A stretch of DNA of 64,000 nt, from positions 1 through 64,000 of the forward strand of contig PHCI01000009.1 in assembly GCA_002842205.1 (NCBI GenBank), given 5' to 3'. The translations under genes were made by a program, and so were the position numbers. This document shows positions 1-64,000 of the stretch, one piece after another. The stretch is from Betaproteobacteria bacterium HGW-Betaproteobacteria-3 (GTDB lineage Bacteria > Pseudomonadota > Gammaproteobacteria > Burkholderiales > Burkholderiaceae_C). Under the pieces are notes generated by a model. It was not told where the DNA came from. It did not search any database and was given only the letters and a program-made list of their open reading frames with translations. Numbering within the stretch: position 1 is the first letter of the stretch; every line of letters begins with the position of its first letter.

Positions 1-450
1 ACCGACCTGGAAGTTGGCAGCCGTGAACGAACCGTCCAGCAGTTTTGTGCCGTTAAATGAGGTGGAGCTCGCGACACGGCCAATTTCATTGCGCAACTGA
101 CCCACTTCGGCGTTCAGCGCGTCACGGTCGGTCTGGCTGTTGGTGGCGTTGGCCGACTGCACGGCCAGTTCACGCATGCGTTGCAGCATGTCGCCGACCT
201 TGCCCAGCGAACCTTCCGCGGTTTGCGCCAGCGAGATGCCGTCGTTGGCGTTGCGGGCGGCGACGTTGAGGCCGCGCACCTGGGAGCTCATGCGCTCGGA
301 GATGGCCAGGCCGGCGGCGTCGTCCTTGGCGCTGTTGACGCGCAGGCCGGTGGACAGGCGCTGGATGGAGGTGGCCAGGGCGGATTGCGAAGACGCAAGG
401 TTGCGCTGGGTGTTGAGCGACGAGACGTTGGTATTGATAACTGAAGCCAT
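1..450 (-). CDS. fliC: flagellin FliC, N-terminal part (gene runs off the left edge)
   Basis: Flagellin is the filament subunit, exported through the flagellar type III apparatus. The visible 150 residues begin [15 protein letters not shown] and contain the conserved N-terminal D0/D1 helical region, including [20 protein letters not shown] and the [11 protein letters not shown] segment typical of flagellins. The variable centre and the C-terminal D1/D0 half lie beyond position 1. The ATG (complement of 448-450) is preceded by AGGAG a few bases upstream. A sigma-28-like promoter lies about 145 bases upstream. The gene is divergent from flhDC. Identity is firm; copy number of flagellins in the genome cannot be seen here. 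Confidence 0.95.
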
Positions 451-595
451 GAGGAAACTCCTGACAAGTGGGCGTTTCGAGTTCGCCCGTTTTGAAAGCC
501 GTGCAGGTGCACGGCGCTGAGTCTCACGTTGGCGACGCGGGTTTCATAAAGAGCGTCGTCGGCGCTGGACTGGCGGGATATTCCCGTTGCATTCC

Positions 596-623
596 TTATC
601 GACGCTCGCCATCCGAACCTTGA
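596..623 (-). promoter_or_regulatory. sigma-28 (FliA) promoter for fliC
   Basis: Read on the minus strand, TCAAGGTT, a 12-base spacer and GTCGATAA resemble the sigma-28 consensus TAAAGTTT-N11-GCCGATAA. It points at fliC, a classic class 3 gene. The same TCAAG plus CGAT pattern recurs before the lipoprotein gene and motA. Confidence 0.6.
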
Positions 624-710
624 GCTGCCCGATTCAAAAAAAGAAGCAAAGGTCTGGCGCTTATCGGGTGCGGCTGGTGGACGGCGCGCGCAGCCGTGAA
701 ACCCTGTATT

Positions 711-780
711 TTCTTCAAAATATGAATAAAAATGGCCTTTAGCCCCCGTCAAATGGACATTGTTAGCTATCAAATATAAA
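711..780 (-). repeat. intergenic repeat, copy 1
   Basis: On the minus strand this reads GATAGCTAACA, then TTTGACGGGGGCTAAAGGCC, then an AT-rich tail. It is one of six full copies in the window sharing TAGCTAAC, the G-rich centre and the T-rich end. It sits between the fliC promoter and the flhD leader, so it does not interrupt a gene. Confidence 0.8.
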
Positions 781-794
781 GTAATGCCGCTCCG

Positions 795-814
795 GTGTCG
801 GGCAAAACCGACAC
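795..814. promoter_or_regulatory. perfect inverted repeat in the flhD upstream region
   Basis: GTGTCGG, six bases (GCAAAA), then CCGACAC form a perfect 7-bp inverted repeat about 230 bases before flhD. It could be a protein-binding site or an RNA hairpin. No protein can be assigned. Confidence 0.35.
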
Positions 815-1046
815 ATCCGTCTGTGGGGTGCAGAACCGTGGCAAAAGTCCGCCATCGCCTGCAGCTTCCGTGCATTTGTTCACAGCGGCCGTGGGCGGTG
901 GCGCGCAGCCTGTCGCCGGATGCCTTACACGCCGTCCGCCAATTCACCGCAAGCGGTGCAGCCATTGCCCGATTCAAGTTTGGGGCCGCAGTTCTCACAA
1001 TTCATCCACGTACTGCAACCGCCTGACTCACCGTAAAAGGAACGCC

Positions 1047-1370
1047 ATGAACACCGAACAGATGATGAACGAGATCCGCGAAACCAACCTCGCTTACCTG
1101 ATGCTCGCGCAGACCATGATTCGCGCTGACAAGCCGCAGGCACTGTTTCGCCTGGGCCTGTCAGAAGAAGTGGCTGACCTGGTGGCGCAACTGTCGCCGC
1201 AGCAGCTGGTGCGCATTGCGGCGCAGAACGTGATGATGTGCCGCTTCCGGTTTGACGACGAAATGGTGTGGGGCCTGCTCACGTCGCACGGCAAGACGGT
1301 GGACAAGGCGCAAAGCGCCGACCGGCTGCACGCGAGCATCCTGATGGCCAGCCAGTACGCCACGGCCTGA
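1047..1370 (+). CDS. flhD: flagellar master regulator subunit FlhD
   Basis: FlhD pairs with FlhC in a DNA-binding hetero-oligomer that switches on class 2 flagellar operons. The 107-residue product begins MNTEQMMNEIRETNLAYLML and keeps the FlhD core AQTMIRADKPQALFRLGLSE and the following RIAAQNVMMCRF segment. Its length matches the family (about 105-119). The chosen ATG has AAAAGGAA just upstream; the longer reading frame running in from 795 has no such support. flhC follows 44 bases later, as in other enterobacterial and betaproteobacterial flhDC operons. Confidence 0.95.
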   Translation: MNTEQMMNEIRETNLAYLMLAQTMIRADKPQALFRLGLSEEVADLVAQLSPQQLVRIAAQNVMMCRFRFDDEMVWGLLTSHGKTVDKAQSADRLHASILMASQYATA

Positions 1371-1414
1371 ACGCCACGATCCCACCGCCAACCCAACCCA
1401 CACCCGGAGCCACC

Positions 1415-1954
1415 ATGGCCACAAAAAGTCTGCTCAATGAAAACCTGCAGGTGCGCCGCGCCGTCCAGCTCATCGAAATGGGGGCCCGCATGCAGGTGCT
1501 GGAGTCTGAAACCGGCCTGGCTTATGAGCGCCTGCTGCGGCTGTACCGTGAGGTCACGGGCAAGTCGCCGTCCAAAGGGCAGCTGCCGTACTCCACCGAC
1601 TGGTTCACCGAGTGGCAGCCGAACATTCATGCGTCGCTGTTCCTGAACATCTACGAACACCTGAACAAGACCTGTGCGGTTGAGCAGATTGACCTGATCG
1701 CCAAGGCCTACGACCTGTACCTGGCCGAGATCCATGTGGCGGGCGTGGAGGCCATGCTGTCGATCACCCGGGCCTGGCGGCTGGTGAAATTTGTCGACAG
1801 CGACATGCTGTGCCTCACGCGCTGCACCAAATGCGGTGGCAACTTTGTGACGCACTCGCACGACTACACCCAGTCGTTTCAGACCCTCGTGTGCGGCCTG
1901 TGTGCGCCGCCGGCGCGCGCCGGCAAGAGCAAGCGCCAAGGCACCATTCACTGA
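1415..1954 (+). CDS. flhC: flagellar master regulator subunit FlhC
   Basis: FlhC supplies zinc binding and much of the DNA contact in the FlhD4C2 activator. The 179-residue product starts MATKSLLNENLQVRRAVQLI and carries the C-terminal zinc-site cysteines as CTKC and CGLC, spaced as in the family. The start is the ATG after GGAGCCACC. A G-rich/C-rich inverted repeat (1963-1977) follows the stop and separates it from the convergent EAL-HDOD gene. The pair should control the flhB and flgB operons in this window. Confidence 0.95.
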   Translation: MATKSLLNENLQVRRAVQLIEMGARMQVLESETGLAYERLLRLYREVTGKSPSKGQLPYSTDWFTEWQPNIHASLFLNIYEHLNKTCAVEQIDLIAKAYDLYLAEIHVAGVEAMLSITRAWRLVKFVDSDMLCLTRCTKCGGNFVTHSHDYTQSFQTLVCGLCAPPARAGKSKRQGTIH

Positions 1955-1962
1955 AAACGCCA

Positions 1963-1977
1963 GGGGGTTCAACCCCC
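1963..1977. terminator. possible hairpin between convergent flhC and the EAL-HDOD gene
   Basis: GGGGGTT-C-AACCCCC is a perfect inverted repeat between two convergent stops. There is no T-tract, and the one-base centre means the real loop must eat into the stem, so terminator function is only possible. Confidence 0.3.
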
Positions 1978-1993
1978 GGGCGCCCCTGCGGGT

Positions 1994-3268
1994 TCAGATC
2001 CCGAGGGATTCGCTCCAGGCCAGCGCCTCAAGGTGGCGCTCGGTCACCGACTGCACGGCCATGCCCATCCAGTCGTCAGGGGGCGTCGCCGTGTCGGTCA
2101 CCCACCGCTCGCAGTTCTCCGCGATGCGCAGCAGTGTGCCGAGAGACCCGGCGCGATGCAACAGGGCGTCGCGCACGGCTTCGGGCAGCACCACCTGTTT
2201 CAGCACACGGTCCAGCGGCTGGCGCAACATCACGTCCATCAGGGAGAAGGCGCCCAGAATGAAGGCGTTGTCTTTTTCGGCCGCCAGCCCCGCGTCCTGG
2301 GCCAGCAGCTCCAGCAGGCGTGCGCGCACCACGGCCATGCGCGACAGCATGCCCGCGCCGCTGCCATCGGTCACGGTGGCCAAAACCATGGTCAGCCAGC
2401 GTACCAGCGGCTTGTAACCCATGAGCATCACGGCGTGACCAAAGGACGAGATCTCGCGTCCCGTGCCAAAGCCGGCCGAGTTCACGTAGCGCAGCATCTT
2501 GAAGCTGAGCGCCGGGTCGTGCCGCAATACCTGCTCGATTTGGGACACATCGGCTTCGCGCTGAACCAGGGCAATCAGCTGGATCAGCGTGGCCTGCGCG
2601 GGGTTGGCTGCGCTGCGCACCGACGCCGGCATCTGGGCGAAGTACGGCCCCATCAAGCCGCCAAAGCCCAGTTCGATCGCGCGGGTGCAAAGCTCCCGGG
2701 TGACGACGCGCTGCGCAATGACATTGATTTTTCGGCTTTGGCCCAGTTGCTTGATCGCCAGCGCCACCTTGGTCGGCTCGGCACTGGCGTCCAGAAACAC
2801 AAACTCCACCAGCGGCATCCAGCTGGCATAGGCGGGGTGCAGCGCTTGCGCGCCCAGCGCCAAGTGAAAGCCCTGATCGCGCAGGCGCTGGACGCGCGGC
2901 AAGGCTGCGGCGATGTTTGCCGGGGCCAGCTTGGGAAGTTGCAGCACCACCCGGTCTGCCAGCCCAAAGCCCTGCAGGTCCAGCGCCAGGTCGGCGTCGG
3001 TGCAGTCGGCAAACACCAAGGCCTTGTCGCCCAGCGGGCGCGCCGGATCGATGGCGTTGAGCCGGTCGAGCAGGCGCGTGAGGTCGGACGAGCCGCTGCT
3101 TTTGTCGGCCGCGGTCGCCTGTGACCAGCGCAGCTCATACCCGAGAAGCTTCTGCTCACGGTCCGAAACCGGCTGGCGCAACAGATAAGGCGCAGCTGCG
3201 TCGTTGGCGTCCAGGACTGCCGGGGAGCGCACCGCACCCACGGTGTCGGAGAAGTTGGATGTTTTCAT
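1994..3268 (-). CDS. EAL-HDOD domain protein, probably catalytically inactive
   Basis: This 424-residue protein has an N-terminal EAL-like half (about 28-215) and a C-terminal HDOD half (about 225-410, with QIEQVLRHDPALSFKMLRYV). EAL domains hydrolyse c-di-GMP, but the signature EALLR is replaced by YELRW and other acidic metal ligands are not obvious, so it looks like a binding or scaffold protein rather than an enzyme. HDOD domains serve signalling roles in motility and stress. It sits between flhDC and motAB, convergent with flhC, which suggests a link between cyclic dinucleotides and swimming. The closest described layout is that of YuxH-type EAL-HDOD proteins. No specific partner can be named. 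Confidence 0.8.
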   Translation of the reverse strand: MKTSNFSDTVGAVRSPAVLDANDAAAPYLLRQPVSDREQKLLGYELRWSQATAADKSSGSSDLTRLLDRLNAIDPARPLGDKALVFADCTDADLALDLQGFGLADRVVLQLPKLAPANIAAALPRVQRLRDQGFHLALGAQALHPAYASWMPLVEFVFLDASAEPTKVALAIKQLGQSRKINVIAQRVVTRELCTRAIELGFGGLMGPYFAQMPASVRSAANPAQATLIQLIALVQREADVSQIEQVLRHDPALSFKMLRYVNSAGFGTGREISSFGHAVMLMGYKPLVRWLTMVLATVTDGSGAGMLSRMAVVRARLLELLAQDAGLAAEKDNAFILGAFSLMDVMLRQPLDRVLKQVVLPEAVRDALLHRAGSLGTLLRIAENCERWVTDTATPPDDWMGMAVQSVTERHLEALAWSESLGI

Positions 3269-3306
3269 GGGCTTGAGCTGGATGAGAGTTAAAAGGAATT
3301 TGGGGG

Positions 3307-3600
3307 CTAGTTCGCCGCAACTTCGGGTTTGACGACATCAATCTTGTTGTCGCGCATGTAGTCGTTCATTTCCTTCCAGCCCGCGAAAACGGCGGACTTG
3401 CTGGCCTTGGGGTTGAGCGTGTAGCAATCTTCAATGGCACGCCCGGCATGCTTGCAGGCGCCACCAATGGCCCGGGAATCGGCCTCGATGCTGGCCAGTT
3501 TTTGCTGAAGCGCCGCGTCGCCGGGCAATTCGCAGCCCGACAGCAGGCCGACCAGCAGCAGGGTGGCGATGCAGTTCAGGGTGGATGGGGTGGGGCGCAT
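3307..3600 (-). CDS. small putative lipoprotein with sigma-28-like promoter
   Basis: The 97-residue product starts MRPTPSTLNCIATLLLVGLL and has a lipobox ending SGC at about residue 23, so it should be a lipid-anchored envelope protein. The mature part has two further cysteines (in GGACKHAG and EDCYTLN), which could pair. I do not recognise the family. The ATG is placed 28 bases from the -10 element of a good sigma-28-like promoter (3628-3654), which favours this start over the longer reading frame beginning at 3765; the Shine-Dalgarno is weak. Position between the EAL-HDOD gene and motA, with a FliA-type promoter, points to a late flagellar or motor-associated role. Confidence 0.7.
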   Translation of the reverse strand: MRPTPSTLNCIATLLLVGLLSGCELPGDAALQQKLASIEADSRAIGGACKHAGRAIEDCYTLNPKASKSAVFAGWKEMNDYMRDNKIDVVKPEVAAN

Positions 3601-3627
3601 GGGGCAGGACTTTCGGGTTCTCCCGTC

Positions 3628-3654
3628 ATATCGGCGATATGGACCCCTGCTTGA
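3628..3654 (-). promoter_or_regulatory. sigma-28 (FliA) promoter for the small lipoprotein
   Basis: On the minus strand: TCAAGCAG, exactly 11 bases, GCCGATAT. Seven of eight -10 bases match the consensus GCCGATAA. It ends 28 bases before the lipoprotein ATG. Confidence 0.65.
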
Positions 3655-3792
3655 GTGGATTTGACGGGCCCCAGAGGCCTTGAACCATGGAAAAGCCCGC
3701 GCTTTTCGACCCGTGCGGTGCGGGAAATTCTGGAAGACTCCATGGCATGGGCGTCGGGAGGCCACTTGAAGGCATGAAAAATCACAAAGCTT

Positions 3793-3820
3793 TCAAGTTA
3801 GGCACCGAGTCGGCCGATGT
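3793..3820 (+). promoter_or_regulatory. sigma-28 (FliA) promoter for motAB-cheYZ
   Basis: TCAAGTTA, 12 bases, GCCGATGT, about 50 bases upstream of motA. It matches the fliC promoter in spacing. The mot and che genes are sigma-28 dependent in flhDC systems, which fits. Confidence 0.65.
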
Positions 3821-3870
3821 AGATCGTGCTGGCAACACTTCATCGGTGCCGCCATAAAGGACTCAAAACC

Positions 3871-4737
3871 ATGTTTGTGATTGCGGGATACATCATCGTG
3901 CTGGCTTGCGTGCTCGGGGGCTATGCCATCGCCGGGGGGAGCTTCGGCGTGATCCTGCACGCAGCCCCGCACGAGCTGTTCACCATCTGCGGCGCCGCTC
4001 TGGGTGCATTTCTGGTGGGCAACAGCAGCAAGACCATCAAGAAAACCATGAAAGCCCTGCCCAATCTGCTCAAGGGCTCCAAGTACACCAAGACCCGCTA
4101 CATGGAGCTGATGGCGCTGCTGTATGACGTGCTGTCCAAGGCGCGCCGCGAAGGCCTCATGGCCATCGAAGGGGACGTCGAAAAACCCGAAGAGAGTGAG
4201 CTGTTCAAGAAATACGCCGCCATCAGCGCCGACCACCACCTGATGGAGTTCATCACCGACTATCTGCGGATGATGATCTCGGGCAACCTGAACGCCCATG
4301 AGATCGAGAACCTCATGGACAACGAAATCGAGACCCACCACCACGAGGCCTCAATCCCCGGCAACACCATCAACAAGGTGGGGGACGGCCTGCCGGCGTT
4401 CGGCATCGTGGCCGCCGTGCTGGGGGTGGTGAAGACCATGGCGTCGGTCGGCTCGGCGCCAGCCGTGCTGGGGCAGATGATCGCGGGTGCCCTGGTGGGC
4501 ACCTTCCTCGGCATCCTGATGGCCTATGGCTTTGTCAGCCCGTTGGCCCAGTTGATGGAGCAACAGGTGGACGAGTCGAGCAAGGAGCTCCAGTGCGTGA
4601 AGGTCACGCTGCTGGCCAGCCTGCAGGGTTATTCCCCGGCGATTGCGGTGGAGTTTGGCCGCAAGGTGCTTTATTCGACCGAACGCCCCGGCTTCAGCGA
4701 ACTGGAAAACCACGTCAAGGGCAAGAAGCCCGCCTGA
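3871..4737 (+). CDS. motA: flagellar motor stator protein MotA
   Basis: MotA forms, with MotB, the inner-membrane stator that converts proton flow into rotation. The 288-residue product starts MFVIAGYIIVLACVLGGYAI (first membrane segment), has a second segment near 34-50, a long cytoplasmic loop with the charged residues that contact FliG, and two C-terminal segments including GLPAFGIVAAVLGVVKTM and the GALVGTFLGILMAYG stretch. Length matches E. coli MotA. The ATG follows AAAGGA; the upstream in-frame start at 3826 lies within the leader. motB begins 46 bases after the stop. Confidence 0.97.
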   Translation: MFVIAGYIIVLACVLGGYAIAGGSFGVILHAAPHELFTICGAALGAFLVGNSSKTIKKTMKALPNLLKGSKYTKTRYMELMALLYDVLSKARREGLMAIEGDVEKPEESELFKKYAAISADHHLMEFITDYLRMMISGNLNAHEIENLMDNEIETHHHEASIPGNTINKVGDGLPAFGIVAAVLGVVKTMASVGSAPAVLGQMIAGALVGTFLGILMAYGFVSPLAQLMEQQVDESSKELQCVKVTLLASLQGYSPAIAVEFGRKVLYSTERPGFSELENHVKGKKPA

Positions 4738-4783
4738 GGCCTCTCGCGGACTTGAGCAACCTCATTCAACGGCATTGAACATC

Positions 4784-5761
4784 ATGGCGACTGCAGGCGG
4801 AAAAATTCAGCCCATCATCATCAAGCGGATCAAGAAGGGCGGTCACGGCGGACACCATGGCGGCGCCTGGAAGATCGCCTATGCCGACTTTGTCACGGCC
4901 ATGATGGCGTTTTTTCTGCTGATGTGGCTACTGGGTTCAACCGCGCAGGGCGATCTGCAGGGCATCGCGGCCTATTTCCAGAGCCCGCTGAAGGTGGCGC
5001 TGTCGGGTGGCTCGGGTGCGGGGGACAGCTCCAGCCTGATCAAGGGCGGCGGCACCGACCTTACCCGCACCATGGGCAACCTCAAGCGGGGCGCGACCGA
5101 GGACCCGCAGCGCACGCTCAACCTGCAGGCCTTGCGCGCTGAAGTGGAAACGGCCGAAGCCGGTCGCCTGAAGGAAATTGAAAAACTGGTGGACCAGGCG
5201 ATTGACGCCGATCCCAAACTGGCCAGCATGCGCAACCAGATGCGCATCGACATCACGCCCGACGGGCTTCGCATCCAGATCGTCGACGAACAGAACCGGC
5301 CCATGTTTGACGCCGGCAGCGCGGTGGTCAAGGATTACATGCGCGAACTGCTTCGAAGCCTGGGAAGCGTGCTGAATGCGGCCGACGCAAAGATCCTGTT
5401 GTCGGGCCACACCGATGCCTCGGCGTACAGCGGTGGCCAGCGCGGATATTCCAACTGGGAGCTGTCGTCGGACCGCGCCAACGCATCCCGCCGGGAGCTG
5501 CTGGCTGGCGGGCTGAACGAAGGCCGCGTTTTGCGCGTGGTGGGCATGTCGTCGTCCGTCCCCTTTGAGGCCGCAGACCCTTTGAGCCCGCTCAACCGGC
5601 GCATTTCGGTGCTGGTTCTGAGCAAGGTCGGCGAGGAGCGGCTATTGCGCGGCGGCGAGCAGCCCGCACCGGAATCGCAGGTCTTTGAGCGGATGCTGAA
5701 AGACCGCGAGGCGGGGCGCCCCGGCATCATTGCGGTGCCCAAAGTGCCACTTTCAAATTGA
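4784..5761 (+). CDS. motB: flagellar motor stator protein MotB
   Basis: MotB anchors the stator to peptidoglycan and carries the proton-accepting aspartate. In this 325-residue protein the single transmembrane helix (about 32-52, [20 protein letters not shown]) contains Asp35, equivalent to the essential Asp32 of E. coli. The C-terminal half (about 200-300) is an OmpA-like peptidoglycan-binding domain with [13 protein letters not shown] and the NRRISVLVL end. The short basic N-terminus includes a HGGHHGG stretch. It follows motA and precedes cheY by about 40 bases. Confidence 0.97.
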
Positions 5762-5801
5762 TTCACCACACCATCGACAACCCGACCTGCAAGGACCTGC
5801 C

Positions 5802-6200
5802 ATGAGCACTCAAACTGAAATGAAATTCCTGATCGTAGATGACTTCTCGACGATGCGGCGCATCGTCCGAAACCTGCTGAAAGAAGCCGGTTACGCCAAT
5901 GCGGAGGAGGCCGAAGACGGGGTGGCCGCGTTGCAGAAGCTCCGGAGCACCAAGTTTGATTTCGTTGTGAGCGACATCAACATGCCCAACATGAATGGCT
6001 TCGAGCTGCTGGCGCAGATCCGGGCCGACGAAAGCCTCAAGCATCTGCCGGTGTTGATGATCACGGCCGAGGCGCGCAAGGAAGACATTGTCATGGCGGC
6101 GCAAACCGGTGCGTCCGGCTATATCGTCAAGCCGTTTACCAAGGCCACGCTGGAAGAAAAAGTGGCAAAAATCATGCAAAAACTGGCGGTCAGTGCCTGA
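5802..6200 (+). CDS. cheY: chemotaxis response regulator CheY
   Basis: CheY is phosphorylated by CheA and binds FliM to change motor direction. The 132-residue single receiver domain has the acidic pair Asp13/Asp14, phosphoacceptor Asp58 in [12 protein letters not shown], the conserved Thr in MITAEA and Lys in YIVKPF. There is no output domain. The start ATG is preceded by AAGGACCTGCC. cheZ follows 36 bases downstream. cheA, cheW and receptors are not in this window. Confidence 0.97.
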
Positions 6201-6236
6201 GCGGCCACCCCTTCATTACCGTCCACGGAGCCCACC

Positions 6237-6902
6237 ATGAGTCACAACAACGCATTCGACGTTGCGGTTGAAGCCGCACAACCCGCCCCTGCCGGCACCG
6301 CTGCTGACGCAGCTTCTGATCCTTACGAGGTGTTTCAGCGCATTGGCGCGTTGACGCGCCGACTGCACGATGCACTGCAAAAGCTGGGCTACGACAAGCA
6401 GATTGAAGACAGCCTGGGGGCTTTGCCTGATGCGCGCTCGCGTCTGACTTACATCGCCAAGCTGACCGGTGAGGCGGCTGAAAAAGTGCTCAACACCGTG
6501 GACGCCGCACAGGCGCAGCAGGATGCGCTGGTGGCGCAGGCCGACGAGGTGGCCGCGCAGCTCAAGAAAGACCCGGTCGGCGCCGTGGCGCGGGGCGATG
6601 TGCTGCACTTCATCGAACACGTCAAGTCCAACGCCGAGGTCACCTCCGCGCAGTTGACCGACATCATGATGGCGCAGGACTTCCATGACCTGACCGGGCA
6701 GACCGTCCGCAAGGTGGTGGACATCGCCACCACGCTCGAGGACTCGCTGGTCAAGCTGCTGCTGGAGACGACTCCGCCGGAACAGCGGCCCAAGGTCGAG
6801 ACCGGTTTCCTCAATGGTCCGGTGACCGATGCCGAAAATCGCACCGATGTGGTGTCCAACCAGGCGCAGGTGGACGATTTGCTCGAAAGTCTGGGTTTCT
6901 GA
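6237..6902 (+). CDS. cheZ: CheY-P phosphatase CheZ
   Basis: CheZ speeds dephosphorylation of CheY-P. The 221-residue product contains the conserved catalytic segment MMAQDFHDLTGQTVRKVVDI (about 142-161), in which Asp and Gln of QDFHDLTGQ are the active residues, inside a long helical hairpin. The C-terminal end DDLLESLGF is the CheY-binding tail seen in CheZ proteins. The gene directly follows cheY; a 135-base gap with the CTTAAGTT element then separates it from flhB. Confidence 0.95.
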   Translation: MSHNNAFDVAVEAAQPAPAGTAADAASDPYEVFQRIGALTRRLHDALQKLGYDKQIEDSLGALPDARSRLTYIAKLTGEAAEKVLNTVDAAQAQQDALVAQADEVAAQLKKDPVGAVARGDVLHFIEHVKSNAEVTSAQLTDIMMAQDFHDLTGQTVRKVVDIATTLEDSLVKLLLETTPPEQRPKVETGFLNGPVTDAENRTDVVSNQAQVDDLLESLGF

Positions 6903-6979
6903 GCACGGCGCCAGACCGCTGCCCGGATCCGTTGCCCGGTGGCGGACGATAACCCGGGGGAATTCCCACCTCATTGCCG

Positions 6980-6987
6980 CTTAAGTT
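6980..6987 (+). promoter_or_regulatory. CTTAAGTT element upstream of flhB
   Basis: GCTTAAGTT occurs 51 bases before the flhB start, and again (15404-15412) 78 bases before flgB. Both are starts of class 2 flagellar operons, so it may belong to a shared promoter or activator site. The role is unproven. Confidence 0.35.
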
Positions 6988-7037
6988 GAGGGGGGGAAGC
7001 AAAACAATCGTGGTGAACGAATTGATCGAATCACCCG

Positions 7038-8180
7038 ATGTCCTCCTCCGAAACCAGTCGCGAAGATCGCCAGCTGCCTGCCACCGAGCGCAGGATCCAG
7101 CAGGCACGTGAGGACGGGCAACTCGTCCGCTCGCACGATCTCACGCACTTCATGGCGATGGGCATGCTGGTGGGCCTGTTGCTCATGGTAGGGCCGTGGA
7201 TGGCCCGCGAGGCGTTGCAAGGGGTTGGCTGGGGTCTCAAACTGGACCGCAGCGCCGCGTTTGACCCGGCCATGATGGGTATCCGGCTGGGACGGCAGAC
7301 CTGGGCCGGCCTGTGGCTGGCGCTGCCCATGTTGCTGGGCCTGGTGATCGCGCTGGTGGGGGCCAACATTGCCATTGGCGGCTGGAATTTCAGCACCAAA
7401 CCCCTGGTCCCAAAGTTTTCGGGGCTCAACCCGGCGACGGGAATCGCCCGGATCTTCGCGCTCAAGGCGCTGGCACAGCATGCCAAGCTGGTGTTGACCG
7501 TGTCGCTGCTGCTGGGCGTCGCGACGAAATACGTCTGGACCGAAGCGGCGGTCATTTCGCGGCTGTTCGCGATGCCGCTCGAACAGTCGATCCTGGCCGG
7601 ATTCGACTGGATCACGGCTGGGTTTACCGGGCTGCTGGTGGTGGTTTTCCTGGCCGCGCTGATCGATGTTCCGCTGCAGTTTTTCAAGCATCACGCGGAT
7701 CTGCGGATGACGCTGGAAGAGGTCAAGCAGGAGAACAAGGAATCCGACGGCGACCCGCACATCAAGGGCGAGCGCCGACGCAAGCAGCGCGAGCTGTCGC
7801 GTGGGCGAATGTTGTCGGCGGTGCCGACCGCCGATGTGGTGGTGACCAACCCGACGCACTATGCCGTGGCGCTCAAATACGACGAGGCGACCATGGCCGC
7901 GCCCCGGATTGTGGCCATTGGCGCGGACCATCTGGCCCTCAAGATCCGGGAAATCGCGCGGGCTTCCAACGTCACCATGCTCGAATCCCCGCCGCTGGCA
8001 CGGGCCTTGTACCAGCACGGCGATCTGGGTCAGGAAATCCCGGCAGCGCTCTACACCGCGGTGGCGCAACTGCTGGCGTATGTCTTCCAGCTGCGCAAGG
8101 ACGTCCGGCCGCCGCAGCCCCCGGTGATCGAGGTGCCCGAAGGCCTGGACCCGTTGTACCCGACTGACAAGGCTTCATGA
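7038..8180 (+). CDS. flhB: flagellar export switch protein FlhB
   Basis: FlhB is an inner-membrane part of the flagellar type III export gate; self-cleavage of its cytoplasmic domain switches export from rod/hook to filament substrates. The 380-residue product has about four membrane segments between 30 and 215 and the cleavage motif NPTH at 271-274 (VVVTNPTHYAVAL), intact. The N-terminus has the family pattern of SRED, ATERR and QQAREDGQ. It heads an operon in which flhA overlaps its stop by 4 bases. Confidence 0.97.
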   Translation: MSSSETSREDRQLPATERRIQQAREDGQLVRSHDLTHFMAMGMLVGLLLMVGPWMAREALQGVGWGLKLDRSAAFDPAMMGIRLGRQTWAGLWLALPMLLGLVIALVGANIAIGGWNFSTKPLVPKFSGLNPATGIARIFALKALAQHAKLVLTVSLLLGVATKYVWTEAAVISRLFAMPLEQSILAGFDWITAGFTGLLVVVFLAALIDVPLQFFKHHADLRMTLEEVKQENKESDGDPHIKGERRRKQRELSRGRMLSAVPTADVVVTNPTHYAVALKYDEATMAAPRIVAIGADHLALKIREIARASNVTMLESPPLARALYQHGDLGQEIPAALYTAVAQLLAYVFQLRKDVRPPQPPVIEVPEGLDPLYPTDKAS

Positions 8181-10291
8181 TGGCGTCCAACATTTCCGTC
8201 CAGACGCAACCACCATCGCAAGCTTCCGGGATGGGCCTGGCCTTCCCGGGCGGGTTGCCGCCCCTGCGGACACTGGCGGTGCCCACGCTCATCGTGATGA
8301 TCCTCGCGATGATGCTGCTGCCGCTGCCGCCGATCACGCTGGACCTTCTGTTTACCTTCAACATCGCGCTGTCGCTGGTGGTGCTGATGGTGGCGAGCTA
8401 CACCCGCCGGACCCTGGACTTCGCCATCTTCCCGAGCATCCTGCTGGTGACCACCCTGCTGCGGCTCGCGCTCAATGTGGCGTCCACCCGGGCGGTCCTG
8501 CTCAATGGACACACCGGCACCGACGCGGCGGGGCAGGTGATCGAAGCGTTTGCACACTTTCTGATCGGCGGCAGTTTTGCCGTCGGGATCATCGTGTTTT
8601 CGATCCTGACCATCATCAACTTCGTGGTCATCACCAAAGGCGCGGGGCGAATTGCCGAAGTGTCGGCACGGTTCGCGCTGGACGCGATGCCGGGCAAGCA
8701 GATGGCCATCGACGCCGATCTGGCCTCCGGCGGTCTGGACGAAAAAGAGGCTCGCCGCCGCCGTCTGGAGGTGACCCAGGAGGCCGAGTTCTACGGCTCC
8801 ATGGACGGCGCGTCCAAGTTTGTCCGTGGCGATGCCATCGCCGGCATCCTGATTCTCTTCATCAACATGATCGGCGGGCTGGCCATTGGGATGATGCAGC
8901 ATGGCTTGCCGTTTGAAACCGCGCTGAACAACTACGTGCTGCTCGCCATCGGCGATGGCCTGGTCGCGCAGGTCCCGTCGCTGGTGGTGTCGGTCGCGGC
9001 GGGTCTGATCGTGGCGCGCGTGGGCGAAGAAGACATTGGCCACCAGATCGCCCACCAGCTTTTTTCGATTCCCCGTGCCCTGGGCCTGACGGCGGCCGTG
9101 ATGACCTTGCTGGGAGTGATCCCGGGCATGCCCCATCTGTCGTTCATCTCGCTGGCCGTCGTGTGCGGTGCCGGCGCCTGGCTGCTGGCGCGTGACGCGC
9201 TGAAGCCCAAACCGGTGGCTGAGGAACCCGCCCGGGTGGTGAACGCAGCGGCCGAGGCGAGCTGGGACGACGTTCAGCCGGTCGACGCGCTGAGCCTGGA
9301 GGTGGGCTACCGCCTGATTGCCTTGGTGGACAAGACACAGAGCGGCGATCTGCTGATGCGCATCAAGGGCGTGCGCAAGAAGTTTGCGGGCGATGTGGGT
9401 TTTCTCCCGCCGGCCGTGCACATCCGCGACAACCTCGAACTGCGGCCCTCGCAATACCGCGTGCTTCTCAAAGGCGTGATGGTGGGCGAAGGCGAGGCCT
9501 TCCCCGGCATGTACCTCGCCATCAATCCCGGCCATATCAAGGTGCCGCTGGAGGGCAGCGTGACCACCGACCCGGCGTTCGGCCTGCAGGCCGTCTGGAT
9601 CGAGGCGCGGGTGCGCGAGCAGGCGCAGATGGTGGGCTACACCGTGGTGGACGCGGCCACCGTCATTGCCACCCACCTGAACCACCTCATGCAGGCCAAT
9701 GCCGCCGTGCTGCTGGGGCGCACCGAAGTGGAGCAACTGCTGGAGCATGTGGGCAAGTACGCCCCCAAGCTGGTGGCCGATGTGGTGCCCAAGGTGATCT
9801 CGCTTGCCGTGTTGCAAAAGGTGCTCCGGTCGTTGCTGGAAGAGGCCGTGCACGTGCGCGACCTGAAGGGGATTCTGGAAATGCTGGCCGAGCATGGTGC
9901 GACCACCAGCGATCCGGCCGAACTGGCGCGGGAGCTCCGGGTGGGGCTTTCACCGGGCATCGTGCAGGACCTGTACGGCGGTGTCCGCGAACTGGGTGTG
10001 CTGGCCATCGACCCGGGTCTGGAGCAGATGCTGGTGCAGGCGCTGACGCCCGGTTCCCAGGCCCCGCTGGACCCGGGCATCACTGAAATTCTCTCGAAGC
10101 AGGCCGGAGATGCCGCCCAGCGCCAGGAGGAAGCCGGACTTCCCGCCTGCCTGCTGGTCCCCGACCGCATCCGGGCGCCGCTGGCACGCCTGCTCCGGCG
10201 GGCTGCACCGCGGCTTCGTGTGCTGTCGCATTCGGAAATCCCTGAAACGCATTCGATCCGCATCAACCGGGTCATAGGAGCGCAAGCATGA
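8177..10291 (+). CDS. flhA: flagellar export gate protein FlhA
   Basis: FlhA is the major export-gate membrane protein and receives chaperone-substrate complexes on its cytoplasmic ring. The 704-residue product has about eight membrane segments in the first 330 residues, the conserved FHIPEP-family segment around RLALNVASTRAVLLNGHTG, and a large cytoplasmic domain from about 350 to the end. The start overlaps flhB by 4 bases and the stop overlaps the flhF start (ATGA), so the three are translationally coupled. Confidence 0.97.
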   Translation: MMASNISVQTQPPSQASGMGLAFPGGLPPLRTLAVPTLIVMILAMMLLPLPPITLDLLFTFNIALSLVVLMVASYTRRTLDFAIFPSILLVTTLLRLALNVASTRAVLLNGHTGTDAAGQVIEAFAHFLIGGSFAVGIIVFSILTIINFVVITKGAGRIAEVSARFALDAMPGKQMAIDADLASGGLDEKEARRRRLEVTQEAEFYGSMDGASKFVRGDAIAGILILFINMIGGLAIGMMQHGLPFETALNNYVLLAIGDGLVAQVPSLVVSVAAGLIVARVGEEDIGHQIAHQLFSIPRALGLTAAVMTLLGVIPGMPHLSFISLAVVCGAGAWLLARDALKPKPVAEEPARVVNAAAEASWDDVQPVDALSLEVGYRLIALVDKTQSGDLLMRIKGVRKKFAGDVGFLPPAVHIRDNLELRPSQYRVLLKGVMVGEGEAFPGMYLAINPGHIKVPLEGSVTTDPAFGLQAVWIEARVREQAQMVGYTVVDAATVIATHLNHLMQANAAVLLGRTEVEQLLEHVGKYAPKLVADVVPKVISLAVLQKVLRSLLEEAVHVRDLKGILEMLAEHGATTSDPAELARELRVGLSPGIVQDLYGGVRELGVLAIDPGLEQMLVQALTPGSQAPLDPGITEILSKQAGDAAQRQEEAGLPACLLVPDRIRAPLARLLRRAAPRLRVLSHSEIPETHSIRINRVIGAQA

Positions 10292-11847
10292 ACGTCAAGA
10301 GATTTGTCGGCAAGAACATCCGCGAGGCCATGGCACAGGTGCGCGCCGCCTATGGCGATGAAGCCGTGCTCCTGTCCAACCGTGCCATTCCCGGCGGCAT
10401 CGAGATTCTGGCCATGCCGAACGCCGATGTGCCGGTCCATCGGGAAGCCGCGAGCCGCGCCGAGACGTCGGCCGAGCCGATGAGCACGCTGTCCTTCCAG
10501 GATTTCGTGCGCGAGCGGGCACGCAAACGGGCGGCCGAAGCGGGCGAGGAATCTGCCAATGCACCGGTCCCGTCGATGCGAACCGGCGCCATGCCCACGA
10601 CAGGGCCGGATATCGATGCAGCGCCTGCAGCGCGACGCATCGCGGGCGGGGCTACGGCCAAGGCCGCACTGCCCCGCGCCACGGGAATTGCGCCCCTGGA
10701 GCCCGGAAATTTTGCAGCCACCGAACTCGCGGCCGAACTCGCGGCCATGCGCCGTGCGCAAGCGGGCTTTGGGGCACCGCACGCCGGCATGGCGGCGGGC
10801 GAGGGGAATCCTTCGAACCTCATGGCGCAGCCCAGCCCGGGGCGTGCAAAAGCATTTGTCGAAGTGGCCGAAGCCAGTGGTTCGGACACCCAGCTTCTGG
10901 CCGAACTGAAATCCATGCGCGGGATGATCGCGTCGCAGCTGTCGGCCATTTCATGGTTTGACAACGTGCGCCGCAGCGCCACCCAAACCCGCTTGCTGCG
11001 CCTGCTGATCGCGAACGGGTTCTCGCCCGGACTGGCCCGCCATTTTGTGTCGCATGTGCCCAGTGATTACTCCGACACCCAGGCCAACGACTGGCTGGCC
11101 GGCGTTCTGACGAAGAACCTCAAGTGCGTCAGTGACGCGGATTCCATCGTCGAACGTGGCGGGGTCTATGCCCTGATGGGGCCGACCGGCGTCGGCAAGA
11201 CCACCACCACCGCCAAGATGGCCGCCCAGTTCGCGGTGAAACACGGCGCGGCGTCGCTGGGCCTGATCACGGTGGACACCTACCGCATGGCCGCGTCCGA
11301 CCAGTTGCGCGCTTTCGGCCGGATCCTGAACATCCCGGTGCACACCGCCCATGACTCGGCGTCGCTGCTGGACATGCTGAACCTGTTCTCCAACAAGAAA
11401 CTGGTGCTGATCGACACGGTGGGCGTAGGGCAGCGCGACCGGCGGCTGTCGGAGTTGTTCTCGGCCCTGCCGACGCAAAAAATCTCCCGACTGCTGGTCA
11501 TCAATGCTGCCGCCCAGGCTGAAACGCTCGAAGAAGTGGTGCAGGCCTACCGGGCCGGGCCCGACAGTGGCGTGGTGATCTCCAAGCTGGACGAGGCGGT
11601 CAAGACCGGCCCGGTGGTCGACCTTGCCATCCGCCACCGCCTCAAGGTGCTGGGCATCGCCAACGGGCAGCGCGTTCCCGAAGACTGGCATTCGGCGCGC
11701 GCGCATCTGCTGGTGCAGCGGGCGCTGATGGACCGGCCGTCCACGGTGTTTTCCTTTGACGACAGCGAGCTCAGTCTCATGCTGTCGGCGGCCGCGTCGA
11801 CGGCCGGATCGGGCGCGTTGCCCTCTGCCGGAGCAGCCCGTGCTTGA
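10288..11847 (+). CDS. flhF: SRP-type GTPase FlhF, flagellar placement
   Basis: FlhF is a signal-recognition-particle-like GTPase that fixes flagellar position and number. The 519-residue product has a B domain (about 1-200, low complexity), an N domain (about 200-285) and a G domain with P-loop GPTGVGKT at 298-305, the DTYRMAASDQL element and SKLDEA as the guanine-specificity motif. The G3 motif reads DTVG where DTAG is usual, a mild change. It overlaps flhA, and flhG starts inside its last codons. Confidence 0.95.
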   Translation: MNVKRFVGKNIREAMAQVRAAYGDEAVLLSNRAIPGGIEILAMPNADVPVHREAASRAETSAEPMSTLSFQDFVRERARKRAAEAGEESANAPVPSMRTGAMPTTGPDIDAAPAARRIAGGATAKAALPRATGIAPLEPGNFAATELAAELAAMRRAQAGFGAPHAGMAAGEGNPSNLMAQPSPGRAKAFVEVAEASGSDTQLLAELKSMRGMIASQLSAISWFDNVRRSATQTRLLRLLIANGFSPGLARHFVSHVPSDYSDTQANDWLAGVLTKNLKCVSDADSIVERGGVYALMGPTGVGKTTTTAKMAAQFAVKHGAASLGLITVDTYRMAASDQLRAFGRILNIPVHTAHDSASLLDMLNLFSNKKLVLIDTVGVGQRDRRLSELFSALPTQKISRLLVINAAAQAETLEEVVQAYRAGPDSGVVISKLDEAVKTGPVVDLAIRHRLKVLGIANGQRVPEDWHSARAHLLVQRALMDRPSTVFSFDDSELSLMLSAAASTAGSGALPSAGAARA

Positions 11848-12604
11848 CAGTGGCCGTGATCAGGCGGCGGGTTTGCGCCGGCTCATGCGTGGAACAACCA
11901 TGAGCGTGGTCTCGTTCCCGGGCAACCCGAAGGACAAGGACACCCACGGCTGGGTGGCGGACATCGCGCGCAGCCTGCGAGCGATGGGGCGTCGGCCGAT
12001 TGTCGTGGACGGGGGCAGCGGCGACGTGTCCCGGGCGCTGGGCGTGACCACGCGGCGCGATCTGATCGAACTGCTCCGCGGCGAGGAGACGTTTGACGAC
12101 GTGGCGCAGGTCAGCGACGACGGTGTTTACGTGATCCGCGCTGGCCAGGGCATCGACGCGTTTGTGGCGTCGGGCGCGCCGGGGCGTGATCTGCTCGACG
12201 GCTTTGCCCGACTGTCTCACGCGTTTGACGTGCTGCTGCTGGTGATGCCGACGTCCGAGCTGGCCTGTCTGGCCGGGCCGCGCGATACCGTGCCGGTCAT
12301 CGGGTTTTCGGCCGGCGGCTCCGACATTGCCAATGCCTATCTGATCGTCAAGAACCTCTGCCTGAGTTTCGGCTACAGCCGCTTTTCGCTGGTGGTCCAT
12401 GACGCCCCGAGCCATCAGCAGGCAGTGCTGGAGCATTCGCGCTTCGCGATGGCGGCCCGTGCGTTTCTGAACGTGGAGATTTCGCTGGTGGGCTGGACCC
12501 CCCTGCGATCGGCGAATGCGGCCGACCATCTTTGTGACATGGCCCTGCGCCGTGTCGCCGATGCGTTGCTGCGGTCTTGCGTTGCGGCTTCAAGCCTTCA
12601 CTGA
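11840..12604 (+). CDS. flhG: FlhG/FleN-like protein lacking the Walker A motif
   Basis: FlhG is a MinD-like ATPase that limits flagellar number and stimulates FlhF GTPase through an N-terminal DQAxxLR helix. Using the GTG at 11840, which overlaps the flhF stop and has GGAG upstream, the 254-residue product begins VLDSGRDQAAGLRRLM, so that helix is present. Where the family has a deviant Walker A (KGGVGKT) this protein has FPGNPKDKDTH, so nucleotide binding looks lost. The rest keeps a MinD-like outline (VVDGG after the first strand, then VLLLVMP, where an Asp-containing motif is normal). Order flhF-flhG-fliA is standard. It is either a pseudo-ATPase retaining FlhF activation or a very divergent enzyme. 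The ATG at 11901 would remove the helix. Confidence 0.75.
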   Translation: MLDSGRDQAAGLRRLMRGTTMSVVSFPGNPKDKDTHGWVADIARSLRAMGRRPIVVDGGSGDVSRALGVTTRRDLIELLRGEETFDDVAQVSDDGVYVIRAGQGIDAFVASGAPGRDLLDGFARLSHAFDVLLLVMPTSELACLAGPRDTVPVIGFSAGGSDIANAYLIVKNLCLSFGYSRFSLVVHDAPSHQQAVLEHSRFAMAARAFLNVEISLVGWTPLRSANAADHLCDMALRRVADALLRSCVAASSLH

Positions 12605-12630
12605 GTCTGTATCCGGAATAAAGGGAAATC

Positions 12631-13347
12631 ATGATGTACACCGCCAAAGGCACCCTGGAAGCCGCACCCGGCATTGAAAACTATCTTCCGATGGTTCGGC
12701 GCCTGGCGTCCCGGATGATCACCAAGCTTCCGGCCAACGTGGAACTGGACGACCTGATTCAGGCCGGCATGATCGGCCTGATGGACGCGATGACGCGCTA
12801 CGAGCAGGGCCACGGCGCCCAGTTTGAAACCTTTGCGATGCAGCGGGTGCGCGGCGCCATGCTGGACGAGCTGCGGGGCACGGACTGGGTGCCGCGGTCG
12901 GTTCGCAAGAACCAGCGCAGCATCTCGCAGGCGGTCCAGGTGCTGGAGCAGCGGCTGCAGCGCGCGCCGACCGATGTGGAGATCGCCCAGCAGCTGGACG
13001 TGTCGATCGATGACTACCATGACATGCTGACCGATGTGCGAAGCGGCCAGCTCGTGTACATGGACAACTACGACTCGGAAGATGGCGACGGGCACTACCT
13101 GGACCAGCATTGTGTGGACGAACGTGCCGATCCGCTCGCCCAACTGGGTGACCTCCGGTTTCGCGAAGCCCTGGTGGCGGCCATCGAGAACCTGCCGGAG
13201 CGCGAGCAGTACGTGATGAGCATGTACTACGAACACGACATGAACCTCAAGGAGATTGCCGCTGTGCTCGGCGTGACCGAATCGCGCGTGTGCCAGTTGC
13301 ACTCGCAGTCGGTGGCGCGGCTGCGCGCCAAGCTCAAGGAGTGGTAG
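12631..13347 (+). CDS. fliA: flagellar sigma factor FliA (sigma-28)
   Basis: FliA directs RNA polymerase to late flagellar promoters and is held inactive by FlgM until the hook is complete. The 238-residue product has region 2 (LPANVELDDLIQAGMIGLMD, about 31-50; then QFETFAMQRVRGAMLDELR), region 3 and region 4 with a helix-turn-helix ending in EIAAVLGVTESRVCQLHSQS. Length is typical. Two adjacent ATG codons are possible starts. It ends the flhB-flhA-flhF-flhG-fliA operon, 26 bases after flhG. Confidence 0.97.
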   Translation: MMYTAKGTLEAAPGIENYLPMVRRLASRMITKLPANVELDDLIQAGMIGLMDAMTRYEQGHGAQFETFAMQRVRGAMLDELRGTDWVPRSVRKNQRSISQAVQVLEQRLQRAPTDVEIAQQLDVSIDDYHDMLTDVRSGQLVYMDNYDSEDGDGHYLDQHCVDERADPLAQLGDLRFREALVAAIENLPEREQYVMSMYYEHDMNLKEIAAVLGVTESRVCQLHSQSVARLRAKLKEW

Positions 13348-13400
13348 GCCCATTCGAGCCTGCGGTGAGTTGCGCTACGGCGTGATTTCCCATGGAAAGC

Positions 13401-13462
13401 ATATTTTTTGAATAAAAATATGCCTCTAGCCCCCGTGAAATAACAATAGTTAGCTATAAAAA
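13401..13462 (-). repeat. intergenic repeat, copy 2
   Basis: On the minus strand it reads TAGCTAACTATTGTTATTTC, then ACGGGGGCTAGAGGCATATT and an AT tail. It lies between the convergent fliA and flgN genes and does not touch either. Confidence 0.85.
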
Positions 13463-13628
13463 CAGGAAATTTCTGGCGCTGAAAAAAGCCAGATTCCCGC
13501 ACGTGCAGGGGCGGCGCTGCATGAACCCGTCACGCGCGAAGGGCGTGTTGAACCCGGCGCTGGCTGCGCGCGGGTTTGCCTGACGTGGGTGGGTGAATTG
13601 AGTCCCCGGGGGGGCAGACCGAAGGGGG

Positions 13629-14048
13629 TCAAGCGCTTGCGAAGGCGCGTCCGACCTGGCTCGTGCGGGCGAGCGTACCGGCCGACGCATAGACGCGGGC
13701 CTGGTGTTGGCTGTCAAGCCGGTTGCTGTTGACCAGCATGGCGTCCAGGGATTCCTGCACCGCCACTTCGCGCCGGTGCAGGAGCTCGAGGTTGATCCGG
13801 GCTTCGTTGCGCAATTGGGTCAACGCGGACGCGCTGCCGGCAACGGCCGAGCGCGGCAACCGTTCGGAGGCATGGCGCAACTGCAGCCCCAGGGCCTGCG
13901 AGATCGCCGGCAGTTCGTCCGCGCTCCCCGACAGGATGCTCTCGCGCTGCCGCGTCAGCAGCGCGGAAATGGCGTCCAGAATCCGGGTTGAAGCGGGATC
14001 CTGGGGCGGTGCCTTGGGTGGGGTCAGGGCAGCAGCGGTGGCAGACAT
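13629..14048 (-). CDS. flgN: FlgK/FlgL export chaperone FlgN
   Basis: FlgN-type chaperones escort the hook-filament junction proteins FlgK and FlgL to the export gate. The 139-residue product is mostly helical and fits the FlgN family in size and pattern (LRNEARINLELLHRREVAVQ, then the MLVNSNRL segment). Position after flgM, convergent with fliA, is the usual flgMN arrangement. There is no clear Shine-Dalgarno: three 13-bp tandem repeats fill the gap to flgM. Identity is by size, pattern and position. Confidence 0.85.
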   Translation of the reverse strand: MSATAAALTPPKAPPQDPASTRILDAISALLTRQRESILSGSADELPAISQALGLQLRHASERLPRSAVAGSASALTQLRNEARINLELLHRREVAVQESLDAMLVNSNRLDSQHQARVYASAGTLARTSQVGRAFASA

Positions 14049-14052
14049 GGGG

Positions 14053-14090
14053 ATCAGCGGGTCAAATCAGCGGGTCAAATCAGCGGGTCA
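14053..14090 (-). repeat. 13-bp tandem repeat between flgM and flgN
   Basis: The unit ATCAGCGGGTCAA (plus strand) occurs at 14053-14065, 14066-14078 and, lacking the last base, 14079-14090. It contains the flgM stop codon and occupies the whole gap before the flgN start. Such repeats can change copy number by slippage, which here would alter flgM-flgN spacing without changing either protein. Confidence 0.85.
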
Positions 14091-14387
14091 GTTGACCTTG
14101 GGGCCCAGCATTTCCCTGGCGTCCGCGATGAGGCGGTCGGCAATGGCACCCGGGTTCACGGTGAACTGCCCGTCGCGGATGGCCTGTTTGATGGCATCCA
14201 CCTTCTGGGCGTCAAATTCGCCGGGCCCTTTGGCCGACGCGCTGATCTGCGACCCCAGCGACGAGAGTTCGATCTTGTCCGTGGCGGCAACGCCCTTTAC
14301 CGGCTTGTCTTGCGCCGGCGTGGGGCGGGTGGCAACCCGCGCGGCCAGGTCGGCGGCACCAATGTCTGTCGTAGAGCCAATCTTCAT
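14088..14387 (-). CDS. flgM: anti-sigma-28 factor FlgM
   Basis: FlgM binds FliA and blocks late gene expression until it is secreted through the finished hook. The 99-residue product starts MKIGSTTDIG, has a disordered alanine/proline-rich N-terminal half and the helical FliA-binding C-terminal half (KVDAIKQAIRDGQFTVNPGA, then IADRLIADAREML). ACAGGAG precedes this ATG; the upstream in-frame ATGs lack that. A sigma-28-like promoter is found 47 bases upstream, consistent with feedback control. Confidence 0.95.
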   Translation of the reverse strand: MKIGSTTDIGAADLAARVATRPTPAQDKPVKGVAATDKIELSSLGSQISASAKGPGEFDAQKVDAIKQAIRDGQFTVNPGAIADRLIADAREMLGPKVN

Positions 14388-14433
14388 GGTTTTCTCCTGT
14401 ATCGCGATCATCAAATACACGATCACGACCCAT

Positions 14434-14460
14434 TATTCGGCGCACTGGCCAGAAACTAAA
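14434..14460 (-). promoter_or_regulatory. sigma-28-like promoter for flgM-flgN
   Basis: On the minus strand: TTTAGTTT, 11 bases, GCCGAATA. Each element matches six of eight consensus bases at the ideal spacing, just upstream of flgM. Confidence 0.5.
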
Positions 14461-14534
14461 GCGCAATGAAAGCAGTTTTTTGAGGGCAGTTTGCAGCGGG
14501 GGGCACCCGATGGAAGTTAGTGATTACAAACAAT

Positions 14535-15341
14535 CTAAAGCGCCACGTCAACAATTCTGCCTTCCCGGGCGGTGCCGGAGAGGACTTTACCCTGTTCGGT
14601 ACGGATCCGCACGGGCTGGCCGTCACCCGCGGGCGCCAGCGCCACGCCTTGCGCTGCGATGGCAAAGCCCGGCCCTGAAATCCGTACGCGGACCGCGTCG
14701 CCCGCGGCCAGCAGCGGCGTGACCCTGATCGCGTTTTCCAGAACCGGTTGCCCGGTGTTGATATGGCGCTTGAGCGTGCGACCCTCGATCGCCTGCACCG
14801 AGCGGACGATGGGCGTGCGCTCGCGGCTCAATTCGACTTCCTGCTCCTGCACGTCACTGGCGTCCAGGATCGTGCCTGCCACCAGGGGCCCGGCCGCCAC
14901 CATGGCGCGACCCCAGACCGACACCGTGACGGGAACCAGGATGTTCCACCGCCCGCCTTCGGTGCAGCGCACGCCAATCATCGTGCGCCCCCACAGGCGG
15001 GCGCCGGAAGGCAGATAAGGGTCCATCCGGGAGCAGGGCGCGAGCTTGACGCGTGAGTCCAGTGCGCCAACGCGGATGTCCACCCGCGTGAACCCCGGGG
15101 CGTCGCCCTCGGTCTGCGGCTGGGTCTGCTGCGTCAGAAAGGTCTGGACCACTTGTTCATGCGCGGAAAGCACGGGCCCCGGCGCAGTGGACGCCGCCGC
15201 CGGGGGCGTGGCCGCCGCGGCGCTGCCCGCGCCCGCCAGGCACCCCATGGCCAGCAGGAGACCCACCGCCGCGCGAGCCCGCGCTCGTGCCCGTGGCGCG
15301 TGGTTCATGTTCGGTAACGGCTTTTGTCGCATGCCGTGCAC
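14535..15341 (-). CDS. flgA: flagellar P-ring assembly chaperone FlgA
   Basis: FlgA is a periplasmic chaperone for P-ring (FlgI) assembly. From the longest start the product has 268 residues; the ATG at 15308 (MNHAPRARARARAAVGLLLA) gives a compact signal peptide ending near AAAATPP and is a plausible true start. The C-terminal SAF domain (about 135-268) contains AMVAAGPLVAGTILDASDVQ and ends TAREGRIVDVAL. It is transcribed away from flgB across a 148-base region. Confidence 0.9.
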   Translation of the reverse strand: MHGMRQKPLPNMNHAPRARARARAAVGLLLAMGCLAGAGSAAAATPPAAASTAPGPVLSAHEQVVQTFLTQQTQPQTEGDAPGFTRVDIRVGALDSRVKLAPCSRMDPYLPSGARLWGRTMIGVRCTEGGRWNILVPVTVSVWGRAMVAAGPLVAGTILDASDVQEQEVELSRERTPIVRSVQAIEGRTLKRHINTGQPVLENAIRVTPLLAAGDAVRVRISGPGFAIAAQGVALAPAGDGQPVRIRTEQGKVLSGTAREGRIVDVAL

Positions 15342-15403
15342 TGTAGTCAGCTGGGTGCCCCCGCGGCTTCGCCAATAGCGGGAAAAAGGGCGGCCTTCTC
15401 CGT

Positions 15404-15412
15404 GCTTAAGTT
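15404..15412 (+). promoter_or_regulatory. GCTTAAGTT element upstream of flgB
   Basis: This 9-mer is shared with the flhB upstream region (6979-6987). It lies in the flgA/flgB divergent region, about 78 bases before flgB, and may be part of a class 2 promoter or FlhDC-responsive site. Confidence 0.35.
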
Positions 15413-15489
15413 TTCCCCGGTGGCTTTCATACTTTCATCACGCCGGTGGCTCGTGGTCGCCATCACGCCGCGGCGGCGGAACAAGGGGA

Positions 15490-15915
15490 ATGATGATGTT
15501 GGACAAATTGACAGCGGGGTTGGAATTCCAGGGGCAGGCCCTGATGCTGCGGTCCGAGCGTCAGCGGGTGCTGGCCGGCAACATTGCCAACGCCGACACC
15601 CCTGGTTTCAAGGCGCGCGATTTTGATTTTTCCAAGGCTCTGGCTGACGCCCGCGGCAGCGCCGGGGTGGGCACTGCCAACCGGGTGGTCCGTACCAGCG
15701 CAGGGCACATGAGCGGCCTGGCCGATCCCGGCTCCAGCGTGTCCACTGCGTCTTTGGCCTGGCGCGATGCCGACCAACCCAGTCTGGACGGCAATACCGT
15801 GGACCTGGACCGCGAGCGGGCGAACTTCGCCGACAACGCCGTGCGCTACGAGGCCACCCTGCGTTTCATCAACGGCAATGTGCGGACCATGTTGTCGGCC
15901 ATCACCGGGCAGTAA
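15490..15915 (+). CDS. flgB: flagellar proximal rod protein FlgB
   Basis: FlgB is one of the rod subunits exported by the flagellar apparatus. The 141-residue product has the rod/hook N-terminal motif [19 protein letters not shown] and the C-terminal helix ending [12 protein letters not shown]. The start has three closely spaced candidates (ATG-ATG-TTG context, MMMLDKL); AAGGGGA lies just upstream. It begins the flgBCDEFGHIJKL operon. Confidence 0.96.
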
Positions 15916-15971
15916 CCGCCTGTTGCCGCAGGGGACCGCCCTCCCACCCGATCAACGACAAAGAGGCTTCC

Positions 15972-16376
15972 ATGTCACTTTTCAATGTCTTCAACATTTC
16001 CGGCAGTGCCATCTCGGCGCAAAGCCAGCGGCTCAACGTCGTGGCCAGCAATCTGGCCAACGCCGAAGCGGTGGCCGGCCCCGACGGCCAGCCGTACAAG
16101 TCGCGCCAGGTGGTTTTCCAGACGCAGCCCCTGCGGGGGGGCGAAGTGGCCGGTGTCCGGGTGGCCCGTGTCACCGAAAGCGATGCACCCGGCAAGCGCA
16201 TTCACGATCCCAAGCACCCGCTGGCGGATGCGGACGGGTATGTCACGCAATCGAACGTCAGTGTGGTCGACGAGATGGTCAACATGATCTCGGCCTCGCG
16301 TTCGTACCAGAACAATGTGGAAGTCATGAACACCGCGAGGCAGCTTCTGTCGAGAACGCTGCAGATGGGTCAATAA
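15972..16376 (+). CDS. flgC: flagellar proximal rod protein FlgC
   Basis: Rod subunit of 134 residues. It shows the conserved N-terminal segment [14 protein letters not shown] and the C-terminal [20 protein letters not shown] helix typical of FlgC. It follows flgB by 56 bases and precedes flgD by 9. Confidence 0.96.
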
Positions 16377-16385
16377 GGAATCGAA

Positions 16386-17051
16386 ATGCAAATTACCGCC
16401 AACACCACAGCGTCAACGTCAGGGTCGGCCAGTTCCAGCCTGGCATCGGGCACCACCACGGCCGCCGAGCAACAGGACCGCTTCATGAAATTGCTGGTGG
16501 CCCAGATGAAGAACCAGGACCCGCTCAAGCCGCTGGACAACGCCGAACTGACCAGCCAGATTGCCCAGATCAACACCGTCGCTGGGATCGAAAAGCTCAA
16601 TGCCAGCGTGGAGTCCCTCAGCGGCGGCTTCGCCGGACTGCTGACCCAGGGCGCCACGCAAATGGTGGGTCGGGATGTTCTGGTGGAAGGCAATCAGCTG
16701 GTGTTGAAAGACGGCGCTGCGCGCGGCGGGTTTGATCTTTCCGCTGCGGCGTCGGCCACCAAGCTTGAAATTCTGGACAGCGCAGGGCGCGTGGTTCAGA
16801 CGCTGAATCCGGGGGCCTCCCCGGCCGGCGTCAAGTTGTTCAGCTGGGACGGCCGTGGTGCCGACGGCTCGGTGCTGCCCGACGGCGACTACAAGTTCAA
16901 GGTGACCGCAAGCAACGGCACTGCGGCGGTGGATTCGGTGGCACTCGGCGTGGCGGGCGTGCAGGCGGTGACCTGGTCCGGTGCCGGAATCCAGATCGAT
17001 CTGGGCAATCGGGGCGTGGTCGCGTACGGCGACGTCTTCTCGTTCCTGTAA
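16386..17051 (+). CDS. flgD: hook cap protein FlgD
   Basis: FlgD caps the growing hook and guides FlgE assembly. The 221-residue product has the conserved N-terminal export region (QDRFMKLLVAQMKNQDPLKP, then LDNAELTSQIAQINT) and a C-terminal FlgD Ig-like and Tudor-like part containing FSWDGRGADGSVLPDGDY. Length is typical. Confidence 0.96.
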   Translation: MQITANTTASTSGSASSSLASGTTTAAEQQDRFMKLLVAQMKNQDPLKPLDNAELTSQIAQINTVAGIEKLNASVESLSGGFAGLLTQGATQMVGRDVLVEGNQLVLKDGAARGGFDLSAAASATKLEILDSAGRVVQTLNPGASPAGVKLFSWDGRGADGSVLPDGDYKFKVTASNGTAAVDSVALGVAGVQAVTWSGAGIQIDLGNRGVVAYGDVFSFL

Positions 17052-17075
17052 TCAATTCATTCAAAGGAGCAATCC

Positions 17076-18308
17076 ATGGGCTTTCAACAAGGTGTCAGCG
17101 GTCTCAACGCGGCGTCGCGCAATCTGGACGTGATTGGCAACAACATTGCCAACGCCAACACGGTCGGTGCCAAGCTGTCACGGGCAGAGTTTGCCGACGT
17201 GTACGCCAGCGCGTCGTCCAATCTCGGCAGCAACGCGGTGGGCATTGGCGTGCGGGTGGACGCCGTGACGCAGCAGTTCACGCAGGGCAATCTGCGCACG
17301 ACGGAAAATCCGCTCGACATGGCCATCAATGGCCGTGGCTTTTTCCGGATGTCCAACAACGGCGACGTCACATTCACCCGTGCCGGCCAGTTTCAACTGG
17401 ACCAGACGGGTTTTGTCGTCAACTCGCAAGGCGCACGGTTGACCGGCTTTGGCGTTGACGCCACAGGGCAGATCGCCACAGGTGTTCCCACGGACATCCA
17501 GCTGCCCACCGGCGGCATCGCCCCGCAAGTCACGTCCACCGCCGATCTGACGCTCAATCTGGATGCGGCCAGCACGGTGCCAGCCAGCGCTTTTGCCATC
17601 ACCGATGCATCGTCGTACACCGGCGCGACCTCGCTGGCCGTCTTTGACGGGCAGGGCAACGAGCAAGCTGTTTCCCTGTACTTCCGCCGCACCGCCACGG
17701 CCAACGAATGGGAAGTGTTCGCTGCTTTTGACGGCCAGACGCTGCCGCTCGGGGGGCCTCCAGCCCCGGTGGGCAATGTCACCTTCAGCCCGCAGGGCAC
17801 GCTGGTGTCGCCTGCGGCACCGGCCGGGCTGTCACTGAATCTGCCGTTCTCGGCCGCGTCTGGCGGGCCTTCCAATGTGGCGCTGAACTTCCCCGGCACC
17901 ACGCAGTTCGGTTCACCCTTTGGGGTGACCCAGGTGTCGCAGAACGGGTTTGCGGCCGGTCGGCTTTCGGGGTTTTCCATCACGCCCGAAGGCGCGATCC
18001 AGGCCCGATTCTCCAACGGTCAGACGCAAATTCGCGGGCAGGTCGCGCTGGCAGATTTCCGCAACCCGCAGGGCCTGGTGCCGATTGGCAACAACCAGTG
18101 GGCGCAAACGCTGGCCTCAGGGCAACCCAGCGTGAGTGCGCCAGGCAGTGGCAACCTGGGGGTGGTGCAGGGAGGGGCGCTGGAGGAATCCAACGTTGAA
18201 CTGACCCAGCAACTGGTGGACATGATCACCGCGCAGCGGTCCTATCAGGCCAACGCACAGACCATTCAGGCGCAGGACCAGATCATGCAGACGCTGGTCA
18301 ACCTCTGA
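17076..18308 (+). CDS. flgE: flagellar hook protein FlgE
   Basis: FlgE polymerises into the hook. The 410-residue protein begins MGFQQGVSGLNAASRNLDVI with the GNNIANANTVG rod/hook motif, has the NPLDMAINGRGFFRM segment common to hook-basal-body proteins, and ends with the C-terminal helix ELTQQLVDMITAQRSYQANA. AAAGGAGCAATCC precedes the start. It sits between flgD and flgF in the canonical order. Confidence 0.97.
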   Translation: MGFQQGVSGLNAASRNLDVIGNNIANANTVGAKLSRAEFADVYASASSNLGSNAVGIGVRVDAVTQQFTQGNLRTTENPLDMAINGRGFFRMSNNGDVTFTRAGQFQLDQTGFVVNSQGARLTGFGVDATGQIATGVPTDIQLPTGGIAPQVTSTADLTLNLDAASTVPASAFAITDASSYTGATSLAVFDGQGNEQAVSLYFRRTATANEWEVFAAFDGQTLPLGGPPAPVGNVTFSPQGTLVSPAAPAGLSLNLPFSAASGGPSNVALNFPGTTQFGSPFGVTQVSQNGFAAGRLSGFSITPEGAIQARFSNGQTQIRGQVALADFRNPQGLVPIGNNQWAQTLASGQPSVSAPGSGNLGVVQGGALEESNVELTQQLVDMITAQRSYQANAQTIQAQDQIMQTLVNL

Positions 18309-18333
18309 TCTGACAGCCGTCTGAAGTCGCATC

Positions 18334-19068
18334 ATGGACCGCCTCATCTACACCGCCGCATCGGGCGCCAGGGCGCTGACCCAGCGTCAGGATTCGATTG
18401 CCAACAATCTGGCCAACGCCAACACGCCGGGCTTTCGCGCCGATCTGGTTGCCTTTCGGGCGGTGCCCGTGCGCGGCGAAGGTGCCACCACGCGGGTGAT
18501 GAGCCTTGAGGCGACTGCCGGGTTTGACGCAAAAAGCGGTGACATCCAGACCACCGGACGCAGTCTTGACGTTGCGATTCACGGTGACGGCTATCTGGCC
18601 GTGCAAACCGGCAATGGCGACGAGGTGTACACCCGCAATGGCGGCCTGGAAGTGAGTGCCGAAGGTTTGCTGGTCACGCGGACCGGCCTCGCGGTGGTCG
18701 GCGACGGGGGGCCGCTGAACGTTCCTGCGGACGCGCAGGTCAGCATTGGCTCGGACGGCACCGTCACGGCCAAGCAGGGCACGGGACCGGCACTGCAGGT
18801 TGGGCGACTGAAGCTCGTCAACCCCGAGGCGGGTGAGCTGGTCAAGGGTGCGGACGGCTTGCTTCGCACCCGCACGGGCGATCCTGCGCCCGCAGACGAA
18901 ACGGTGCGCGTCACCGACGGCGCCATCGAGTCGAGCAATGTCAATGTGGTCGAGGCCATGGTCAGCATGATCGCCGTGGCGCGCCAGTTCGAAACGCAAA
19001 TGAAACTGCTCCAGACTGCCGAGCAGAACGATCAACGTGCCACACAGTTGCTGGCCCATGCCGGCTGA
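18334..19068 (+). CDS. flgF: flagellar proximal rod protein FlgF
   Basis: Rod subunit of 244 residues. The N-terminus MDRLIYTAASGARALTQRQD and SIANNLANANTPGFRADL are characteristic of FlgF, followed by SLDVAIHGDGYLAV. The C-terminal helix contains NVVEAMVSMIAVARQFETQM. It lies 25 bases after flgE. Confidence 0.96.
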   Translation: MDRLIYTAASGARALTQRQDSIANNLANANTPGFRADLVAFRAVPVRGEGATTRVMSLEATAGFDAKSGDIQTTGRSLDVAIHGDGYLAVQTGNGDEVYTRNGGLEVSAEGLLVTRTGLAVVGDGGPLNVPADAQVSIGSDGTVTAKQGTGPALQVGRLKLVNPEAGELVKGADGLLRTRTGDPAPADETVRVTDGAIESSNVNVVEAMVSMIAVARQFETQMKLLQTAEQNDQRATQLLAHAG

Positions 19069-19098
19069 TCTGAACCTCAGCGACCGAAAGGAAAAATC

Positions 19099-19881
19099 AT
19101 GATTCGATCCTTGTGGATTGCCAAGACCGGGCTCGAGGCCCAGCAGATGCAACTGGACACCATCACGCACAACCTGGCGAACGTGTCCACCAACGGCTAC
19201 AAGCGCAGTCATGCCGTTTTTGAAGACCTGCTCTACCAGAACCTGCGTCAATCCGGGGCCCCTTCCACCCAGCAAACCCAGTTGCCCACAGGCTTGCAAC
19301 TGGGCACCGGTGTGCGCCCGGTTTCGACCGCCCGCAACTTCAGCCAGGGCAATCTCCAGCAAACGAGCAATTCGCTGGACCTGGCGATCAACGGCCAGGG
19401 GTTTTTCCAGATCACGCAGCCGGACGGGTCGGTGGGCTACACCCGCGACGGATCTTTCCAGGTGGATGCGCAGGGGCAGATCGTCAACGCCAACGGCAAC
19501 CCCCTGAGTCCGACGATCACCGTGCCAGCCAATGCGCAGAATGTCACGGTGGCGCAGGACGGCACCGTCAGCGCCACGGTACCGGGTTCGACCACGCCGC
19601 AGCAGCTTGGCCAGATTCAGCTGGCCAGCTTCATCAATCCGGCCGGACTGGACCCGAAGGGGGGCAACCTGTTTGCCGAAACTGCGGCGTCGGGAAACCC
19701 CCAGACCGGAAACGCCGGTGCCAACGGGTTGGGCGTGCTGAACCAGGGATTTGTGGAAACCTCGAACGTCAATGTCGTGGAAGAACTCGTCGCCATGATT
19801 CAGACGCAGCGCGCGTACGAAATCAATTCCAAGGCCATCCAGACGTCCGACCAGATGCTGGGGCGGCTTGCACAACTCTGA
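19099..19881 (+). CDS. flgG: flagellar distal rod protein FlgG
   Basis: FlgG forms the distal rod. The 260-residue protein starts [20 protein letters not shown], with [14 protein letters not shown] and [14 protein letters not shown], and ends with the conserved [20 protein letters not shown] helix. Length matches E. coli FlgG (260). AAAGGAAAA precedes the ATG. Confidence 0.97.
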
Positions 19882-19904
19882 CTTTTAACCTTCAAGGGCT
19901 GAAC

Positions 19905-20627
19905 ATGCAAAATCTTGCTCTCGCACACGGGCGTGGTGACCGGATCACGCGTGCGTGGCGTCTCATGGCGGGTTTCGGTGTAGGGGTGCTGGCATCGGGT
20001 TGTTCCGTGGTGACGCCTCCCACGGTCGACATGCTCACCACCGCCCCGCTCGTCACCCCGTCGGCCGTGGCCGCGCCACCTCCCGCCAATGGGTCCATAT
20101 TCCAGTCGGTGTCGTACCGGCCGCTGTTTGAGGATCGCCGCGCCCGGCTGGTGGGCGACGAGCTCACCATCCAGATCGAGGAGCGGGTGACGGCCAGCCA
20201 GCAGTCGTCCAGCAAGATAGACCGAACCGGCTCGACCCAGGCCGGTATCTCGGTCGCTCCGGTATTGAAATCAAAATTTCTGGACCGGTTCACCCAGTTG
20301 GAAGGCTCGTCAAAGATTGCGTCAGACGCCAAGGGGCAGACCGACAGCACCAATACGTTCTCGGGAACGATCACGGTATTGGTCAAGGAGGTGCTGCCCA
20401 ACGGCAATCTGCTGGTCTCGGGAGAAAAGCAGTTGGGCGTGAACGACAACGTTGACGTCATGCGGTTTTCCGGCATCGTGAACCCGCGCGCGATCCGGGC
20501 CGGCAATGTGGTGAGTTCGGCGGAGGTCGCCGAGGCCCGGCTTGAACAGCGTGGGCGTGGCGATATCGGGCGCAGCCAGGGGTTAGGCTGGCTTTCCAGG
20601 TTCTTTTTGAGCTTCATCCCGATCTAA
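19905..20627 (+). CDS. flgH: flagellar L-ring lipoprotein FlgH
   Basis: FlgH forms the outer-membrane L ring. The 240-residue product has a signal peptide with lipobox LASGC (Cys at about residue 33). Family segments include SLFEDRRARLVGDELTI-like residues near 70-90, KGQTDSTNTFSGTITVLVKE and SGEKQLGVNDNVDVMRFSGI. The C-terminus ends FLSFIPI. The N-terminus is somewhat longer than in E. coli; the internal ATG at 19965 is an alternative start. Confidence 0.95.
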   Translation: MQNLALAHGRGDRITRAWRLMAGFGVGVLASGCSVVTPPTVDMLTTAPLVTPSAVAAPPPANGSIFQSVSYRPLFEDRRARLVGDELTIQIEERVTASQQSSSKIDRTGSTQAGISVAPVLKSKFLDRFTQLEGSSKIASDAKGQTDSTNTFSGTITVLVKEVLPNGNLLVSGEKQLGVNDNVDVMRFSGIVNPRAIRAGNVVSSAEVAEARLEQRGRGDIGRSQGLGWLSRFFLSFIPI

Positions 20628-20673
20628 AGTCGCCCCAGAATTGGCCGAAGACACCCTCCAAAGAGCCAATTTC

Positions 20674-21828
20674 ATGTTGCTGCTGCAAAACCACCTTTTC
20701 CGTCTGACGGCCTGCGCTGCATTGAGTGCCGGGTTGTCCCTGTTTTCGGCCGGCACCGTAGCGGCTCAAGGCGTGGGGATCGCGGAAAGAATCAAGGATA
20801 TTGGCTCCTTTTCGGGCGTTCGGACCAACCAGTTGATCGGTTATGGCGTCGTGGTGGGGCTGGACGGGAGCGGCGACGCGACGAACCAGGTGCAATTCAC
20901 GGGCCAAAGCGTGCAGTCCCTGTTGAACCAGTTCGGCGTGACTTTGCCGCCAGGCGTGACACCACAAATGCGAAATGTGGCGGCGGTCATGATCACGACG
21001 GCGCTGCCGGCGTTTGCCCAGCCGGGGCAGCAAATCGACATCACGGTGTCGTCACTCGGCAATGCGAAAAGCCTGCGTGGCGGCACCTTGCTGCTCACGC
21101 CGCTGCGCGGTGCGGACGGGCAGATCTACGCCATGGCCCAGGGTAATCTGGTCATTGGCGGCGCAGGGGCAGCGGCCGGTGGCAGCAAGGTTCAGATCAA
21201 CCACTTGTCGGCGGGGCGCATCCCTGCCGGCGCGACCGTCGAGCGCACGGTCCCCAACGCCGCGCTGGCGGGCAATTTCGTGCAGCTCGAACTCAATCAG
21301 ACCGATTTTTCGGCCGCACAGCGCGTGGCCGAGGTCATCAACAAACGCATGGGTTCGGCTGGGGAGCTCCTGGCACAACCGCTGGACGGCCGGGTGGTCC
21401 AGATCCGCATGCCGCAGGACGGCAATCGGGTGGCGTTCCTGGCGGGCATCGAAAGCCTGGAAGTCACTCTGGCAGCCCCGCTCGCCCGGGTCATCGTGAA
21501 CGCCCGGACCGGCTCTGTGGTCATGAATCAGGCCGTCAAGCTGGGGCCGAGCGCCGTGGCCCATGGCTCGCTTTCGGTCACGATCTCCAGCACGCCGGTG
21601 GTGAGTCAGCCCGGTGCTTTTGCCGGTGGCCAGACCGTGGTGACCGAAAAAACCGATATCCGTGTGCAGCAGGATGGCGGTGCCCTGTTCAATGTGACGG
21701 CGGGCGCCAATCTGGCCGACATCGTCAAGGCGTTGAATGCGTTGGGTGCCAACGCACAGGACCTGATCGGGATTCTGCAGGCCTTGAAGGTGGCCGGCGC
21801 GCTCAAAGCCGAACTGGAGATCATCTGA
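20674..21828 (+). CDS. flgI: flagellar P-ring protein FlgI
   Basis: FlgI forms the periplasmic P ring. From this ATG the product has 384 residues beginning MLLLQNHLFRLTACAALSAG, a signal peptide cleaved near VAAQG, followed by the conserved IAERIKDIGSFSGVRTNQLI, GYGVVVGLDGSGD and the NVAAVMITTALPAFAQPGQ segment. The longer frame from 20641 would spoil the signal peptide, so the internal ATG is preferred. The stop overlaps the flgJ start by one base. Confidence 0.96.
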   Translation: MLLLQNHLFRLTACAALSAGLSLFSAGTVAAQGVGIAERIKDIGSFSGVRTNQLIGYGVVVGLDGSGDATNQVQFTGQSVQSLLNQFGVTLPPGVTPQMRNVAAVMITTALPAFAQPGQQIDITVSSLGNAKSLRGGTLLLTPLRGADGQIYAMAQGNLVIGGAGAAAGGSKVQINHLSAGRIPAGATVERTVPNAALAGNFVQLELNQTDFSAAQRVAEVINKRMGSAGELLAQPLDGRVVQIRMPQDGNRVAFLAGIESLEVTLAAPLARVIVNARTGSVVMNQAVKLGPSAVAHGSLSVTISSTPVVSQPGAFAGGQTVVTEKTDIRVQQDGGALFNVTAGANLADIVKALNALGANAQDLIGILQALKVAGALKAELEII

Positions 21829-22721
21829 TGACCGCGCTGCCTCAGGTTTCGTCCAATGCGCTGAGCATCGACAGTCGGTCGCTGGACAGCCTGCGCCATG
21901 CCGCCGCGCAGGATCCGAAGTCGGCGATGCGTCAGGCAGCGGTGCAGTTCGAGTCCATCTTCATGCAGATGGTCATGAAAAGCATGCGCGAGGCCACTTC
22001 GAAGAGCGGATTGATGGACTCGTCGAGCGTGGACACGTTCACCGGCATGCTGGACACCCAAATGACCCAGAAATGGGGGGGGCGTGCCGGTGGGTTGGCC
22101 GACATGATCGAGCGTCAACTCTCCAGGAACATGCCGGCAACACCCTCTGGCGTCTCGAACCCCGACCTGCCTTCCGGGCGCGAGCGGGGGGCTGGAGCGC
22201 CGTCGATGACGGGGCGTCCGGTGGGCATCGCGCCTGGCGGCGCGAATCCGGAGCAGGTGGCGTTCGTCCAGAAGATGAGCGTGCACGCGCAGGCCGCCGA
22301 ACGCGAGACCGGGGTTCCCGCCTCCTTCATCCTCGGGCAGGCCGCACTCGAATCCGGCTGGGGCCGGGGCGAGATCAGGAATGGGGACGGATCGCGGGCA
22401 TTCAATCTGTTGGGCGTCAAGGCCACGGGCAACTGGAAAGGTGCCACCACCGATGTGGTGACCACGGAGTATGTGGACGGAAAAGCGATGAAAACCGTGG
22501 AGAAGTTCCGGGCCTACGGGTCGTACCAGGAAGCGTTTTCAGACTATGCCCGCATGATCTCGAACAGCACGCGTTACGGCGATGTCGTTCGCGGCGCGCG
22601 CACGGCCGAGTCGTTTGCGACGGGGATGCAAAAAGCGGGCTACGCCACGGATCCCGCCTACGCCAACAAGCTGAGTCGCACCATCAACCAGACGCTTGCC
22701 TTGCAACGCGCCATGGTCTGA
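21828..22721 (+). CDS. flgJ: rod-cap protein and muramidase FlgJ
   Basis: FlgJ caps the growing rod and opens peptidoglycan. The 297-residue protein has the N-terminal rod-scaffold part (about 1-100, with AAVQFESIFMQMVMKSMREA) and a C-terminal glucosaminidase-type domain (about 145-297) containing ETGVPASFILGQAALESGWG and the AFNLLGVKA segment; the Glu in ALESGWG is the expected catalytic acid. Its two-domain form is the normal beta/gamma-proteobacterial one. Confidence 0.95.
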   Translation: MTALPQVSSNALSIDSRSLDSLRHAAAQDPKSAMRQAAVQFESIFMQMVMKSMREATSKSGLMDSSSVDTFTGMLDTQMTQKWGGRAGGLADMIERQLSRNMPATPSGVSNPDLPSGRERGAGAPSMTGRPVGIAPGGANPEQVAFVQKMSVHAQAAERETGVPASFILGQAALESGWGRGEIRNGDGSRAFNLLGVKATGNWKGATTDVVTTEYVDGKAMKTVEKFRAYGSYQEAFSDYARMISNSTRYGDVVRGARTAESFATGMQKAGYATDPAYANKLSRTINQTLALQRAMV

Positions 22722-22736
22722 CCGGAGGGAGTTCTC

Positions 22737-24629
22737 ATGAGTATCGGACTGCTGAACATCGGGACCCGGAGTCTTGGCGCGGCCCAGGCGGCGCTGAACA
22801 CCATCGGGCACAACATTGCCAACGTCAATACGACAGGATTTTCCCGGCAGGAGGCGGTGCTCTCCACGGCCAATGGGCAATTCACGGGAGCAGGATTTTT
22901 CGGCAACGGTGTGGACGTCACCACGGTGCGGCGTCAATACGACCAGTTTCTGACGGCCGCAGTGCAGTCCAATGAAGCACGGGCGGCCGCAGATGCCGCG
23001 CGTGCCAATCAGCTCAATCAACTCGACCGCCTGTTTGCCTCGCCCGAGCTGGGAGTGGGCGCTGCGATGGACAGCGCGTTCTCTGCCTTGGGTGACGTGG
23101 CCAACCGCCCGGGCGACAACGCTGCCCGCCAGACGTTCCTGGCACGTGCAAACCAGTTGGCTGGAACCCTCAACACGGTGGCTGACCGGCTCGGTGAGCT
23201 GGACCGCCGGAACGAGGAGCAGATTCGCACGACGGTGAGTCAGGTCAACTCCAGACTCTCGGAGGTGGCGCTTTTGAACAAGCAGATTGCCGAGAGCACC
23301 GGCACCGGCCATTCGGCGAACGACCTTCTGGACAAGCGCGATACGGCCATCGTCGAGCTGAACCGGTTGATACGGGTCAACACCGTGGCGGCCGACGACG
23401 GGACCCTGAACGTGTTCACGAATGGCGGGGAAGCGCTGGTGCTTGGCGGGACGGTGGCGCGCCTGGGTGCGACACCCAGCGCGGAGGACGCAACGCATTT
23501 GCAGTTGACCTTGACGGTCGGCAGCGGGACGGTGAACCTGGCCGCCAACGCACTCGGGGGCGGTTCACTGGCGGGTTTGCTGCGCTTTCGTGACGAAGAC
23601 CTGGCCAGCGCGATGAACGAGATCGGGCGCATCGCCACGGTCATCGCGGATGGTTTCAACGCCATGCAGAACGCTGGCATTGACGCCACCGGATCGCCTG
23701 GCGCACCGATGTTCACGCTGGCGTCGCCCAAGGTGCTGACCCATGCGGGCAACAGCGGAACGCAGGGCTTGCAGGTCACGGTATCGGACGCCGCGTTGCT
23801 CAAGGCCAGCGACTACAAGGTGACTTATGACGGCACAAACTACACGGTGATCCGCATTGCCGACGGGAATGTGACCACGCCTTTGACGTTCCCGACCACC
23901 GTGGATGGGCTCAACTTCATACCCGGCGCCACCGGAACCATGAACGCGGGGGACTCCTTTCTGGTTCGGCCGCTCTCGGAAGCCGGGGCGTCGTTGAAGA
24001 TGCAACTGCTGGCGCCTGGTCAGATCGCGACCGGCCTGGCGGCAACCGTGCAGGTGGGAGCGGCCAACCAGGGCGCGGCCAGTGTTCTGGCGTTCGCCGT
24101 GACCGCCAATACCGCAAGCACCGGGCAACCCGTCACGCTGGCCTTTACGTCGCCAACGCAATACGAAATCACCGACACGGGCACAGGGGCTTCACTGGGA
24201 ACCGGCGCCTACACCCCTGGCGCCCCCATCAGCCTCAACGGTTGGGAGCTCACCCTGAACGGGCCGGCGGTGACGGGCGACACGTTCGCCGTCGGACCCA
24301 CCGCCTCGCCGCAGGTGGACAACCGGAATGCCTTGCGCATGCTGGGGCTGGCCAACGAACGCTCGGTGGACGGCGGGACCTTGAACGAGGCTTATGCCGG
24401 ACTGATCGGGGATGTCGGGGTGCGTGTCCAGTCGGCGCGGCAGGCGTCTTCCCTGTCGGGGCAGGTTTTGAGTGACGCCGTGTCGCGCCAGCAGCAGGTG
24501 TCGGGTGTCAACCTCGACGAAGAAGCGGCCAACCTGCTGCGCTACCAGCAGGCCTATCAGGCGTCTGCCAAGCTGATCCAGACCGCACAAAATCTTTTCG
24601 ATACTTTGATCGCGACCGTGGGTCGCTGA
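22737..24629 (+). CDS. flgK: hook-filament junction protein FlgK (HAP1)
   Basis: FlgK joins hook and filament. The 630-residue product starts MSIGLLNIGTRSLGAAQAAL, contains TIGHNIANVNTTGFSRQEAV, and ends with the typical GVNLDEEAANLLRYQQAYQA and SAKLIQTAQNLFDTLIATVG helix. The central region (about 330-520) is larger than in E. coli FlgK (547), as is common for this variable surface part. GGAGGGAG precedes the ATG. Confidence 0.96.
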   Translation: MSIGLLNIGTRSLGAAQAALNTIGHNIANVNTTGFSRQEAVLSTANGQFTGAGFFGNGVDVTTVRRQYDQFLTAAVQSNEARAAADAARANQLNQLDRLFASPELGVGAAMDSAFSALGDVANRPGDNAARQTFLARANQLAGTLNTVADRLGELDRRNEEQIRTTVSQVNSRLSEVALLNKQIAESTGTGHSANDLLDKRDTAIVELNRLIRVNTVAADDGTLNVFTNGGEALVLGGTVARLGATPSAEDATHLQLTLTVGSGTVNLAANALGGGSLAGLLRFRDEDLASAMNEIGRIATVIADGFNAMQNAGIDATGSPGAPMFTLASPKVLTHAGNSGTQGLQVTVSDAALLKASDYKVTYDGTNYTVIRIADGNVTTPLTFPTTVDGLNFIPGATGTMNAGDSFLVRPLSEAGASLKMQLLAPGQIATGLAATVQVGAANQGAASVLAFAVTANTASTGQPVTLAFTSPTQYEITDTGTGASLGTGAYTPGAPISLNGWELTLNGPAVTGDTFAVGPTASPQVDNRNALRMLGLANERSVDGGTLNEAYAGLIGDVGVRVQSARQASSLSGQVLSDAVSRQQQVSGVNLDEEAANLLRYQQAYQASAKLIQTAQNLFDTLIATVGR

Positions 24630-24644
24630 GCCCGGAGATTTCTG

Positions 24645-25844
24645 ATGCGAATCGCCACATTGAACGCCTCGTTGAACGCATTTGACGGCATCGCAGCCCG
24701 ACAGGCCAGGGTGGACCAGCTGCAGGGTCAGATGTCGACGGGCCTTCGGGTCAACTCGCCGGGCGACGACCCGGTGGCGGCGTCCCAGGCCGAGCTTGCA
24801 CGGTCGCGGCTTGCACGGATCGACCAGGACCAGCGCGCGGCCAGCCTTTCAACCAGCATCATGGCGATGGCCGACGGCACTCTGGCGGAAGGGACCAATC
24901 TGTTGCAGAGCTTCCGGGAGACCATGGTGTCTGCAGGGAACGGTGCGTTCTCGGCGGGCGACCGGAACATCCTGGCCCAGCAGTTGCGCTCGACGCGGGA
25001 TGCTTTCTTGACGCTCGCCAATTCGACGGACGGTGCGGGCGGGTTTGTGTTTGGAGGGCAGGGCACCGTGAGCAATCCGATGGCGATCGCGGGGGGGGCG
25101 GCCTACGTGCCCGCAGCCGGGCAACAACGGATCGGCGAGGGGGCGCGGTTTGCGACCACGATCGACGGCCGCTCCACATTTGTTTCATTGCCGCAAGGCA
25201 ATGGGGTGTTTGTCACGGCTTCGGCGGCTGGCAATACCGGTCAGGGTTATATCGACCCGGGCGCGGTGGTGAGTCCGGGCGCCTTGACGGGACAAAGCTA
25301 CCAGGTGGTGCTGAGCGCTGCGGTGCCCTCGGGATTGACCTACAGTGTGACGAACGTCACCACGGGCGCGCCCGTTGCCGGCCTGCAGAATCAGCCGTTC
25401 ACTCCCGGCCAGGCACTGGACATCGACGGGCAGCGCGTGACGATTTCCGGCACGCCGGCCGCGGGGGATGCGTTTGACCTGCAACCCAGCACCAACCAGA
25501 GCATTTTTGAAACCCTGGACCAGGCCATTGCCCTGCTTGAGAATCCCGTACAGACGGCGCAGTATCCAGAGCAGCTTCAGCGGCTGCAAGCCAGTGTGGA
25601 TCGCGCGCTCGACCGCATGGTGTTGACCCGTACGACCATTGGCGAAGAGATGCGTGGTGTGGAGACGGCCGTGCGGAACAACGAACTGCTTGGCCTCAAC
25701 ACGGAGCAGCGCCGAAGTGATCTGCAGGATCTTGACTTCGCCAAAGCCATCTCCGAATTCCAGAAAAACCAGGGGGGACTCCAGGCGGCGCTGCAGTCCT
25801 ATTCCAGTGTGGCAAAGCTGTCGCTGATGGAACTGATCCGCTGA
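24645..25844 (+). CDS. flgL: hook-filament junction protein FlgL (HAP3)
   Basis: FlgL is the second junction protein between hook and filament. The 399-residue product has flagellin-like ends: [20 protein letters not shown] near the N-terminus and LDFAKAISEFQKNQGGLQAA at the C-terminus. It is the last gene of the flgB operon. The centre (about 130-290) is variable. No strong T-tract terminator was seen after the stop. Confidence 0.95.
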   Translation: MRIATLNASLNAFDGIAARQARVDQLQGQMSTGLRVNSPGDDPVAASQAELARSRLARIDQDQRAASLSTSIMAMADGTLAEGTNLLQSFRETMVSAGNGAFSAGDRNILAQQLRSTRDAFLTLANSTDGAGGFVFGGQGTVSNPMAIAGGAAYVPAAGQQRIGEGARFATTIDGRSTFVSLPQGNGVFVTASAAGNTGQGYIDPGAVVSPGALTGQSYQVVLSAAVPSGLTYSVTNVTTGAPVAGLQNQPFTPGQALDIDGQRVTISGTPAAGDAFDLQPSTNQSIFETLDQAIALLENPVQTAQYPEQLQRLQASVDRALDRMVLTRTTIGEEMRGVETAVRNNELLGLNTEQRRSDLQDLDFAKAISEFQKNQGGLQAALQSYSSVAKLSLMELIR

Positions 25845-25912
25845 CGCGGATTCGATGGGCTGGAGATCGGACCCCGGCGCGGGGCGTTTCCCGCGTCAGG
25901 GTTCCGCGGCGA

Positions 25913-26260
25913 TCAGGCCAGAACGGCGCGAACCAGCTCAGAGCGGGAAAGTGAACTTGGGCGATGCACCATGCGCCCGGGCCTGGCTACGGGCGCCGCT
26001 TGGGGCGTTGGGCAGACCGGCTCGGCAGCTTGCGCGGTCGCACCGTCTTCTACTTCGGCCATCGCATCGATCAAAAGGTCGGCCGCCTGCATTTGCGCGG
26101 TGCGAACGGACTTGGGGGTTGGCTTGTCCAGCGGCCTGTAGTGCCGGGATGGCACCGACGAAGCGGCCGCGCATGCGGCAATCCTGTCCCGTTGCTCGGG
26201 GAAAAGCATCGCGAATGGGTTGGGCGCCTGGGGCGTTGTGAATGCCGTGTGGGTGTTCAT
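25913..26260 (-). CDS. hypothetical protein, 115 residues
   Basis: I do not recognise this protein. The chosen ATG has an almost perfect Shine-Dalgarno (AAGGAGGT) five bases upstream, which decides it over the longer frame starting at 26395. The product begins MNTHTAFTTPQAPNPFAMLF, is rich in Ala and Pro, has a short helical stretch (RTAQMQAADLLIDAMAEVED) and ends SLSRSELVRAVLA. No signal peptide or membrane segment is visible. It faces flgL and lies beside an HDOD gene on the same strand. Function is unknown. Confidence 0.6.
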   Translation of the reverse strand: MNTHTAFTTPQAPNPFAMLFPEQRDRIAACAAASSVPSRHYRPLDKPTPKSVRTAQMQAADLLIDAMAEVEDGATAQAAEPVCPTPQAAPVARPGRMVHRPSSLSRSELVRAVLA

Positions 26261-26398
26261 GGAAACCTCCTTCATATGGACCGTGATCGGTAACCAAATG
26301 ATGCATCCGGTTTCAGCTGCGCTGAAGTCAGTCCATGCCGCGACCTCTTGTCGGGGATCGGATGACAGGATGTCTGTGCCCGACAGACGCACCATGCC

Positions 26399-26414
26399 GG
26401 GAGCCTGTCGAAAG
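26399..26414 (+). repeat. fragment of the GAGCCTGTCGAA dispersed repeat
   Basis: GGGAGCCTGTCGAAAGCG matches the core of a second dispersed repeat seen at 49339-49370 and 63361-63390. Only the core is preserved here. Confidence 0.5.
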
Positions 26415-26453
26415 CGTGGTTTTACAGGAACAATGTCACGCTATTCGGCAAAT

Positions 26454-27275
26454 TCAGCTGTCCAGTTCACGGGCAAGCTCCCTCGCCGCAGGGCGGGAAA
26501 TTCCCAGCAGGTGACCCAGATCGGTGAAATCATCCGGAAGCGCCGGGTTGTCCCAGTCGTGTTGCGTATGGCGCGCGATCCTGACGGCAAGTTTCACGTT
26601 CTGGACACTGGGCCGATGTTCAAATTGCGGGTCTGCCATCTGGCGCAGCAGCGCGGGCAGGCGCCATGCGGTCATCAAGGAGAGTTCGAGTGCTTCTGAC
26701 TCGACGTGGAGCACCTCAAGGCGTGCCTGTGCGGTACGAAGAGCGGCGTCCTGCTGCTGGCGGTGCTGGATTTCCAGGGCCAGTTGGGGGGCTTCACACC
26801 AGAGCAGCAGACCCATGAAATCGTGCAACAGGGCCGCCTGGTGAATGACATCCGCGTCGTCGTCCATCCGGTGCACTGCGAAGCCCAGCGCGAACCGGGA
26901 CGCCCGCCACCCACGTTCCACGGCCGCATGCAACCCGGCCAGCGCCAACGGCTGGTCCGAGATGCGCTGCTCTACCGACACGAGTTGCGAAAAATCGCGC
27001 ATGAATGGCCGAATGCCCATGAGGATCAGTGCTGCTCGGACAGTCTCGACGTCGGTCTGCAGGCGTGACGCGTATTTGCGGGACACATGCACGAGCACGC
27101 GCAAGGTCATGAGCGGGTCTTTCAGCACGATCTCGGCAAGCGAATTCGCGTCAATCCGCTCGTCGTCGGGGTCCAGCGACGAGATCACTTCCGCAGTTTC
27201 GGTCAGCACAGGAATGTCGAAATCCCTGAAATGACGGGTCCATGCGGTGGTATCGGAGAAGGGTTTGTGGATCAT
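26454..27275 (-). CDS. HDOD domain signalling protein
   Basis: The 273-residue product matches a stand-alone HDOD domain (about 15-215): it starts MIHKPFSDTTAWTRHFRDFD, with IPVLTETAEVISSLD, NSLAEIVLKDPLMTLRVLVH and the helical core LILMGIRPFMRDFSQL, and has VIHQAALLHDFMGLLLW. HDOD proteins are non-catalytic relatives of HD phosphohydrolases used in stress and motility signalling. It is the second HDOD gene at an edge of the flagellar block. It is monocistronic or follows nothing obvious; it reads away from the tRNA-Arg gene. Confidence 0.8.
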   Translation of the reverse strand: MIHKPFSDTTAWTRHFRDFDIPVLTETAEVISSLDPDDERIDANSLAEIVLKDPLMTLRVLVHVSRKYASRLQTDVETVRAALILMGIRPFMRDFSQLVSVEQRISDQPLALAGLHAAVERGWRASRFALGFAVHRMDDDADVIHQAALLHDFMGLLLWCEAPQLALEIQHRQQQDAALRTAQARLEVLHVESEALELSLMTAWRLPALLRQMADPQFEHRPSVQNVKLAVRIARHTQHDWDNPALPDDFTDLGHLLGISRPAARELARELDS

Positions 27276-27412
27276 GGTTTGGGTCTTGCCGGATGTTTCG
27301 GCCGGTTTCGGGCCGGCTTGAGCCTGTTGGGGCCCGCGTGGCGCAGCAGGACCATGCCGAAACCCCGGCAGGGCCCCATGGTGTGCATTTCCTCACCGTT
27401 GAAAGACACTGC

Positions 27413-27418
27413 TATAAT
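27413..27418 (+). promoter_or_regulatory. -10 box of the tRNA-Arg promoter
   Basis: A perfect TATAAT lies 10 bases before the mature tRNA 5' end. No convincing -35 box is found at 16-18 bases; TTGAAA upstream is only 8 bases away. Confidence 0.5.
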
Positions 27419-27428
27419 TCAAGACTTC

Positions 27429-27505
27429 GCGGCTGTAGCTCAGTTGGATAGAGTACTTGGCTACGAACCAAGGGGTCGTGGGTTCAATTCCTGCCAGCCG
27501 CACCA
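27429..27505 (+). tRNA. tRNA-Arg (anticodon ACG)
   Basis: The 77-base sequence folds as a cloverleaf: acceptor GCGGCTG pairs with CAGCCGC, the D-loop has AGTTGGA, the anticodon stem CTTGG/CCAAG encloses CTACGAA giving anticodon ACG, and the T arm has GGTTCAATTC. CCA is encoded at 27503-27505. ACG is normally edited to ICG and reads CGU, CGC and CGA codons. Confidence 0.97.
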
Positions 27506-27511
27506 AAATGA

Positions 27512-27547
27512 GAATGCCCGCAATCCACCGATTGCGGGCATTTTTCT
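27512..27547 (+). terminator. Rho-independent terminator after tRNA-Arg
   Basis: A 13-bp perfect stem (AATGCCCGCAATC, loop CACC, GATTGCGGGCATT) is followed by TTTTCTT, seven bases after the tRNA. greB starts about 20 bases further on. Confidence 0.9.
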
Positions 27548-27566
27548 TGGGGCAGAGGGGCTTTCC

Positions 27567-28148
27567 ATGAGCAAGGCGTTCACACGTGAAACGGATGCCG
27601 GTGATGGCGATGATGGGGATGGGGATGACCGCAACACGCCTCACATCCCCGCCGGAACCCGGAACTACATCACCCCCGCGGGCTACGCCAGGTTGCGGGA
27701 GGAACTGTTCGACCTGATCGACAACGAGCGCCCCAAAGTCGTCGAGATCGTCCATTGGGCGGCCAGCAACGGTGATCGCTCCGAGAATGGCGACTATCTC
27801 TACGGCAAAAAGCGCCTTCGCGAAATTGACCGGCGCATCCGTTTCCTGACCCAGCGCCTCGAAATTGCCGAGGTGACCGACCCCACCCACCATTTCGGCA
27901 ACGACCAGGTTTTTTTTGGTGCCACGGTGACCTATGCCTACGTCGGCGCCGACGGTGCTGACGTCGAAACGACGATCACGATTCTGGGGATCGATGAGGC
28001 CGACAGTGCGCAGGGCCAGGTCAGTTGGGTGTCGCCCATTGCCCGAGCGCTTCTCAAATCGCATGTGGGCGATGTGGTCAGGCTTTCAACGCCCGGTGGG
28101 GTCCAGCAAATCGAGATCCTGAACGTTCAGTACCCACCTTCGCATTGA
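27567..28148 (+). CDS. greB: transcript cleavage factor GreB
   Basis: Gre factors enter the RNA polymerase channel and trigger cleavage of backtracked RNA. The 193-residue product has the N-terminal coiled coil (about 35-110, YITPAGYARLREELFDLIDN, with the acidic tip ASNGDRSENGDYLYGKKRLR) and the C-terminal FKBP-like domain (about 115-190, SWVSPIARALLKSHVGDVV). GreB rather than GreA is favoured by the GDYLYGKKRLREIDRRIRFL pattern. The first about 30 residues are an extra acidic extension rich in Gly-Asp. The ATG after the tRNA terminator is the only sensible start. Confidence 0.92.
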   Translation: MSKAFTRETDAGDGDDGDGDDRNTPHIPAGTRNYITPAGYARLREELFDLIDNERPKVVEIVHWAASNGDRSENGDYLYGKKRLREIDRRIRFLTQRLEIAEVTDPTHHFGNDQVFFGATVTYAYVGADGADVETTITILGIDEADSAQGQVSWVSPIARALLKSHVGDVVRLSTPGGVQQIEILNVQYPPSH

Positions 28149-28152
28149 GTCG

Positions 28153-30426
28153 TCAGGCTGTGGGGCGTGCGCGCACCACCTGCAATACCGAGGTGGTGCG
28201 TTTCAAATTGCGCATCACAGACTCCAGGTGATGGCGATCGCGCACGGCGACCACAAACCGGAGATCCGTCGCGTCCTGGGCCACCTCGTCATTCATGTCC
28301 ACCCGCGTGATATCGGCCTCGGCGCTGGTCAACGCGGAGGCCACACGGGCCAGCACCCCCTTGCCGTTGTTGACCGTGACGACCAGACAGGTCTCAAACG
28401 ACCGAACGGGCTCATCCGACCATTCCACCGTAATGAAGCGGTCGCTGTCCCGATGCTGAAGCCGGGTGGCCACGGCGCAATCGCTCACATGGACCATCAC
28501 GCCTTCGCCGCGCCCCACGTAGCCGACGATATCGTCGCCCGGGATGGGGCGACAGCATGGGGCGTACTTGATCGAAGCGTTTTCGCTGCCGTCCAGGGTA
28601 ATGGCACCCTGGGCGACGGATTCGTTGGCGCCATACCGTTCGCGGGAAATCAGCAATGCGTCAGGTCTGTCCCCTGTTTCGGCCAGCAGGGCCACCAGGC
28701 GTTTGGCGACGATGCTGGCGATTCGCTTGCCCAGTCCGAGATCGGTCAGCAATTCGCCGCGGGTCCGGTTGCCCGTGATTCGCAGCAGTTTGTCCCACAA
28801 CGCCTGATTCTCGGGCGTTTCATCGGGCAGCTTTTCAATGCCTTCGGCGCGCAGCGCCTGCGCCAGCATCTTTCCGCCCAGACCTTCCGATTCGCTTTGC
28901 GCAAGCGTCTTCAGATAGTGGCGGATCTTGGACCGCGCCCGGCCCGTCCGCACAAAACCGAGCCAGGCCGGGTTGGGGGTGGACACGGGCGCGGTGATCA
29001 CTTCGACGACATCGCCATTTTTCAGTTCGGTGCGCAGGGGCACCTGATCACCGTTGACTTTGGCTGCGGCCGTACGGTCCCCCACGTTGCTGTGAATGGC
29101 GTAGGCAAAATCAACGACGGTGGCGCCCCGTGGCAATGCCAGAATCTGGCTTTTCGGGGTGAATACATACACCGCGTCGGGGTACAGATCGACCTTGACG
29201 TGGTCCCAGAACTCGCTGGCGTCGTGGGTTTCGTTCTGGATGTCGAGCAGCGACTGGAGCCATTTGGCTCCCAACCGGTCCGCGGTCGTGCCGTCGGGGT
29301 CCGTGGCCTTGTAGAGCCAGTGCGCCGCCACGCCAGACTCGGCCACCACGTTCATGGCTTCCGTGCGCATCTGGAACTCGACGTTGACGCCCGACGGCCC
29401 CACCAGGGTGGTGTGCAGTGACTGATAGCCGTTGAGCTTGGCAATGGCAATGTGATCCTTGAATTTGCCCGGGACCGGTTTGTACAACTGGTGCAGGATG
29501 CCCAGTGCGGTGTAGCAATCGATGACGGTCGGCAAAATCACGCGAAAACCGTAAATGTCGGTCACCTGGGCAAAACTCAGGTGCTTCTCGCGCATCTTGC
29601 GATAGATGGAATAGAGGGTTTTTTCGCGTCCGGCAATGCGAACGGACAGATTGCCGGCCTGGAACACCGCCTGCACGTCGCGTTCGACCTTCTGGATCAG
29701 GTCGCGGCGCCGGTTGCGGGCTTTCGAAACGGCCTTGTCCAGGATGTTGTAGCGCCACGGCTTCAGATGGCGAAACGACAGGTCCTGCAGCTCACGGTAG
29801 GTCTGGTTCAGTCCCAGACGATGCGCAATGGGAACATAAATCTCAAGGGTCTCGGAGGCAATGCGAAGCCATTTTTCGCGCGGCACGTCGGTCAGGGTGC
29901 GCATGTTGTGCGTGCGGTCGGCGAGCTTGATGAGGATCACCCGGACGTCGCGCGCCATGGCCAGAAGCATTTTCCGGAAAGACTCGGCCTGGTTTTCCTC
30001 CCGCGTGGTGAACTGGACTTTTTCGAGCTTGGTCAAGCCGTCCACCAGTTCGGCGACGGGGGCGCCAAACCGTTCGATCAACTCGGCCTTGGTGATGCCG
30101 CAATCCTCAATGGAATCATGCAACAGCGCGGCCATCAGGGACTGCGCGTCCAGCTTCCATTCCGCGCATTGGGCCGCCACCGCGATCGGGTGGGTGATGT
30201 AAGGCTCGCCGTTGTTGCGCAGCTGCCCCAGATGCGCCTCGTCGGCAAACCGGTAGGCAAGCCGGATCTGTTCGACGTCCGCCGATTCCAGATAGTCCAG
30301 TTTTGCAGTCAGCGCAGCAAAGCTGGCCGCTGCCGCATTGGCAGCCGCTGGACTGGGGGGCGAAGGCTTCCGGCCACGAGACGGTCGGGCGGGCTCCGCC
30401 GAAGCTGGGTTCAGCAGGGCGCTCAT
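28153..30426 (-). CDS. spoT: bifunctional (p)ppGpp synthetase/hydrolase SpoT
   Basis: SpoT makes and degrades the alarmone (p)ppGpp. The 757-residue product has an HD hydrolase domain with His103-Asp104 and Glu107-Asp108 (AALLHDSIED) intact, a synthetase domain (about 260-380, with IYGFRVILPTVIDCYTALGI), a TGS domain (about 405-465, VYVFTPKSQILALPRGATVV) and a C-terminal ACT domain (about 680-757). The intact HD motif separates it from monofunctional RelA. The first 40 residues are Ala/Pro-rich. The gmk-rpoZ-spoT order matches E. coli. Confidence 0.95.
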   Translation of the reverse strand: MSALLNPASAEPARPSRGRKPSPPSPAAANAAAASFAALTAKLDYLESADVEQIRLAYRFADEAHLGQLRNNGEPYITHPIAVAAQCAEWKLDAQSLMAALLHDSIEDCGITKAELIERFGAPVAELVDGLTKLEKVQFTTREENQAESFRKMLLAMARDVRVILIKLADRTHNMRTLTDVPREKWLRIASETLEIYVPIAHRLGLNQTYRELQDLSFRHLKPWRYNILDKAVSKARNRRRDLIQKVERDVQAVFQAGNLSVRIAGREKTLYSIYRKMREKHLSFAQVTDIYGFRVILPTVIDCYTALGILHQLYKPVPGKFKDHIAIAKLNGYQSLHTTLVGPSGVNVEFQMRTEAMNVVAESGVAAHWLYKATDPDGTTADRLGAKWLQSLLDIQNETHDASEFWDHVKVDLYPDAVYVFTPKSQILALPRGATVVDFAYAIHSNVGDRTAAAKVNGDQVPLRTELKNGDVVEVITAPVSTPNPAWLGFVRTGRARSKIRHYLKTLAQSESEGLGGKMLAQALRAEGIEKLPDETPENQALWDKLLRITGNRTRGELLTDLGLGKRIASIVAKRLVALLAETGDRPDALLISRERYGANESVAQGAITLDGSENASIKYAPCCRPIPGDDIVGYVGRGEGVMVHVSDCAVATRLQHRDSDRFITVEWSDEPVRSFETCLVVTVNNGKGVLARVASALTSAEADITRVDMNDEVAQDATDLRFVVAVRDRHHLESVMRNLKRTTSVLQVVRARPTA

Positions 30427-30470
30427 CCCTTAAATGTAGCGCCAGCGGCGAAACTTGTTAATGCCCATGA

Positions 30471-30497
30471 AAAAAGCACCGGTGAACGGTGCTTTTT
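30471..30497. terminator. bidirectional-looking terminator between rpoZ and spoT
   Basis: AAAAAGCACCG, loop GTGAA, CGGTGCTTTTT is a perfect 11-bp stem flanked by A/T runs on both sides. On the coding (minus) strand it would end in a T-tract, so part of rpoZ transcription may stop before spoT. Confidence 0.8.
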
Positions 30498-30519
30498 GGA
30501 GGGAGTCGGAGCGCCCGTA

Positions 30520-30723
30520 TCAGCCGGGTACTTTTTTCAGCATCTCGATGCCGATCTTGCCTGCCGCGATCTCGCGCAATGCCGTCACGCAAGGCTTGTT
30601 CTTGCTCTCGATTTTTGGGGCATGTCCCTGGCTCAGCATGCGGGCGCGGTAGGTGGCCGCCAGCACCAGCTGAAAGCGGTTGGGGATTTGTTGCAGGCAG
30701 TCTTCTACAGTGATACGGGCCAT
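30520..30723 (-). CDS. rpoZ: RNA polymerase omega subunit
   Basis: Omega assists RNA polymerase assembly and forms part of a ppGpp site. The 67-residue product is [20 protein letters not shown] onward, with [11 protein letters not shown], matching the family over its whole length. It lies between gmk and spoT, 15 bases after gmk. An apparent terminator follows. Confidence 0.97.
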
Positions 30724-30738
30724 GGAGCTCTCCGGAAG

Positions 30739-31359
30739 CTAGATAATGTTCAGAGCCTTGAATGTGTCGGCTCGGGCTCGGCGCTGGGCCGAAAACTTCA
30801 GGCGTTGTGCATGAACGACCGCTTTGAGGTCAAACAACGCCCGGTCAAATAACTCGTTGATTATAACGAAGTCGAATTCCTGGGCCTGCGTCATCTCAAG
30901 CGCCGCATTCTTCAGTCGCAACTCGATGACATCGGCCGAGTCTTCGCCGCGCCGCTCGAGCCGCGCGCGCAACTCCTCCCAACTGGGCGGCAGAATGAAA
31001 ATCAAGACGGCATTGGCAAACGCCTTCTTGATCTGGAGGGCGCCCTGAAAGTCGATTTCGAGAATCACGTCGGCGCCTTGTGCAATGCGCTCTTCAATGG
31101 CGCGCCGGGAGGTGCCATAGCGCTGGCCATGCACATGCGCCCACTCCACAAACGCTTCGCCCAGCACCATGGCGTCGAACTCCTGCTGCGAGACGAAGAA
31201 GTACTCGCGACCGTGCTTTTCCTGGCCTCTGGGGGCGCGGGTCGTGTGGGACACGGACGGCTGGACCCGCGCGTCGAGCTCCATCAGGGCCTTGACGAGA
31301 CTCGACTTGCCGGCCCCGCTGGGGGCGGCCACGACAAACAAATTTCCGGGGTAGTCCAT
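30739..31359 (-). CDS. gmk: guanylate kinase
   Basis: Phosphorylates GMP to GDP with ATP. The 206-residue product starts [20 protein letters not shown], with P-loop APSGAGKSS at 12-20, the GMP-binding [20 protein letters not shown] (about 36-55) and [12 protein letters not shown]. Length is typical. It is the first gene of gmk-rpoZ-spoT, and yicC lies just upstream on the same strand. Confidence 0.97.
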
Positions 31360-31366
31360 ATGGAAT

Positions 31367-31395
31367 GGCGTTTTTTAGCTACAAAAAAGATAATT
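31367..31395 (+). repeat. degenerate remnant of an intergenic repeat
   Basis: TTTTTTAGCTACAAAAAAGATAATT-like sequence fills the short gap between gmk and yicC. It shares only TAGCTA and the A/T flank with the full repeat copies. Confidence 0.3.
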
Positions 31396-32313
31396 TCATT
31401 CGATGTTCTGGACCTGCTCGCGCATCTGCTCGATCAACACCTTCATGTCGACAGAGATGTGCGTGAGTTCCAGGGCGGCCGATTTGGAGCCCAGTGTGTT
31501 GGCTTCCCGGTGCAGTTCCTGGATCAGGAAGTCCAGCCGTTTGCCGACCTCTGCGCCTTTGGCGAGCAACCGCTCGATCTCGTCCAGATGTGAGGCCAGC
31601 CGGGTCAGTTCTTCCGCAACGTCAATGCGGATGGCAAAGGCCGTGGCCTCCGTCAGGGCCCGGTCCTGCGCCATATCGGGAGCGATGGCGCCGTCGGCCA
31701 GCGCCATGGCTTCCTTCCAGCGGTCCAGAAACCGCGTGCGCTGCTGCTCCACCAGGCGCGGAACCAGGGGCGCGGCCTGCAAGGCCAGCGCACGCAGCTG
31801 CGCGACGTGGCCCAGCAACATCGTGACCAGACGCGCGCCCTCGCGTTCCCGGGCGGCCATCAGCGCGGCCAGCGCCTCTTGTGCCAGTGCGGGGACCGCC
31901 TCGCTCCAGTCTGCGCTGGCGCCGCCCTCGGATGCCGACAGCCGGATGACATCGGCCACCGACAGCGGGGCCGCGGCCGGCAGCCAGGCGCGGACGGTGT
32001 CTTGCACCGCGTTGAGGCGCTGCAGCAGGCGGGGGCTGGGTTCGGCCACGCTCCCCGGCGAATGGGTGTCGATGGCCGCACGGACTTCAACCTTGCCGCG
32101 TTTGAGGCGCTGGGTCAGGAGTTCGCGCAGCGCGGGCTCATGCTGGCGCAGCTCTTCGGGCAGCCGGAAGCTCAGGTCGAGAAAGCGGCTGTTGACCGAA
32201 CGGATCTCCAGGCCCAGCCGGGACGGCCCGATGTGTCTGTTTTCCGAGTCAGGCCCGAAAGAAGCTGCGCCGTGCTGGGCACTGGCGTAGCCGGTCATGC
32301 TGTAAACTGGCAT
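31396..32313 (-). CDS. yicC: YicC family endoribonuclease-like protein
   Basis: YicC proteins are RNases (E. coli YicC is reported to act on small RNA) usually found near gmk. The 305-residue product from this ATG begins MPVYSMTGYASAQHG, the expected YicC N-terminus, has SVNSRFLDLSFRLPEEL (about 38-54) and the C-terminal signature GKRLDFLIQELHREANTLGS. The longer reading frame starting at 32484 would overlap the divergent kinase gene and lacks family resemblance. Linked to gmk-rpoZ-spoT. Confidence 0.93.
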   Translation of the reverse strand: MPVYSMTGYASAQHGAASFGPDSENRHIGPSRLGLEIRSVNSRFLDLSFRLPEELRQHEPALRELLTQRLKRGKVEVRAAIDTHSPGSVAEPSPRLLQRLNAVQDTVRAWLPAAAPLSVADVIRLSASEGGASADWSEAVPALAQEALAALMAAREREGARLVTMLLGHVAQLRALALQAAPLVPRLVEQQRTRFLDRWKEAMALADGAIAPDMAQDRALTEATAFAIRIDVAEELTRLASHLDEIERLLAKGAEVGKRLDFLIQELHREANTLGSKSAALELTHISVDMKVLIEQMREQVQNIE

Positions 32314-32416
32314 CGAGGTCCCGGTGATGGTTGCTGCAGGCAGGGAGAATTCGGAGAATAGCCGGATTTCCGTGCGATGCAATGCGACCCGCCTTTCGTC
32401 CAACTCCACCCAAATT

Positions 32417-33424
32417 ATGTCAAAGGTCAAACCTGCTTCGTTGCCGCCGGATACCGTGATCGGTGGATACCGGGTGGTGCGCAAGGTATCTGCCGGTGGT
32501 TTCGGCGTGGTTTACCTGGCGGTGGACAACGACGGCCAGCAGGTCGCCGTCAAGGAATACCTGCCCTCGTCCCTGGCCTCGCGTGCGCCCGGTGAATTGC
32601 TGCCGCAGGTGCAGCCCGAAAAGCTCTCCCTGTACCGGCTGGGCCTCAAAAGTTTCTTTGAAGAGGGGCGCTCGCTGGCCCAGATCTCCCACGCCTCGGT
32701 GGTGAGCGTGCTGAACTTCTTCCGGGAAAACGAAACCGTCTACATGGTGATGAATTACCTGGAAGGCGCCACGCTGCAGGATTTCATCATCACTGCGCGC
32801 GAACTGAAGAAGCAGAAGGTGTTCCGCGAATCGACGATCCGGTCGTTGTTTGACGAAATCCTGCGCGGCCTTCGCATCGTGCACCAGCACAAGATGCTGC
32901 ATCTGGACATCAAGCCGGCCAACATCTTCATCACGGACGACAACCGCGCCGTGCTGATTGACTTTGGCGCTGCGCGTGAAGTGCTGAGCAAAGAGGGCAA
33001 CTTTATCCGCCCGATGTACACCCCCGGCTTTGCGGCCCCCGAAATGTACCGGCGCGACTCCTCCATGGGCCCATGGACCGACATCTACGCCATTGGCGCC
33101 TGCATTTACGCCTGCATGCAGGGCTATCCCCCCAACGACGCACCCCAGCGGCTGGAAAAAGACCGGCTCTCGCTGGCGCTGTCGCGGTTGCGTGGCGTGT
33201 ATTCCGACAACCTGATCGAAGTGGTCGAGTGGTGCATGTCGCTCGACCCGTTGTCGCGGCCGCAGTCGGTGTTCGCGCTGCAAAAAGAGCTGAGCCGCGA
33301 AAGCGAACGTCGCTACACCAAGCTCTCGGTGGGCGAAAAAATGCGTTTGCAGTTCGACAACATGGTGACGGACACCAAGAAAAACATCCGCAAGGCCACG
33401 GCTTTCGGGCCCAAACCCAAATGA
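32417..33424 (+). CDS. Ser/Thr protein kinase (Hanks type), soluble
   Basis: The 335-residue product is a protein kinase catalytic domain with Gly loop SAGGFGVV (26-32), ATP-binding Lys46 in VAVKEYLP, catalytic-loop Asp164 in HLDIKPAN, and DFG Asp182. The usual HRD triad reads HLD, so the Arg that normally couples to the activation loop is missing, as in non-RD kinases. There is no membrane segment or sensor domain; the C-terminus ends in a basic tail (KKNIRKATAFGPKPK). It pairs with the PP2C gene 76 bases downstream. Targets are unknown. Confidence 0.9.
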   Translation: MSKVKPASLPPDTVIGGYRVVRKVSAGGFGVVYLAVDNDGQQVAVKEYLPSSLASRAPGELLPQVQPEKLSLYRLGLKSFFEEGRSLAQISHASVVSVLNFFRENETVYMVMNYLEGATLQDFIITARELKKQKVFRESTIRSLFDEILRGLRIVHQHKMLHLDIKPANIFITDDNRAVLIDFGAAREVLSKEGNFIRPMYTPGFAAPEMYRRDSSMGPWTDIYAIGACIYACMQGYPPNDAPQRLEKDRLSLALSRLRGVYSDNLIEVVEWCMSLDPLSRPQSVFALQKELSRESERRYTKLSVGEKMRLQFDNMVTDTKKNIRKATAFGPKPK

Positions 33425-33500
33425 CCGGCCGCGCAAGCAAGTCCATTGACGGGCTCTCCAAAGGGGCTTCGCTGCCCTGCGACTGCCCGCCGGAGGTTGA

Positions 33501-34403
33501 ATGAAATTCTCGGTGTTCCAGATCAGCCGCAAAGGTGGCCGGGAAAAGAACGAAGATCGCATGGGCTACTGCTACACGCGGGAGTCCGGGCTGTTTGTGC
33601 TGGCCGATGGCATGGGCGGGCACCCGGAGGGCGAAGTGGCGGCGCAGCTGGCCCTGCAGACCATTTCCGCGTTGTACCAAAAAGAGGCGCGGCCCGTGGT
33701 CAACGATGTCACCGAGTTTCTGGCGTCGTCGCTCATGGCGGCGCACCACCAGATCATCCGCTACGCCAGTGAAAAGGGCATGCTGGACACGCCCCGCACC
33801 ACCCTGGTGGCGGCCGTCCTGCAGGGCACCAGTGCGACCTGGGTGCACTGCGGCGATTCACGCCTGTATGTGGTGCGCGACGGTGAACTGCTGACCCGTA
33901 CGCGTGACCATTCGTACCTGGAGCACAAGAACTCCGGCGTGATCAAACTCACCACGCTCAACCGCAACATCCTGTTCACCTGCCTGGGTTCGCCCACCAA
34001 ACCGGTGTTCGACGTCACCGGCCCGGTGACCCTGCAGCAGGGCGACAAAATCCTGCTGTGCTCCGATGGCCTGTGGGGCACGCTGGACGACCAGGAAATT
34101 GTGCGTCAGCTGGGCGCCTTGCCGGTGGCCGAAGCCGTGCCCGAACTGGTCGAAAGCGCCTTGCGCAGTGGCGGCGAGCGTTGCGACAACGTGACCGTGA
34201 TCGCGCTCGAATGGGAAACCCCCGATGCGTTTGAGTCCACGCGTGGCATTTCCACCGACAGCATCAACGATGGCGTATTTGCCTCCACCATCCAGGCCGG
34301 TGTGCTGGACACCCTGGTGGACGACCTGGACGACGCGGCCATCGAACGCTCGATCGCTGAAATCAACGAAGCCATCCGGCGATCGGCAGCGCGCAAGTCC
34401 TGA
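33501..34403 (+). CDS. PP2C-family Ser/Thr protein phosphatase
   Basis: The 300-residue product has the PPM/PP2C metal-binding motifs: KNEDR (15-19), LFVLADGMGGHPEGE (about 31-45), CGDSRLYVVRDG and CSDGLW, GERCDNVTVIAL. It should reverse phosphorylation by the neighbouring kinase. The last about 60 residues (after DNVTVIALEW) are an extra acidic/helical tail. GGAGGTTGA precedes the ATG. Kinase-phosphatase gene pairs are common regulatory units; the substrate cannot be deduced. Confidence 0.92.
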   Translation: MKFSVFQISRKGGREKNEDRMGYCYTRESGLFVLADGMGGHPEGEVAAQLALQTISALYQKEARPVVNDVTEFLASSLMAAHHQIIRYASEKGMLDTPRTTLVAAVLQGTSATWVHCGDSRLYVVRDGELLTRTRDHSYLEHKNSGVIKLTTLNRNILFTCLGSPTKPVFDVTGPVTLQQGDKILLCSDGLWGTLDDQEIVRQLGALPVAEAVPELVESALRSGGERCDNVTVIALEWETPDAFESTRGISTDSINDGVFASTIQAGVLDTLVDDLDDAAIERSIAEINEAIRRSAARKS

Positions 34404-34510
34404 GCGGTGCACGCGGGCAGCCCCGGGGGCTGTGCCTGCGCTGACTTCCCGCCGTTGCGCCGCTTCCCGTTTTTCCCTGCTCTTTGACCCTGCCTGACCG
34501 AAACCCGACC

Positions 34511-35266
34511 ATGACCGATCCAACCCTTCGCGCCACCGGCGCAGCCTCATCGCTTCGCGGCGCGCGCGCACCTGACCAGCTGCGCCCCGTGCGCATCACG
34601 CGCGGCTACACCATCCATGCCGAAGGCTCGGTGCTGATCGAGTTTGGCAACACCAGGGTGCTGTGCACCGCGTCGGTCGAGGAAAAAGTACCTGGCCACA
34701 AAAAGGGCAGTGGCGAGGGCTGGGTGACGGCCGAATACGGCATGCTGCCCCGCGCCACCCATACCCGCAGCGACCGCGAAGCCGCGCGCGGCAAGCAAAG
34801 CGGCCGCACGCAGGAAATCCAGCGCCTGATCGGCCGCTCGATGCGCGCGGTGTTCGATCTGAAAAAGCTGGGTGAGCGCACCATCCACCTCGATTGCGAC
34901 GTCCTCCAGGCCGATGGCGGCACCCGCACCGCCAGCATCACCGGTGCCTTTGTCGCGGCACAGGATGCCGTGAACCTGCTGCTCGCGCAGGGCAAGCTGG
35001 CGCAAACCCCCGTGCTGGGCCCTGTGGCGGCCATCTCGGTGGGCCTGCTCGACGGCGTGCCGCTGCTGGACCTGGAATACACCGAAGACGCCACCTGCGA
35101 CACCGACATGAACGTGGTCATGACCGGCGCCGGTCATTTTGTCGAGGTGCAGGGCACGGCCGAGGGCGTGGCGTTTTCGCGCCACGAAATGGACAGCCTG
35201 CTGGCCCTGGCCGAAAAAGGCATCGGCGAGCTGATCGTGTTGCAGCAGCAATCATTGCAAAAATAA
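34511..35266 (+). CDS. rph: ribonuclease PH
   Basis: Phosphorolytic 3'-5' exoribonuclease that trims tRNA precursors. The 251-residue product has the family segments [51 protein letters not shown] and [18 protein letters not shown], plus [19 protein letters not shown] with the active-site acidic residues. The ATG at 34511 is preferred to 34484; the first about 20 residues are an unusual Ala-rich leader. Its TAA stop abuts a 44-base repeat that spans the whole gap to rdgB. Confidence 0.95.
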
Positions 35267-35320
35267 TAGCTAACTATCGCCATATGGCGGGGGCTAAGGC
35301 CATATTTCTTATGAAAATTG
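35263..35320 (+). repeat. intergenic repeat, copy 3, filling the rph-rdgB gap
   Basis: It begins with TAGCTAACTATCGCC right after the rph stop, continues GGCGGGGGCTAAGGCCATAT and ends TTTCTTATGAAAA. The entire 44-base intergenic region is repeat, and the rdgB ATG lies where other copies have ATT or a similar triplet. Confidence 0.85.
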
Positions 35321-35913
35321 TGCTGGCATCCAACAATCCGGGCAAACTGGCCGAGTTGCAGGCCATGTTTGCGCCCCTGGGCGTGGAACTGGTGCGCCAG
35401 GGGGATCTGGGCGTTGGCGAAGCCGAAGAGCCGTTTCGCACCTTTGTGGAGAACGCGCTGGCCAAAGCGCGCCACGCGGCCGCGCACACCGGCCTGCCGG
35501 CCGTGGCCGACGACGCAGGCCTGTGCGTCGATGCGTTTGACGGCCAGCCCGGGGTGGACACCGCGTTTTACGCCACGCGCTTTGGTTACCCCAAGGGCGA
35601 CGACCACAACGTGCGCGCCCTGCTCGAGCAGATGCGCGATGTGGGCAACCGGCGGGCTTCGCTCGTGAGCACGCTGGTGGCGGTGCGCACACCCGCCGAC
35701 CCCGAGCCACTGATTGCCGTGGGCCGCGTCACGGGCGAGATCGCGCATGCGCCGGCCGGCGGCAACGGCTTTGGTTTTGATCCCGTCATGTTCATCCCCG
35801 AGTTCGGCAAGACCTTTGCGCAACTCCCGGTGGAAGTGAAGAACGCCCACAGCCACCGCGGGCGCGCCGCGCGCGACATGGTGCGGCTGATCCGCGAGCG
35901 CTGGATGGCATGA
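35311..35913 (+). CDS. rdgB: dITP/XTP pyrophosphatase RdgB (HAM1 family)
   Basis: Removes non-canonical purine nucleotides (dITP, XTP) from the pool. The 200-residue product begins MKIVLASNNPGKLAELQAMF and has the family motifs FVENALAKARHAA, AVADDAGLCVDAF and GFGFDPVMFIPE. There is no Shine-Dalgarno at this ATG: the leader is the intergenic repeat. An upstream in-frame ATG at 35284, inside the repeat, would add nine residues with no better signal. The stop overlaps the hemW start (ATGA), so rdgB-hemW are coupled. Confidence 0.95.
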   Translation: MKIVLASNNPGKLAELQAMFAPLGVELVRQGDLGVGEAEEPFRTFVENALAKARHAAAHTGLPAVADDAGLCVDAFDGQPGVDTAFYATRFGYPKGDDHNVRALLEQMRDVGNRRASLVSTLVAVRTPADPEPLIAVGRVTGEIAHAPAGGNGFGFDPVMFIPEFGKTFAQLPVEVKNAHSHRGRAARDMVRLIRERWMA

Positions 35914-37100
35914 ACACCGTTCAGCATTACCTGCGGCCGGGCACCCTGCAACTGTCCAGCCTGCCACCGCTGTCGCTGTACATCCATTTGCCTTGGTGCA
36001 TCCGTAAGTGCCCTTACTGCGACTTCAACTCGCATGAAATGGCGTTGGGGGGCTTGCCCGAGCAGCGGTATCTCGACGCGCTGATGGCCGATCTGGAGCA
36101 GGCGTTGCCGCTCATCTGGGGCCGCACGGTCCACAGCATCTTCATCGGCGGCGGCACGCCCAGCCTGTTTTCGCCAGAGGCCATCGACCGCTTGCTGGGC
36201 AACGTGCGCGCCCGGCTCAATCTGTCGCCGGATTGCGAGATCACGCTGGAGGCCAACCCCGGCACCTTCGAGAAAGACCGCTTCCGGGCGTTTCGCGGTG
36301 CGGGTGTCACGCGCCTGTCGGTCGGGGTGCAGAGCTTTGACGACGCCAACCTCAAGGCCATTGGCCGTGTGCACGACCGTGCCCAAGCGCTGGCCGCGGT
36401 GGAAGAAGCACGCGACGCGTTCGACACCTTCAACCTCGACCTCATGTACGCCCTGCCGGGGCAGACCATGGTGGCGCTGGAGCAGGACGTGCGGACCGCA
36501 CTGGCGCTGTCACCGCCGCACCTGTCGATCTACCACCTGACGATCGAACCCAACACCTATTTCGCCAACTTTCCGCCGTCGATCCCCGAAGACGACCTGG
36601 CCTACGCCATGCTGGACCGCATCACCGAACTGACGGGCGAGGCGGGGCTGGCGCGCTATGAGGTGTCGGCCTACGCCCGTGCGGGTCATCGCTGCTTTCA
36701 CAACCTCAACTACTGGCAGTTCGGCGATTACCTCGGGATCGGGGCTGGCGCCCACAGCAAGCTCAGTTTCCCGCACCGCGTGGTACGCCAGGTGCGCTTT
36801 CGCGACCCCCGCGGGTACATGGACCACGCGCTGGCGGGCCAGGCGCTGGCGCAGGACGAGGAGGTCGCCCGCAGCGCGTTGCCGTTCGAATTCATGCTCA
36901 ACGCACTGCGCCTGAAAGAAGGGTTTGCGCTGCAGGATTTTTCAGACCGCACCGGGCTGGCCCTCACCACCATCCAGCAGCCCCTGGAAGAGGCCGAACG
37001 CAAGGGCCTGATCGAACGCGATCTCGCGCATGTCAAACCCACGGAGCGGGGGTTTGATTTTCTGAACGACCTGCAGTCGTTGTTCCTGACTGGCAGTTAA
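35910..37100 (+). CDS. hemW: radical SAM heme chaperone HemW
   Basis: HemW is a radical SAM protein related to HemN that binds and transfers heme. The 396-residue product has the cluster motif CIRKCPYC (Cys30, Cys34, Cys37), followed by FNSHE, FIGGGTPSLFSPEAIDRLL, and the HemW-type C-terminal domain with FEFMLNALRLKEGF. HemN enzymes carry one more essential Cys after CxxxCxxC; here Phe follows (CPYCDF), as in HemW. It overlaps rdgB by 4 bases. Confidence 0.93.
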   Translation: MNTVQHYLRPGTLQLSSLPPLSLYIHLPWCIRKCPYCDFNSHEMALGGLPEQRYLDALMADLEQALPLIWGRTVHSIFIGGGTPSLFSPEAIDRLLGNVRARLNLSPDCEITLEANPGTFEKDRFRAFRGAGVTRLSVGVQSFDDANLKAIGRVHDRAQALAAVEEARDAFDTFNLDLMYALPGQTMVALEQDVRTALALSPPHLSIYHLTIEPNTYFANFPPSIPEDDLAYAMLDRITELTGEAGLARYEVSAYARAGHRCFHNLNYWQFGDYLGIGAGAHSKLSFPHRVVRQVRFRDPRGYMDHALAGQALAQDEEVARSALPFEFMLNALRLKEGFALQDFSDRTGLALTTIQQPLEEAERKGLIERDLAHVKPTERGFDFLNDLQSLFLTGS

Positions 37101-37118
37101 AATCCGGTTCCACTCTGC

Positions 37119-37206
37119 GGAGAGTTGGGTGAGTGGTTTAAACCAGCAGTCTTGAAAACTGCCGACGGGTAACCGTCCGTGAGTTCGAATCTCACACTCT
37201 CCGCCA
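37119..37206 (+). tRNA. tRNA-Ser (anticodon TGA)
   Basis: The 88-base sequence has acceptor GGAGAGT pairing with ACTCTCC, anticodon stem GCAGT/ACTGC around CTTGAAA (anticodon TGA), a long variable arm (GACGGGTAACCGTC) as in class II tRNAs, T arm GAGTTCGAATCTC, and encoded CCA at 37204-37206. It reads UCA and related Ser codons. A weak TAAAAT lies 16 bases upstream. Confidence 0.97.
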
Positions 37207-37208
37207 GC

Positions 37209-37248
37209 GGCCCCGTTGCACCGGCTCCTGAACCGACGGGGCCTCTAT
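37209..37248 (+). terminator. probable terminator after tRNA-Ser
   Basis: GGCCCCGT (37209-37216) pairs with ACGGGGCC (37236-37243) around a 19-base loop, followed by TCTATTT. The loop is large and the T-tract short, so strength is doubtful. It lies between the tRNA and the convergent cytochrome gene. Confidence 0.5.
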
Positions 37249-37253
37249 TTCGC

Positions 37254-37667
37254 CTATTTCCCCTGACTGGCGATATAGGCGATCAGTTCGGCTCGCTCTG
37301 CGGCACTTTCAAGGCCTTCATATTTCATCTTGCCCCCGGGCACCACTGCTTTGGGGTTGCCCAGGTAGCGCGACAGGGTTTCTGCGTTCCAGACAATCTG
37401 GCTGCTTTTCATGGCATCGGAGTAGGCAAAGCCTTCGCGTTGCGCTGCCTTGGCGCCCGACACGCCGAACAGCGAGGGGCCTTTCTTGTTCTTGCCCTCC
37501 TTCATGCTATGGCATTCGGCGCAATGGGTCGAGAACAGGTCGGCGCCCCTGCCGCGATCACCCGTTTGTGCCCGCACGCTCTGGCCGGCGCCGAGCCATA
37601 GCAGCAGCGCCACCACACCTGCGAGACGGTGGCGATTGAGTTTCAGGTGCAGATACAGGTGGTTCAT
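37254..37667 (-). CDS. c-type cytochrome, class I, periplasmic
   Basis: The 137-residue product has a signal peptide (about 1-33, LAGVVALLLWLGAGQSVRAQ), a heme-binding motif CAECH (Cys49, Cys52, His53) and a candidate axial Met in PGGKMKYEG, with the family segment NAETLSRYLGNPKAVVPGG, so it looks like a small soluble cytochrome c of the c2/c550 type. The ATG at 37667 lies just before the stop of the upstream fused cytochrome-porin gene, which favours co-translation. It is the last gene of a minus-strand redox set and could shuttle electrons between the outer-membrane protein and the inner membrane. Confidence 0.9.
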   Translation of the reverse strand: MNHLYLHLKLNRHRLAGVVALLLWLGAGQSVRAQTGDRGRGADLFSTHCAECHSMKEGKNKKGPSLFGVSGAKAAQREGFAYSDAMKSSQIVWNAETLSRYLGNPKAVVPGGKMKYEGLESAAERAELIAYIASQGK

Positions 37668-37669
37668 GA

Positions 37670-38950
37670 TCAAAAACTCGTCCAGGCAAACAGATAGAGG
37701 GTGTTGTGATCCTTGGCGGCGATGCTTTCGCCATTGAACTTGTTGTAGATCCAATACTGCGCCCCAAGGCGAAGGTTGGCCCAACCCAGTGGGCCGGGGG
37801 CAGACGCGCCCTCCTTGCCCCATGGCGTCCAGTCCGCTTGCAGCAACTGCCCCGTGGTGGTGGCTGCAGGGTCGGTTCCTCGTGTCGAAAACAGGCCGAC
37901 GCTGCCTCCCCAGGTCTGGTTGAAGTGATACGACGCATTGAGACGCGATTCTCGGAGCCGTGAGACCTCCGCGGTCAGGCCTTCGGTTTTACGCTCGCGA
38001 ATGTAGCTGCCGTTGAGCGTCATGATGTGTCTGCGGGTCCCCAGAAACTGGTAGCTGCCATCGATGCCAATGTCCCGGTATTTGTCATTCGGCTCGTTGA
38101 CGGTGCGATCCGGCTGAAGCGAAGCATTCCAGCCGAACAGGCCCAGGTGAAAAGCCTGGCTCTTCTGGTCCTTCATCCAGCCCAGGCGCCAATACGCGTT
38201 GCCGCCCAGACGCTGCAAGTCTTCGCCCAGACCCAGGCGGCGTTGCGTTGAGGGCGACATCGACCGGTAAGTGCCGAGTTCCCCGTACAGGGAGTTGTTG
38301 AACAACGTGTAAACCGAAGCGCCAGTCACCCGACCTTCCAGCCCCCCGTTCAGCAGGGTGGCCGATTCGCCCGTACCGACACCGGCCGGTGACGACACAA
38401 ATGGAAAGCTCCACACGGGCAGCGTGTTGGACGGATCCTGCACACCGGGGTTGTTGTTCAGGGAAAGGCCGAGGACGGTGTCTTTGCCGCCCACTTCAAC
38501 GGTGCGTGCGTAGCGAAGGTCGGTTTGATCGAGGCTTGTGGATCGGTCCACACCGTTGTGCGTCCCTTGTATGAAAACTCCGATGTGGTCGGCCATGCGG
38601 CCGGCCAGAAAGATGGAGGCTTCGTCCAGCTTCAGATTGTTGTTGGTCTTCAGATGAGGCTGCGGCTCTCCGTCGGCGGAGGTGTGCGTCCACGATGCGA
38701 CTGCCATGCCCGACAGCGGCACCTTACCGGGTTGTCCGTCGGTATCGGTGTATCCCGTCAGCTTGAAGCGGACGCCTGTTGGCGTTAGTTGCGGACCGAA
38801 GCCACCCACGTGACAGGCCGCGCAGTCCATACCGGTCTGCCTGGCAAAGCTTGGCAGGGCGTGCGCCTGCATTGTGATAAGCGTTGCTGAGATGACTGCG
38901 ACTCTAAGAAGCGTCTGCGGCCAGGCGCGGACGAGGTTCAACAATGACAT
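37670..38950 (-). CDS. outer-membrane fused monoheme cytochrome and beta-barrel porin (Cyc2-like)
   Basis: The 426-residue product has a signal peptide (to about residue 31), then PSFARQTGMDCAACHVGGFG with one heme motif (Cys43, Cys46, His47), and thereafter about 360 residues of alternating beta-strand pattern rich in aromatic and glycine residues, ending in Phe (LYLFAWTSF) as outer-membrane barrels do. A short cytochrome N-terminus fused to a porin, with the FARQTG context before CxxCH, is the layout of Cyc2-type proteins that carry electrons across the outer membrane in iron oxidisers. Assignment to Cyc2 proper is inference; related cytochrome-porins of unknown substrate exist. Neighbours are a periplasmic cytochrome c and a cytochrome b561. 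Confidence 0.75.
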   Translation of the reverse strand: MSLLNLVRAWPQTLLRVAVISATLITMQAHALPSFARQTGMDCAACHVGGFGPQLTPTGVRFKLTGYTDTDGQPGKVPLSGMAVASWTHTSADGEPQPHLKTNNNLKLDEASIFLAGRMADHIGVFIQGTHNGVDRSTSLDQTDLRYARTVEVGGKDTVLGLSLNNNPGVQDPSNTLPVWSFPFVSSPAGVGTGESATLLNGGLEGRVTGASVYTLFNNSLYGELGTYRSMSPSTQRRLGLGEDLQRLGGNAYWRLGWMKDQKSQAFHLGLFGWNASLQPDRTVNEPNDKYRDIGIDGSYQFLGTRRHIMTLNGSYIRERKTEGLTAEVSRLRESRLNASYHFNQTWGGSVGLFSTRGTDPAATTTGQLLQADWTPWGKEGASAPGPLGWANLRLGAQYWIYNKFNGESIAAKDHNTLYLFAWTSF

Positions 38951-38965
38951 GGAATCTCCAGAAAT

Positions 38966-39556
38966 TTACCGGTCGAAACGGCGTTGGGGAAGAGGCTGCA
39001 AGAACGGCAACATGCTGGCGAGCACACCATCGCGCCGGACGTGGTGATGCCACAGGGCGGCCAGGGCATGCAGCGTCACAAGGCCCAGCAGACACCACGA
39101 CGCCCATTCGTGCCAATCCTGCAGGGTGTCGACGAGGTCGGGGTCCGTCGCGGTCAACGGCGGCAAGGCAAACAGGTTGAACAACGCGATCGGATGCCCT
39201 TGCGCGCTGGTCATGGCCCAACCCAATAAGGGCATGGCGAGTAGCAGAAAATAGAGCGCTCCGTGACTCAGGGCGGCGCCCCATCGCAGCAGGTCGGGCA
39301 GCGGGCCGCCCTGGTCAGGCTGGGCCATGAGCCTGCGCGCCACGAGGCGCAAGCCCCACAGCAGCAAGACCAGCAAGCCCAGTTGACGATGCAACGCGAG
39401 CAGCGTGCCGCGCACGTTCTCGCTTTCCACAAGCTCGCGACTCCAAACCAAGCCATAGGCCAGAGAGATTGCCCCGGCAGAAATCCAATGGGCCCACACA
39501 ACCATCGCGGACTTGCGGGACGCGATGAGTGGGGGCGGGTGCGAAGAGAGATTCAT
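38966..39556 (-). CDS. cytochrome b561 family membrane protein
   Basis: The 196-residue product has about four transmembrane helices and the histidine pattern of bacterial cytochrome b561: VVWAHWISAGAISLAYGLVW (first His), LALHRQLGLLVLLLWGLRLV, and HEWASWCLLGLVTLHALAAL near the C-terminus. These proteins bind two b hemes and pass electrons in the inner membrane, often with quinones or periplasmic cytochromes. It is 15 bases upstream of the fused cytochrome-porin gene, so the three genes probably form an operon. Its start faces a divergent two-component system. Confidence 0.88.
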   Translation of the reverse strand: MNLSSHPPPLIASRKSAMVVWAHWISAGAISLAYGLVWSRELVESENVRGTLLALHRQLGLLVLLLWGLRLVARRLMAQPDQGGPLPDLLRWGAALSHGALYFLLLAMPLLGWAMTSAQGHPIALFNLFALPPLTATDPDLVDTLQDWHEWASWCLLGLVTLHALAALWHHHVRRDGVLASMLPFLQPLPQRRFDR

Positions 39557-39650
39557 GTGACAGCCAATGCAAAGAGTTCGTTGGATGCTAGATTCAGGCT
39601 GCCTTCAAAATACTGACGAAATCAATCGGCAGATCAAAGGGTGAGTCACA

Positions 39651-40337
39651 ATGAGAATCTTGCTGGTCGAAGACGACGCCATGCTGGCAGACGGGTTGCG
39701 CGAAATGTTCGGCCGCTTCGGCTTTTCCCTGGACCATCTGCGTTCGGCAGAGCCGGCGGTGGGGGCAATCGCGCTGACGCAGTTTGACCTTCTGGTGGTC
39801 GACCTTGGCCTGCCGGGCATGGACGGGCTGGAACTGATCCGCCGGGTTCGCGGGCGTGGCGACAAGGTGCCCATCCTGATCCTGACGGCCCGCGATGCAC
39901 TGGAAGACCGGGTCAGGGGGCTCAACGAGGGTGCTGACGACTATCTGGTCAAGCCGTTTGCGATGCCCGAACTCATGGCACGCGTGCAGGCCTTGATCCG
40001 GCGCAGCCAGTCGAACGCGCAATCGGTCGTCCGGCTGGGGTCGCTCACGATGGATTTCTCAGTGCATGAAGCCCAGATCGGGGAGCAGCCCCTTCCGTTG
40101 ACGGGACGGGAATGGAACGTATTGCAGTCCCTGCTGCTGGCCACGCCGAGGGTGTTGACCAAAGGCAAGCTGACCGACAGTCTGAGTCAGTGGGACAAGG
40201 AGATCTCCAACAACGCTGTCGAAATTTACGTCTCGAGACTGCGAACCAAACTGCAAGGCAGCGGTGTCCTGATTCGCACGGTGCGTGGCATTGGCTACCG
40301 ACTAGAGGAGGGCCTCACGGATGAGCACCGCGGCTGA
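39651..40337 (+). CDS. OmpR-family response regulator
   Basis: The 228-residue product has a receiver domain (1-115) with Glu7-Asp8-Asp9 acidic cluster, phosphoacceptor Asp51 in VVDLGLPGMDG and Lys in YLVKPF, and a C-terminal winged helix (about 125-220) with LTGREWNVLQSLL and NAVEIYVSRLRTKL, GIGYRLE. This is the PmrA/QseB-like subgroup. It is divergent from the cytochrome genes across 94 bases, which suggests they are its targets. Its end overlaps the kinase start by 17 bases. Confidence 0.93.
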   Translation: MRILLVEDDAMLADGLREMFGRFGFSLDHLRSAEPAVGAIALTQFDLLVVDLGLPGMDGLELIRRVRGRGDKVPILILTARDALEDRVRGLNEGADDYLVKPFAMPELMARVQALIRRSQSNAQSVVRLGSLTMDFSVHEAQIGEQPLPLTGREWNVLQSLLLATPRVLTKGKLTDSLSQWDKEISNNAVEIYVSRLRTKLQGSGVLIRTVRGIGYRLEEGLTDEHRG

Positions 40338-41721
40338 CACCCTGCGCCAGCGTCTGATACGGGCGACGCTCTGGCCGGCATTGGTGGTGGTGTCGATCAG
40401 CGGTGTGTTCGACTACCGGGGCGCCGTGAGTCTGGCGCAGGAAACCCAGGACAGCCTTTTGCTCAAGACGGCACTGGCCCTTGCGACCCGCATGAGCCCG
40501 GACGAAGACCAGGAGAGCAGGGAAGACATCATTCGCCATTTTCAGCCTGAAGATGCCGCCATGATGCGGGCCGACCAGAACGACGTGATCCACTTTCTGG
40601 TGCTCGACAGCGATGGAGGCGTCTTGGTGGGAGACGAGCAACTGGTCCCCCTGGCCAACGCGCTGGCGGTCGTGCCGGGCGAGAATCCGGTTTATGTGAA
40701 CAGTCAGGTGGAGGGTGCGGCGGTGCGGGTGATTGATTTTTCCCGCACGGTGCGGGGGGTAACGCAGCGGGTACTGGTCTCCGAGACCAATCACAAGCGC
40801 AGTGCCGCGACGCGTCAAATGGTGTTCAATACCCTTTGGCCGAACCTGCTGTTGTTGATCGTCATGATGATCCTGATGCAGCGGGGCACGCGACGGGCGC
40901 TCATGCCACTGGACAGCCTGGGTAAAACCATCGATCGCCGGGAAGCGCATGACTTGAAGCCCATTCCGGCGAGTCAGGTGCCGGGGGAAATCAGGCCATT
41001 CGTCACGGCCATCAACGGCATGCTGGACCGTGTCGCAAAGACCACGGCAGAGCAACAGATTTTCCTCTCGGGTGCGGCTCATCAGTTGCGCACGCCATTG
41101 GCCGGAATCCAGGCGCAGCTTGAACTGGCGTCCGACGAGGCCACGCCAGCCATCCGTGACCGGCTGACGCGAATCCACGGTGCCATTGACAACCTTGCGC
41201 ATTGCACCCAACAGATGCTGACCCTGGCCCGCTCATCCGCGCAGGCGAGCACGGCACTGGATTACGCACCGGTGGATTTGCCAGTTCTGCTGGAAGAGGC
41301 CGCGTCCACCTGGCTGGACATGGCGTTGCGACATGCCGTTGAGTTGGTATTCGACATTCATCCCGCGCAATGCAGGGGGTCCCGATGGATGATTGCTGAA
41401 ATGCTGGGCAACCTGATCGACAATGCCATCAAGCACAGCCCGGATGGCGAACATGTGACCGTTCTCTGCGGTGTCGACGCCGATCAGCAACCATTTGTGG
41501 AAGTACGAGACAAGGGGCCTGGAATCCCCGAGGACGAGCGAGGCAAGGTCTTTGAGGCATTCTTTCGAGGTGCGGCGGGTATCTCAACCGGATCAGGATT
41601 GGGCCTCGCCATTGCCAGGGAGGTCGCCAATCGCCATCAGGCGACCATCGCATTCCTGGAACCTGCGCTACAGCCGGGAACCCGAATCCGGGTGACGTTT
41701 CCGAAAATGGCCACAGACTGA
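40321..41721 (+). CDS. sensor histidine kinase, partner of the adjacent regulator
   Basis: The 466-residue product has two membrane segments (about 15-35 and 170-190) around a periplasmic sensor region with the acidic stretch MSPDEDQESREDIIRHFQPE, then a HAMP-like linker, HisKA with His254 in SGAAHQLRTPLAGIQ, and a HATPase with NLIDNAIKHSP, DKGPGIPEDE and GSGLGLAI. It resembles QseC/TctE-type kinases. Its ligand is unknown; the location beside a fused cytochrome-porin makes a metal or redox signal worth considering. Confidence 0.93.
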   Translation: MSTAADTLRQRLIRATLWPALVVVSISGVFDYRGAVSLAQETQDSLLLKTALALATRMSPDEDQESREDIIRHFQPEDAAMMRADQNDVIHFLVLDSDGGVLVGDEQLVPLANALAVVPGENPVYVNSQVEGAAVRVIDFSRTVRGVTQRVLVSETNHKRSAATRQMVFNTLWPNLLLLIVMMILMQRGTRRALMPLDSLGKTIDRREAHDLKPIPASQVPGEIRPFVTAINGMLDRVAKTTAEQQIFLSGAAHQLRTPLAGIQAQLELASDEATPAIRDRLTRIHGAIDNLAHCTQQMLTLARSSAQASTALDYAPVDLPVLLEEAASTWLDMALRHAVELVFDIHPAQCRGSRWMIAEMLGNLIDNAIKHSPDGEHVTVLCGVDADQQPFVEVRDKGPGIPEDERGKVFEAFFRGAAGISTGSGLGLAIAREVANRHQATIAFLEPALQPGTRIRVTFPKMATD

Positions 41722-41755
41722 CGGGAAGGGGTTCGCGGCCGGCGTGAGGTGCGTG

Positions 41756-42334
41756 CTACACCTCCAGCCCCTTCTTCAACAACCGCTGGATCAGCTCGCG
41801 ACGCTGCTGTTCGGCCGCGCTGTCGCCACCCTGGAACACCAGCGCGCCCGACGAATAGGTGCTGCCGTAGGTAAGCGTCAGGTTGACCACCTGGCCCAGG
41901 GCCGACAAAAACTGTGCGTCGGTGAGCGCAGCAAGCGGATGCACAAAGGCGCTCCACAGGGTTCCTTTGGCGATGGCATACCGGGCGTCCAGCGTGCTGT
42001 CAAAGTTGGCCTGCAGCAGCCGGTGCAACCGGTCGGCGGGCACATCGTCGGCCTTGGCGACGGCGGAGATGATGCGCATGCGACCGGCCTTTTCATCGGT
42101 GATCACGGCCACCGCGCGGCTGTCCACGGTGAAAGTCCAGAACCCGGGGCGCCCCTGGGCGTTGCTGTCGATGCGCCGGATCAGCGCTTCAAGCCGTGCG
42201 TTGGTCATGCCGGGCGTGGATTCCGCCGCAGCGGGTGGTGACGGGGCAGGTTCTGCAGCGACGGCGGCCGTTGCCAGTACGGCGGCGAGGGTCACCAGCC
42301 CTGCAAGACGGAAGACTGTTTTTGCGAGGATCAT
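41756..42334 (-). CDS. exported protein with possible YbjN/CesT-like fold
   Basis: The 192-residue product begins MILAKTVFRLAGLVTLAAVL, a signal peptide ending near AVAAEP, after an AGGAG box; this start is preferred to 42499. Residues about 43-180 contain LHRLLQANFDSTLDARYAIA and a following FVHPLAALTDAQFLSALGQV stretch, a pattern that reminds me of YbjN or type III chaperone-like domains. That is a fold guess and no function is claimed. It overlaps the M48 protease gene by 4 bases (ATGA) and is probably co-translated with it. Confidence 0.6.
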   Translation of the reverse strand: MILAKTVFRLAGLVTLAAVLATAAVAAEPAPSPPAAAESTPGMTNARLEALIRRIDSNAQGRPGFWTFTVDSRAVAVITDEKAGRMRIISAVAKADDVPADRLHRLLQANFDSTLDARYAIAKGTLWSAFVHPLAALTDAQFLSALGQVVNLTLTYGSTYSSGALVFQGGDSAAEQQRRELIQRLLKKGLEV

Positions 42335-44265
42335 GCGCTGTTCTCCTGGGGGATCGGGTGGGTCGAAGGGAGGCGGTCGCCATACCAGGCCAGCAACGCG
42401 GGCGGTAGCGGCGTGTCGATCAAAAGGCACAGCATGCGCAAGGCGTCGGCCAGTGCGGGCGTCAGTCCGTGCGCGGTGGTGGTCGCGTGCTGGACCCATG
42501 CTTTCATGAGCGCGGGCCGCACCACCGCCGACAGTTCCTGCAACGGGCGCAACGCGTGGCCGATCGACGCGAGATCGGCGCGACCATGGGGCCGAGCGTG
42601 GGGCAATGTCAGTTGCAGGCGGATGGCTTCGGCCCAGGCGATTCTCTGTTCAGGCGAAGTGCCGGGCGCCAGTTGGGTGGCCAGCAGGGCCGTGAACGTC
42701 TGGATGGCGGTGGCCGCTTCCTGCAGGCTGAGCCGCCGCACCTCCCGCGTCAGGATCACGGGTTGCAGGCCGAGCAATTGGTCGATCAGCAGGCAGCTCA
42801 GCAGCTCTGCGGCCGTCACCGCCCGGTCGGCGGCCACGATACGGTGCGCGTGCCGGCGCAAGGCCGATTTGTCCTCAGGCGCCAGGGCCTCGCAGCGGGT
42901 GAGCAGGCGTTCCATCCACGGCAGGCGTGCTGCAGGGGGCAGGGTCCAGACGGCGCGCAGGACCGATTCGCGCGCGGGCGTGACCACGACCGCCTCACGC
43001 CAGGCCGCCATTTCCGGCGTGGAGTCGCTGCGCACGAGGAAGGCCAGGACGGCCGGCATCAGGTCGTCCGGCATGGCGTAACCCAGCAGTGGCTGCAAGA
43101 CGTCGGAGGCCACAGGGCCGGGGTGGCCCGGGACGGATGCACGATGGCCAGCCGCAGGCTTTTCGCTGGCCGGCGCTTGCGGTGTCACTGACGACACGGA
43201 CGCAATTGACGCCATCGGGTCCGCGTTCGCGGTGAAGAAAACCACGCCTTCATCCCTTGCGTCGGGGCCGTCTGCTTCGGTCGGCAGCACCGTGGCTGGC
43301 AGTGGTGAGGTTGGCCGACCGAAGATGCGCGCCAACCGGTCGGTCAGCGGTGGGTGGGTGGCCAGCCAGCCGCCACGCTCGAAGATGGTGGACGACAGCA
43401 TGAGGTGCGACACCAGTTCGGCATTGGCGTTCTGGACCGCGGCATGGCCCGCCTGCACCTGACCGGAAATCTTGCGCAGTGCGTTGCCAATGCCCGTGGG
43501 CTGACGGGTGTACTGGATGGCCGAAGCGTCTGCCAGGAATTCGCGCTGGCGCGACACGGCCGCCTTGAGCAGTCGCCCGGCCAGCCAGCCCGCGCTGCCC
43601 GCAGCCATGAGCGCCAGACCGGGGACGACACCGATGCCGCGCCGGTTGTGCGCGTCGGTCACGTCGAACTGGGCCCGGCCGTAGTTGAAGATCAGTTGCA
43701 GCCCGTACACATAGCCGATCAGTCGCATGTTCAGGCGCGTGTCGCCGTGCAGGATGTGGCTGAACTCGTGCGCCACCACGCCTTGCAGCTCGTCGCGCGT
43801 GAGGCGCTCCAGCGCGCCACGGGTGACGGCGACCACGCTGTCCTGCTGCTCCCAGCCGGCGGCAAAGGCGTTGATGGCGTCTTCGCGGTCCAGCACGAAA
43901 ATGCGCGGCGTCTTCAGGCCCGAGGCAATCGCCATTTCATCGACCACATTGCGAAACCGCTGTTCGGTGAGGTTGGCCGGGCGCAGAATTTCGCGGCCAC
44001 CCACGAGTGTGGCCACGTGCGCGCCGCCTTCGCGAAGACGCAGGGTTTCCAGCCAGCCGCCGCCGAGAATGAAGCCGAGCGCCACCGCCGTGTTGGTCTC
44101 GAAAAACCAGCGGGGGTAGCCGAACAGCATGCCGCTGCCCAACCCCCAGGCCAGTGCCAGCGCGACGTTGACGGCCAGCACCGTGAGCGTGACCGTGAGG
44201 ATGAACAACCACAGCAGCCGCCGCGTCGCCCGCCGCGCGTCATCCTGGTGCTGGCGGAACCGCAT
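42331..44265 (-). CDS. M48 family membrane metalloprotease
   Basis: The 644-residue product has two N-terminal membrane segments (about 18-40 and 50-70), the zinc motif HEFSH at 166-170 (VVAHEFSHILHGD), the segment RIFVLDREDAINAFAAGW and the downstream EFLADASAIQYTR glutamate ligand. The first 320 residues match Ste24/HtpX-like peptidases. The C-terminal 300 residues are a separate helical, Ala/Leu-rich domain without a family I recognise. The gene lies between lemA (upstream) and the YbjN-like gene (downstream), a set that recurs with LemA. Confidence 0.9.
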   Translation of the reverse strand: MRFRQHQDDARRATRRLLWLFILTVTLTVLAVNVALALAWGLGSGMLFGYPRWFFETNTAVALGFILGGGWLETLRLREGGAHVATLVGGREILRPANLTEQRFRNVVDEMAIASGLKTPRIFVLDREDAINAFAAGWEQQDSVVAVTRGALERLTRDELQGVVAHEFSHILHGDTRLNMRLIGYVYGLQLIFNYGRAQFDVTDAHNRRGIGVVPGLALMAAGSAGWLAGRLLKAAVSRQREFLADASAIQYTRQPTGIGNALRKISGQVQAGHAAVQNANAELVSHLMLSSTIFERGGWLATHPPLTDRLARIFGRPTSPLPATVLPTEADGPDARDEGVVFFTANADPMASIASVSSVTPQAPASEKPAAGHRASVPGHPGPVASDVLQPLLGYAMPDDLMPAVLAFLVRSDSTPEMAAWREAVVVTPARESVLRAVWTLPPAARLPWMERLLTRCEALAPEDKSALRRHAHRIVAADRAVTAAELLSCLLIDQLLGLQPVILTREVRRLSLQEAATAIQTFTALLATQLAPGTSPEQRIAWAEAIRLQLTLPHARPHGRADLASIGHALRPLQELSAVVRPALMKAWVQHATTTAHGLTPALADALRMLCLLIDTPLPPALLAWYGDRLPSTHPIPQENSA

Positions 44266-44305
44266 GAAGTGTCAGGTGGGAATGTCCCGCCGGTGGCGGG
44301 TGTGC

Positions 44306-44899
44306 TCAGAAACTGACTTTGGGGGCCACGCGCTCGACGGCCGAGGTGGTCGATTCGAGCATGGCCGCGGCCTTGAAGCCAAAAATTCCGCCGACCAGGC
44401 TGGCCGGGAACTGCTGGGCCGCATTGTTGTAGTCGAGCACGGCGTCGTTGTAGGCCTGGCGCGAAAATCCCACACGGTTTTCGGTGGAAGTGAGTTCTTC
44501 GGACAGTTCGCGCATGGTCTGGTCGGCCTTGAGTTCGGGGTAGGCCTCTGCCACCGCCATCAGTCGGCCAAGCGTGCCGCCCAGCAATGTTTCGGCTGCG
44601 CCCAGCGCCACCATGGGCGCCGCGTCCGACGGGTTGGCGCGGGCCTTGCCAGCGGCCGCAGACGCCTGGTTGCGTGCCGAAATCACGGCTTCGAGCGTCT
44701 CGCGCTCATGCTGCAGGTATTTGCGGGCGGTTTCCACCAGATTGGGGATCAGGTCGTAGCGGCGCTTGAGCTGCACGTCGATCTGCGCGAAGGCATTGCC
44801 AATCGCATTGCGCAGGCGAACCAGCTTGTTGTAGACGGTGACGGCAAACAGCACGATGACGACCAGGATCGCCAAGGTGACCAGTGATGTGGTGTTCAT
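44306..44899 (-). CDS. lemA: LemA family protein
   Basis: The 197-residue product starts MNTTSLVTLAILVVIVLFAV (one N-terminal membrane helix) and has the LemA signature YNKLVRLRNAIGNAFAQIDV, QLKRRYDLIPNLVETARKYL, followed by helical coiled coil and TENRVGFSRQAYNDAVLDYN. LemA proteins are membrane-anchored helical proteins of unclear function commonly adjacent to a membrane protease. TGGAGGG precedes the ATG at 44899, which is chosen over the longer start at 44911. Confidence 0.92.
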   Translation of the reverse strand: MNTTSLVTLAILVVIVLFAVTVYNKLVRLRNAIGNAFAQIDVQLKRRYDLIPNLVETARKYLQHERETLEAVISARNQASAAAGKARANPSDAAPMVALGAAETLLGGTLGRLMAVAEAYPELKADQTMRELSEELTSTENRVGFSRQAYNDAVLDYNNAAQQFPASLVGGIFGFKAAAMLESTTSAVERVAPKVSF

Positions 44900-44953
44900 T
44901 TTTCCCTCCAATGTGTTGGCACTCCCTGCCGCCGCACAGTTTAGGGCAGACGT

Positions 44954-45622
44954 TCACACGGGCAGCATGCCTTTGTGTTGAATAAACGACACCACGTCGG
45001 CCACCCCCGTGTGGGTCTTGAGGTTGGTCATGACGTAGGGCTTGACGCCGGTCGGACTGCGTCGCATGCGCCGGGTGTCGGCCTCCATCACGCCCAGGTC
45101 GGCCCCCACGTACGGGGCGAGATCGGTCTTGTTGATCACGAACAGGTCGCTCTTGGTGATGCCGGGGCCGCCCTTGCGCGGAATTTTTTCACCTGCGGCC
45201 ACGTCGATCACGTAAATGGTGAGGTCGCTGAGTTCGGGGCTGAAGGTGGCGGCCAGGTTGTCGCCGCCGCTCTCGACAAACACCACGTCGGCGTTGGGGA
45301 ACTGCACCAGCATGCGGTCGATGGCCTCAAGGTTGATGGAGGCGTCCTCGCGGATGGCGGTGTGCGGGCATCCCCCTGTTTCCACGCCCATGATGCGTTC
45401 GGCCGCCAGCGCGCCACTCACGGTGAGCAGGCGCTGGTCCTCCTTGGTGTAGATGTCGTTGGTGATGGCGACCAGGTCGTATTGGTCGCGCATCGCCTTG
45501 CACAGCATTTCGAGCAGCGTGGTCTTCCCCGAGCCGACCGGGCCGCCGATGCCCACGCGCAGCGGTGGCAGTTTTTTGGTACGGTTCGCGATGTGGTGCA
45601 GTGGGGTCATGGTCGTGCTCAT
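44954..45622 (-). CDS. ureG: urease accessory GTPase UreG
   Basis: UreG is the GTPase that drives nickel delivery into urease. From the ATG at 45622 the product has 222 residues: P-loop GPVGSGKT (27-34), [12 protein letters not shown], the nickel-related CPH motif in [15 protein letters not shown] and [13 protein letters not shown] as the guanine-specificity region. The longer frame from 45775 adds a Pro/Arg-rich stretch with no family match. It is the last gene of the operon, 70 bases after ureF. Confidence 0.95.
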
Positions 45623-45692
45623 GGTGAGGGTCTTGGGCGGGGCTTCGACGGGCGCAACCCGAACGGATGGGGTATTCAGGGGGCGGGGCAAC

Positions 45693-46391
45693 TCAGGAGC
45701 GGAACAGGCGTGAGTACTGCGTCTCGTGCTGGGCCGACAGGATGGCCAGCATGGGCGAAAAAACCTGTCGTTCACTGTCTATCAGGCTCGTCGCGTGGTC
45801 CACTGCCGCGGGAATTTCGTCGGCCAGCCGCGCCAGGATGCGCTGGCCCGAGTTCTGGCCCAGCGGCACCGACTTGAGCGCCGCCTGCACCATGTTCTCG
45901 GCCCAGCCGAAGGCGAAGGCCAATGCGCAATCACGCACGCAGGCCTGGGTGCGCGACGCTGCGAGCGCGAAGGCGATGGGGTAGGTCGGGTCCATCTGTG
46001 CAAGGGCGTCCAGACCGGGCAGGCCTTCCGTGCCGGCCTGGTTGCGCAGCCAGTCCACCAGCGAGCGGCCCATCTGTTCGGTCTGCAGGCGCAGTTCGCT
46101 GCTCTCGCGCGTCGTCAGCACCCAGGTGTTGAGCTCGGCCACATGCGCCAGATCGCCGCGCCGCCAGGCCGGGATGGCCTTGGCCAGCACCGCCAGGTCA
46201 CCGCGTGCGAGCGTGAGGTGCAACTGGTCGGTCAACCAGTCGGACGCCGCCGCCTCGGTGGTCACGCCCGCATGGTCCACCGCGCTCTCCAGCCCTTCGG
46301 AATACGAGAAGCCGCCGATGGGCAGGGCCGGCGAGGCGAGCCAGATGAGTTGCAGCAGGCTGGATGCGGGCAGGCCCGTCGGCGCACGCAT
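45693..46391 (-). CDS. ureF: urease accessory protein UreF
   Basis: UreF joins UreD(H) and UreG in the activation complex. The 232-residue product (starting MRAPTGLP, whose ATG overlaps the ureE stop as ATGA) contains [20 protein letters not shown], the UreF hallmark, and the helical body ending [17 protein letters not shown], a typical C-terminus. The alternative TTG two codons upstream is less likely. Confidence 0.94.
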
Positions 46392-46984
46392 CAGCAATGG
46401 GGCTGGCCGAGCGGCCCAAGGATCGGGCCGAGCTGTGGGCCGTCGCCGTGAGGGTGGTCGTGGTCATGAGCGCGCGCGTGGTCATCGTGTTCATGTGCGT
46501 GATCGTGCCCATGGCCATGGGCATGACTGCCGGTCGCGTAGGCCCCGCCCTCGGGTTCGAAGGTTTCGTCCACCGCGTGCACGATCAGGTGCATCGCCCG
46601 CAGCATGTCGGCCAGCACGTGGTCGGGCTCGATCTTGAGGTGGTCAGGTTTCAGCTCGATGGGCACATGCCGGTTGCCCAGGTGGTAGGCCGCCCGCGTC
46701 AGGTCAAACGGCGTGCCGTGCGCGTTGCAATGCGTGATGCGCAACACCGGTTGTGGCGCCGCGACGACGCGGATCAGCGATCCGTCCTGCGCCACGAGCA
46801 CGTCGCCGCCGCGCACGGCCGTCCCACGTGGCAAAAACACGCCCAACGCCCGACCCTGCGAATCCGTGGCGTCGAAGCGGCTTTTCTGGCGCACGTCCCA
46901 GTCCAGCTCGATGGTGGCGGCACGCTTGAGCAGGACCGAAGCGAGGCCGTGACCCTGGGGCAGCAGTTTGGAAATTTGAAGCAT
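46391..46984 (-). CDS. ureE: urease accessory nickel chaperone UreE
   Basis: UreE stores and donates nickel. The 197-residue product has the UreE N-terminal domain ([40 protein letters not shown]), the metal-binding segment [13 protein letters not shown], and a His/Asp-rich C-terminal tail (about 150-185) with 12 histidines, similar in kind to the Klebsiella UreE tail, which binds several nickel ions. It is coupled to ureF. Confidence 0.95.
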
Positions 46985-47050
46985 GGCGATGGCAGTGGGT
47001 TCGGTAGCAGGTGGGCATTGTGTGCCAAGCGGTCGATTCGGGGGGGCTGT

Positions 47051-47530
47051 TCAAAGCGCCCGCGTGAGGTACCGGCTGTTTGGGTCCAGCCCGTAGCTGC
47101 CAAACGGCGCACACGGCGCAAACCCGTGCGCAAGGTACAGGCGGTAGGCCGGTTCAAAGAAAGGTTGGCTGCCGGTTTCCAGACTCAAACGCGTAAAACC
47201 CATGGCGTGGGCCTGGTCGAGCAGGTGCTGCAGCAGTTGCGTGGCCACGCCCTGGCCACGGAAGCGGGCGGCGGTGCGCATGGACTTCAATTCGGCATGC
47301 TGATCGTCGAGCCGCTTGAGTGCGCCGGTGCCCACCAGGGTCTCGCCCGCCTCGGTGGCCCTCCAGACCGACCAGAACCGCACTGATGGGTGGCGTAGCT
47401 GGCCGAGATCGAGCGCGTGCACGCTCTCGGGCGGCGACGTAGCCCGCATGTCCTGCAGGTGCTCGGCCAGAAAGTCGGCGAGGCGCGGGTCGCTCAGGTC
47501 GTCCAGGCGGATCTGCAGGGCGGGGACCAT
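47051..47530 (-). CDS. GNAT family N-acetyltransferase
   Basis: The 159-residue product has the acetyl-CoA-binding motif A region ELKSMRTAARFRGQGVATQL (about 79-98; RGQGVA is the pyrophosphate loop) and RLSLETGSQPFFEPAYRLYL, with YLAHGFAPCAPFGSY near the end, typical of small PhnO-like acetyltransferases. It is inserted between ureC (4 bases away) and ureE, so it is translated with the urease operon. The substrate is unknown. Confidence 0.88.
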   Translation of the reverse strand: MVPALQIRLDDLSDPRLADFLAEHLQDMRATSPPESVHALDLGQLRHPSVRFWSVWRATEAGETLVGTGALKRLDDQHAELKSMRTAARFRGQGVATQLLQHLLDQAHAMGFTRLSLETGSQPFFEPAYRLYLAHGFAPCAPFGSYGLDPNSRYLTRAL

Positions 47531-47534
47531 GGCT

Positions 47535-49325
<1,791 letters not shown>

Positions 49326-49338
49326 GTTGCGTGCTTTC

Positions 49339-49370
49339 CGTTCGTCCTGAGCCTGTCGAAGGGCTTGAGC
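49339..49370 (+). repeat. GAGCCTGTCGAAGGGC dispersed repeat, between ureB and ureC
   Basis: TTCGTCCTGAGCCTGTCGAA followed by GGGC is a widespread dispersed proteobacterial repeat whose translation often gives FVLSLSKG. Here it occupies the ureB-ureC gap. A related copy lies inside the urtC start region. Confidence 0.7.
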
Positions 49371-49401
49371 GTGATCACTGTCATGGTGCCGTCACAGTCG
49401 G

Positions 49402-49707
49402 TCATAGCTTGCCCTGCACCAGACCGCGAAAGCCGTACACGACCCGGTCTCCGGCGTAATCCACCAGTTCCACCGTGCGCTGCTGGCCCGGCTCGAACCG
49501 CACGGCGGTGCCCGACGCGATGTTCAGCCGCATGCCGCGCGCGGCGGCGCGGTCGAAGTCGAGCGCGCCGTTGGTCTCGGCAAAGTGGTAGTGCGAGCCG
49601 ACCTGGATCGGCCGGTCGGCCGTGTTGCGGATCACCAGCGTGAGCGCACGCCGGCCGGTGTTGAGCGGGTGGTCGCCCGCGTCGGTGAACAGCTCGCCGG
49701 GGGTCAT
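49402..49707 (-). CDS. ureB: urease beta subunit UreB
   Basis: Structural subunit of urease. The 101-residue product starts [20 protein letters not shown], has [20 protein letters not shown] and ends [13 protein letters not shown], matching UreB throughout. The ATG at 49707 is just 7 bases after the small upstream gene; the longer frame from 49833 overlaps that gene and does not match the family. Confidence 0.96.
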
Positions 49708-49714
49708 TGCCGCC

Positions 49715-49882
49715 TCACTTGCCGCCGCGCGACAGCCAGACCGCCACCGCAGCCAGGACCGCGACCCCCACAAAGCCCCACGCGTCGGAGGCATGCCAGT
49801 GGGTTCCGTCCAGGCCATGGCCGGAGTGCGCAAGCGCGGGAAGGGCCAGAACCGTGGTGCACAGGATTACTGCGTATTTCAT
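49715..49882 (-). CDS. 55-residue His-containing membrane protein within the urease operon
   Basis: This small gene lies between ureA and ureB. It encodes 55 residues: a signal-like segment [18 protein letters not shown], then [18 protein letters not shown] with five histidines, then a membrane helix ([14 protein letters not shown]) and a basic end SRGGK. It should sit in the inner membrane with a short His-rich periplasmic loop, a plausible nickel or proton site, but it matches no family I can name. AAGGAG lies eight bases before the ATG, and both the Shine-Dalgarno and part of the start lie in an intergenic repeat copy. It resembles a shortened UreJ/HupE N-terminus only loosely. Confidence 0.75.
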
Positions 49883-49935
49883 AGCTAACTCTCCTTGATT
49901 GACGGGGGGTAAGTGGCAATTTTTATTAAAAACTC
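49881..49935 (+). repeat. intergenic repeat, copy 4, filling the ureA-small gene gap
   Basis: ATAGCTAACTCTCCTTGATT, then GACGGGGGGTAAGTGGCAAT and an AT tail. It spans the whole gap between the ureA stop and the start of the 55-residue gene, and on the coding strand contributes that gene's Shine-Dalgarno (AAGGAG). Confidence 0.8.
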
Positions 49936-49936
49936 T

Positions 49937-50239
49937 TCAAACAATGGGCTGGTGGACGGTGACCAGCTTGGTGCCGTCGGGAAAGGTGGCCTCGACCTGG
50001 ATGTCGGGAATCATCTCGGCGATGCCGTCCATCACGTCGGCACGGGTGAGCACGCTGCGGCCCTCGCTCATCAGCGCGGCCACGGTCTTGCCGTCGCGCG
50101 CGCCCTCCATGACGGCGGCTGAAATCAGGGCCACGGCCTCGGGGTAATTGAGTCGGAGGCCCCGCGCCTTGCGGCGCTCGGCCAGCAGTGCGGCCGTGAA
50201 GATCAGGAGCTTGTCTTTCTCGCGGGGGGTCAGTTCCAT
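49937..50239 (-). CDS. ureA: urease gamma subunit UreA
   Basis: Structural subunit of urease. The 100-residue product starts [20 protein letters not shown], has [20 protein letters not shown] and [14 protein letters not shown] and ends [20 protein letters not shown], a full match in length. The ATG at 50239 is the family start; longer frames are spurious. It is the first urease gene, preceded by a candidate sigma-54 promoter. No ureD precedes it: the next gene upstream is the divergent permease-kinase fusion. Confidence 0.97.
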
Positions 50240-50282
50240 GGGCGTCGTTTTGTCAGTCGTGGCGGGGAGTTCGCCATTGTGT

Positions 50283-50298
50283 TGCAAGGGCCGTGCCG
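50283..50298 (-). promoter_or_regulatory. candidate sigma-54 promoter for the urease operon
   Basis: Read toward ureA: CGGCACGGCCCTTGCA, matching the -24/-12 consensus TGGCACG-N4-TTGCA at all but one base, with GG and GC exactly 10 bases apart. It ends 44 bases before the ureA ATG. Nitrogen-regulated urease genes are often NtrC/sigma-54 dependent, which fits. Confidence 0.6.
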
Positions 50299-50302
50299 TG
50301 TC

Positions 50303-50320
50303 ATACGCCAATTGGCCCAT
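50303..50320. promoter_or_regulatory. degenerate operator shared with urtA
   Basis: ATACGCC-AATT-GGCCCAT has the same left half-site and spacing as the perfect palindrome upstream of urtA (ATACGCC-ACCT-GGCGTAT). It lies just upstream of the ureA sigma-54 candidate and 31 bases before the proposed fusion start, so it could serve both directions. Its presence argues against the longer fusion start at 50279. Confidence 0.5.
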
Positions 50321-50350
50321 GGACAGGCACGGAAACTGCACCGTGGGGCT

Positions 50351-53300
50351 GTGAGTCAAACCATTCCCATCCTTCCGGCCGACGCGCCCCAGCGTGTGGT
50401 GAAGGTCCGGCGCGACTACAACAGCTGGGTGGCCAGCGAGACGATGGAAGATTACGCGCTGCGTTTCACGCCGCAGCGTTTTCGCAAATGGTCCGAGTGG
50501 CGGGTGGCCAACACCGCCTTCGGCGCGGCGTCGTTCCTGATCCTGGAGGCGGTGGGCGCCACGCTGCTGGTGCAATACGGTTTCATCAATGCCTTTTGGG
50601 CCATCCTCGCCACCGGTGTCATCATCTTTCTGGCAGGCTTGCCCATCAGCGTGTACGCCGCCCGCTACGGGGTGGACATGGACCTGCTCACGCGCGGCGC
50701 GGGCTTTGGCTACATCGGCTCCACGCTCACGTCGCTCATCTACGCGTCGTTCACCTTCGTCTTCTTCGCGCTGGAGGCGGCCGTCATGGCCTATGCGCTG
50801 GAGCTGGCGCTGGGCATTCCACCGAGCTGGGGCTACCTGATCTGCGCGCTGGTGGTGATTCCGCTGGTCACGCACGGTGTTTCCGCCATCAGCCGCCTGC
50901 AGGTGTGGACGCAGCCGCTCTGGCTGTTCATGCTCGTGGTGCCGTTTGTCTATGTGTTCATGCATGACCCTGGTGCGTTTTCAGGTGTGACGCACTATGG
51001 CGGTGAAAAAGGGCTGGGTTCGCAGTTCAATATGCACTATTTCGGTGCGGCATTGACGGTGGGCATCGCACTGATCACGCAGATGGGCGAGCAGGCCGAC
51101 TACCTTCGGTTCATGCCCGTGCAGACCGCGGCCAACCGCAAGCGCTGGTGGTTCGGCGTGCTGGCCGGCGGGCCGGGCTGGGTGGTGCTGGGCGTGGTCA
51201 AAATGCTGGGGGGCGCACTGCTGGCCTACCTGGCCATCACCCACATGGTGCCGGTGGACCGCGCGGTCGACCCCAACCAGATGTACCTGGCCGCGTATGA
51301 ATACGTGTTCCCCAACTACGGCTGGGCGGTGGCGGCCACGGCGCTGTTCGTGGTGGTGTCGCAGCTCAAGATCAACGTGACCAACGCCTACGCTGGCTCG
51401 CTGGCGTGGTCGAACTTTTTCTCGCGGCTCACGCACAGCCACCCCGGGCGGGTGGTGTGGGTGGTGTTCAACACGCTGATCGCCTTCATGCTGATGGAGA
51501 TGAACGTGTTCGACGCGCTGGGCAGCGTGCTTGGGCTGTATTCGAACATCGCCATTGCGTGGATCATGGCCGTGGTGGCCGACCTGGTGGTCAACAAGCC
51601 GCTGGGCCTGTCGCCCAAGGGCATCGAGTTCAAGCGCGCCTACCTGTACGACATCAACCCGGTGGGCGTGGGCGCCATGGCGCTGGCGTCGGTGCTGTCG
51701 ATCACCGCGCACCTGGGCGGGTTCGGGCCGGGGCCTCAGGCGTTCTCGGCCGTGATCGCCATGACCACGGCGTTCCTGGCCGCGCCGCTGATCGCCTGGG
51801 CGACGCGCGGCAAGTACTACATCGCGCGCGAGGGTGACGGCCACCACGCCCGCCACGCAGTGTTCTCGCTGCCCCCTGAGGGAGCCGCCGAAGCGCAGGG
51901 CGTCTACAAGGCGTACACGCTCCAGACCTGCGTGATCTGCGAGCGTGCCTACGAGGGCCCCGACATGGCGCACTGCCCCGCGTACCAGGGCCCGATCTGC
52001 TCGCTGTGCTGCACGCTGGACGCCCGCTGCGGTGACCTGTGCAAGCCGCACGCGAGCCTGTCGTTCCAGTGGTCGTCCACCCTGCGCTGGCTGCTGCCGC
52101 GACGCGTCTGGCCGTACCTGGACACGGGCCTGGGCCACTTCATCCTGCTGATGCTGGTGGTGGTGCCGCTGCTGGCCACGGTGTTCGGCCTGTTGTATCA
52201 CCGTGAGCTGGGCACCCTGGCGCACATGGTGTCCAGCGCCGAGATGCTGGCGGCGCCCGAGGCGGCGTTGCGCTCCGGATTCGTCAAGGCCTACATGGCG
52301 CTGCTGCTGATCGCGGGCATCGTGGCATGGTGGTTGGTGCTGGCGCACAAGAGCCGTCAGGTGGCGCAGGAAGAATCCAACCGCCAGACCCACCTGCTGC
52401 ACGAACAGACGCTGGCCCTGCGGCACGAGGTCGAATCCCACCGCCGTACCGACGAGGCGCTGCAAAACGCCAAGTTGCTGGCCGAGCAGGCCATGCGGCA
52501 GGCCGAACAGGCCAACCAGGCCAAGAGCCGCTACATCAGCGCCGTCAGCCACGAGTTGCGCACGCCGCTCAACAGCATCCTCGGTTATGCGCAGTTGATG
52601 GGCGAGGACGCGGGCGTGCCCGCGCACCGTCGGCAGGCGGTCAATGTGATCCGGCGCGGGGGCGAACACTTGCTGTCACTGATCGAGGGCACGCTGGACA
52701 TTGCGCGCATCGAGGCCGGCAAACTCACGCTCAACGTGAAGCCCATGCGCTTTGCCGACTGCGTGCACGAGATGGCCAGCATGTTCGAGTTGCAGGCTGC
52801 AGCCAAGGGACTGCGCTTTCGTTTTGAGCCGCAGGGCACGATCCCCGAGGTGGTGCGTGCCGACGAGCAGCGGGTGCGCCAGATTCTCATCAATCTGCTG
52901 GGCAACGCCATCAAGTTCACCGCGGTGGGCCAGGTGACGCTTCGCGTGCGTTACGCCCGCGAACTGGCGTGGCTGGACGTCGAAGACACCGGTCCCGGCC
53001 TCGACGCGGGCGAAATCGAACGCATTTTCGAGCCGTTCGCCCGGGGCGCCAGCGCGGCCAGCGCTGCACCGGGCGCGGGCCTGGGCCTCACCATTGCCAA
53101 GATGCTCACCGCGCTGATGGGCGGCGAGATGAGTGTGTCCAGTGCGCCAGGGAGCGGCTCGGTCTTTCACGTCAAGCTGTTCCTGCCCGAGGTGCACCAG
53201 ACCACCCGGCACCCTGCCCGGGTTGCACCGGCACGCGCGCCGCCGTCCCGTGGCGCCTATGCGGGAGAACGGCGACGTGTGCTGGTGGTGGACAACGAGG

Positions 53301-53926
53301 AGGCAGACCGCGAATTGCTCGTCACGGTCCTCACGCCGCTGGGGTTTGCGTTGCGCCAGGCCTCCAGCGGGCATGACTGTCTGGACCTGTTGGCCGCGGG
53401 CTACCGGCCGCACGCCATCCTGATGGATCTGGCGATGCCCGGCATCGACGGCTGGGAGACCCTGCGCCGCGTGCGCGAACTCGCGGCCGCGGGCGCAGCC
53501 CCCAGCGATGTGCAATTGGCCGTGGTGTCGGCCAATGCGTTTGACAAAGGCTTGGACAACGACGTCGGCATTGGTGCCGAGGATTTCATCCTCAAGCCCG
53601 TGCGCCACGCCGAGTTGCTGGACTGGCTGGAGCGTCGGCTCGAACTGGTGTGGATCGACCCCGCCGCGCCGCCACGCGCCGCCTCGGCGATGGGGGCTGC
53701 GCCGGACGTGCGAATCTTTCCGACCGCATCGGCGCTGCAGGCGCTGGCCCAGGCGGCACAGTTGGGCTATTACCGCGGCCTCATGAACACCCTGGACGAA
53801 ATTGGCCAGGCGCAGCCGCAGTGCGAGGCCTTCGTCGCCGAAGTGCGCGAACTGGCGCGCCAGTTCCAGTTTGACGCCATCGCCAAAATTCTCCAGCAGG
53901 CCCCACGTGAACCCCAACCCAATTGA
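50351..53926 (+). CDS. NCS1 permease-histidine kinase-receiver fusion
   Basis: A protein of about 1191 residues (GTG start at 50351; a GTG at 50279 is possible). Residues about 30-500 form a twelve-helix NCS1 (cytosine/purine/allantoin-type) permease, with [20 protein letters not shown] and [19 protein letters not shown] linker (507-517, [11 protein letters not shown]) resembles an intergenic palindrome. Then come eight cysteines at 527, 530, 542, 550, 553, 554, 560 and 564, likely a metal site, two more membrane helices (about 593-670), a coiled coil, HisKA with His734 ([10 protein letters not shown]), HATPase ([21 protein letters not shown]) and a receiver with Asp1026 (ILMDLAMPG). All kinase motifs are intact. 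It may sense a substrate during binding or transport, as SLC5-kinase fusions such as CbrA do. Divergent from ureA; overlaps the next regulator gene. Confidence 0.88.
51869..51900 (+). repeat. in-frame copy of a GC palindrome in the fusion linker
   Basis: CTGCCCCCTGAGGGAGCCGC followed by CGAAGCGCAGGG closely resembles, in reverse complement, the intergenic palindrome at 63251-63285 (CCCCCTTGAGGGGGAGGCGC, then CGAAGGCGC). It encodes [10 protein letters not shown] between the permease and the cysteine cluster. Confidence 0.45.
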
Positions 53927-54878
53927 AGTCACCCTCGACCGCGCCAGCAGCGAGATCGTGCTGATCGTTGACGATGTGCCCGACAACCTGGCCGTGCTGC
54001 ATGACGCGCTGGACGAATCGGGATACACCGTGCTGGTGGCCACCCACGGCGAGGCGGCGCTGCAGCGGGCCACGCAGGCGTTGCCCGACATCGTTCTGCT
54101 CGACGCGATGATGCCCGGCATGGACGGTTTTGAAGTGGCCAAGCGCCTCAAGGCCATGCCGCAGACGGCCCACATCCCGATCATTTTCATGACCGGCCTG
54201 ACCGACACCGAGTACCTCGTGGCCGCGCTGGAAGCCGGCGGCGTGGACTACGTCACCAAGCCGATCAAGCCCAAGGAAGTGCTGGCGCGCATGGGCGTGC
54301 ACATGCAGGGCGCGCGCGAAAAGCGCCAGGCGCGCAATGCACTGGACGCGTTTGGCTACGCCAGCATCACCGTGCGCGCCAGTGACGGGCGGTTGATGTG
54401 GCAGACGGCGCTGGCGCGTGAACTGTTGGCGGCGTATTTTGGGGGTGTCTCGCCCTTTGCGCCTGAGGTCATGCTCGACTGGCTTCGCCGCCAATTGCCC
54501 TTGGCCCCCAACGCCGAGCCGCCACGCCTGTCGATCGAGCGGGGCGCGCGACGCCTGACGCTGCGCTTGCACCCGCAGACGGGCGCCGAAGACGAAGGGG
54601 GGGATTGGCTGATCGTGATGCGCGAGGTGTCCGACGCCAAAATCATCGAAACCATGAGTCTGGCGTTCAAGCTCACGGCACGGGAGGCCGAGGTGCTGTA
54701 CTGGGTGGTCAAGGGCAAGATCAACCGCGACATTGGTGACATCCTGGGCGCCAGCCCGGCCACCGTCAAAAAGCACCTGGAGCACATCTTTGCCAAGCTC
54801 GGCGTGGAAACGCGGACTTCTGCGGCGGCGATGGCGACCAACCGCATTCGCCAGTCGCATCCGGCGTTCGAAGCCTGA
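53907..54878 (+). CDS. response regulator with LuxR-type DNA-binding domain
   Basis: The 323-residue product from the GTG at 53907 has a receiver (about 16-135) with Asp22-Asp23 and phosphoacceptor Asp66 (IVLLDAMMPGMDG), conserved Thr (FMTGLTD) and Lys (VTKPIKP), a middle region (about 145-240) without a recognised fold, and a C-terminal LuxR helix-turn-helix (about 255-315, KLTAREAEVLYWVVKGKINR, then DIGDILGASPATVKKHLEHI). Its start lies inside the end of the fusion kinase gene (20-base overlap), so the two are coupled and it is the obvious phosphotransfer partner. It is the best candidate for binding the ATACGCC palindromes. Confidence 0.92.
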   Translation: MNPNPIEVTLDRASSEIVLIVDDVPDNLAVLHDALDESGYTVLVATHGEAALQRATQALPDIVLLDAMMPGMDGFEVAKRLKAMPQTAHIPIIFMTGLTDTEYLVAALEAGGVDYVTKPIKPKEVLARMGVHMQGAREKRQARNALDAFGYASITVRASDGRLMWQTALARELLAAYFGGVSPFAPEVMLDWLRRQLPLAPNAEPPRLSIERGARRLTLRLHPQTGAEDEGGDWLIVMREVSDAKIIETMSLAFKLTAREAEVLYWVVKGKINRDIGDILGASPATVKKHLEHIFAKLGVETRTSAAAMATNRIRQSHPAFEA

Positions 54879-54886
54879 TTTCGGCA

Positions 54887-54939
54887 ATAAATATGCCTTA
54901 ATCCCCCGTCAATGGGTAATTGTCAGCTATTTAAATCAT
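54887..54939 (-). repeat. intergenic repeat, copy 5
   Basis: On the minus strand: TAGCTGACAATTACCCATTG, then ACGGGGGATTAAGGCATATT. It sits between the regulator stop and the ExeA-like gene and is in the orientation opposite to both. Confidence 0.8.
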
Positions 54940-55027
54940 AGTCATTGAGTGTGCCCCGTCGCGTGCGATTCGGGGGGTGGCGGCGTCGGGTTGCCGCGCG
55001 CCTGCGCGGGCCGGTATCCTTTGGGCC

Positions 55028-56746
55028 ATGTACGCCCAATTCTTCGGCCTGAAGCAGGACCCGTTCTCGATCGCGCCCGATCCGCGGTACCTGTTCATGA
55101 GCGAGCGGCATCGCGAGGCACTGGCCCATTTGCTGTACGGGCTGGGCAGTGGTGGCGGCTTTGTGCTGCTGAGCGGGGCGATCGGCACCGGCAAGACCAC
55201 GGTCTGCCGCTGCTTTCTGGAGCAGGTCCCCGCCAACTGCAATGTGGCCTACATCTTCAATCCCAAGCTCACGGTGCACGAATTGCTGCAGTCGGTGTGC
55301 GATGAGTTTGGCATTGAACGCGCGAACCGGGGCCCGGGCCCGGCCACGGTCAAGGGCTACATCGACCCGTTGAACGCTTTCCTGTTGCAAGCCCACGCGG
55401 CGGGTCAGCACAACGTGTTGATCATCGACGAAGCCCAGAACCTTTCGGCCGCCGTGCTGGAACAGCTTCGCCTGCTGACCAATCTGGAGACCAATGAGCG
55501 CAAGTTGCTGCAGATCATCCTGATCGGCCAGCCGGAGTTGCGGCGCATGCTGGCGCGGCCCGAACTGGAGCAAGTGGCCCAGCGCGTGATCGCGCGCTAT
55601 CACCTGCGTGCGCTCACCGAAGAGGAAACCCTGCAATACATCCCGCATCGCATGGCCGTGGCCGGTGTGACCACGGCCCGGCCGTTCGACCGCCGCGCGA
55701 TGAAACGCATCCATGCCCTCTGCGGAGGCGTCCCGCGCCGCATCAACCTGCTGTGTGACCGTGCACTGCTCGGGGCTTATGCCGGTGGGCAGACCGTGGT
55801 GACGCGCGCCATCGTGGACAAGGCGGCAGACGAAGTGTTTGACCAGGAGGCCGTGTCGGGGCCTTACAGTCGCGTGCGCATTGCGGTGGCGGCCACCGTG
55901 GCGGCAGTGCTGGTGGCGGGCGGGGCGCTGCTGGTGGCGGAACGTGTCGGCTGGAGCAACGGGTGGAGCCTGTTGCGCAGTGCGGTGCGCGTCGGCGCGA
56001 CCGCCGATCCGGTGCCGGCCAGCGGCGCCAGCACGGCCGTGTCCGTGCCCGTGCCGTCCGGTGGCGAAGCCGCCCGCGCATCTCCGCCTGCGCCCGAGGC
56101 GCCCATTGCACTGCACTCCGCTGCGCAAATCTCGATGCCTCCTGCAGCGGGCCCGGCGGATCCGGTCCGGCCGGTCGAAGGCGGCGTCGCGACGCTGATC
56201 GCCGCCGAGGACGACGCCTGGCGGGAACTGGCCCGGGTCTGGTCGCTGACGCTGGGGGCCGGCGACCCCTGCGAAGCCGCGCGTCGCCAGGGGGTGAACT
56301 GTTTCAAACGCAAGGATGCCAGCCTCGCGATGATTCGCCTGCTGGACCGGCCCGGTGTGCTGCTGTTGCGCGACGACGCGGGCAAAAATGGTTATGCCGT
56401 TCTGACGCGGCTGGACGAACAGGCGGCCACACTGCGCACCGCCAGTGGCACCGCCACTGTAGCGCTGGAGGTGTTGGGCCAGCTCTGGCGCGGTGACTTC
56501 GCCACGCTTTGGCGCGGGCCCGAGCCGGCCGGTCGGCGGGGCCTGGTGCAACAATTGTCTGCCCTGCCGGGCGCACAGGGTTTCTCGCCGAACCGCCCGG
56601 TGGACGACGCAACGCTCAAGGCGCGGGTGCACGCGTTTCAGGTGAAGCAAGGCCTGGTGCCCGACGGGCTGGCCGGCCCGATCACGCAAATGCAGCTCAA
56701 TCGCGCGACCGGGGTGCCCGAGCCCCGACTCGAAACCGAAAGATAA
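55028..56746 (+). CDS. gspA: ExeA/GspA-like AAA ATPase with peptidoglycan-binding tail
   Basis: ExeA with ExeB helps the type II secretin assemble through peptidoglycan. The 572-residue product starts MYAQFFGLKQDPFSIAPDPR, has P-loop GAIGTGKT (50-57), Walker B VLIIDEAQNLS (about 132-142), a membrane helix near 282-300, a Pro/Ala-rich periplasmic stretch and a C-terminal peptidoglycan-binding domain (about 525-565, KARVHAFQVKQGLVPDGLAG). The ATG at 55028 is the family start. gspB follows 4 bases later. No other type II secretion genes are in the window. Confidence 0.9.
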   Translation: MYAQFFGLKQDPFSIAPDPRYLFMSERHREALAHLLYGLGSGGGFVLLSGAIGTGKTTVCRCFLEQVPANCNVAYIFNPKLTVHELLQSVCDEFGIERANRGPGPATVKGYIDPLNAFLLQAHAAGQHNVLIIDEAQNLSAAVLEQLRLLTNLETNERKLLQIILIGQPELRRMLARPELEQVAQRVIARYHLRALTEEETLQYIPHRMAVAGVTTARPFDRRAMKRIHALCGGVPRRINLLCDRALLGAYAGGQTVVTRAIVDKAADEVFDQEAVSGPYSRVRIAVAATVAAVLVAGGALLVAERVGWSNGWSLLRSAVRVGATADPVPASGASTAVSVPVPSGGEAARASPPAPEAPIALHSAAQISMPPAAGPADPVRPVEGGVATLIAAEDDAWRELARVWSLTLGAGDPCEAARRQGVNCFKRKDASLAMIRLLDRPGVLLLRDDAGKNGYAVLTRLDEQAATLRTASGTATVALEVLGQLWRGDFATLWRGPEPAGRRGLVQQLSALPGAQGFSPNRPVDDATLKARVHAFQVKQGLVPDGLAGPITQMQLNRATGVPEPRLETER

Positions 56747-56750
56747 GGCC

Positions 56751-57557
56751 ATGTCCTACATCCTCGACGCCCTGCGACGTGCCGACTCGGAGCGCGAGCG
56801 CGGCGCGGTGCCTGGCTTGCGGGCCCAGCCCGTGCCACCCTCCGCTGCGCCTGACGCAGCGCGCGCCCATGGGCGTTGGTGGCGTGGACTGGCGGGGGTG
56901 CTGGTGGCGGTGCTGGGGGTTGTCGCGGTCGGCGGCGCCGTGTGGTGGGCGAGGTCCGACCGCTCATCGTCGGCGGCCAAGGCCCCGGGCCACAGTGTTC
57001 CCGCGGCGACCGGAACGCTACAAGGCCCGACGTCGCCTCCTCATGAACCGGCGCCGGACAGCGCACCGATGCCACCCGCGACCCCCGCCGAAGCGGCGGC
57101 GCCGGTGATTGTGCTGGCGCTTCCCAATGCCGCGGTTGCACCGGTAGCGCCTGTGCCCGCTGTGCCTGCTGTCGCCGCGGTACCGGAGCGTCGGCCGGTG
57201 TCGGGCGCTGCCCAGCGCAATGCCACGGGTGAGCGGTCAGCCGCCGCACCCGACCGCAGCCCGGCCGGTCGCACCGCCCCTGATGCGGCAACGCGCGCGC
57301 CGACCGTGGCGCCGGGTACGGCCGGCGACCGGATTCTTTCCCTGGCAGAGTTGCCCGACGATGTGCGGCGCACCTTGCCGGCGCTCGCGGTCAGCGGGGC
57401 CACCTATTCTGAAACCCCGGCCCACCGCATGGTGATCATCAATGGCCAGGTGGTCCGCGAAGGCGAGGAGCCCGCGCCCGGCGTGGTGCTGGAGCGGATT
57501 CAGCTCAAGTCCGCCATCCTGCGCTACAGAGGGTTGCGCTACAGCGTTCCTTACTGA
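56751..57557 (+). CDS. gspB: GspB/ExeB-like general secretion protein
   Basis: The 268-residue product starts MSYILDALRRADSERERGAV, the standard GspB N-terminus, has a membrane helix (about 43-65), a long Ala/Pro-rich periplasmic linker and the conserved C-terminal GspB domain (about 205-268, with AHRMVIINGQVVREGEEPAP and ILRYRGLRYSVPY). It pairs with the preceding ATPase. DctQ-like gene follows after 12 bases, so the TRAP genes may be co-transcribed although functionally unrelated. Confidence 0.9.
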   Translation: MSYILDALRRADSERERGAVPGLRAQPVPPSAAPDAARAHGRWWRGLAGVLVAVLGVVAVGGAVWWARSDRSSSAAKAPGHSVPAATGTLQGPTSPPHEPAPDSAPMPPATPAEAAAPVIVLALPNAAVAPVAPVPAVPAVAAVPERRPVSGAAQRNATGERSAAAPDRSPAGRTAPDAATRAPTVAPGTAGDRILSLAELPDDVRRTLPALAVSGATYSETPAHRMVIINGQVVREGEEPAPGVVLERIQLKSAILRYRGLRYSVPY

Positions 57558-57569
57558 CGACAGCGCCCC

Positions 57570-58157
57570 ATGCCCGCATGGCTGATTCTTTCGCGCTGGA
57601 TTGACACGCTCAACCGCAAGATCGGGCGCGCCATGGTGTGGCCGGTCCTGGGGGCCATCCTGGTCAGTGCGGGCAACGCCCTCTCGCGCAAGTTTTTCGG
57701 GGTCAGCTCCAACGCCTGGATCGAATTGCAGTGGCACCTGTTTGCGGTTTCGTACCTGGGTTGTGCGGGCTATGTGCTGCTGGTCAACGAGCATGTGCGG
57801 GTGGACGTGCTGTCCAGCCGCTGGTCGGCGCGCACCCGTGCCTGGGTCGACATCGCGGTGATGGCAGGCTTTGCGCTGCCCATGACGGGGTTGGTGGGGG
57901 CCATGTCGGCCGAATTGTTCCTGCGCCGGTTTGCCACGGGTGAAATCTCTTTCAATGCCGGGGGGCTGCCGGTCTGGCCCATCGTTCTGGCCATGCCGGT
58001 GGGCATGGCCTTGCTGGGCCTGCAATGTGTGAGCGAGATCATCCGCCGCTGGGCTTTTCTGAAGGGCTGGACGCAGACCCCCGTGCTGTGCGAAGCCGAT
58101 CTGCCGCCTCTTTTCGCGACACCGCCAGCCAGCGCATCGCAAGGCGGCCGCCCGTGA
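57570..58157 (+). CDS. TRAP transporter small permease (DctQ)
   Basis: The 195-residue product has four transmembrane helices, the typical DctQ topology (ILSRWIDTLNRKIGRAMVWP first; FNAGGLPVWPIVLAMPVGMA near the last), with WIELQWHLFAVSYLGCAGYV, and fits the mannitol/chloroaromatic-type subfamily. It partners the large permease, which starts inside its stop (TGATG). No DctP-type binding protein gene is adjacent, which is unusual for a complete TRAP system. Confidence 0.88.
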   Translation: MPAWLILSRWIDTLNRKIGRAMVWPVLGAILVSAGNALSRKFFGVSSNAWIELQWHLFAVSYLGCAGYVLLVNEHVRVDVLSSRWSARTRAWVDIAVMAGFALPMTGLVGAMSAELFLRRFATGEISFNAGGLPVWPIVLAMPVGMALLGLQCVSEIIRRWAFLKGWTQTPVLCEADLPPLFATPPASASQGGRP

Positions 58158-59914
58158 TGGCATGGTTGGGGGCCAACCTGGCGCCGGTGATGTTCACCGC
58201 GCTGGCGTTGATGCTGGTCAGCGGCGTGCCCGTGGTGTTTGGGTTGGCCGCCTGCGGCCTGGGATTTGCGGCGCTGGGCGTCGCGCTGGACCTGATGCCG
58301 CCCGCGCTGATGCAGGCGCTTCCGCTGCGGGTGTTTGGCATCATGTCCAGCGAGCTGCTGCTGGCGATCCCGTTTTTCACCTTCATGGGCCTGGTGCTGG
58401 ACAAGTCCCACCTGGCCGAAGACCTGCTCGAGACCGTGGCCGACGTGTTCGGCCCGATGCGCGGTGGGCTGGCGCTGGCCGTGGTGCTGGTCGGGGCGTT
58501 GCTGGCCGCCACCACCGGTGTGGTCGCGGCGGCGGTCATCTCCATGGGGCTGATCTCCCTGCCGGCGATGCTGCGTCATGGCTACAGTCCGCGCCTGGCG
58601 GCGGGCGTGATTGCCGCCTCCGGCAGTCTCACGCAGATCGTGCCGCCCTCGCTGGCGCTGATTGTGGTGGCGGACCAACTGGGCCGGGGGGTCGGCGAAA
58701 TGTATTCGGCGGCCTTGCTGCCAGCGGCCATCATCATCGGTGCCTACGTGTTGCTGTTGCTGTGCATCAGCGTGGTCAAGCCGCAATGGATGCCGGCGAC
58801 CCCGGGCCAGGTTTCTGGTGCTTCGGCGGACCGACCCTCCCGCGGTTACCGGTCGCTGGCGTGGCTGGCGCTGGTGAGCGCCGTTGGCAGTTGGGTCTTC
58901 ATGCAACAGTATCCGGCACTGCTGCACCGCATGGGCCGCGACATCGCCCCACCACCGCCGGATGAACGGGTGATCGTCGGCCTGGCGGTGGCCATTGCGG
59001 TTGGTTTTGGCGTCGCCTGCATCGACCGGTGGCTGCGCCTGGGGTGGTTGTCGCGCATGACGCAGCGCGTGGCGTTTGTGCTGATTCCCCCGCTGGTCCT
59101 GATTTTTCTGGTGTTGGGCACGATCTACCTGGGGGTGGCCACCCCGACCGAAGGCGGTGCGCTTGGCGCCGTGGGGGCGTGGCTGTTTGCGACGCTGCGC
59201 CGACGCCTCACGCTGCAGGGCTTTTTCGACGCGCTGTTGCAGACGGCCAAGCTCAGCTGCTTCGTGCTGTTCATCCTGATTGGCTCGACGATCTTCAGCC
59301 ACACCTTCAATGCGGTCGACGGCGGGGTGTGGGTGGCCCAGCTGTTCGCCCATGTGCCGGGCGGGGTGACCGGCTTCCTGCTCGTGGTCACGGCATTGAC
59401 CTTCCTGCTGGGCCTGTTTCTAGATTTTTTCGAGATTGCATTTGTGCTGATTCCGCTGCTCAGTCCGGTGGCCACGGCGCTGGGCATTGACCTGGTCTGG
59501 TTTGGCGTGCTCATTGCGATCAACCTGCAGGCCTCGTTTTTGACGCCACCGTTTGGCTATGCGCTGTTCTTTCTGCGCAATGTGGCACCGCGCGAACCGC
59601 ACCATGATGCGGTGAGCGGAAACATCCTGCCACCCGTCACCACCACGGACATTTACCTTGGCGCATTGCCGTTCGTGGGGGTCCAGCTGTTGGTGATGGT
59701 GGCGATCATCGTGTGGCCGTCGCTGATCCGGCTGGACATCGGCCGCGTGCCCGCACTGGACGACGCCACCGTCCTGCGGGTGCTCGACCGTTTTGGCCGT
59801 GACGATGTGCCCTACACGCCGGACCAGGCGCCGCCCGACCCCCTGCAATGGCTGAAGGACGATCTGCGCCAACGCCCGGTGCCGCCGCCCAGTGCAACGC
59901 CACTGCCCCGGTGA
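58157..59914 (+). CDS. TRAP transporter large permease (DctM), enlarged
   Basis: The 585-residue product has many membrane helices (at least 12) and DctM signatures: PFFTFMGLVLDKSHLAEDLL, ATTGVVAAAVISMGLISLPA and TQIVPPSLALIVVADQLGRG, with TPTEGGALGAVGAWLF in the second half. Standard DctM has about 425 residues; the extra length lies mainly in about 215-300 (a hydrophilic loop and two additional helices) and in the C-terminal 60 residues, as in the mannitol/chloroaromatic subfamily. The start overlaps dctQ. The substrate is unknown; placement before urtA may suggest a nitrogenous or organic-acid substrate, but that is guesswork. Confidence 0.88.
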   Translation: MAWLGANLAPVMFTALALMLVSGVPVVFGLAACGLGFAALGVALDLMPPALMQALPLRVFGIMSSELLLAIPFFTFMGLVLDKSHLAEDLLETVADVFGPMRGGLALAVVLVGALLAATTGVVAAAVISMGLISLPAMLRHGYSPRLAAGVIAASGSLTQIVPPSLALIVVADQLGRGVGEMYSAALLPAAIIIGAYVLLLLCISVVKPQWMPATPGQVSGASADRPSRGYRSLAWLALVSAVGSWVFMQQYPALLHRMGRDIAPPPPDERVIVGLAVAIAVGFGVACIDRWLRLGWLSRMTQRVAFVLIPPLVLIFLVLGTIYLGVATPTEGGALGAVGAWLFATLRRRLTLQGFFDALLQTAKLSCFVLFILIGSTIFSHTFNAVDGGVWVAQLFAHVPGGVTGFLLVVTALTFLLGLFLDFFEIAFVLIPLLSPVATALGIDLVWFGVLIAINLQASFLTPPFGYALFFLRNVAPREPHHDAVSGNILPPVTTTDIYLGALPFVGVQLLVMVAIIVWPSLIRLDIGRVPALDDATVLRVLDRFGRDDVPYTPDQAPPDPLQWLKDDLRQRPVPPPSATPLPR

Positions 59915-59939
59915 GACCCCCGGCGGGTCATTGGTTGCT

Positions 59940-60003
59940 ATGTTAAATATAGCTAACTATGACCTTATGACGGGGGGATAAGCCGGATTTCTTTTGATTT
60001 TTG
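59940..60003 (+). repeat. intergenic repeat, copy 6
   Basis: It reads ATATAGCTAACTATGACC, then TTATGACGGGGGGATAAGCC and an AT tail, in the 238-base gap between dctM and urtA, upstream of the operator palindrome. Confidence 0.85.
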
Positions 60004-60031
60004 AATCCTGAACCGTGTTGCGCACGACGGC

Positions 60032-60049
60032 ATACGCCACCTGGCGTAT
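60032..60049. promoter_or_regulatory. perfect palindromic operator upstream of urtA
   Basis: ATACGCC-ACCT-GGCGTAT is a perfect 7+7 inverted repeat, 103 bases before urtA. A degenerate version with the same half-site and spacing lies in the ureA/fusion region. The two-fold symmetry suits a LuxR-type dimer such as the regulator at 53907. No strong sigma-54 site was found here. Confidence 0.6.
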
Positions 60050-60152
60050 TTCACGCGTCGCCGCCATTGCCTAGCATCCCTCCAACGCTGTCCCCAAGCC
60101 TTCGTGGCCAAGGTGCAGCGGGTTTCAACCTCAACCCCCTGGAGAGAAGTCC

Positions 60153-61412
60153 ATGCAACGTCGATTCACACTCAAGGCACTGACCGCTGCCATCGCGCTG
60201 GCCGGCTTTTCTGGTCTGTCTGCGCAGGCCGCAGACACGATCAAGGTGGGCGTGCTCCACAGCCTGTCGGGCACCATGGCCATTTCCGAAACCGTGTTGA
60301 AAGACACCGTGCTGATGGCGATCGACGAGATCAACGCTGCGGGCGGCGTCATGGGCAAGCAGCTCGAACCCGTGGTGGTGGACCCGGCGTCCAACTGGCC
60401 GCTGTTCGCCGAGAAGGCCAGGCAACTGCTCACGCAGGACAAGGTGTCGGTGGTGTTTGGCTGCTGGACCAGCGTGTCGCGCAAGTCGGTGCTGCCGGTG
60501 TTTGAAGAGCTCAATGGCCTGCTGTTCTACCCGGTACAGTACGAGGGCGAAGAGCTGTCCAAGAACGTCTTCTACACCGGTGCCGCGCCCAACCAGCAGG
60601 CCATTCCCGCGGTGGACTACCTGATGAGCAAGGACGGCGGCGCAGCCAAGCGCTGGGTGCTGCTGGGCACCGATTACGTGTATCCGCGCACCACCAACAA
60701 GATCCTGCGCGCCTACCTGAAAGCCAAGGGCGTGAAGGAATCGGACATCGACGAAAAGTACACCCCGTTCGGCCATTCCGACTACCAGACCATCGTGGCC
60801 GACATCAAGAAGTTCTCGGCCGGTGGCAAGACCGCCGTCGTGTCCACCATCAACGGGGACTCCAACGTCCCGTTCTACAAGGAGCTGGGCAATGCCGGCC
60901 TGAAGGCCAAGGACGTGCCGGTGGTCGCGTTCAGCGTGGGCGAGGAAGAACTGCGCGGCGTGGACACCAAGCCGCTGGTCGGTCACCTGGCGGCGTGGAA
61001 CTACTTCCAGTCGATCAAGAATCCGACCAACGATGCGTTCATCAAGAAGTGGTCGGCCTATGCCAAGGCCAAGAAGCTGCCGGGCGCCGACAAGCCCCTG
61101 ACCAACGACCCGATGGAAGCCACCTACATCGGCATCCACATGTGGAAGCAGGCCGTCGAGAAAGCCAAGTCCACCGACACCGACAAGGTCATCGCCGCCA
61201 TGGCGGGCCAGACTTTCAAGGCGCCCTCGGGCATCGTCAGCAAGATGGACGAAAAGAACCACCACCTGCACAAGAGCGTGTTCATTGGCGAGATCAAGGC
61301 CGACGGCCAGTTCAACGTGGTCTGGAAGACGCCCGGCCCGGTCAAGGCCAAGCCCTGGAGCCCGTACATCGAGGGCAATGACAAGAAGCCCGACGAACCC
61401 GCGAAGAAATAA
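60153..61412 (+). CDS. urtA: urea ABC transporter substrate-binding protein UrtA
   Basis: UrtA is the periplasmic urea-binding protein of a high-affinity ABC importer. The 419-residue product has a signal peptide (MQRRFTLKALTAAIALAGFS; the RRFTLK stretch resembles a twin-arginine motif) cleaved near SAQAAD, then IKVGVLHSLSGTMAISETVL, SVVFGCWTSVSRKSVLPVFE and NGLLFYPVQYEGEE, all strongly UrtA-like. GGAGAGAA precedes the ATG. GC-rich palindromes in the 246-base gap to urtB could lower permease expression relative to UrtA. Confidence 0.96.
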   Translation: MQRRFTLKALTAAIALAGFSGLSAQAADTIKVGVLHSLSGTMAISETVLKDTVLMAIDEINAAGGVMGKQLEPVVVDPASNWPLFAEKARQLLTQDKVSVVFGCWTSVSRKSVLPVFEELNGLLFYPVQYEGEELSKNVFYTGAAPNQQAIPAVDYLMSKDGGAAKRWVLLGTDYVYPRTTNKILRAYLKAKGVKESDIDEKYTPFGHSDYQTIVADIKKFSAGGKTAVVSTINGDSNVPFYKELGNAGLKAKDVPVVAFSVGEEELRGVDTKPLVGHLAAWNYFQSIKNPTNDAFIKKWSAYAKAKKLPGADKPLTNDPMEATYIGIHMWKQAVEKAKSTDTDKVIAAMAGQTFKAPSGIVSKMDEKNHHLHKSVFIGEIKADGQFNVVWKTPGPVKAKPWSPYIEGNDKKPDEPAKK

Positions 61413-61415
61413 GAC

Positions 61416-61470
61416 GCCCCCGAAGCGGCCCTCTGGGCCGCCTCCCCCCAATGGGGGGGGCGGCGCGGCC
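61416..61470. repeat. GC-rich palindromes between urtA and urtB
   Basis: GCGGCCC-TCT-GGGCCGC (61425-61441) and a C6/AAT/G8 hairpin next to it form two strong stems 13 bases after urtA. The sequence is of the same intergenic type as 63251-63285. It has no T-tract, so it may stabilise the urtA message or cause partial termination. Confidence 0.6.
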
Positions 61471-61658
61471 GCTTGAGGCGGCTCGGCGCAGCGCGCCCCC
61501 GTCAAGACATCTCGCGACGCTTCTTCCGTTTTTCGCACGCCTCGCGGGGGCGGCGCGGCCCTGGTTTGGCTGCTTCGGTGCCGGACGGGGCTCAGGCGCC
61601 GTCCGCGGCACGGTGCTTGCATGGTGAGTCGCGGGTCTGCTCACCCTACAGGTTCTTC

Positions 61659-63233
61659 ATGTTGTTTCGCAGTTTCATTCTCTTTCTTGCTTTCCTGATC
61701 GGCCCGGGTGCGTACGCACTCACGCCTGCCGAGGCGCTGGCCATGGCGGCGGGGGAGACGGACCCACGCATCGAGGCGCTGAACAACGCGGTGGCGGTGG
61801 CCGACGACAGGACGGCGGCGTTCATCCAGGCGCTGTCCGACGATGCGGTGAAGGTGGCGGGCGACAAGGTGTTCGTGGTGCGCGACGGGCAGGGCACCGA
61901 CCCGGTCACTGGCGCCGGGGTCGCTGTGCCGGACGACGCCGAGGACGTCATCAACAACAACCGCCTGCGCGGTGAGCTCGACACCGCGCTGGCGGCCATC
62001 AAGCTGTTTTCCAAAGACGACAAGGTGCGCCGCGCCGCCATCAGGACACTGCAGGGCGAATCCGACGAAGCCAGACTGCCGCTGATCGACAAGGCCATTG
62101 CAGCCGAAACGCTGCCCGTGCTCCGGTCGGACCTTGAGCTGGTGCGCGCGTCGATCCTGATCCACAGCCCGGACAAGGCCAAGCGGCTGGACGCGGCAAC
62201 GTTGCTGGGCAGCAGTAAGGCGCCGAGCGCCAAAACGGTGATGCTTGAGCGGCTGAAGACTGAGGACGACGCCGGGGTCAGGGCCGCATTGGCCGAATCG
62301 CTGAAAAAAGTCGAAGCTTCTCTGGCCTGGGGCGACAAGATCAATGCGCTGTTCTCCGGCATCAGCCTGGGGTCCATCCTGCTGCTGGTCGCGTTGGGCC
62401 TGGCGATCACCTACGGCCTGATGGGCGTGATCAACATGGCGCACGGCGAGCTCATGATGATCGGTGCCTACGCCACCTATGGGGTGCAGGGGCTGTTCCA
62501 GAAATTCCTGCCGGACCTGTTCGACGGGTACTTGCTGGCTGCGGTGCCGGTTGCTTTTCTGGCTTCGGCCCTGATGGGCGCGGCCCTGGAGCGCAGCGTG
62601 ATCCGCTTCCTGTACGGGCGGCCGCTCGAGACGCTGCTCGCCACCTGGGGCATCAGCCTGATGTTGCAGCAACTGGTGCGCAGCATTTTTGGCGCGCAGA
62701 ACGTGGGCGTTGAAAACCCGAGCTGGATGAGCGGCGGCGTGCAATTCTTCGGCAACGTGCAGCTGCCGTGGAACCGCATCGTCATCATCGCCTTTGCGGC
62801 TGCCGTGCTGCTGGCCATGGCGTGGTTGATCGGCAAGACACGGCTGGGGCTGTTTGTGCGCGGCGTGACGCAAAACCGGCCGATTGCGTCGTGCATGGGC
62901 GTCAATACCGCGCGCATCGACACCTATGCGTTCGCGCTGGGTTCGGGCATTGCCGGTCTGGCCGGTTGTGCGCTCAGCCAGGTGGGCAACGTGGGGCCGG
63001 ATCTGGGGCAGGGCTATATCGTCGATGCGTTCATGGTCGTGGTGCTGGGCGGGGTGGGCCAACTCGCCGGCACGGTCTATGCCGCGCTGGGCCTTGGCGT
63101 GCTCAACAAGCTGCTGGAGGGCTGGACCGGCGCTGTGCTGGCCAAGATTGCCGTGCTCGTGTTCATCATCATCTTCATCCAGAAGCGGCCGCAGGGCATC
63201 TTCGCGATGAAGGGAAGATCGGCGGAAGCATGA
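61659..63233 (+). CDS. urtB: urea ABC transporter permease UrtB
   Basis: UrtB is one of two permeases of the urea importer. The 524-residue product has a signal peptide (MLFRSFILFLAFLIGPGAYA), an N-terminal soluble region (about 22-215) with HEAT-like helical repeats, and a LivH-type permease domain (about 230-520) with about eight membrane helices, including ITYGLMGVINMAHGELMMIG and EASxxxG-like ABC contact GVNTARIDTYAFALGSGIAG. The long N-terminal region is normal for UrtB. The ATG at 61659 is preferred to frames from 61473. Confidence 0.95.
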   Translation: MLFRSFILFLAFLIGPGAYALTPAEALAMAAGETDPRIEALNNAVAVADDRTAAFIQALSDDAVKVAGDKVFVVRDGQGTDPVTGAGVAVPDDAEDVINNNRLRGELDTALAAIKLFSKDDKVRRAAIRTLQGESDEARLPLIDKAIAAETLPVLRSDLELVRASILIHSPDKAKRLDAATLLGSSKAPSAKTVMLERLKTEDDAGVRAALAESLKKVEASLAWGDKINALFSGISLGSILLLVALGLAITYGLMGVINMAHGELMMIGAYATYGVQGLFQKFLPDLFDGYLLAAVPVAFLASALMGAALERSVIRFLYGRPLETLLATWGISLMLQQLVRSIFGAQNVGVENPSWMSGGVQFFGNVQLPWNRIVIIAFAAAVLLAMAWLIGKTRLGLFVRGVTQNRPIASCMGVNTARIDTYAFALGSGIAGLAGCALSQVGNVGPDLGQGYIVDAFMVVVLGGVGQLAGTVYAALGLGVLNKLLEGWTGAVLAKIAVLVFIIIFIQKRPQGIFAMKGRSAEA

Positions 63234-63250
63234 GAACTTCCCACCCCCGA

Positions 63251-63285
63251 TGCGCCTTCGGCGCCTCCCCCTCAAGGGGGCGCAA
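63251..63285. repeat. GC-rich palindrome between urtB and urtC
   Basis: GCGCC-TTC-GGCGC followed by CCCCC-TCAA-GGGGG forms two adjacent stems in the 106-base gap between urtB and urtC. It belongs to the same family as the urtA-urtB element and the coding copy at 51869-51900. Confidence 0.6.
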
Positions 63286-63339
63286 CCGGTGGCCTGGCGG
63301 AGCCGGCTCCACGGGCGCCCTGGAAAGGGGAGTCCGTTC

Positions 63340-64000
63340 ATGAGCGTGCGCCCCGCGTCCGTTCAGGCTGAGCCTGTCGAAGCCGCCACGGGTCCGTCGT
63401 CTGGCTACGAGCGAACGGGCTTGGTCCTCCCACCCAAACCCGCTGTGATGAGTGGCACCGGCTGGACGGCCTTCATCGTCGCGCTGATCGTGGTCTGCGC
63501 GGTGGCACCGCTGCTCAATCTCGTGGTTCCCGAGGGCAGTGCATTGCACTTGAGCGACTACGCGGTGGGATTGCTGGGCAAGATGATGTGCTATGCGATC
63601 GTGGCGCTGGCGATGGACCTGATCTGGGGCTACACCGGCATCCTGTCGCTCGGGCACGGCATGTTTTTCGCCCTGGGCGGCTATGCCATGGGCATGTACC
63701 TCATGCGGCAGATTGGGCGTGACGGCAATTACAAGAGCGAGCTGCCCGATTTCATGGTGTTCCTCGACTGGAAGTCACTGCCCTGGCACTGGACGTTCTC
63801 GGACAGTTTCATCGCCACGCTGGTCCTGATCGTGGTGGTGCCGGGGCTGGTCGCCCTGGTGTTCGGCTACTTTGCCTTTCGCTCGCGCATCAAGGGCGTC
63901 TATTTCTCCATCATCACGCAGGCCATGACGTTTGCGGCCATGCTGCTGTTCTTTCGCAACGAGACCGGCTTTGGCGGCAACAACGGGTTCACCGATTTCA
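63340..64000 (+). CDS. urtC: urea ABC transporter permease UrtC, 5' part (runs off the right edge)
   Basis: Second permease of the urea importer, LivM type. The 220 visible residues include a first helix (WTAFIVALIVVCAVAPLLNL), KMMCYAIVALAMDLIWGYTG, LSLGHGMFFALGGYAMGMYL and YFSIITQAMTFAAMLLFFRN. The ATG at 63340 has AAGGGGAG upstream. The first about 35 residues contain VQAEPVEAA, which is the translation of a dispersed repeat; a second ATG at 63448 would give a shorter, more usual N-terminus but lacks a Shine-Dalgarno. urtD and urtE are expected beyond the window. Confidence 0.94.
   Translation, partial: MSVRPASVQAEPVEAATGPSSGYERTGLVLPPKPAVMSGTGWTAFIVALIVVCAVAPLLNLVVPEGSALHLSDYAVGLLGKMMCYAIVALAMDLIWGYTGILSLGHGMFFALGGYAMGMYLMRQIGRDGNYKSELPDFMVFLDWKSLPWHWTFSDSFIATLVLIVVVPGLVALVFGYFAFRSRIKGVYFSIITQAMTFAAMLLFFRNETGFGGNNGFTDF
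63361..63390 (+). repeat. dispersed repeat inside the urtC coding start
   Basis: GTTCAGGCTGAGCCTGTCGA plus AGCCGCC is a coding copy of the GAGCCTGTCGAA repeat also present at 49339-49370 and, as a core, at 26399-26414. In frame it encodes VQAEPVEAA. Confidence 0.65.

Follow-up and report, generated by a model that had tools for sequence, protein, structure and literature searches.

A candidate urea or short-amide receptor kinase with an NCS1-type permease fold, encoded between urease and urt genes

A permease–kinase fusion at a urea-nitrogen locus

The 64-kb stretch of DNA analysed here (the window) encodes a fusion of an NCS1-type permease, a cysteine cluster, two further helices, HisKA and HATPase domains and a receiver (50351..53926, + strand), identified from its reading frame, domains and fold as a candidate urea–amide receptor kinase. 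We put the probability at roughly 0.75 that it is an NCS1-type receptor kinase for urea or amides whose LuxR-type partner controls the urt and ure genes. The fusion, its fold, its gene linkage, a recurring palindrome and the covariation of that palindrome with the regulator rest on comparisons of sequences and models.

The gene lies in an open reading frame at 50279-53926 (+ strand), and its start codon is likely GTG 50351, about where homologues begin. HisKA (52520..52720, +; E 2.9e-17), HATPase_c (52862..53185, +; E 4.4e-25) and Response_reg (53279..53626, +; E 8.5e-16) all scored above the Pfam cut-offs, and the kinase motifs were unbroken (SHELRTP, N box, G boxes, receiver Asp and Lys), making the protein a hybrid histidine kinase with HisKA, HATPase and receiver intact. 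The Pfam scan of the fusion protein found no PAS or HAMP domain, and no HPt domain was found in it or in its LuxR regulator. The first-pass annotation had described a single frame carrying all these parts with every kinase motif intact, and the reading frame, Pfam, an AlphaFold2 model and the fold match bore this out; the domain search that it proposed recovered the three signalling domains but left the permease part without a Pfam match. A sequencing join was ruled out because the same architecture recurs in other genomes. Among 398 genomes sampled from the phylum, a permease profile matched 51, one of them the genome of the window. Relatives of the fusion were found across many Proteobacteria.

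A LuxR/GerE-type response regulator follows (53907..54878, +), with the receiver and GerE helix-turn-helix by Pfam that define the NarL/FixJ type. Its start is probably GTG 53907, so that, as previously claimed, the gene would begin inside the end of the fusion, overlapping the kinase frame by 20 nt. Among the 133 receiver-type relatives whose downstream sequence extends for 1 kb or more, a homologue of the regulator lay directly 3' of the fusion in 130 (119 + 11); in one other it was 2.7 kb away, and in two (L062 and L106) none was found. Asp66 and Lys118 were present in all 122 aligned regulators.

As described earlier, the sensor gene is divergent from ureA (urease gamma; 49937..50239, -), behind which lie ureG, ureF, ureE, ureC and ureB (44963..49707, -). 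The urt genes, described as lying downstream, are indeed on the same strand (urtA, urtB and the start of urtC; 60126..64000, +; TIGR03407 and TIGR03409 over cut-off, urtC by tblastn) but about 5 kb away. Four genes intervene, namely an ATPase, a GspB-like gene, DctQ and DctM, of which the first matched the XrtA/PEP-CTERM ATPase model below cut-off and the second was likewise below cut-off.

Linkage to urea and amide genes across genomes

The first-pass annotation had set, as the finding that would refute its proposed role, homologous fusions scattered and unlinked to ure or urt genes. A survey of neighbours showed the opposite: ure, urtA or formamidase/amidase genes were near 53 of 55 fusion loci, compared with 0 of 40 control stretches. 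Five genomes carried two close copies of the fusion. In four of these (G435, G556, G414 and G352) one paralogue was urease-linked and the other formamidase-linked, each adjoining its own gene set; in the fifth (G288) both were beside formamidase.

Relatives of the permease also occurred as stand-alone proteins, one encoded after ureG in a Klebsiella urease cluster and another adjoining a fusion in Methylovirgula. Relatives also matched many Klebsiella plasmid records. The one plasmid fusion inspected adjoins a urea/amide transport and formamidase operon, and the family may therefore shape nitrogen use on Klebsiella plasmids too.

Fold of the permease domain and the question of transport

Sequence searches did not settle the family of the permease domain. 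The window's permease part matched nothing in Pfam even at E 10, not reaching the PF02133 cut-off, and an NCBIfam cytosine-permease match (E 5e-6) was below cut-off. PF02133 was matched by 1 of 20 members of A1, at 1.4e-9, and its cut-off was exceeded by the stand-alone relatives L024 and L174. A PDB sequence search with the permease part gave no usable match, and profile comparison with CodB aligned just 150 columns at 52 % probability. The assignment was decided by fold search. The AlphaFold2 model (mean pLDDT 82.8, pTM 0.81) matched CodB and Mhp1 best, and twelve helices were counted among the permease elements, followed by two more. In VIA-align, the permease model scored Z 35.8 against CodB (7qoa; 397 aligned) and 29.0-26.8 against Mhp1, compared with 24.1 for the next LeuT-fold families, 23.0 for CHT1 and 22.5 for DUR3, placing it closer to CodB and Mhp1 than to other LeuT-fold families and outside the SLC5 transporters. 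The N-terminus of the fusion, as modelled, thus has the NCS1 fold (P0001 residues 29-484; 50444..51811, + by structural alignment), at 15-17 % identity to CodB and Mhp1.

With so complete a fold, the permease might also be a working urea/amide transporter, the kinase output tracking transport flux and not binding. We regard this as possible but doubtful. The domain is highly conserved, column identity averaging 64 % in a set of 20 sequences, and the stand-alone relatives with Klebsiella urease genes and beside the Methylovirgula fusion are compatible with transport. CbrA is described as transporting histidine, which left its kinase activity unaltered (PMC7096432), the latter also counting against a receptor reading. 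On the other hand, the cell already has urt genes, and where CodB supplies hydroxyl ligands to the NCS1 sodium site (Thr278/Thr279), the aligned residues of the permease are Ile/Asn, although proton coupling could do without those ligands. Ks-Amt5, moreover, is described as binding ammonium without translocating it (PMC5764959). Glu63 of TM1 was present in 121/121 labelled fusions and missing from two stand-alone relatives, so the fused form may have left transport behind.

The cysteine cluster and linker helices

Between transporter and kinase, the model places a cluster of cysteines and then two long helices. The eight cysteines claimed within 38 residues were found at P0001 residues 524-561 (51929..52042, +) as C-x2-C-x11-C-x7-C-x2-CC-x5-C-x3-C, a spacing kept exactly in 142 of 145 relatives. 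The site had been called intervening, a term that needs qualifying: a kinase-less stand-alone permease has the cluster too, with identical spacing, and we therefore assign it on sequence grounds to the permease module. The spacing is also unchanged in formamidase-linked fusions. Helices 13 and 14 follow (52100..52516, +; model helices 581-623 and 627-719), the latter running unbroken in the model into a long helix that reaches HisKA. The Pfam scan, whose library may lack a STAC model, reported no STAC domain.

We consider it unlikely that the cluster senses metal or redox state, for instance nickel supply for urease, with the permease a mere membrane anchor. Eight cysteines of fixed spacing beside a nickel-dependent urease would suit such a role, but the same spacing recurs where formamidase is the neighbour or the kinase is missing, and the permease is remarkably well conserved for an anchor. 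The cysteine part modelled alone was poor (pLDDT 68.7), and its best fold matches, none of them significant, were the structural zinc modules RING, PHD and FYVE.

A candidate operator and its covariation with the regulator

A matrix trained solely on formamidase-linked loci from other genomes, where TACG-N8-CGTA occurred in 27 of 34 upstream regions compared with 10 of 1920 background fragments, picked out two sites in the window. The best (score 20.9) was ATACGCCACCTGGCGTAT upstream of urtA (60032..60049), whose two 7-base arms form a perfect inverted repeat; the second (13.1; p 0.001 relative to a background of 3960 windows of 200 bp) was ATACGCCAATTGGCCCAT, in the gap separating ureA from the sensor gene (50303..50320), and the third scored 4.3. 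In the 3.77-Mb genome, the urtA-upstream site alone matched ATACGYCN4GRCGYAT exactly. Two other matches with one mismatch, one within a PAS-kinase reading frame (C8:83183) and one beside argininosuccinate synthase (C18:189229), were taken as chance.

Across relatives, the same matrix found a site upstream of urtA in 31 of 38 urease/urt-type loci having that gene, and in all four genomes in which urtA lies at least 40 kb from a urease-type sensor, all belonging to the window's family. It found none in 20 genomes without a fusion, two of which (G420 and G520) are of the window's family, and one in 16 genomes with formamidase-type fusions only. Compared with urtA, the sensor/ureA promoter shows the site far less regularly. 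Upstream of the sensor, 2 of 49 urease-type regions had a strict palindrome and none of the 14 urt-type regions did. A matrix site with p <= 0.01 occurred in 4 of the 35 ureA/sensor regions retained from the 49 after trimming and in 1 of 14 urt-type regions, and 11 of 66 ureA loci had a site scoring at least 10 where ureA or the sensor gene begins. A motif from the first search of urease-type upstream regions was just ureA coding sequence (DKLLIFT codons) and was discarded.

Half-site bases covaried with residues of the regulator's recognition helix, notably residue 288, among the 70 of 115 scanned loci with a site scoring at least 12. Lys288 went with CC in 37/42 half-sites, Asn288 with TC in 39/60 and CC in 0/60, and Asp288 with CA or CG in 16/18, counts that ignore ancestry and concern residues selected after inspecting the data. 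The window's regulator has Ala285/Lys288 and its sites carry CC. Rarer types depart from the pattern, with CC in 2/4 (Arg..His) and 3/16 (Arg..Thr) half-sites.

The two sites are thus likely, on this sequence evidence, to be the operator of the LuxR-type regulator. Binding by that regulator is predicted, and urt genes are frequently under general nitrogen control; the palindrome might then belong to another regulator, with the kinase/regulator pair controlling something else. This seems very unlikely, as the palindrome follows the sensor and regulator genes and not urtA, and its bases covary with the recognition helix. The role in setting urea-nitrogen gene expression proposed in the first-pass annotation is supported by these candidate operators and by the linkage described above.

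Ligand and proposed mechanism

The neighbouring genes and pocket residues point to urea or a short amide as the probable ligand. Glu139 is invariant and aligns at about Mhp1 Gln121 (PMC9379551), and the TM6 Arg and TM8 Tyr are as in CodB. The aromatic pair that sandwiches the substrate in CodB (Trp108/Phe204) is not preserved as such in the sequence alignment: the first position stays aromatic, with Phe in 28 of 29 (Phe135), but in 26 of 29 the second is Ile or Val (Ile/Val239), which has no ring. Positions distinguishing urease- from formamidase-linked permeases were dropped as ligand evidence, the substitutions being largely conservative. Of the ligands suggested earlier, urea still fits, while allantoin and pyrimidines fit less well because the aromatic pair has changed and codA/allB-like genes were near only 1 of 135 fusion loci (2 of 40 controls). 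Characterized bacterial NCS1 proteins are described as carrying mainly nitrogen heterocycles (PMC13390362), but for the same two reasons, and with urea and short-amide genes as the neighbours, sensing of a nucleobase, allantoin or hydantoin, with urea genes regulated since such compounds yield urea, is very unlikely.

In the receptor-kinase reading, an NCS1-type permease would have been recruited as the sensing domain of a membrane receptor kinase. Urea, or a short amide in the formamidase-linked branch, would bind in the permease pocket, and the cytoplasmic cysteine cluster, which is probably a hinge stapled by zinc, would relay the change of state via helices 13-14 directly to the HisKA dimer. 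Phosphate would then have to pass the kinase's own receiver, although neither protein showed an HPt domain, to reach the co-encoded LuxR-type regulator; this would bind the palindrome ATACGCCA-NN-TGGCGTAT in front of urtA and in the sensor/ureA promoter, switching on urea uptake and hydrolysis. The ligand, metal, phosphotransfer route, binding, direction of regulation and any transport by the permease are what we infer here. With somewhat better than even confidence, we further propose a widespread, undescribed receptor class in which an NCS1 fold with a built-in zinc-hub tail is the direct urea or short-amide receptor of a hybrid kinase, duplicated lineages reading urea or amides and a co-evolving regulator–operator code linking each of them to its own operon. 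Many Proteobacteria would then have a dedicated urea or small-amide sensor, and the setting of ure, urt and formamidase operons would be explained.

Comparison with known systems

No published description of an NCS1–kinase fusion was found in the open-licence literature, to which the search was confined, in keeping with the earlier impression that such a protein is little or not described. GrtK, also checked, proved to be a different protein (PMC12918730). In Ectopseudomonas guguanensis G3, a hybrid histidine kinase and a LuxR regulator are reported as neighbouring genes beside a second urtABCDE operon (PMC13296017); the pair, likened here by description and not by sequence, is probably of the same family, and the available text of that report mentions neither a permease domain nor a function.

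The closest parallels are the SLC5-STAC kinases CbrA, CrbS/MxtR and RpuS, described as having a full LeuT-fold transporter N-terminal to the kinase and nutrient-specific regulons (PMC7918813, PMC7096432, PMC13022988, PMC5715377, PMC9100948); CrbS/MxtR are likewise hybrid kinases with a receiver. The fusion differs in being NCS1 and not SLC5, in its urea/amide operons, in the lack of a PAS domain by Pfam and in carrying, as modelled, the cysteine cluster and two extra helices where those kinases have the STAC four-helix bundle. CodB, Mhp1, AllW and MetT (the last from PMC13390362) share the NCS1 fold. In contrast to these, the fusion has altered substrate and sodium sites, with a cysteine cluster and kinase added. 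We know of no comparable cysteine cluster in Ks-Amt5. That protein resembles the fusion in that an uptake-transporter fold has become the receptor of a small nitrogen compound and is joined to a histidine kinase, but the fold is Amt/Rh (PMC5764959). If our reading holds, the short list of transporter families known to have been co-opted as kinase receptors gains one more, and two questions become testable: what transporter–kinase fusions respond to, and the function of the cysteine hub. The fusion stands as a further transporter–kinase variant beside CbrA, CrbS and Ks-Amt5.

The fusion gene and its neighbourhood

The fusion was found in an open frame at 50279-53926 on the forward strand, with GTG 50351 as probable start codon (residue numbering here begins at codon 50360). 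Its long membrane N-terminus is followed by HisKA, HATPase_c and receiver domains, each above its Pfam cut-off, which confirmed the first-pass annotation of permease, kinase pair and receiver as one protein. The approximately 100-residue tail beyond the receiver (53627-53923) lacked any family match. A response regulator gene (receiver plus GerE), previously described as a LuxR-type gene starting inside the end of the fusion, was indeed located there, probably beginning at GTG 53907, 20 nt within the kinase frame. The ureA gene (49937-50239) is divergent from the fusion, with ureB, C, E, F and G behind it. Downstream of the regulator, genes matching an XrtA/PEP-CTERM ATPase model and GspB (both below cut-off; 54977-57557) separate it from the TRAP transporter subunits DctQ and DctM (57570-59914), which end just ahead of the urtA operator, and from the urt genes (urtA start approximately 60126-60153, urtB 61473, urtC 63250).

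Distribution and linkage to urea and amide genes

Matches to a permease profile were spread over 57 places in 51 of the 398 phylum genomes sampled (an even draw rather than a random one, with the window's own genome included). Apart from the window itself, these places were 55 fusion loci and a single distant stand-alone protein. Within the order, a single-sequence query matched 38 of 200 genomes, a few through distant NCS1 proteins only. Neighbourhoods were taken for all 56 places other than the window. Genes for ureA/ureC, urtA, fmdA or amidase were present near 53 of the 55 fusion loci (urtA 44, fmdA 37, ureA 11) versus none of 40 control stretches from the same genomes, with offsets fixed prior to inspection; the proposed link to ure/urt genes, for which this survey had been set as the refutation test, was therefore upheld. 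Both unlinked loci (L139, L173) stop at contig ends. Among the 80 named loci nearest the window, many of them incomplete, 79 displayed permease plus kinase, 57 ureA, 29 urtA and 65 any marker. Of 133 receiver-type fusions followed by 1 kb or more of sequence, 130 had a regulator gene immediately 3'.

A quick 86-row tree, for which one in four of the named loci was retained, placed the window within a urease-linked group of 15 rows (support 99), itself nested in a 28-row urease/urt group (99), outside which were formamidase-linked copies together with five urease- and six urt-labelled rows. Five genomes carried two close copies; in four, one was urease-linked and one formamidase-linked, each beside its own operon. 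Three relatives of 894-913 aa (L162:8368-11049, L170:8386-11082, L027:9803-12541) shared the permease and cysteine cluster and carried HisKA and HATPase without a receiver. A formamidase gene was near the first two; the third was in an unannotated record.

A candidate operator

The palindrome TACG-N8-CGTA was present within 400 bp 5' of the sensor in 27 of 34 formamidase-type loci (non-redundant, from 39), compared with 10 of 1920 background fragments, 2 of 49 urease-type regions (from 66 after the same filter) and none of 14 urt-type regions. A matrix built from 31 formamidase-type sites alone was then used on other loci. Its top site in the 64-kb window (60032-60049, score 20.9) lies upstream of urtA. 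The second, at 50303-50320 (13.1), falls in the gap separating the ureA and sensor genes, and the next best scored only 4.3. Across the 3.77-Mb genome, the first was the sole exact match to ATACGYCN4GRCGYAT and the second one of three single-mismatch places; at two mismatches the motif was not commoner there than a reversed control. Sites scoring at least 10 lay upstream of urtA in 31 of 38 urease/urt-type loci having that gene, and 47 of the 59 sites in 1.52 Mb fell at urtA, ureA or sensor starts; control sequence contained 13 sites in 0.8 Mb. Only 11 of 66 ureA loci had a site at the ureA or sensor start.

Where a urease-type fusion lay 40-245 kb from urtA, the distal urtA gene carried a site in 4/4 genomes, all of the window's family. 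The site was present at 1/16 distal urtA genes where fusions were formamidase-type only and at 0/20 urtA genes of fusion-free genomes, both sets taken from the best-scoring urtA matches listed rather than at random, and the latter including G420 and G520 of the window's family. Control windows had a site in 12 of 960 cases.

Half-sites were compared with regulator recognition-helix residues 285 and 288 at the 70 of 115 scanned loci with a site scoring at least 12. CC occurred in 37 of 42 half-sites for Ala or Met..Lys; Arg..Asn was associated with TC (39/60; CC 0/60) and Arg..Asp with CA or CG (16/18). Arg..His (4 half-sites) and Arg..Thr (16) were mixed, with CC in two and three. These counts are inflated by shared ancestry, and position 285 was chosen by a GerE-region screen and 288 by inspection. 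The window regulator is Ala..Lys and its sites are CC. The grouping suggests that the regulator reads the operator.

The permease domain, its pocket and the cysteine cluster

The permease was NCS1 by fold, hardly by sequence. Its AlphaFold2 model (720 residues; pLDDT 82.8, pTM 0.81) was closest to CodB (Z 35.8, rmsd 3.2, 397 residues aligned, 17 % identity), then Mhp1 (Z 29.0-26.8), with remaining LeuT-fold families at 24.1 or below. The earlier NCS1 assignment thus stands by modelled fold but not by domain search, where Pfam gave no match to the permease part even at E 10. The NCBIfam cytosine-permease model matched at 5e-6, below cut-off, and PF02133 matched one of 20 aligned members and nothing in the window's own genome at E 0.001.

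The window, 25 receiver-type and three receiver-less fusions (n=29) were aligned with E. coli CodB and AllW using MAFFT, with CodB residue roles taken from PMC9379551. The stacking Trp108 of CodB was Phe in 28 fusions and Phe204 was Ile or Val in 26. The sodium ligands Thr278/Thr279 aligned with Ile/Asn; Arg216 and Tyr285 were retained. Glu139 was invariant across the 29 and presumably, judging by offset, lies near the position of Mhp1 Gln121. Glu63 in TM1 was present in 121/121 labelled fusions (20 unlabelled rows uncounted) and the three receiver-less relatives; two stand-alone relatives had Gln or Phe. Judged from a low-identity alignment and not a ligand-bound structure, the altered pocket may be better fitted to small, polar ligands than to bases.

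Of 145 relatives, 142 showed the cluster C-x2-C-x11-C-x7-C-x2-CC-x5-C-x3-C with exact spacing. It was not kept in L074 (contig end), in the distant NCS1 protein L174 or in a Klebsiella stand-alone protein, which stops at the fourth cysteine. All eight cysteines are kept in a stand-alone Methylovirgula permease, so the cluster belongs to the permease module. Weak, non-significant fold matches allow a guess that it might hold two zinc ions in a RING/PHD/FYVE-like manner.

Stand-alone relatives and plasmid copies

Among 72,556 plasmid records, 541 matched the permease part (342 from Klebsiella), and eight of these matches were examined. In Klebsiella pneumoniae NZ_CP129771.1, where IS4321 interrupts the urease cluster, a stand-alone relative annotated as cytosine permease (L024:8941-10548; 45 % identity) lies directly 3' of that cluster's ureG. 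Its C-terminus is a four-cysteine remnant of the cysteine cluster, and the protein is a candidate NCS1 urea permease. The Klebsiella plasmid pGN4539-1 (IncFIB/IncFII, typed as conjugative) carries, within L025:7897-17369, a fusion with HisKA, HATPase and receiver that is divergent from urtABCDE and formamidase. On Methylovirgula plasmid pHY1, the eight-cysteine stand-alone permease (L028:16673-18322) adjoins a fusion gene, suggesting a transporter-receptor pair.

Proposed mechanism and comparison with known systems

Signalling probably starts with a ligand in the pocket and proceeds via the cysteine hub, then helices 13 and 14, to HisKA, the LuxR regulator and urt/ure. A putative ligand would sit in the NCS1 pocket and its conformational signal would pass through the hub and both helices; in the model, helix 14 runs unbroken into the long helix ahead of HisKA, and a Pfam scan of the fusion returned neither PAS nor HAMP. 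Phosphate would then reach the regulator, perhaps involving the kinase's own receiver, and the regulator would activate, if the direction is right, urt and ure.

Searches of the open-licence literature returned no account of a fusion between an NCS1 permease and a kinase. In the accessible text of a genome paper from 2026, a hybrid kinase and a LuxR regulator are named as neighbours of urtABCDE, with no function given (PMC13296017). Nearest in kind to the fusion are the SLC5-STAC kinases and Ks-Amt5. CbrA is reported to carry histidine through its transporter with kinase activity unaffected by histidine (PMC7096432), and Ks-Amt5 to bind ammonium and not translocate it (PMC5764959).
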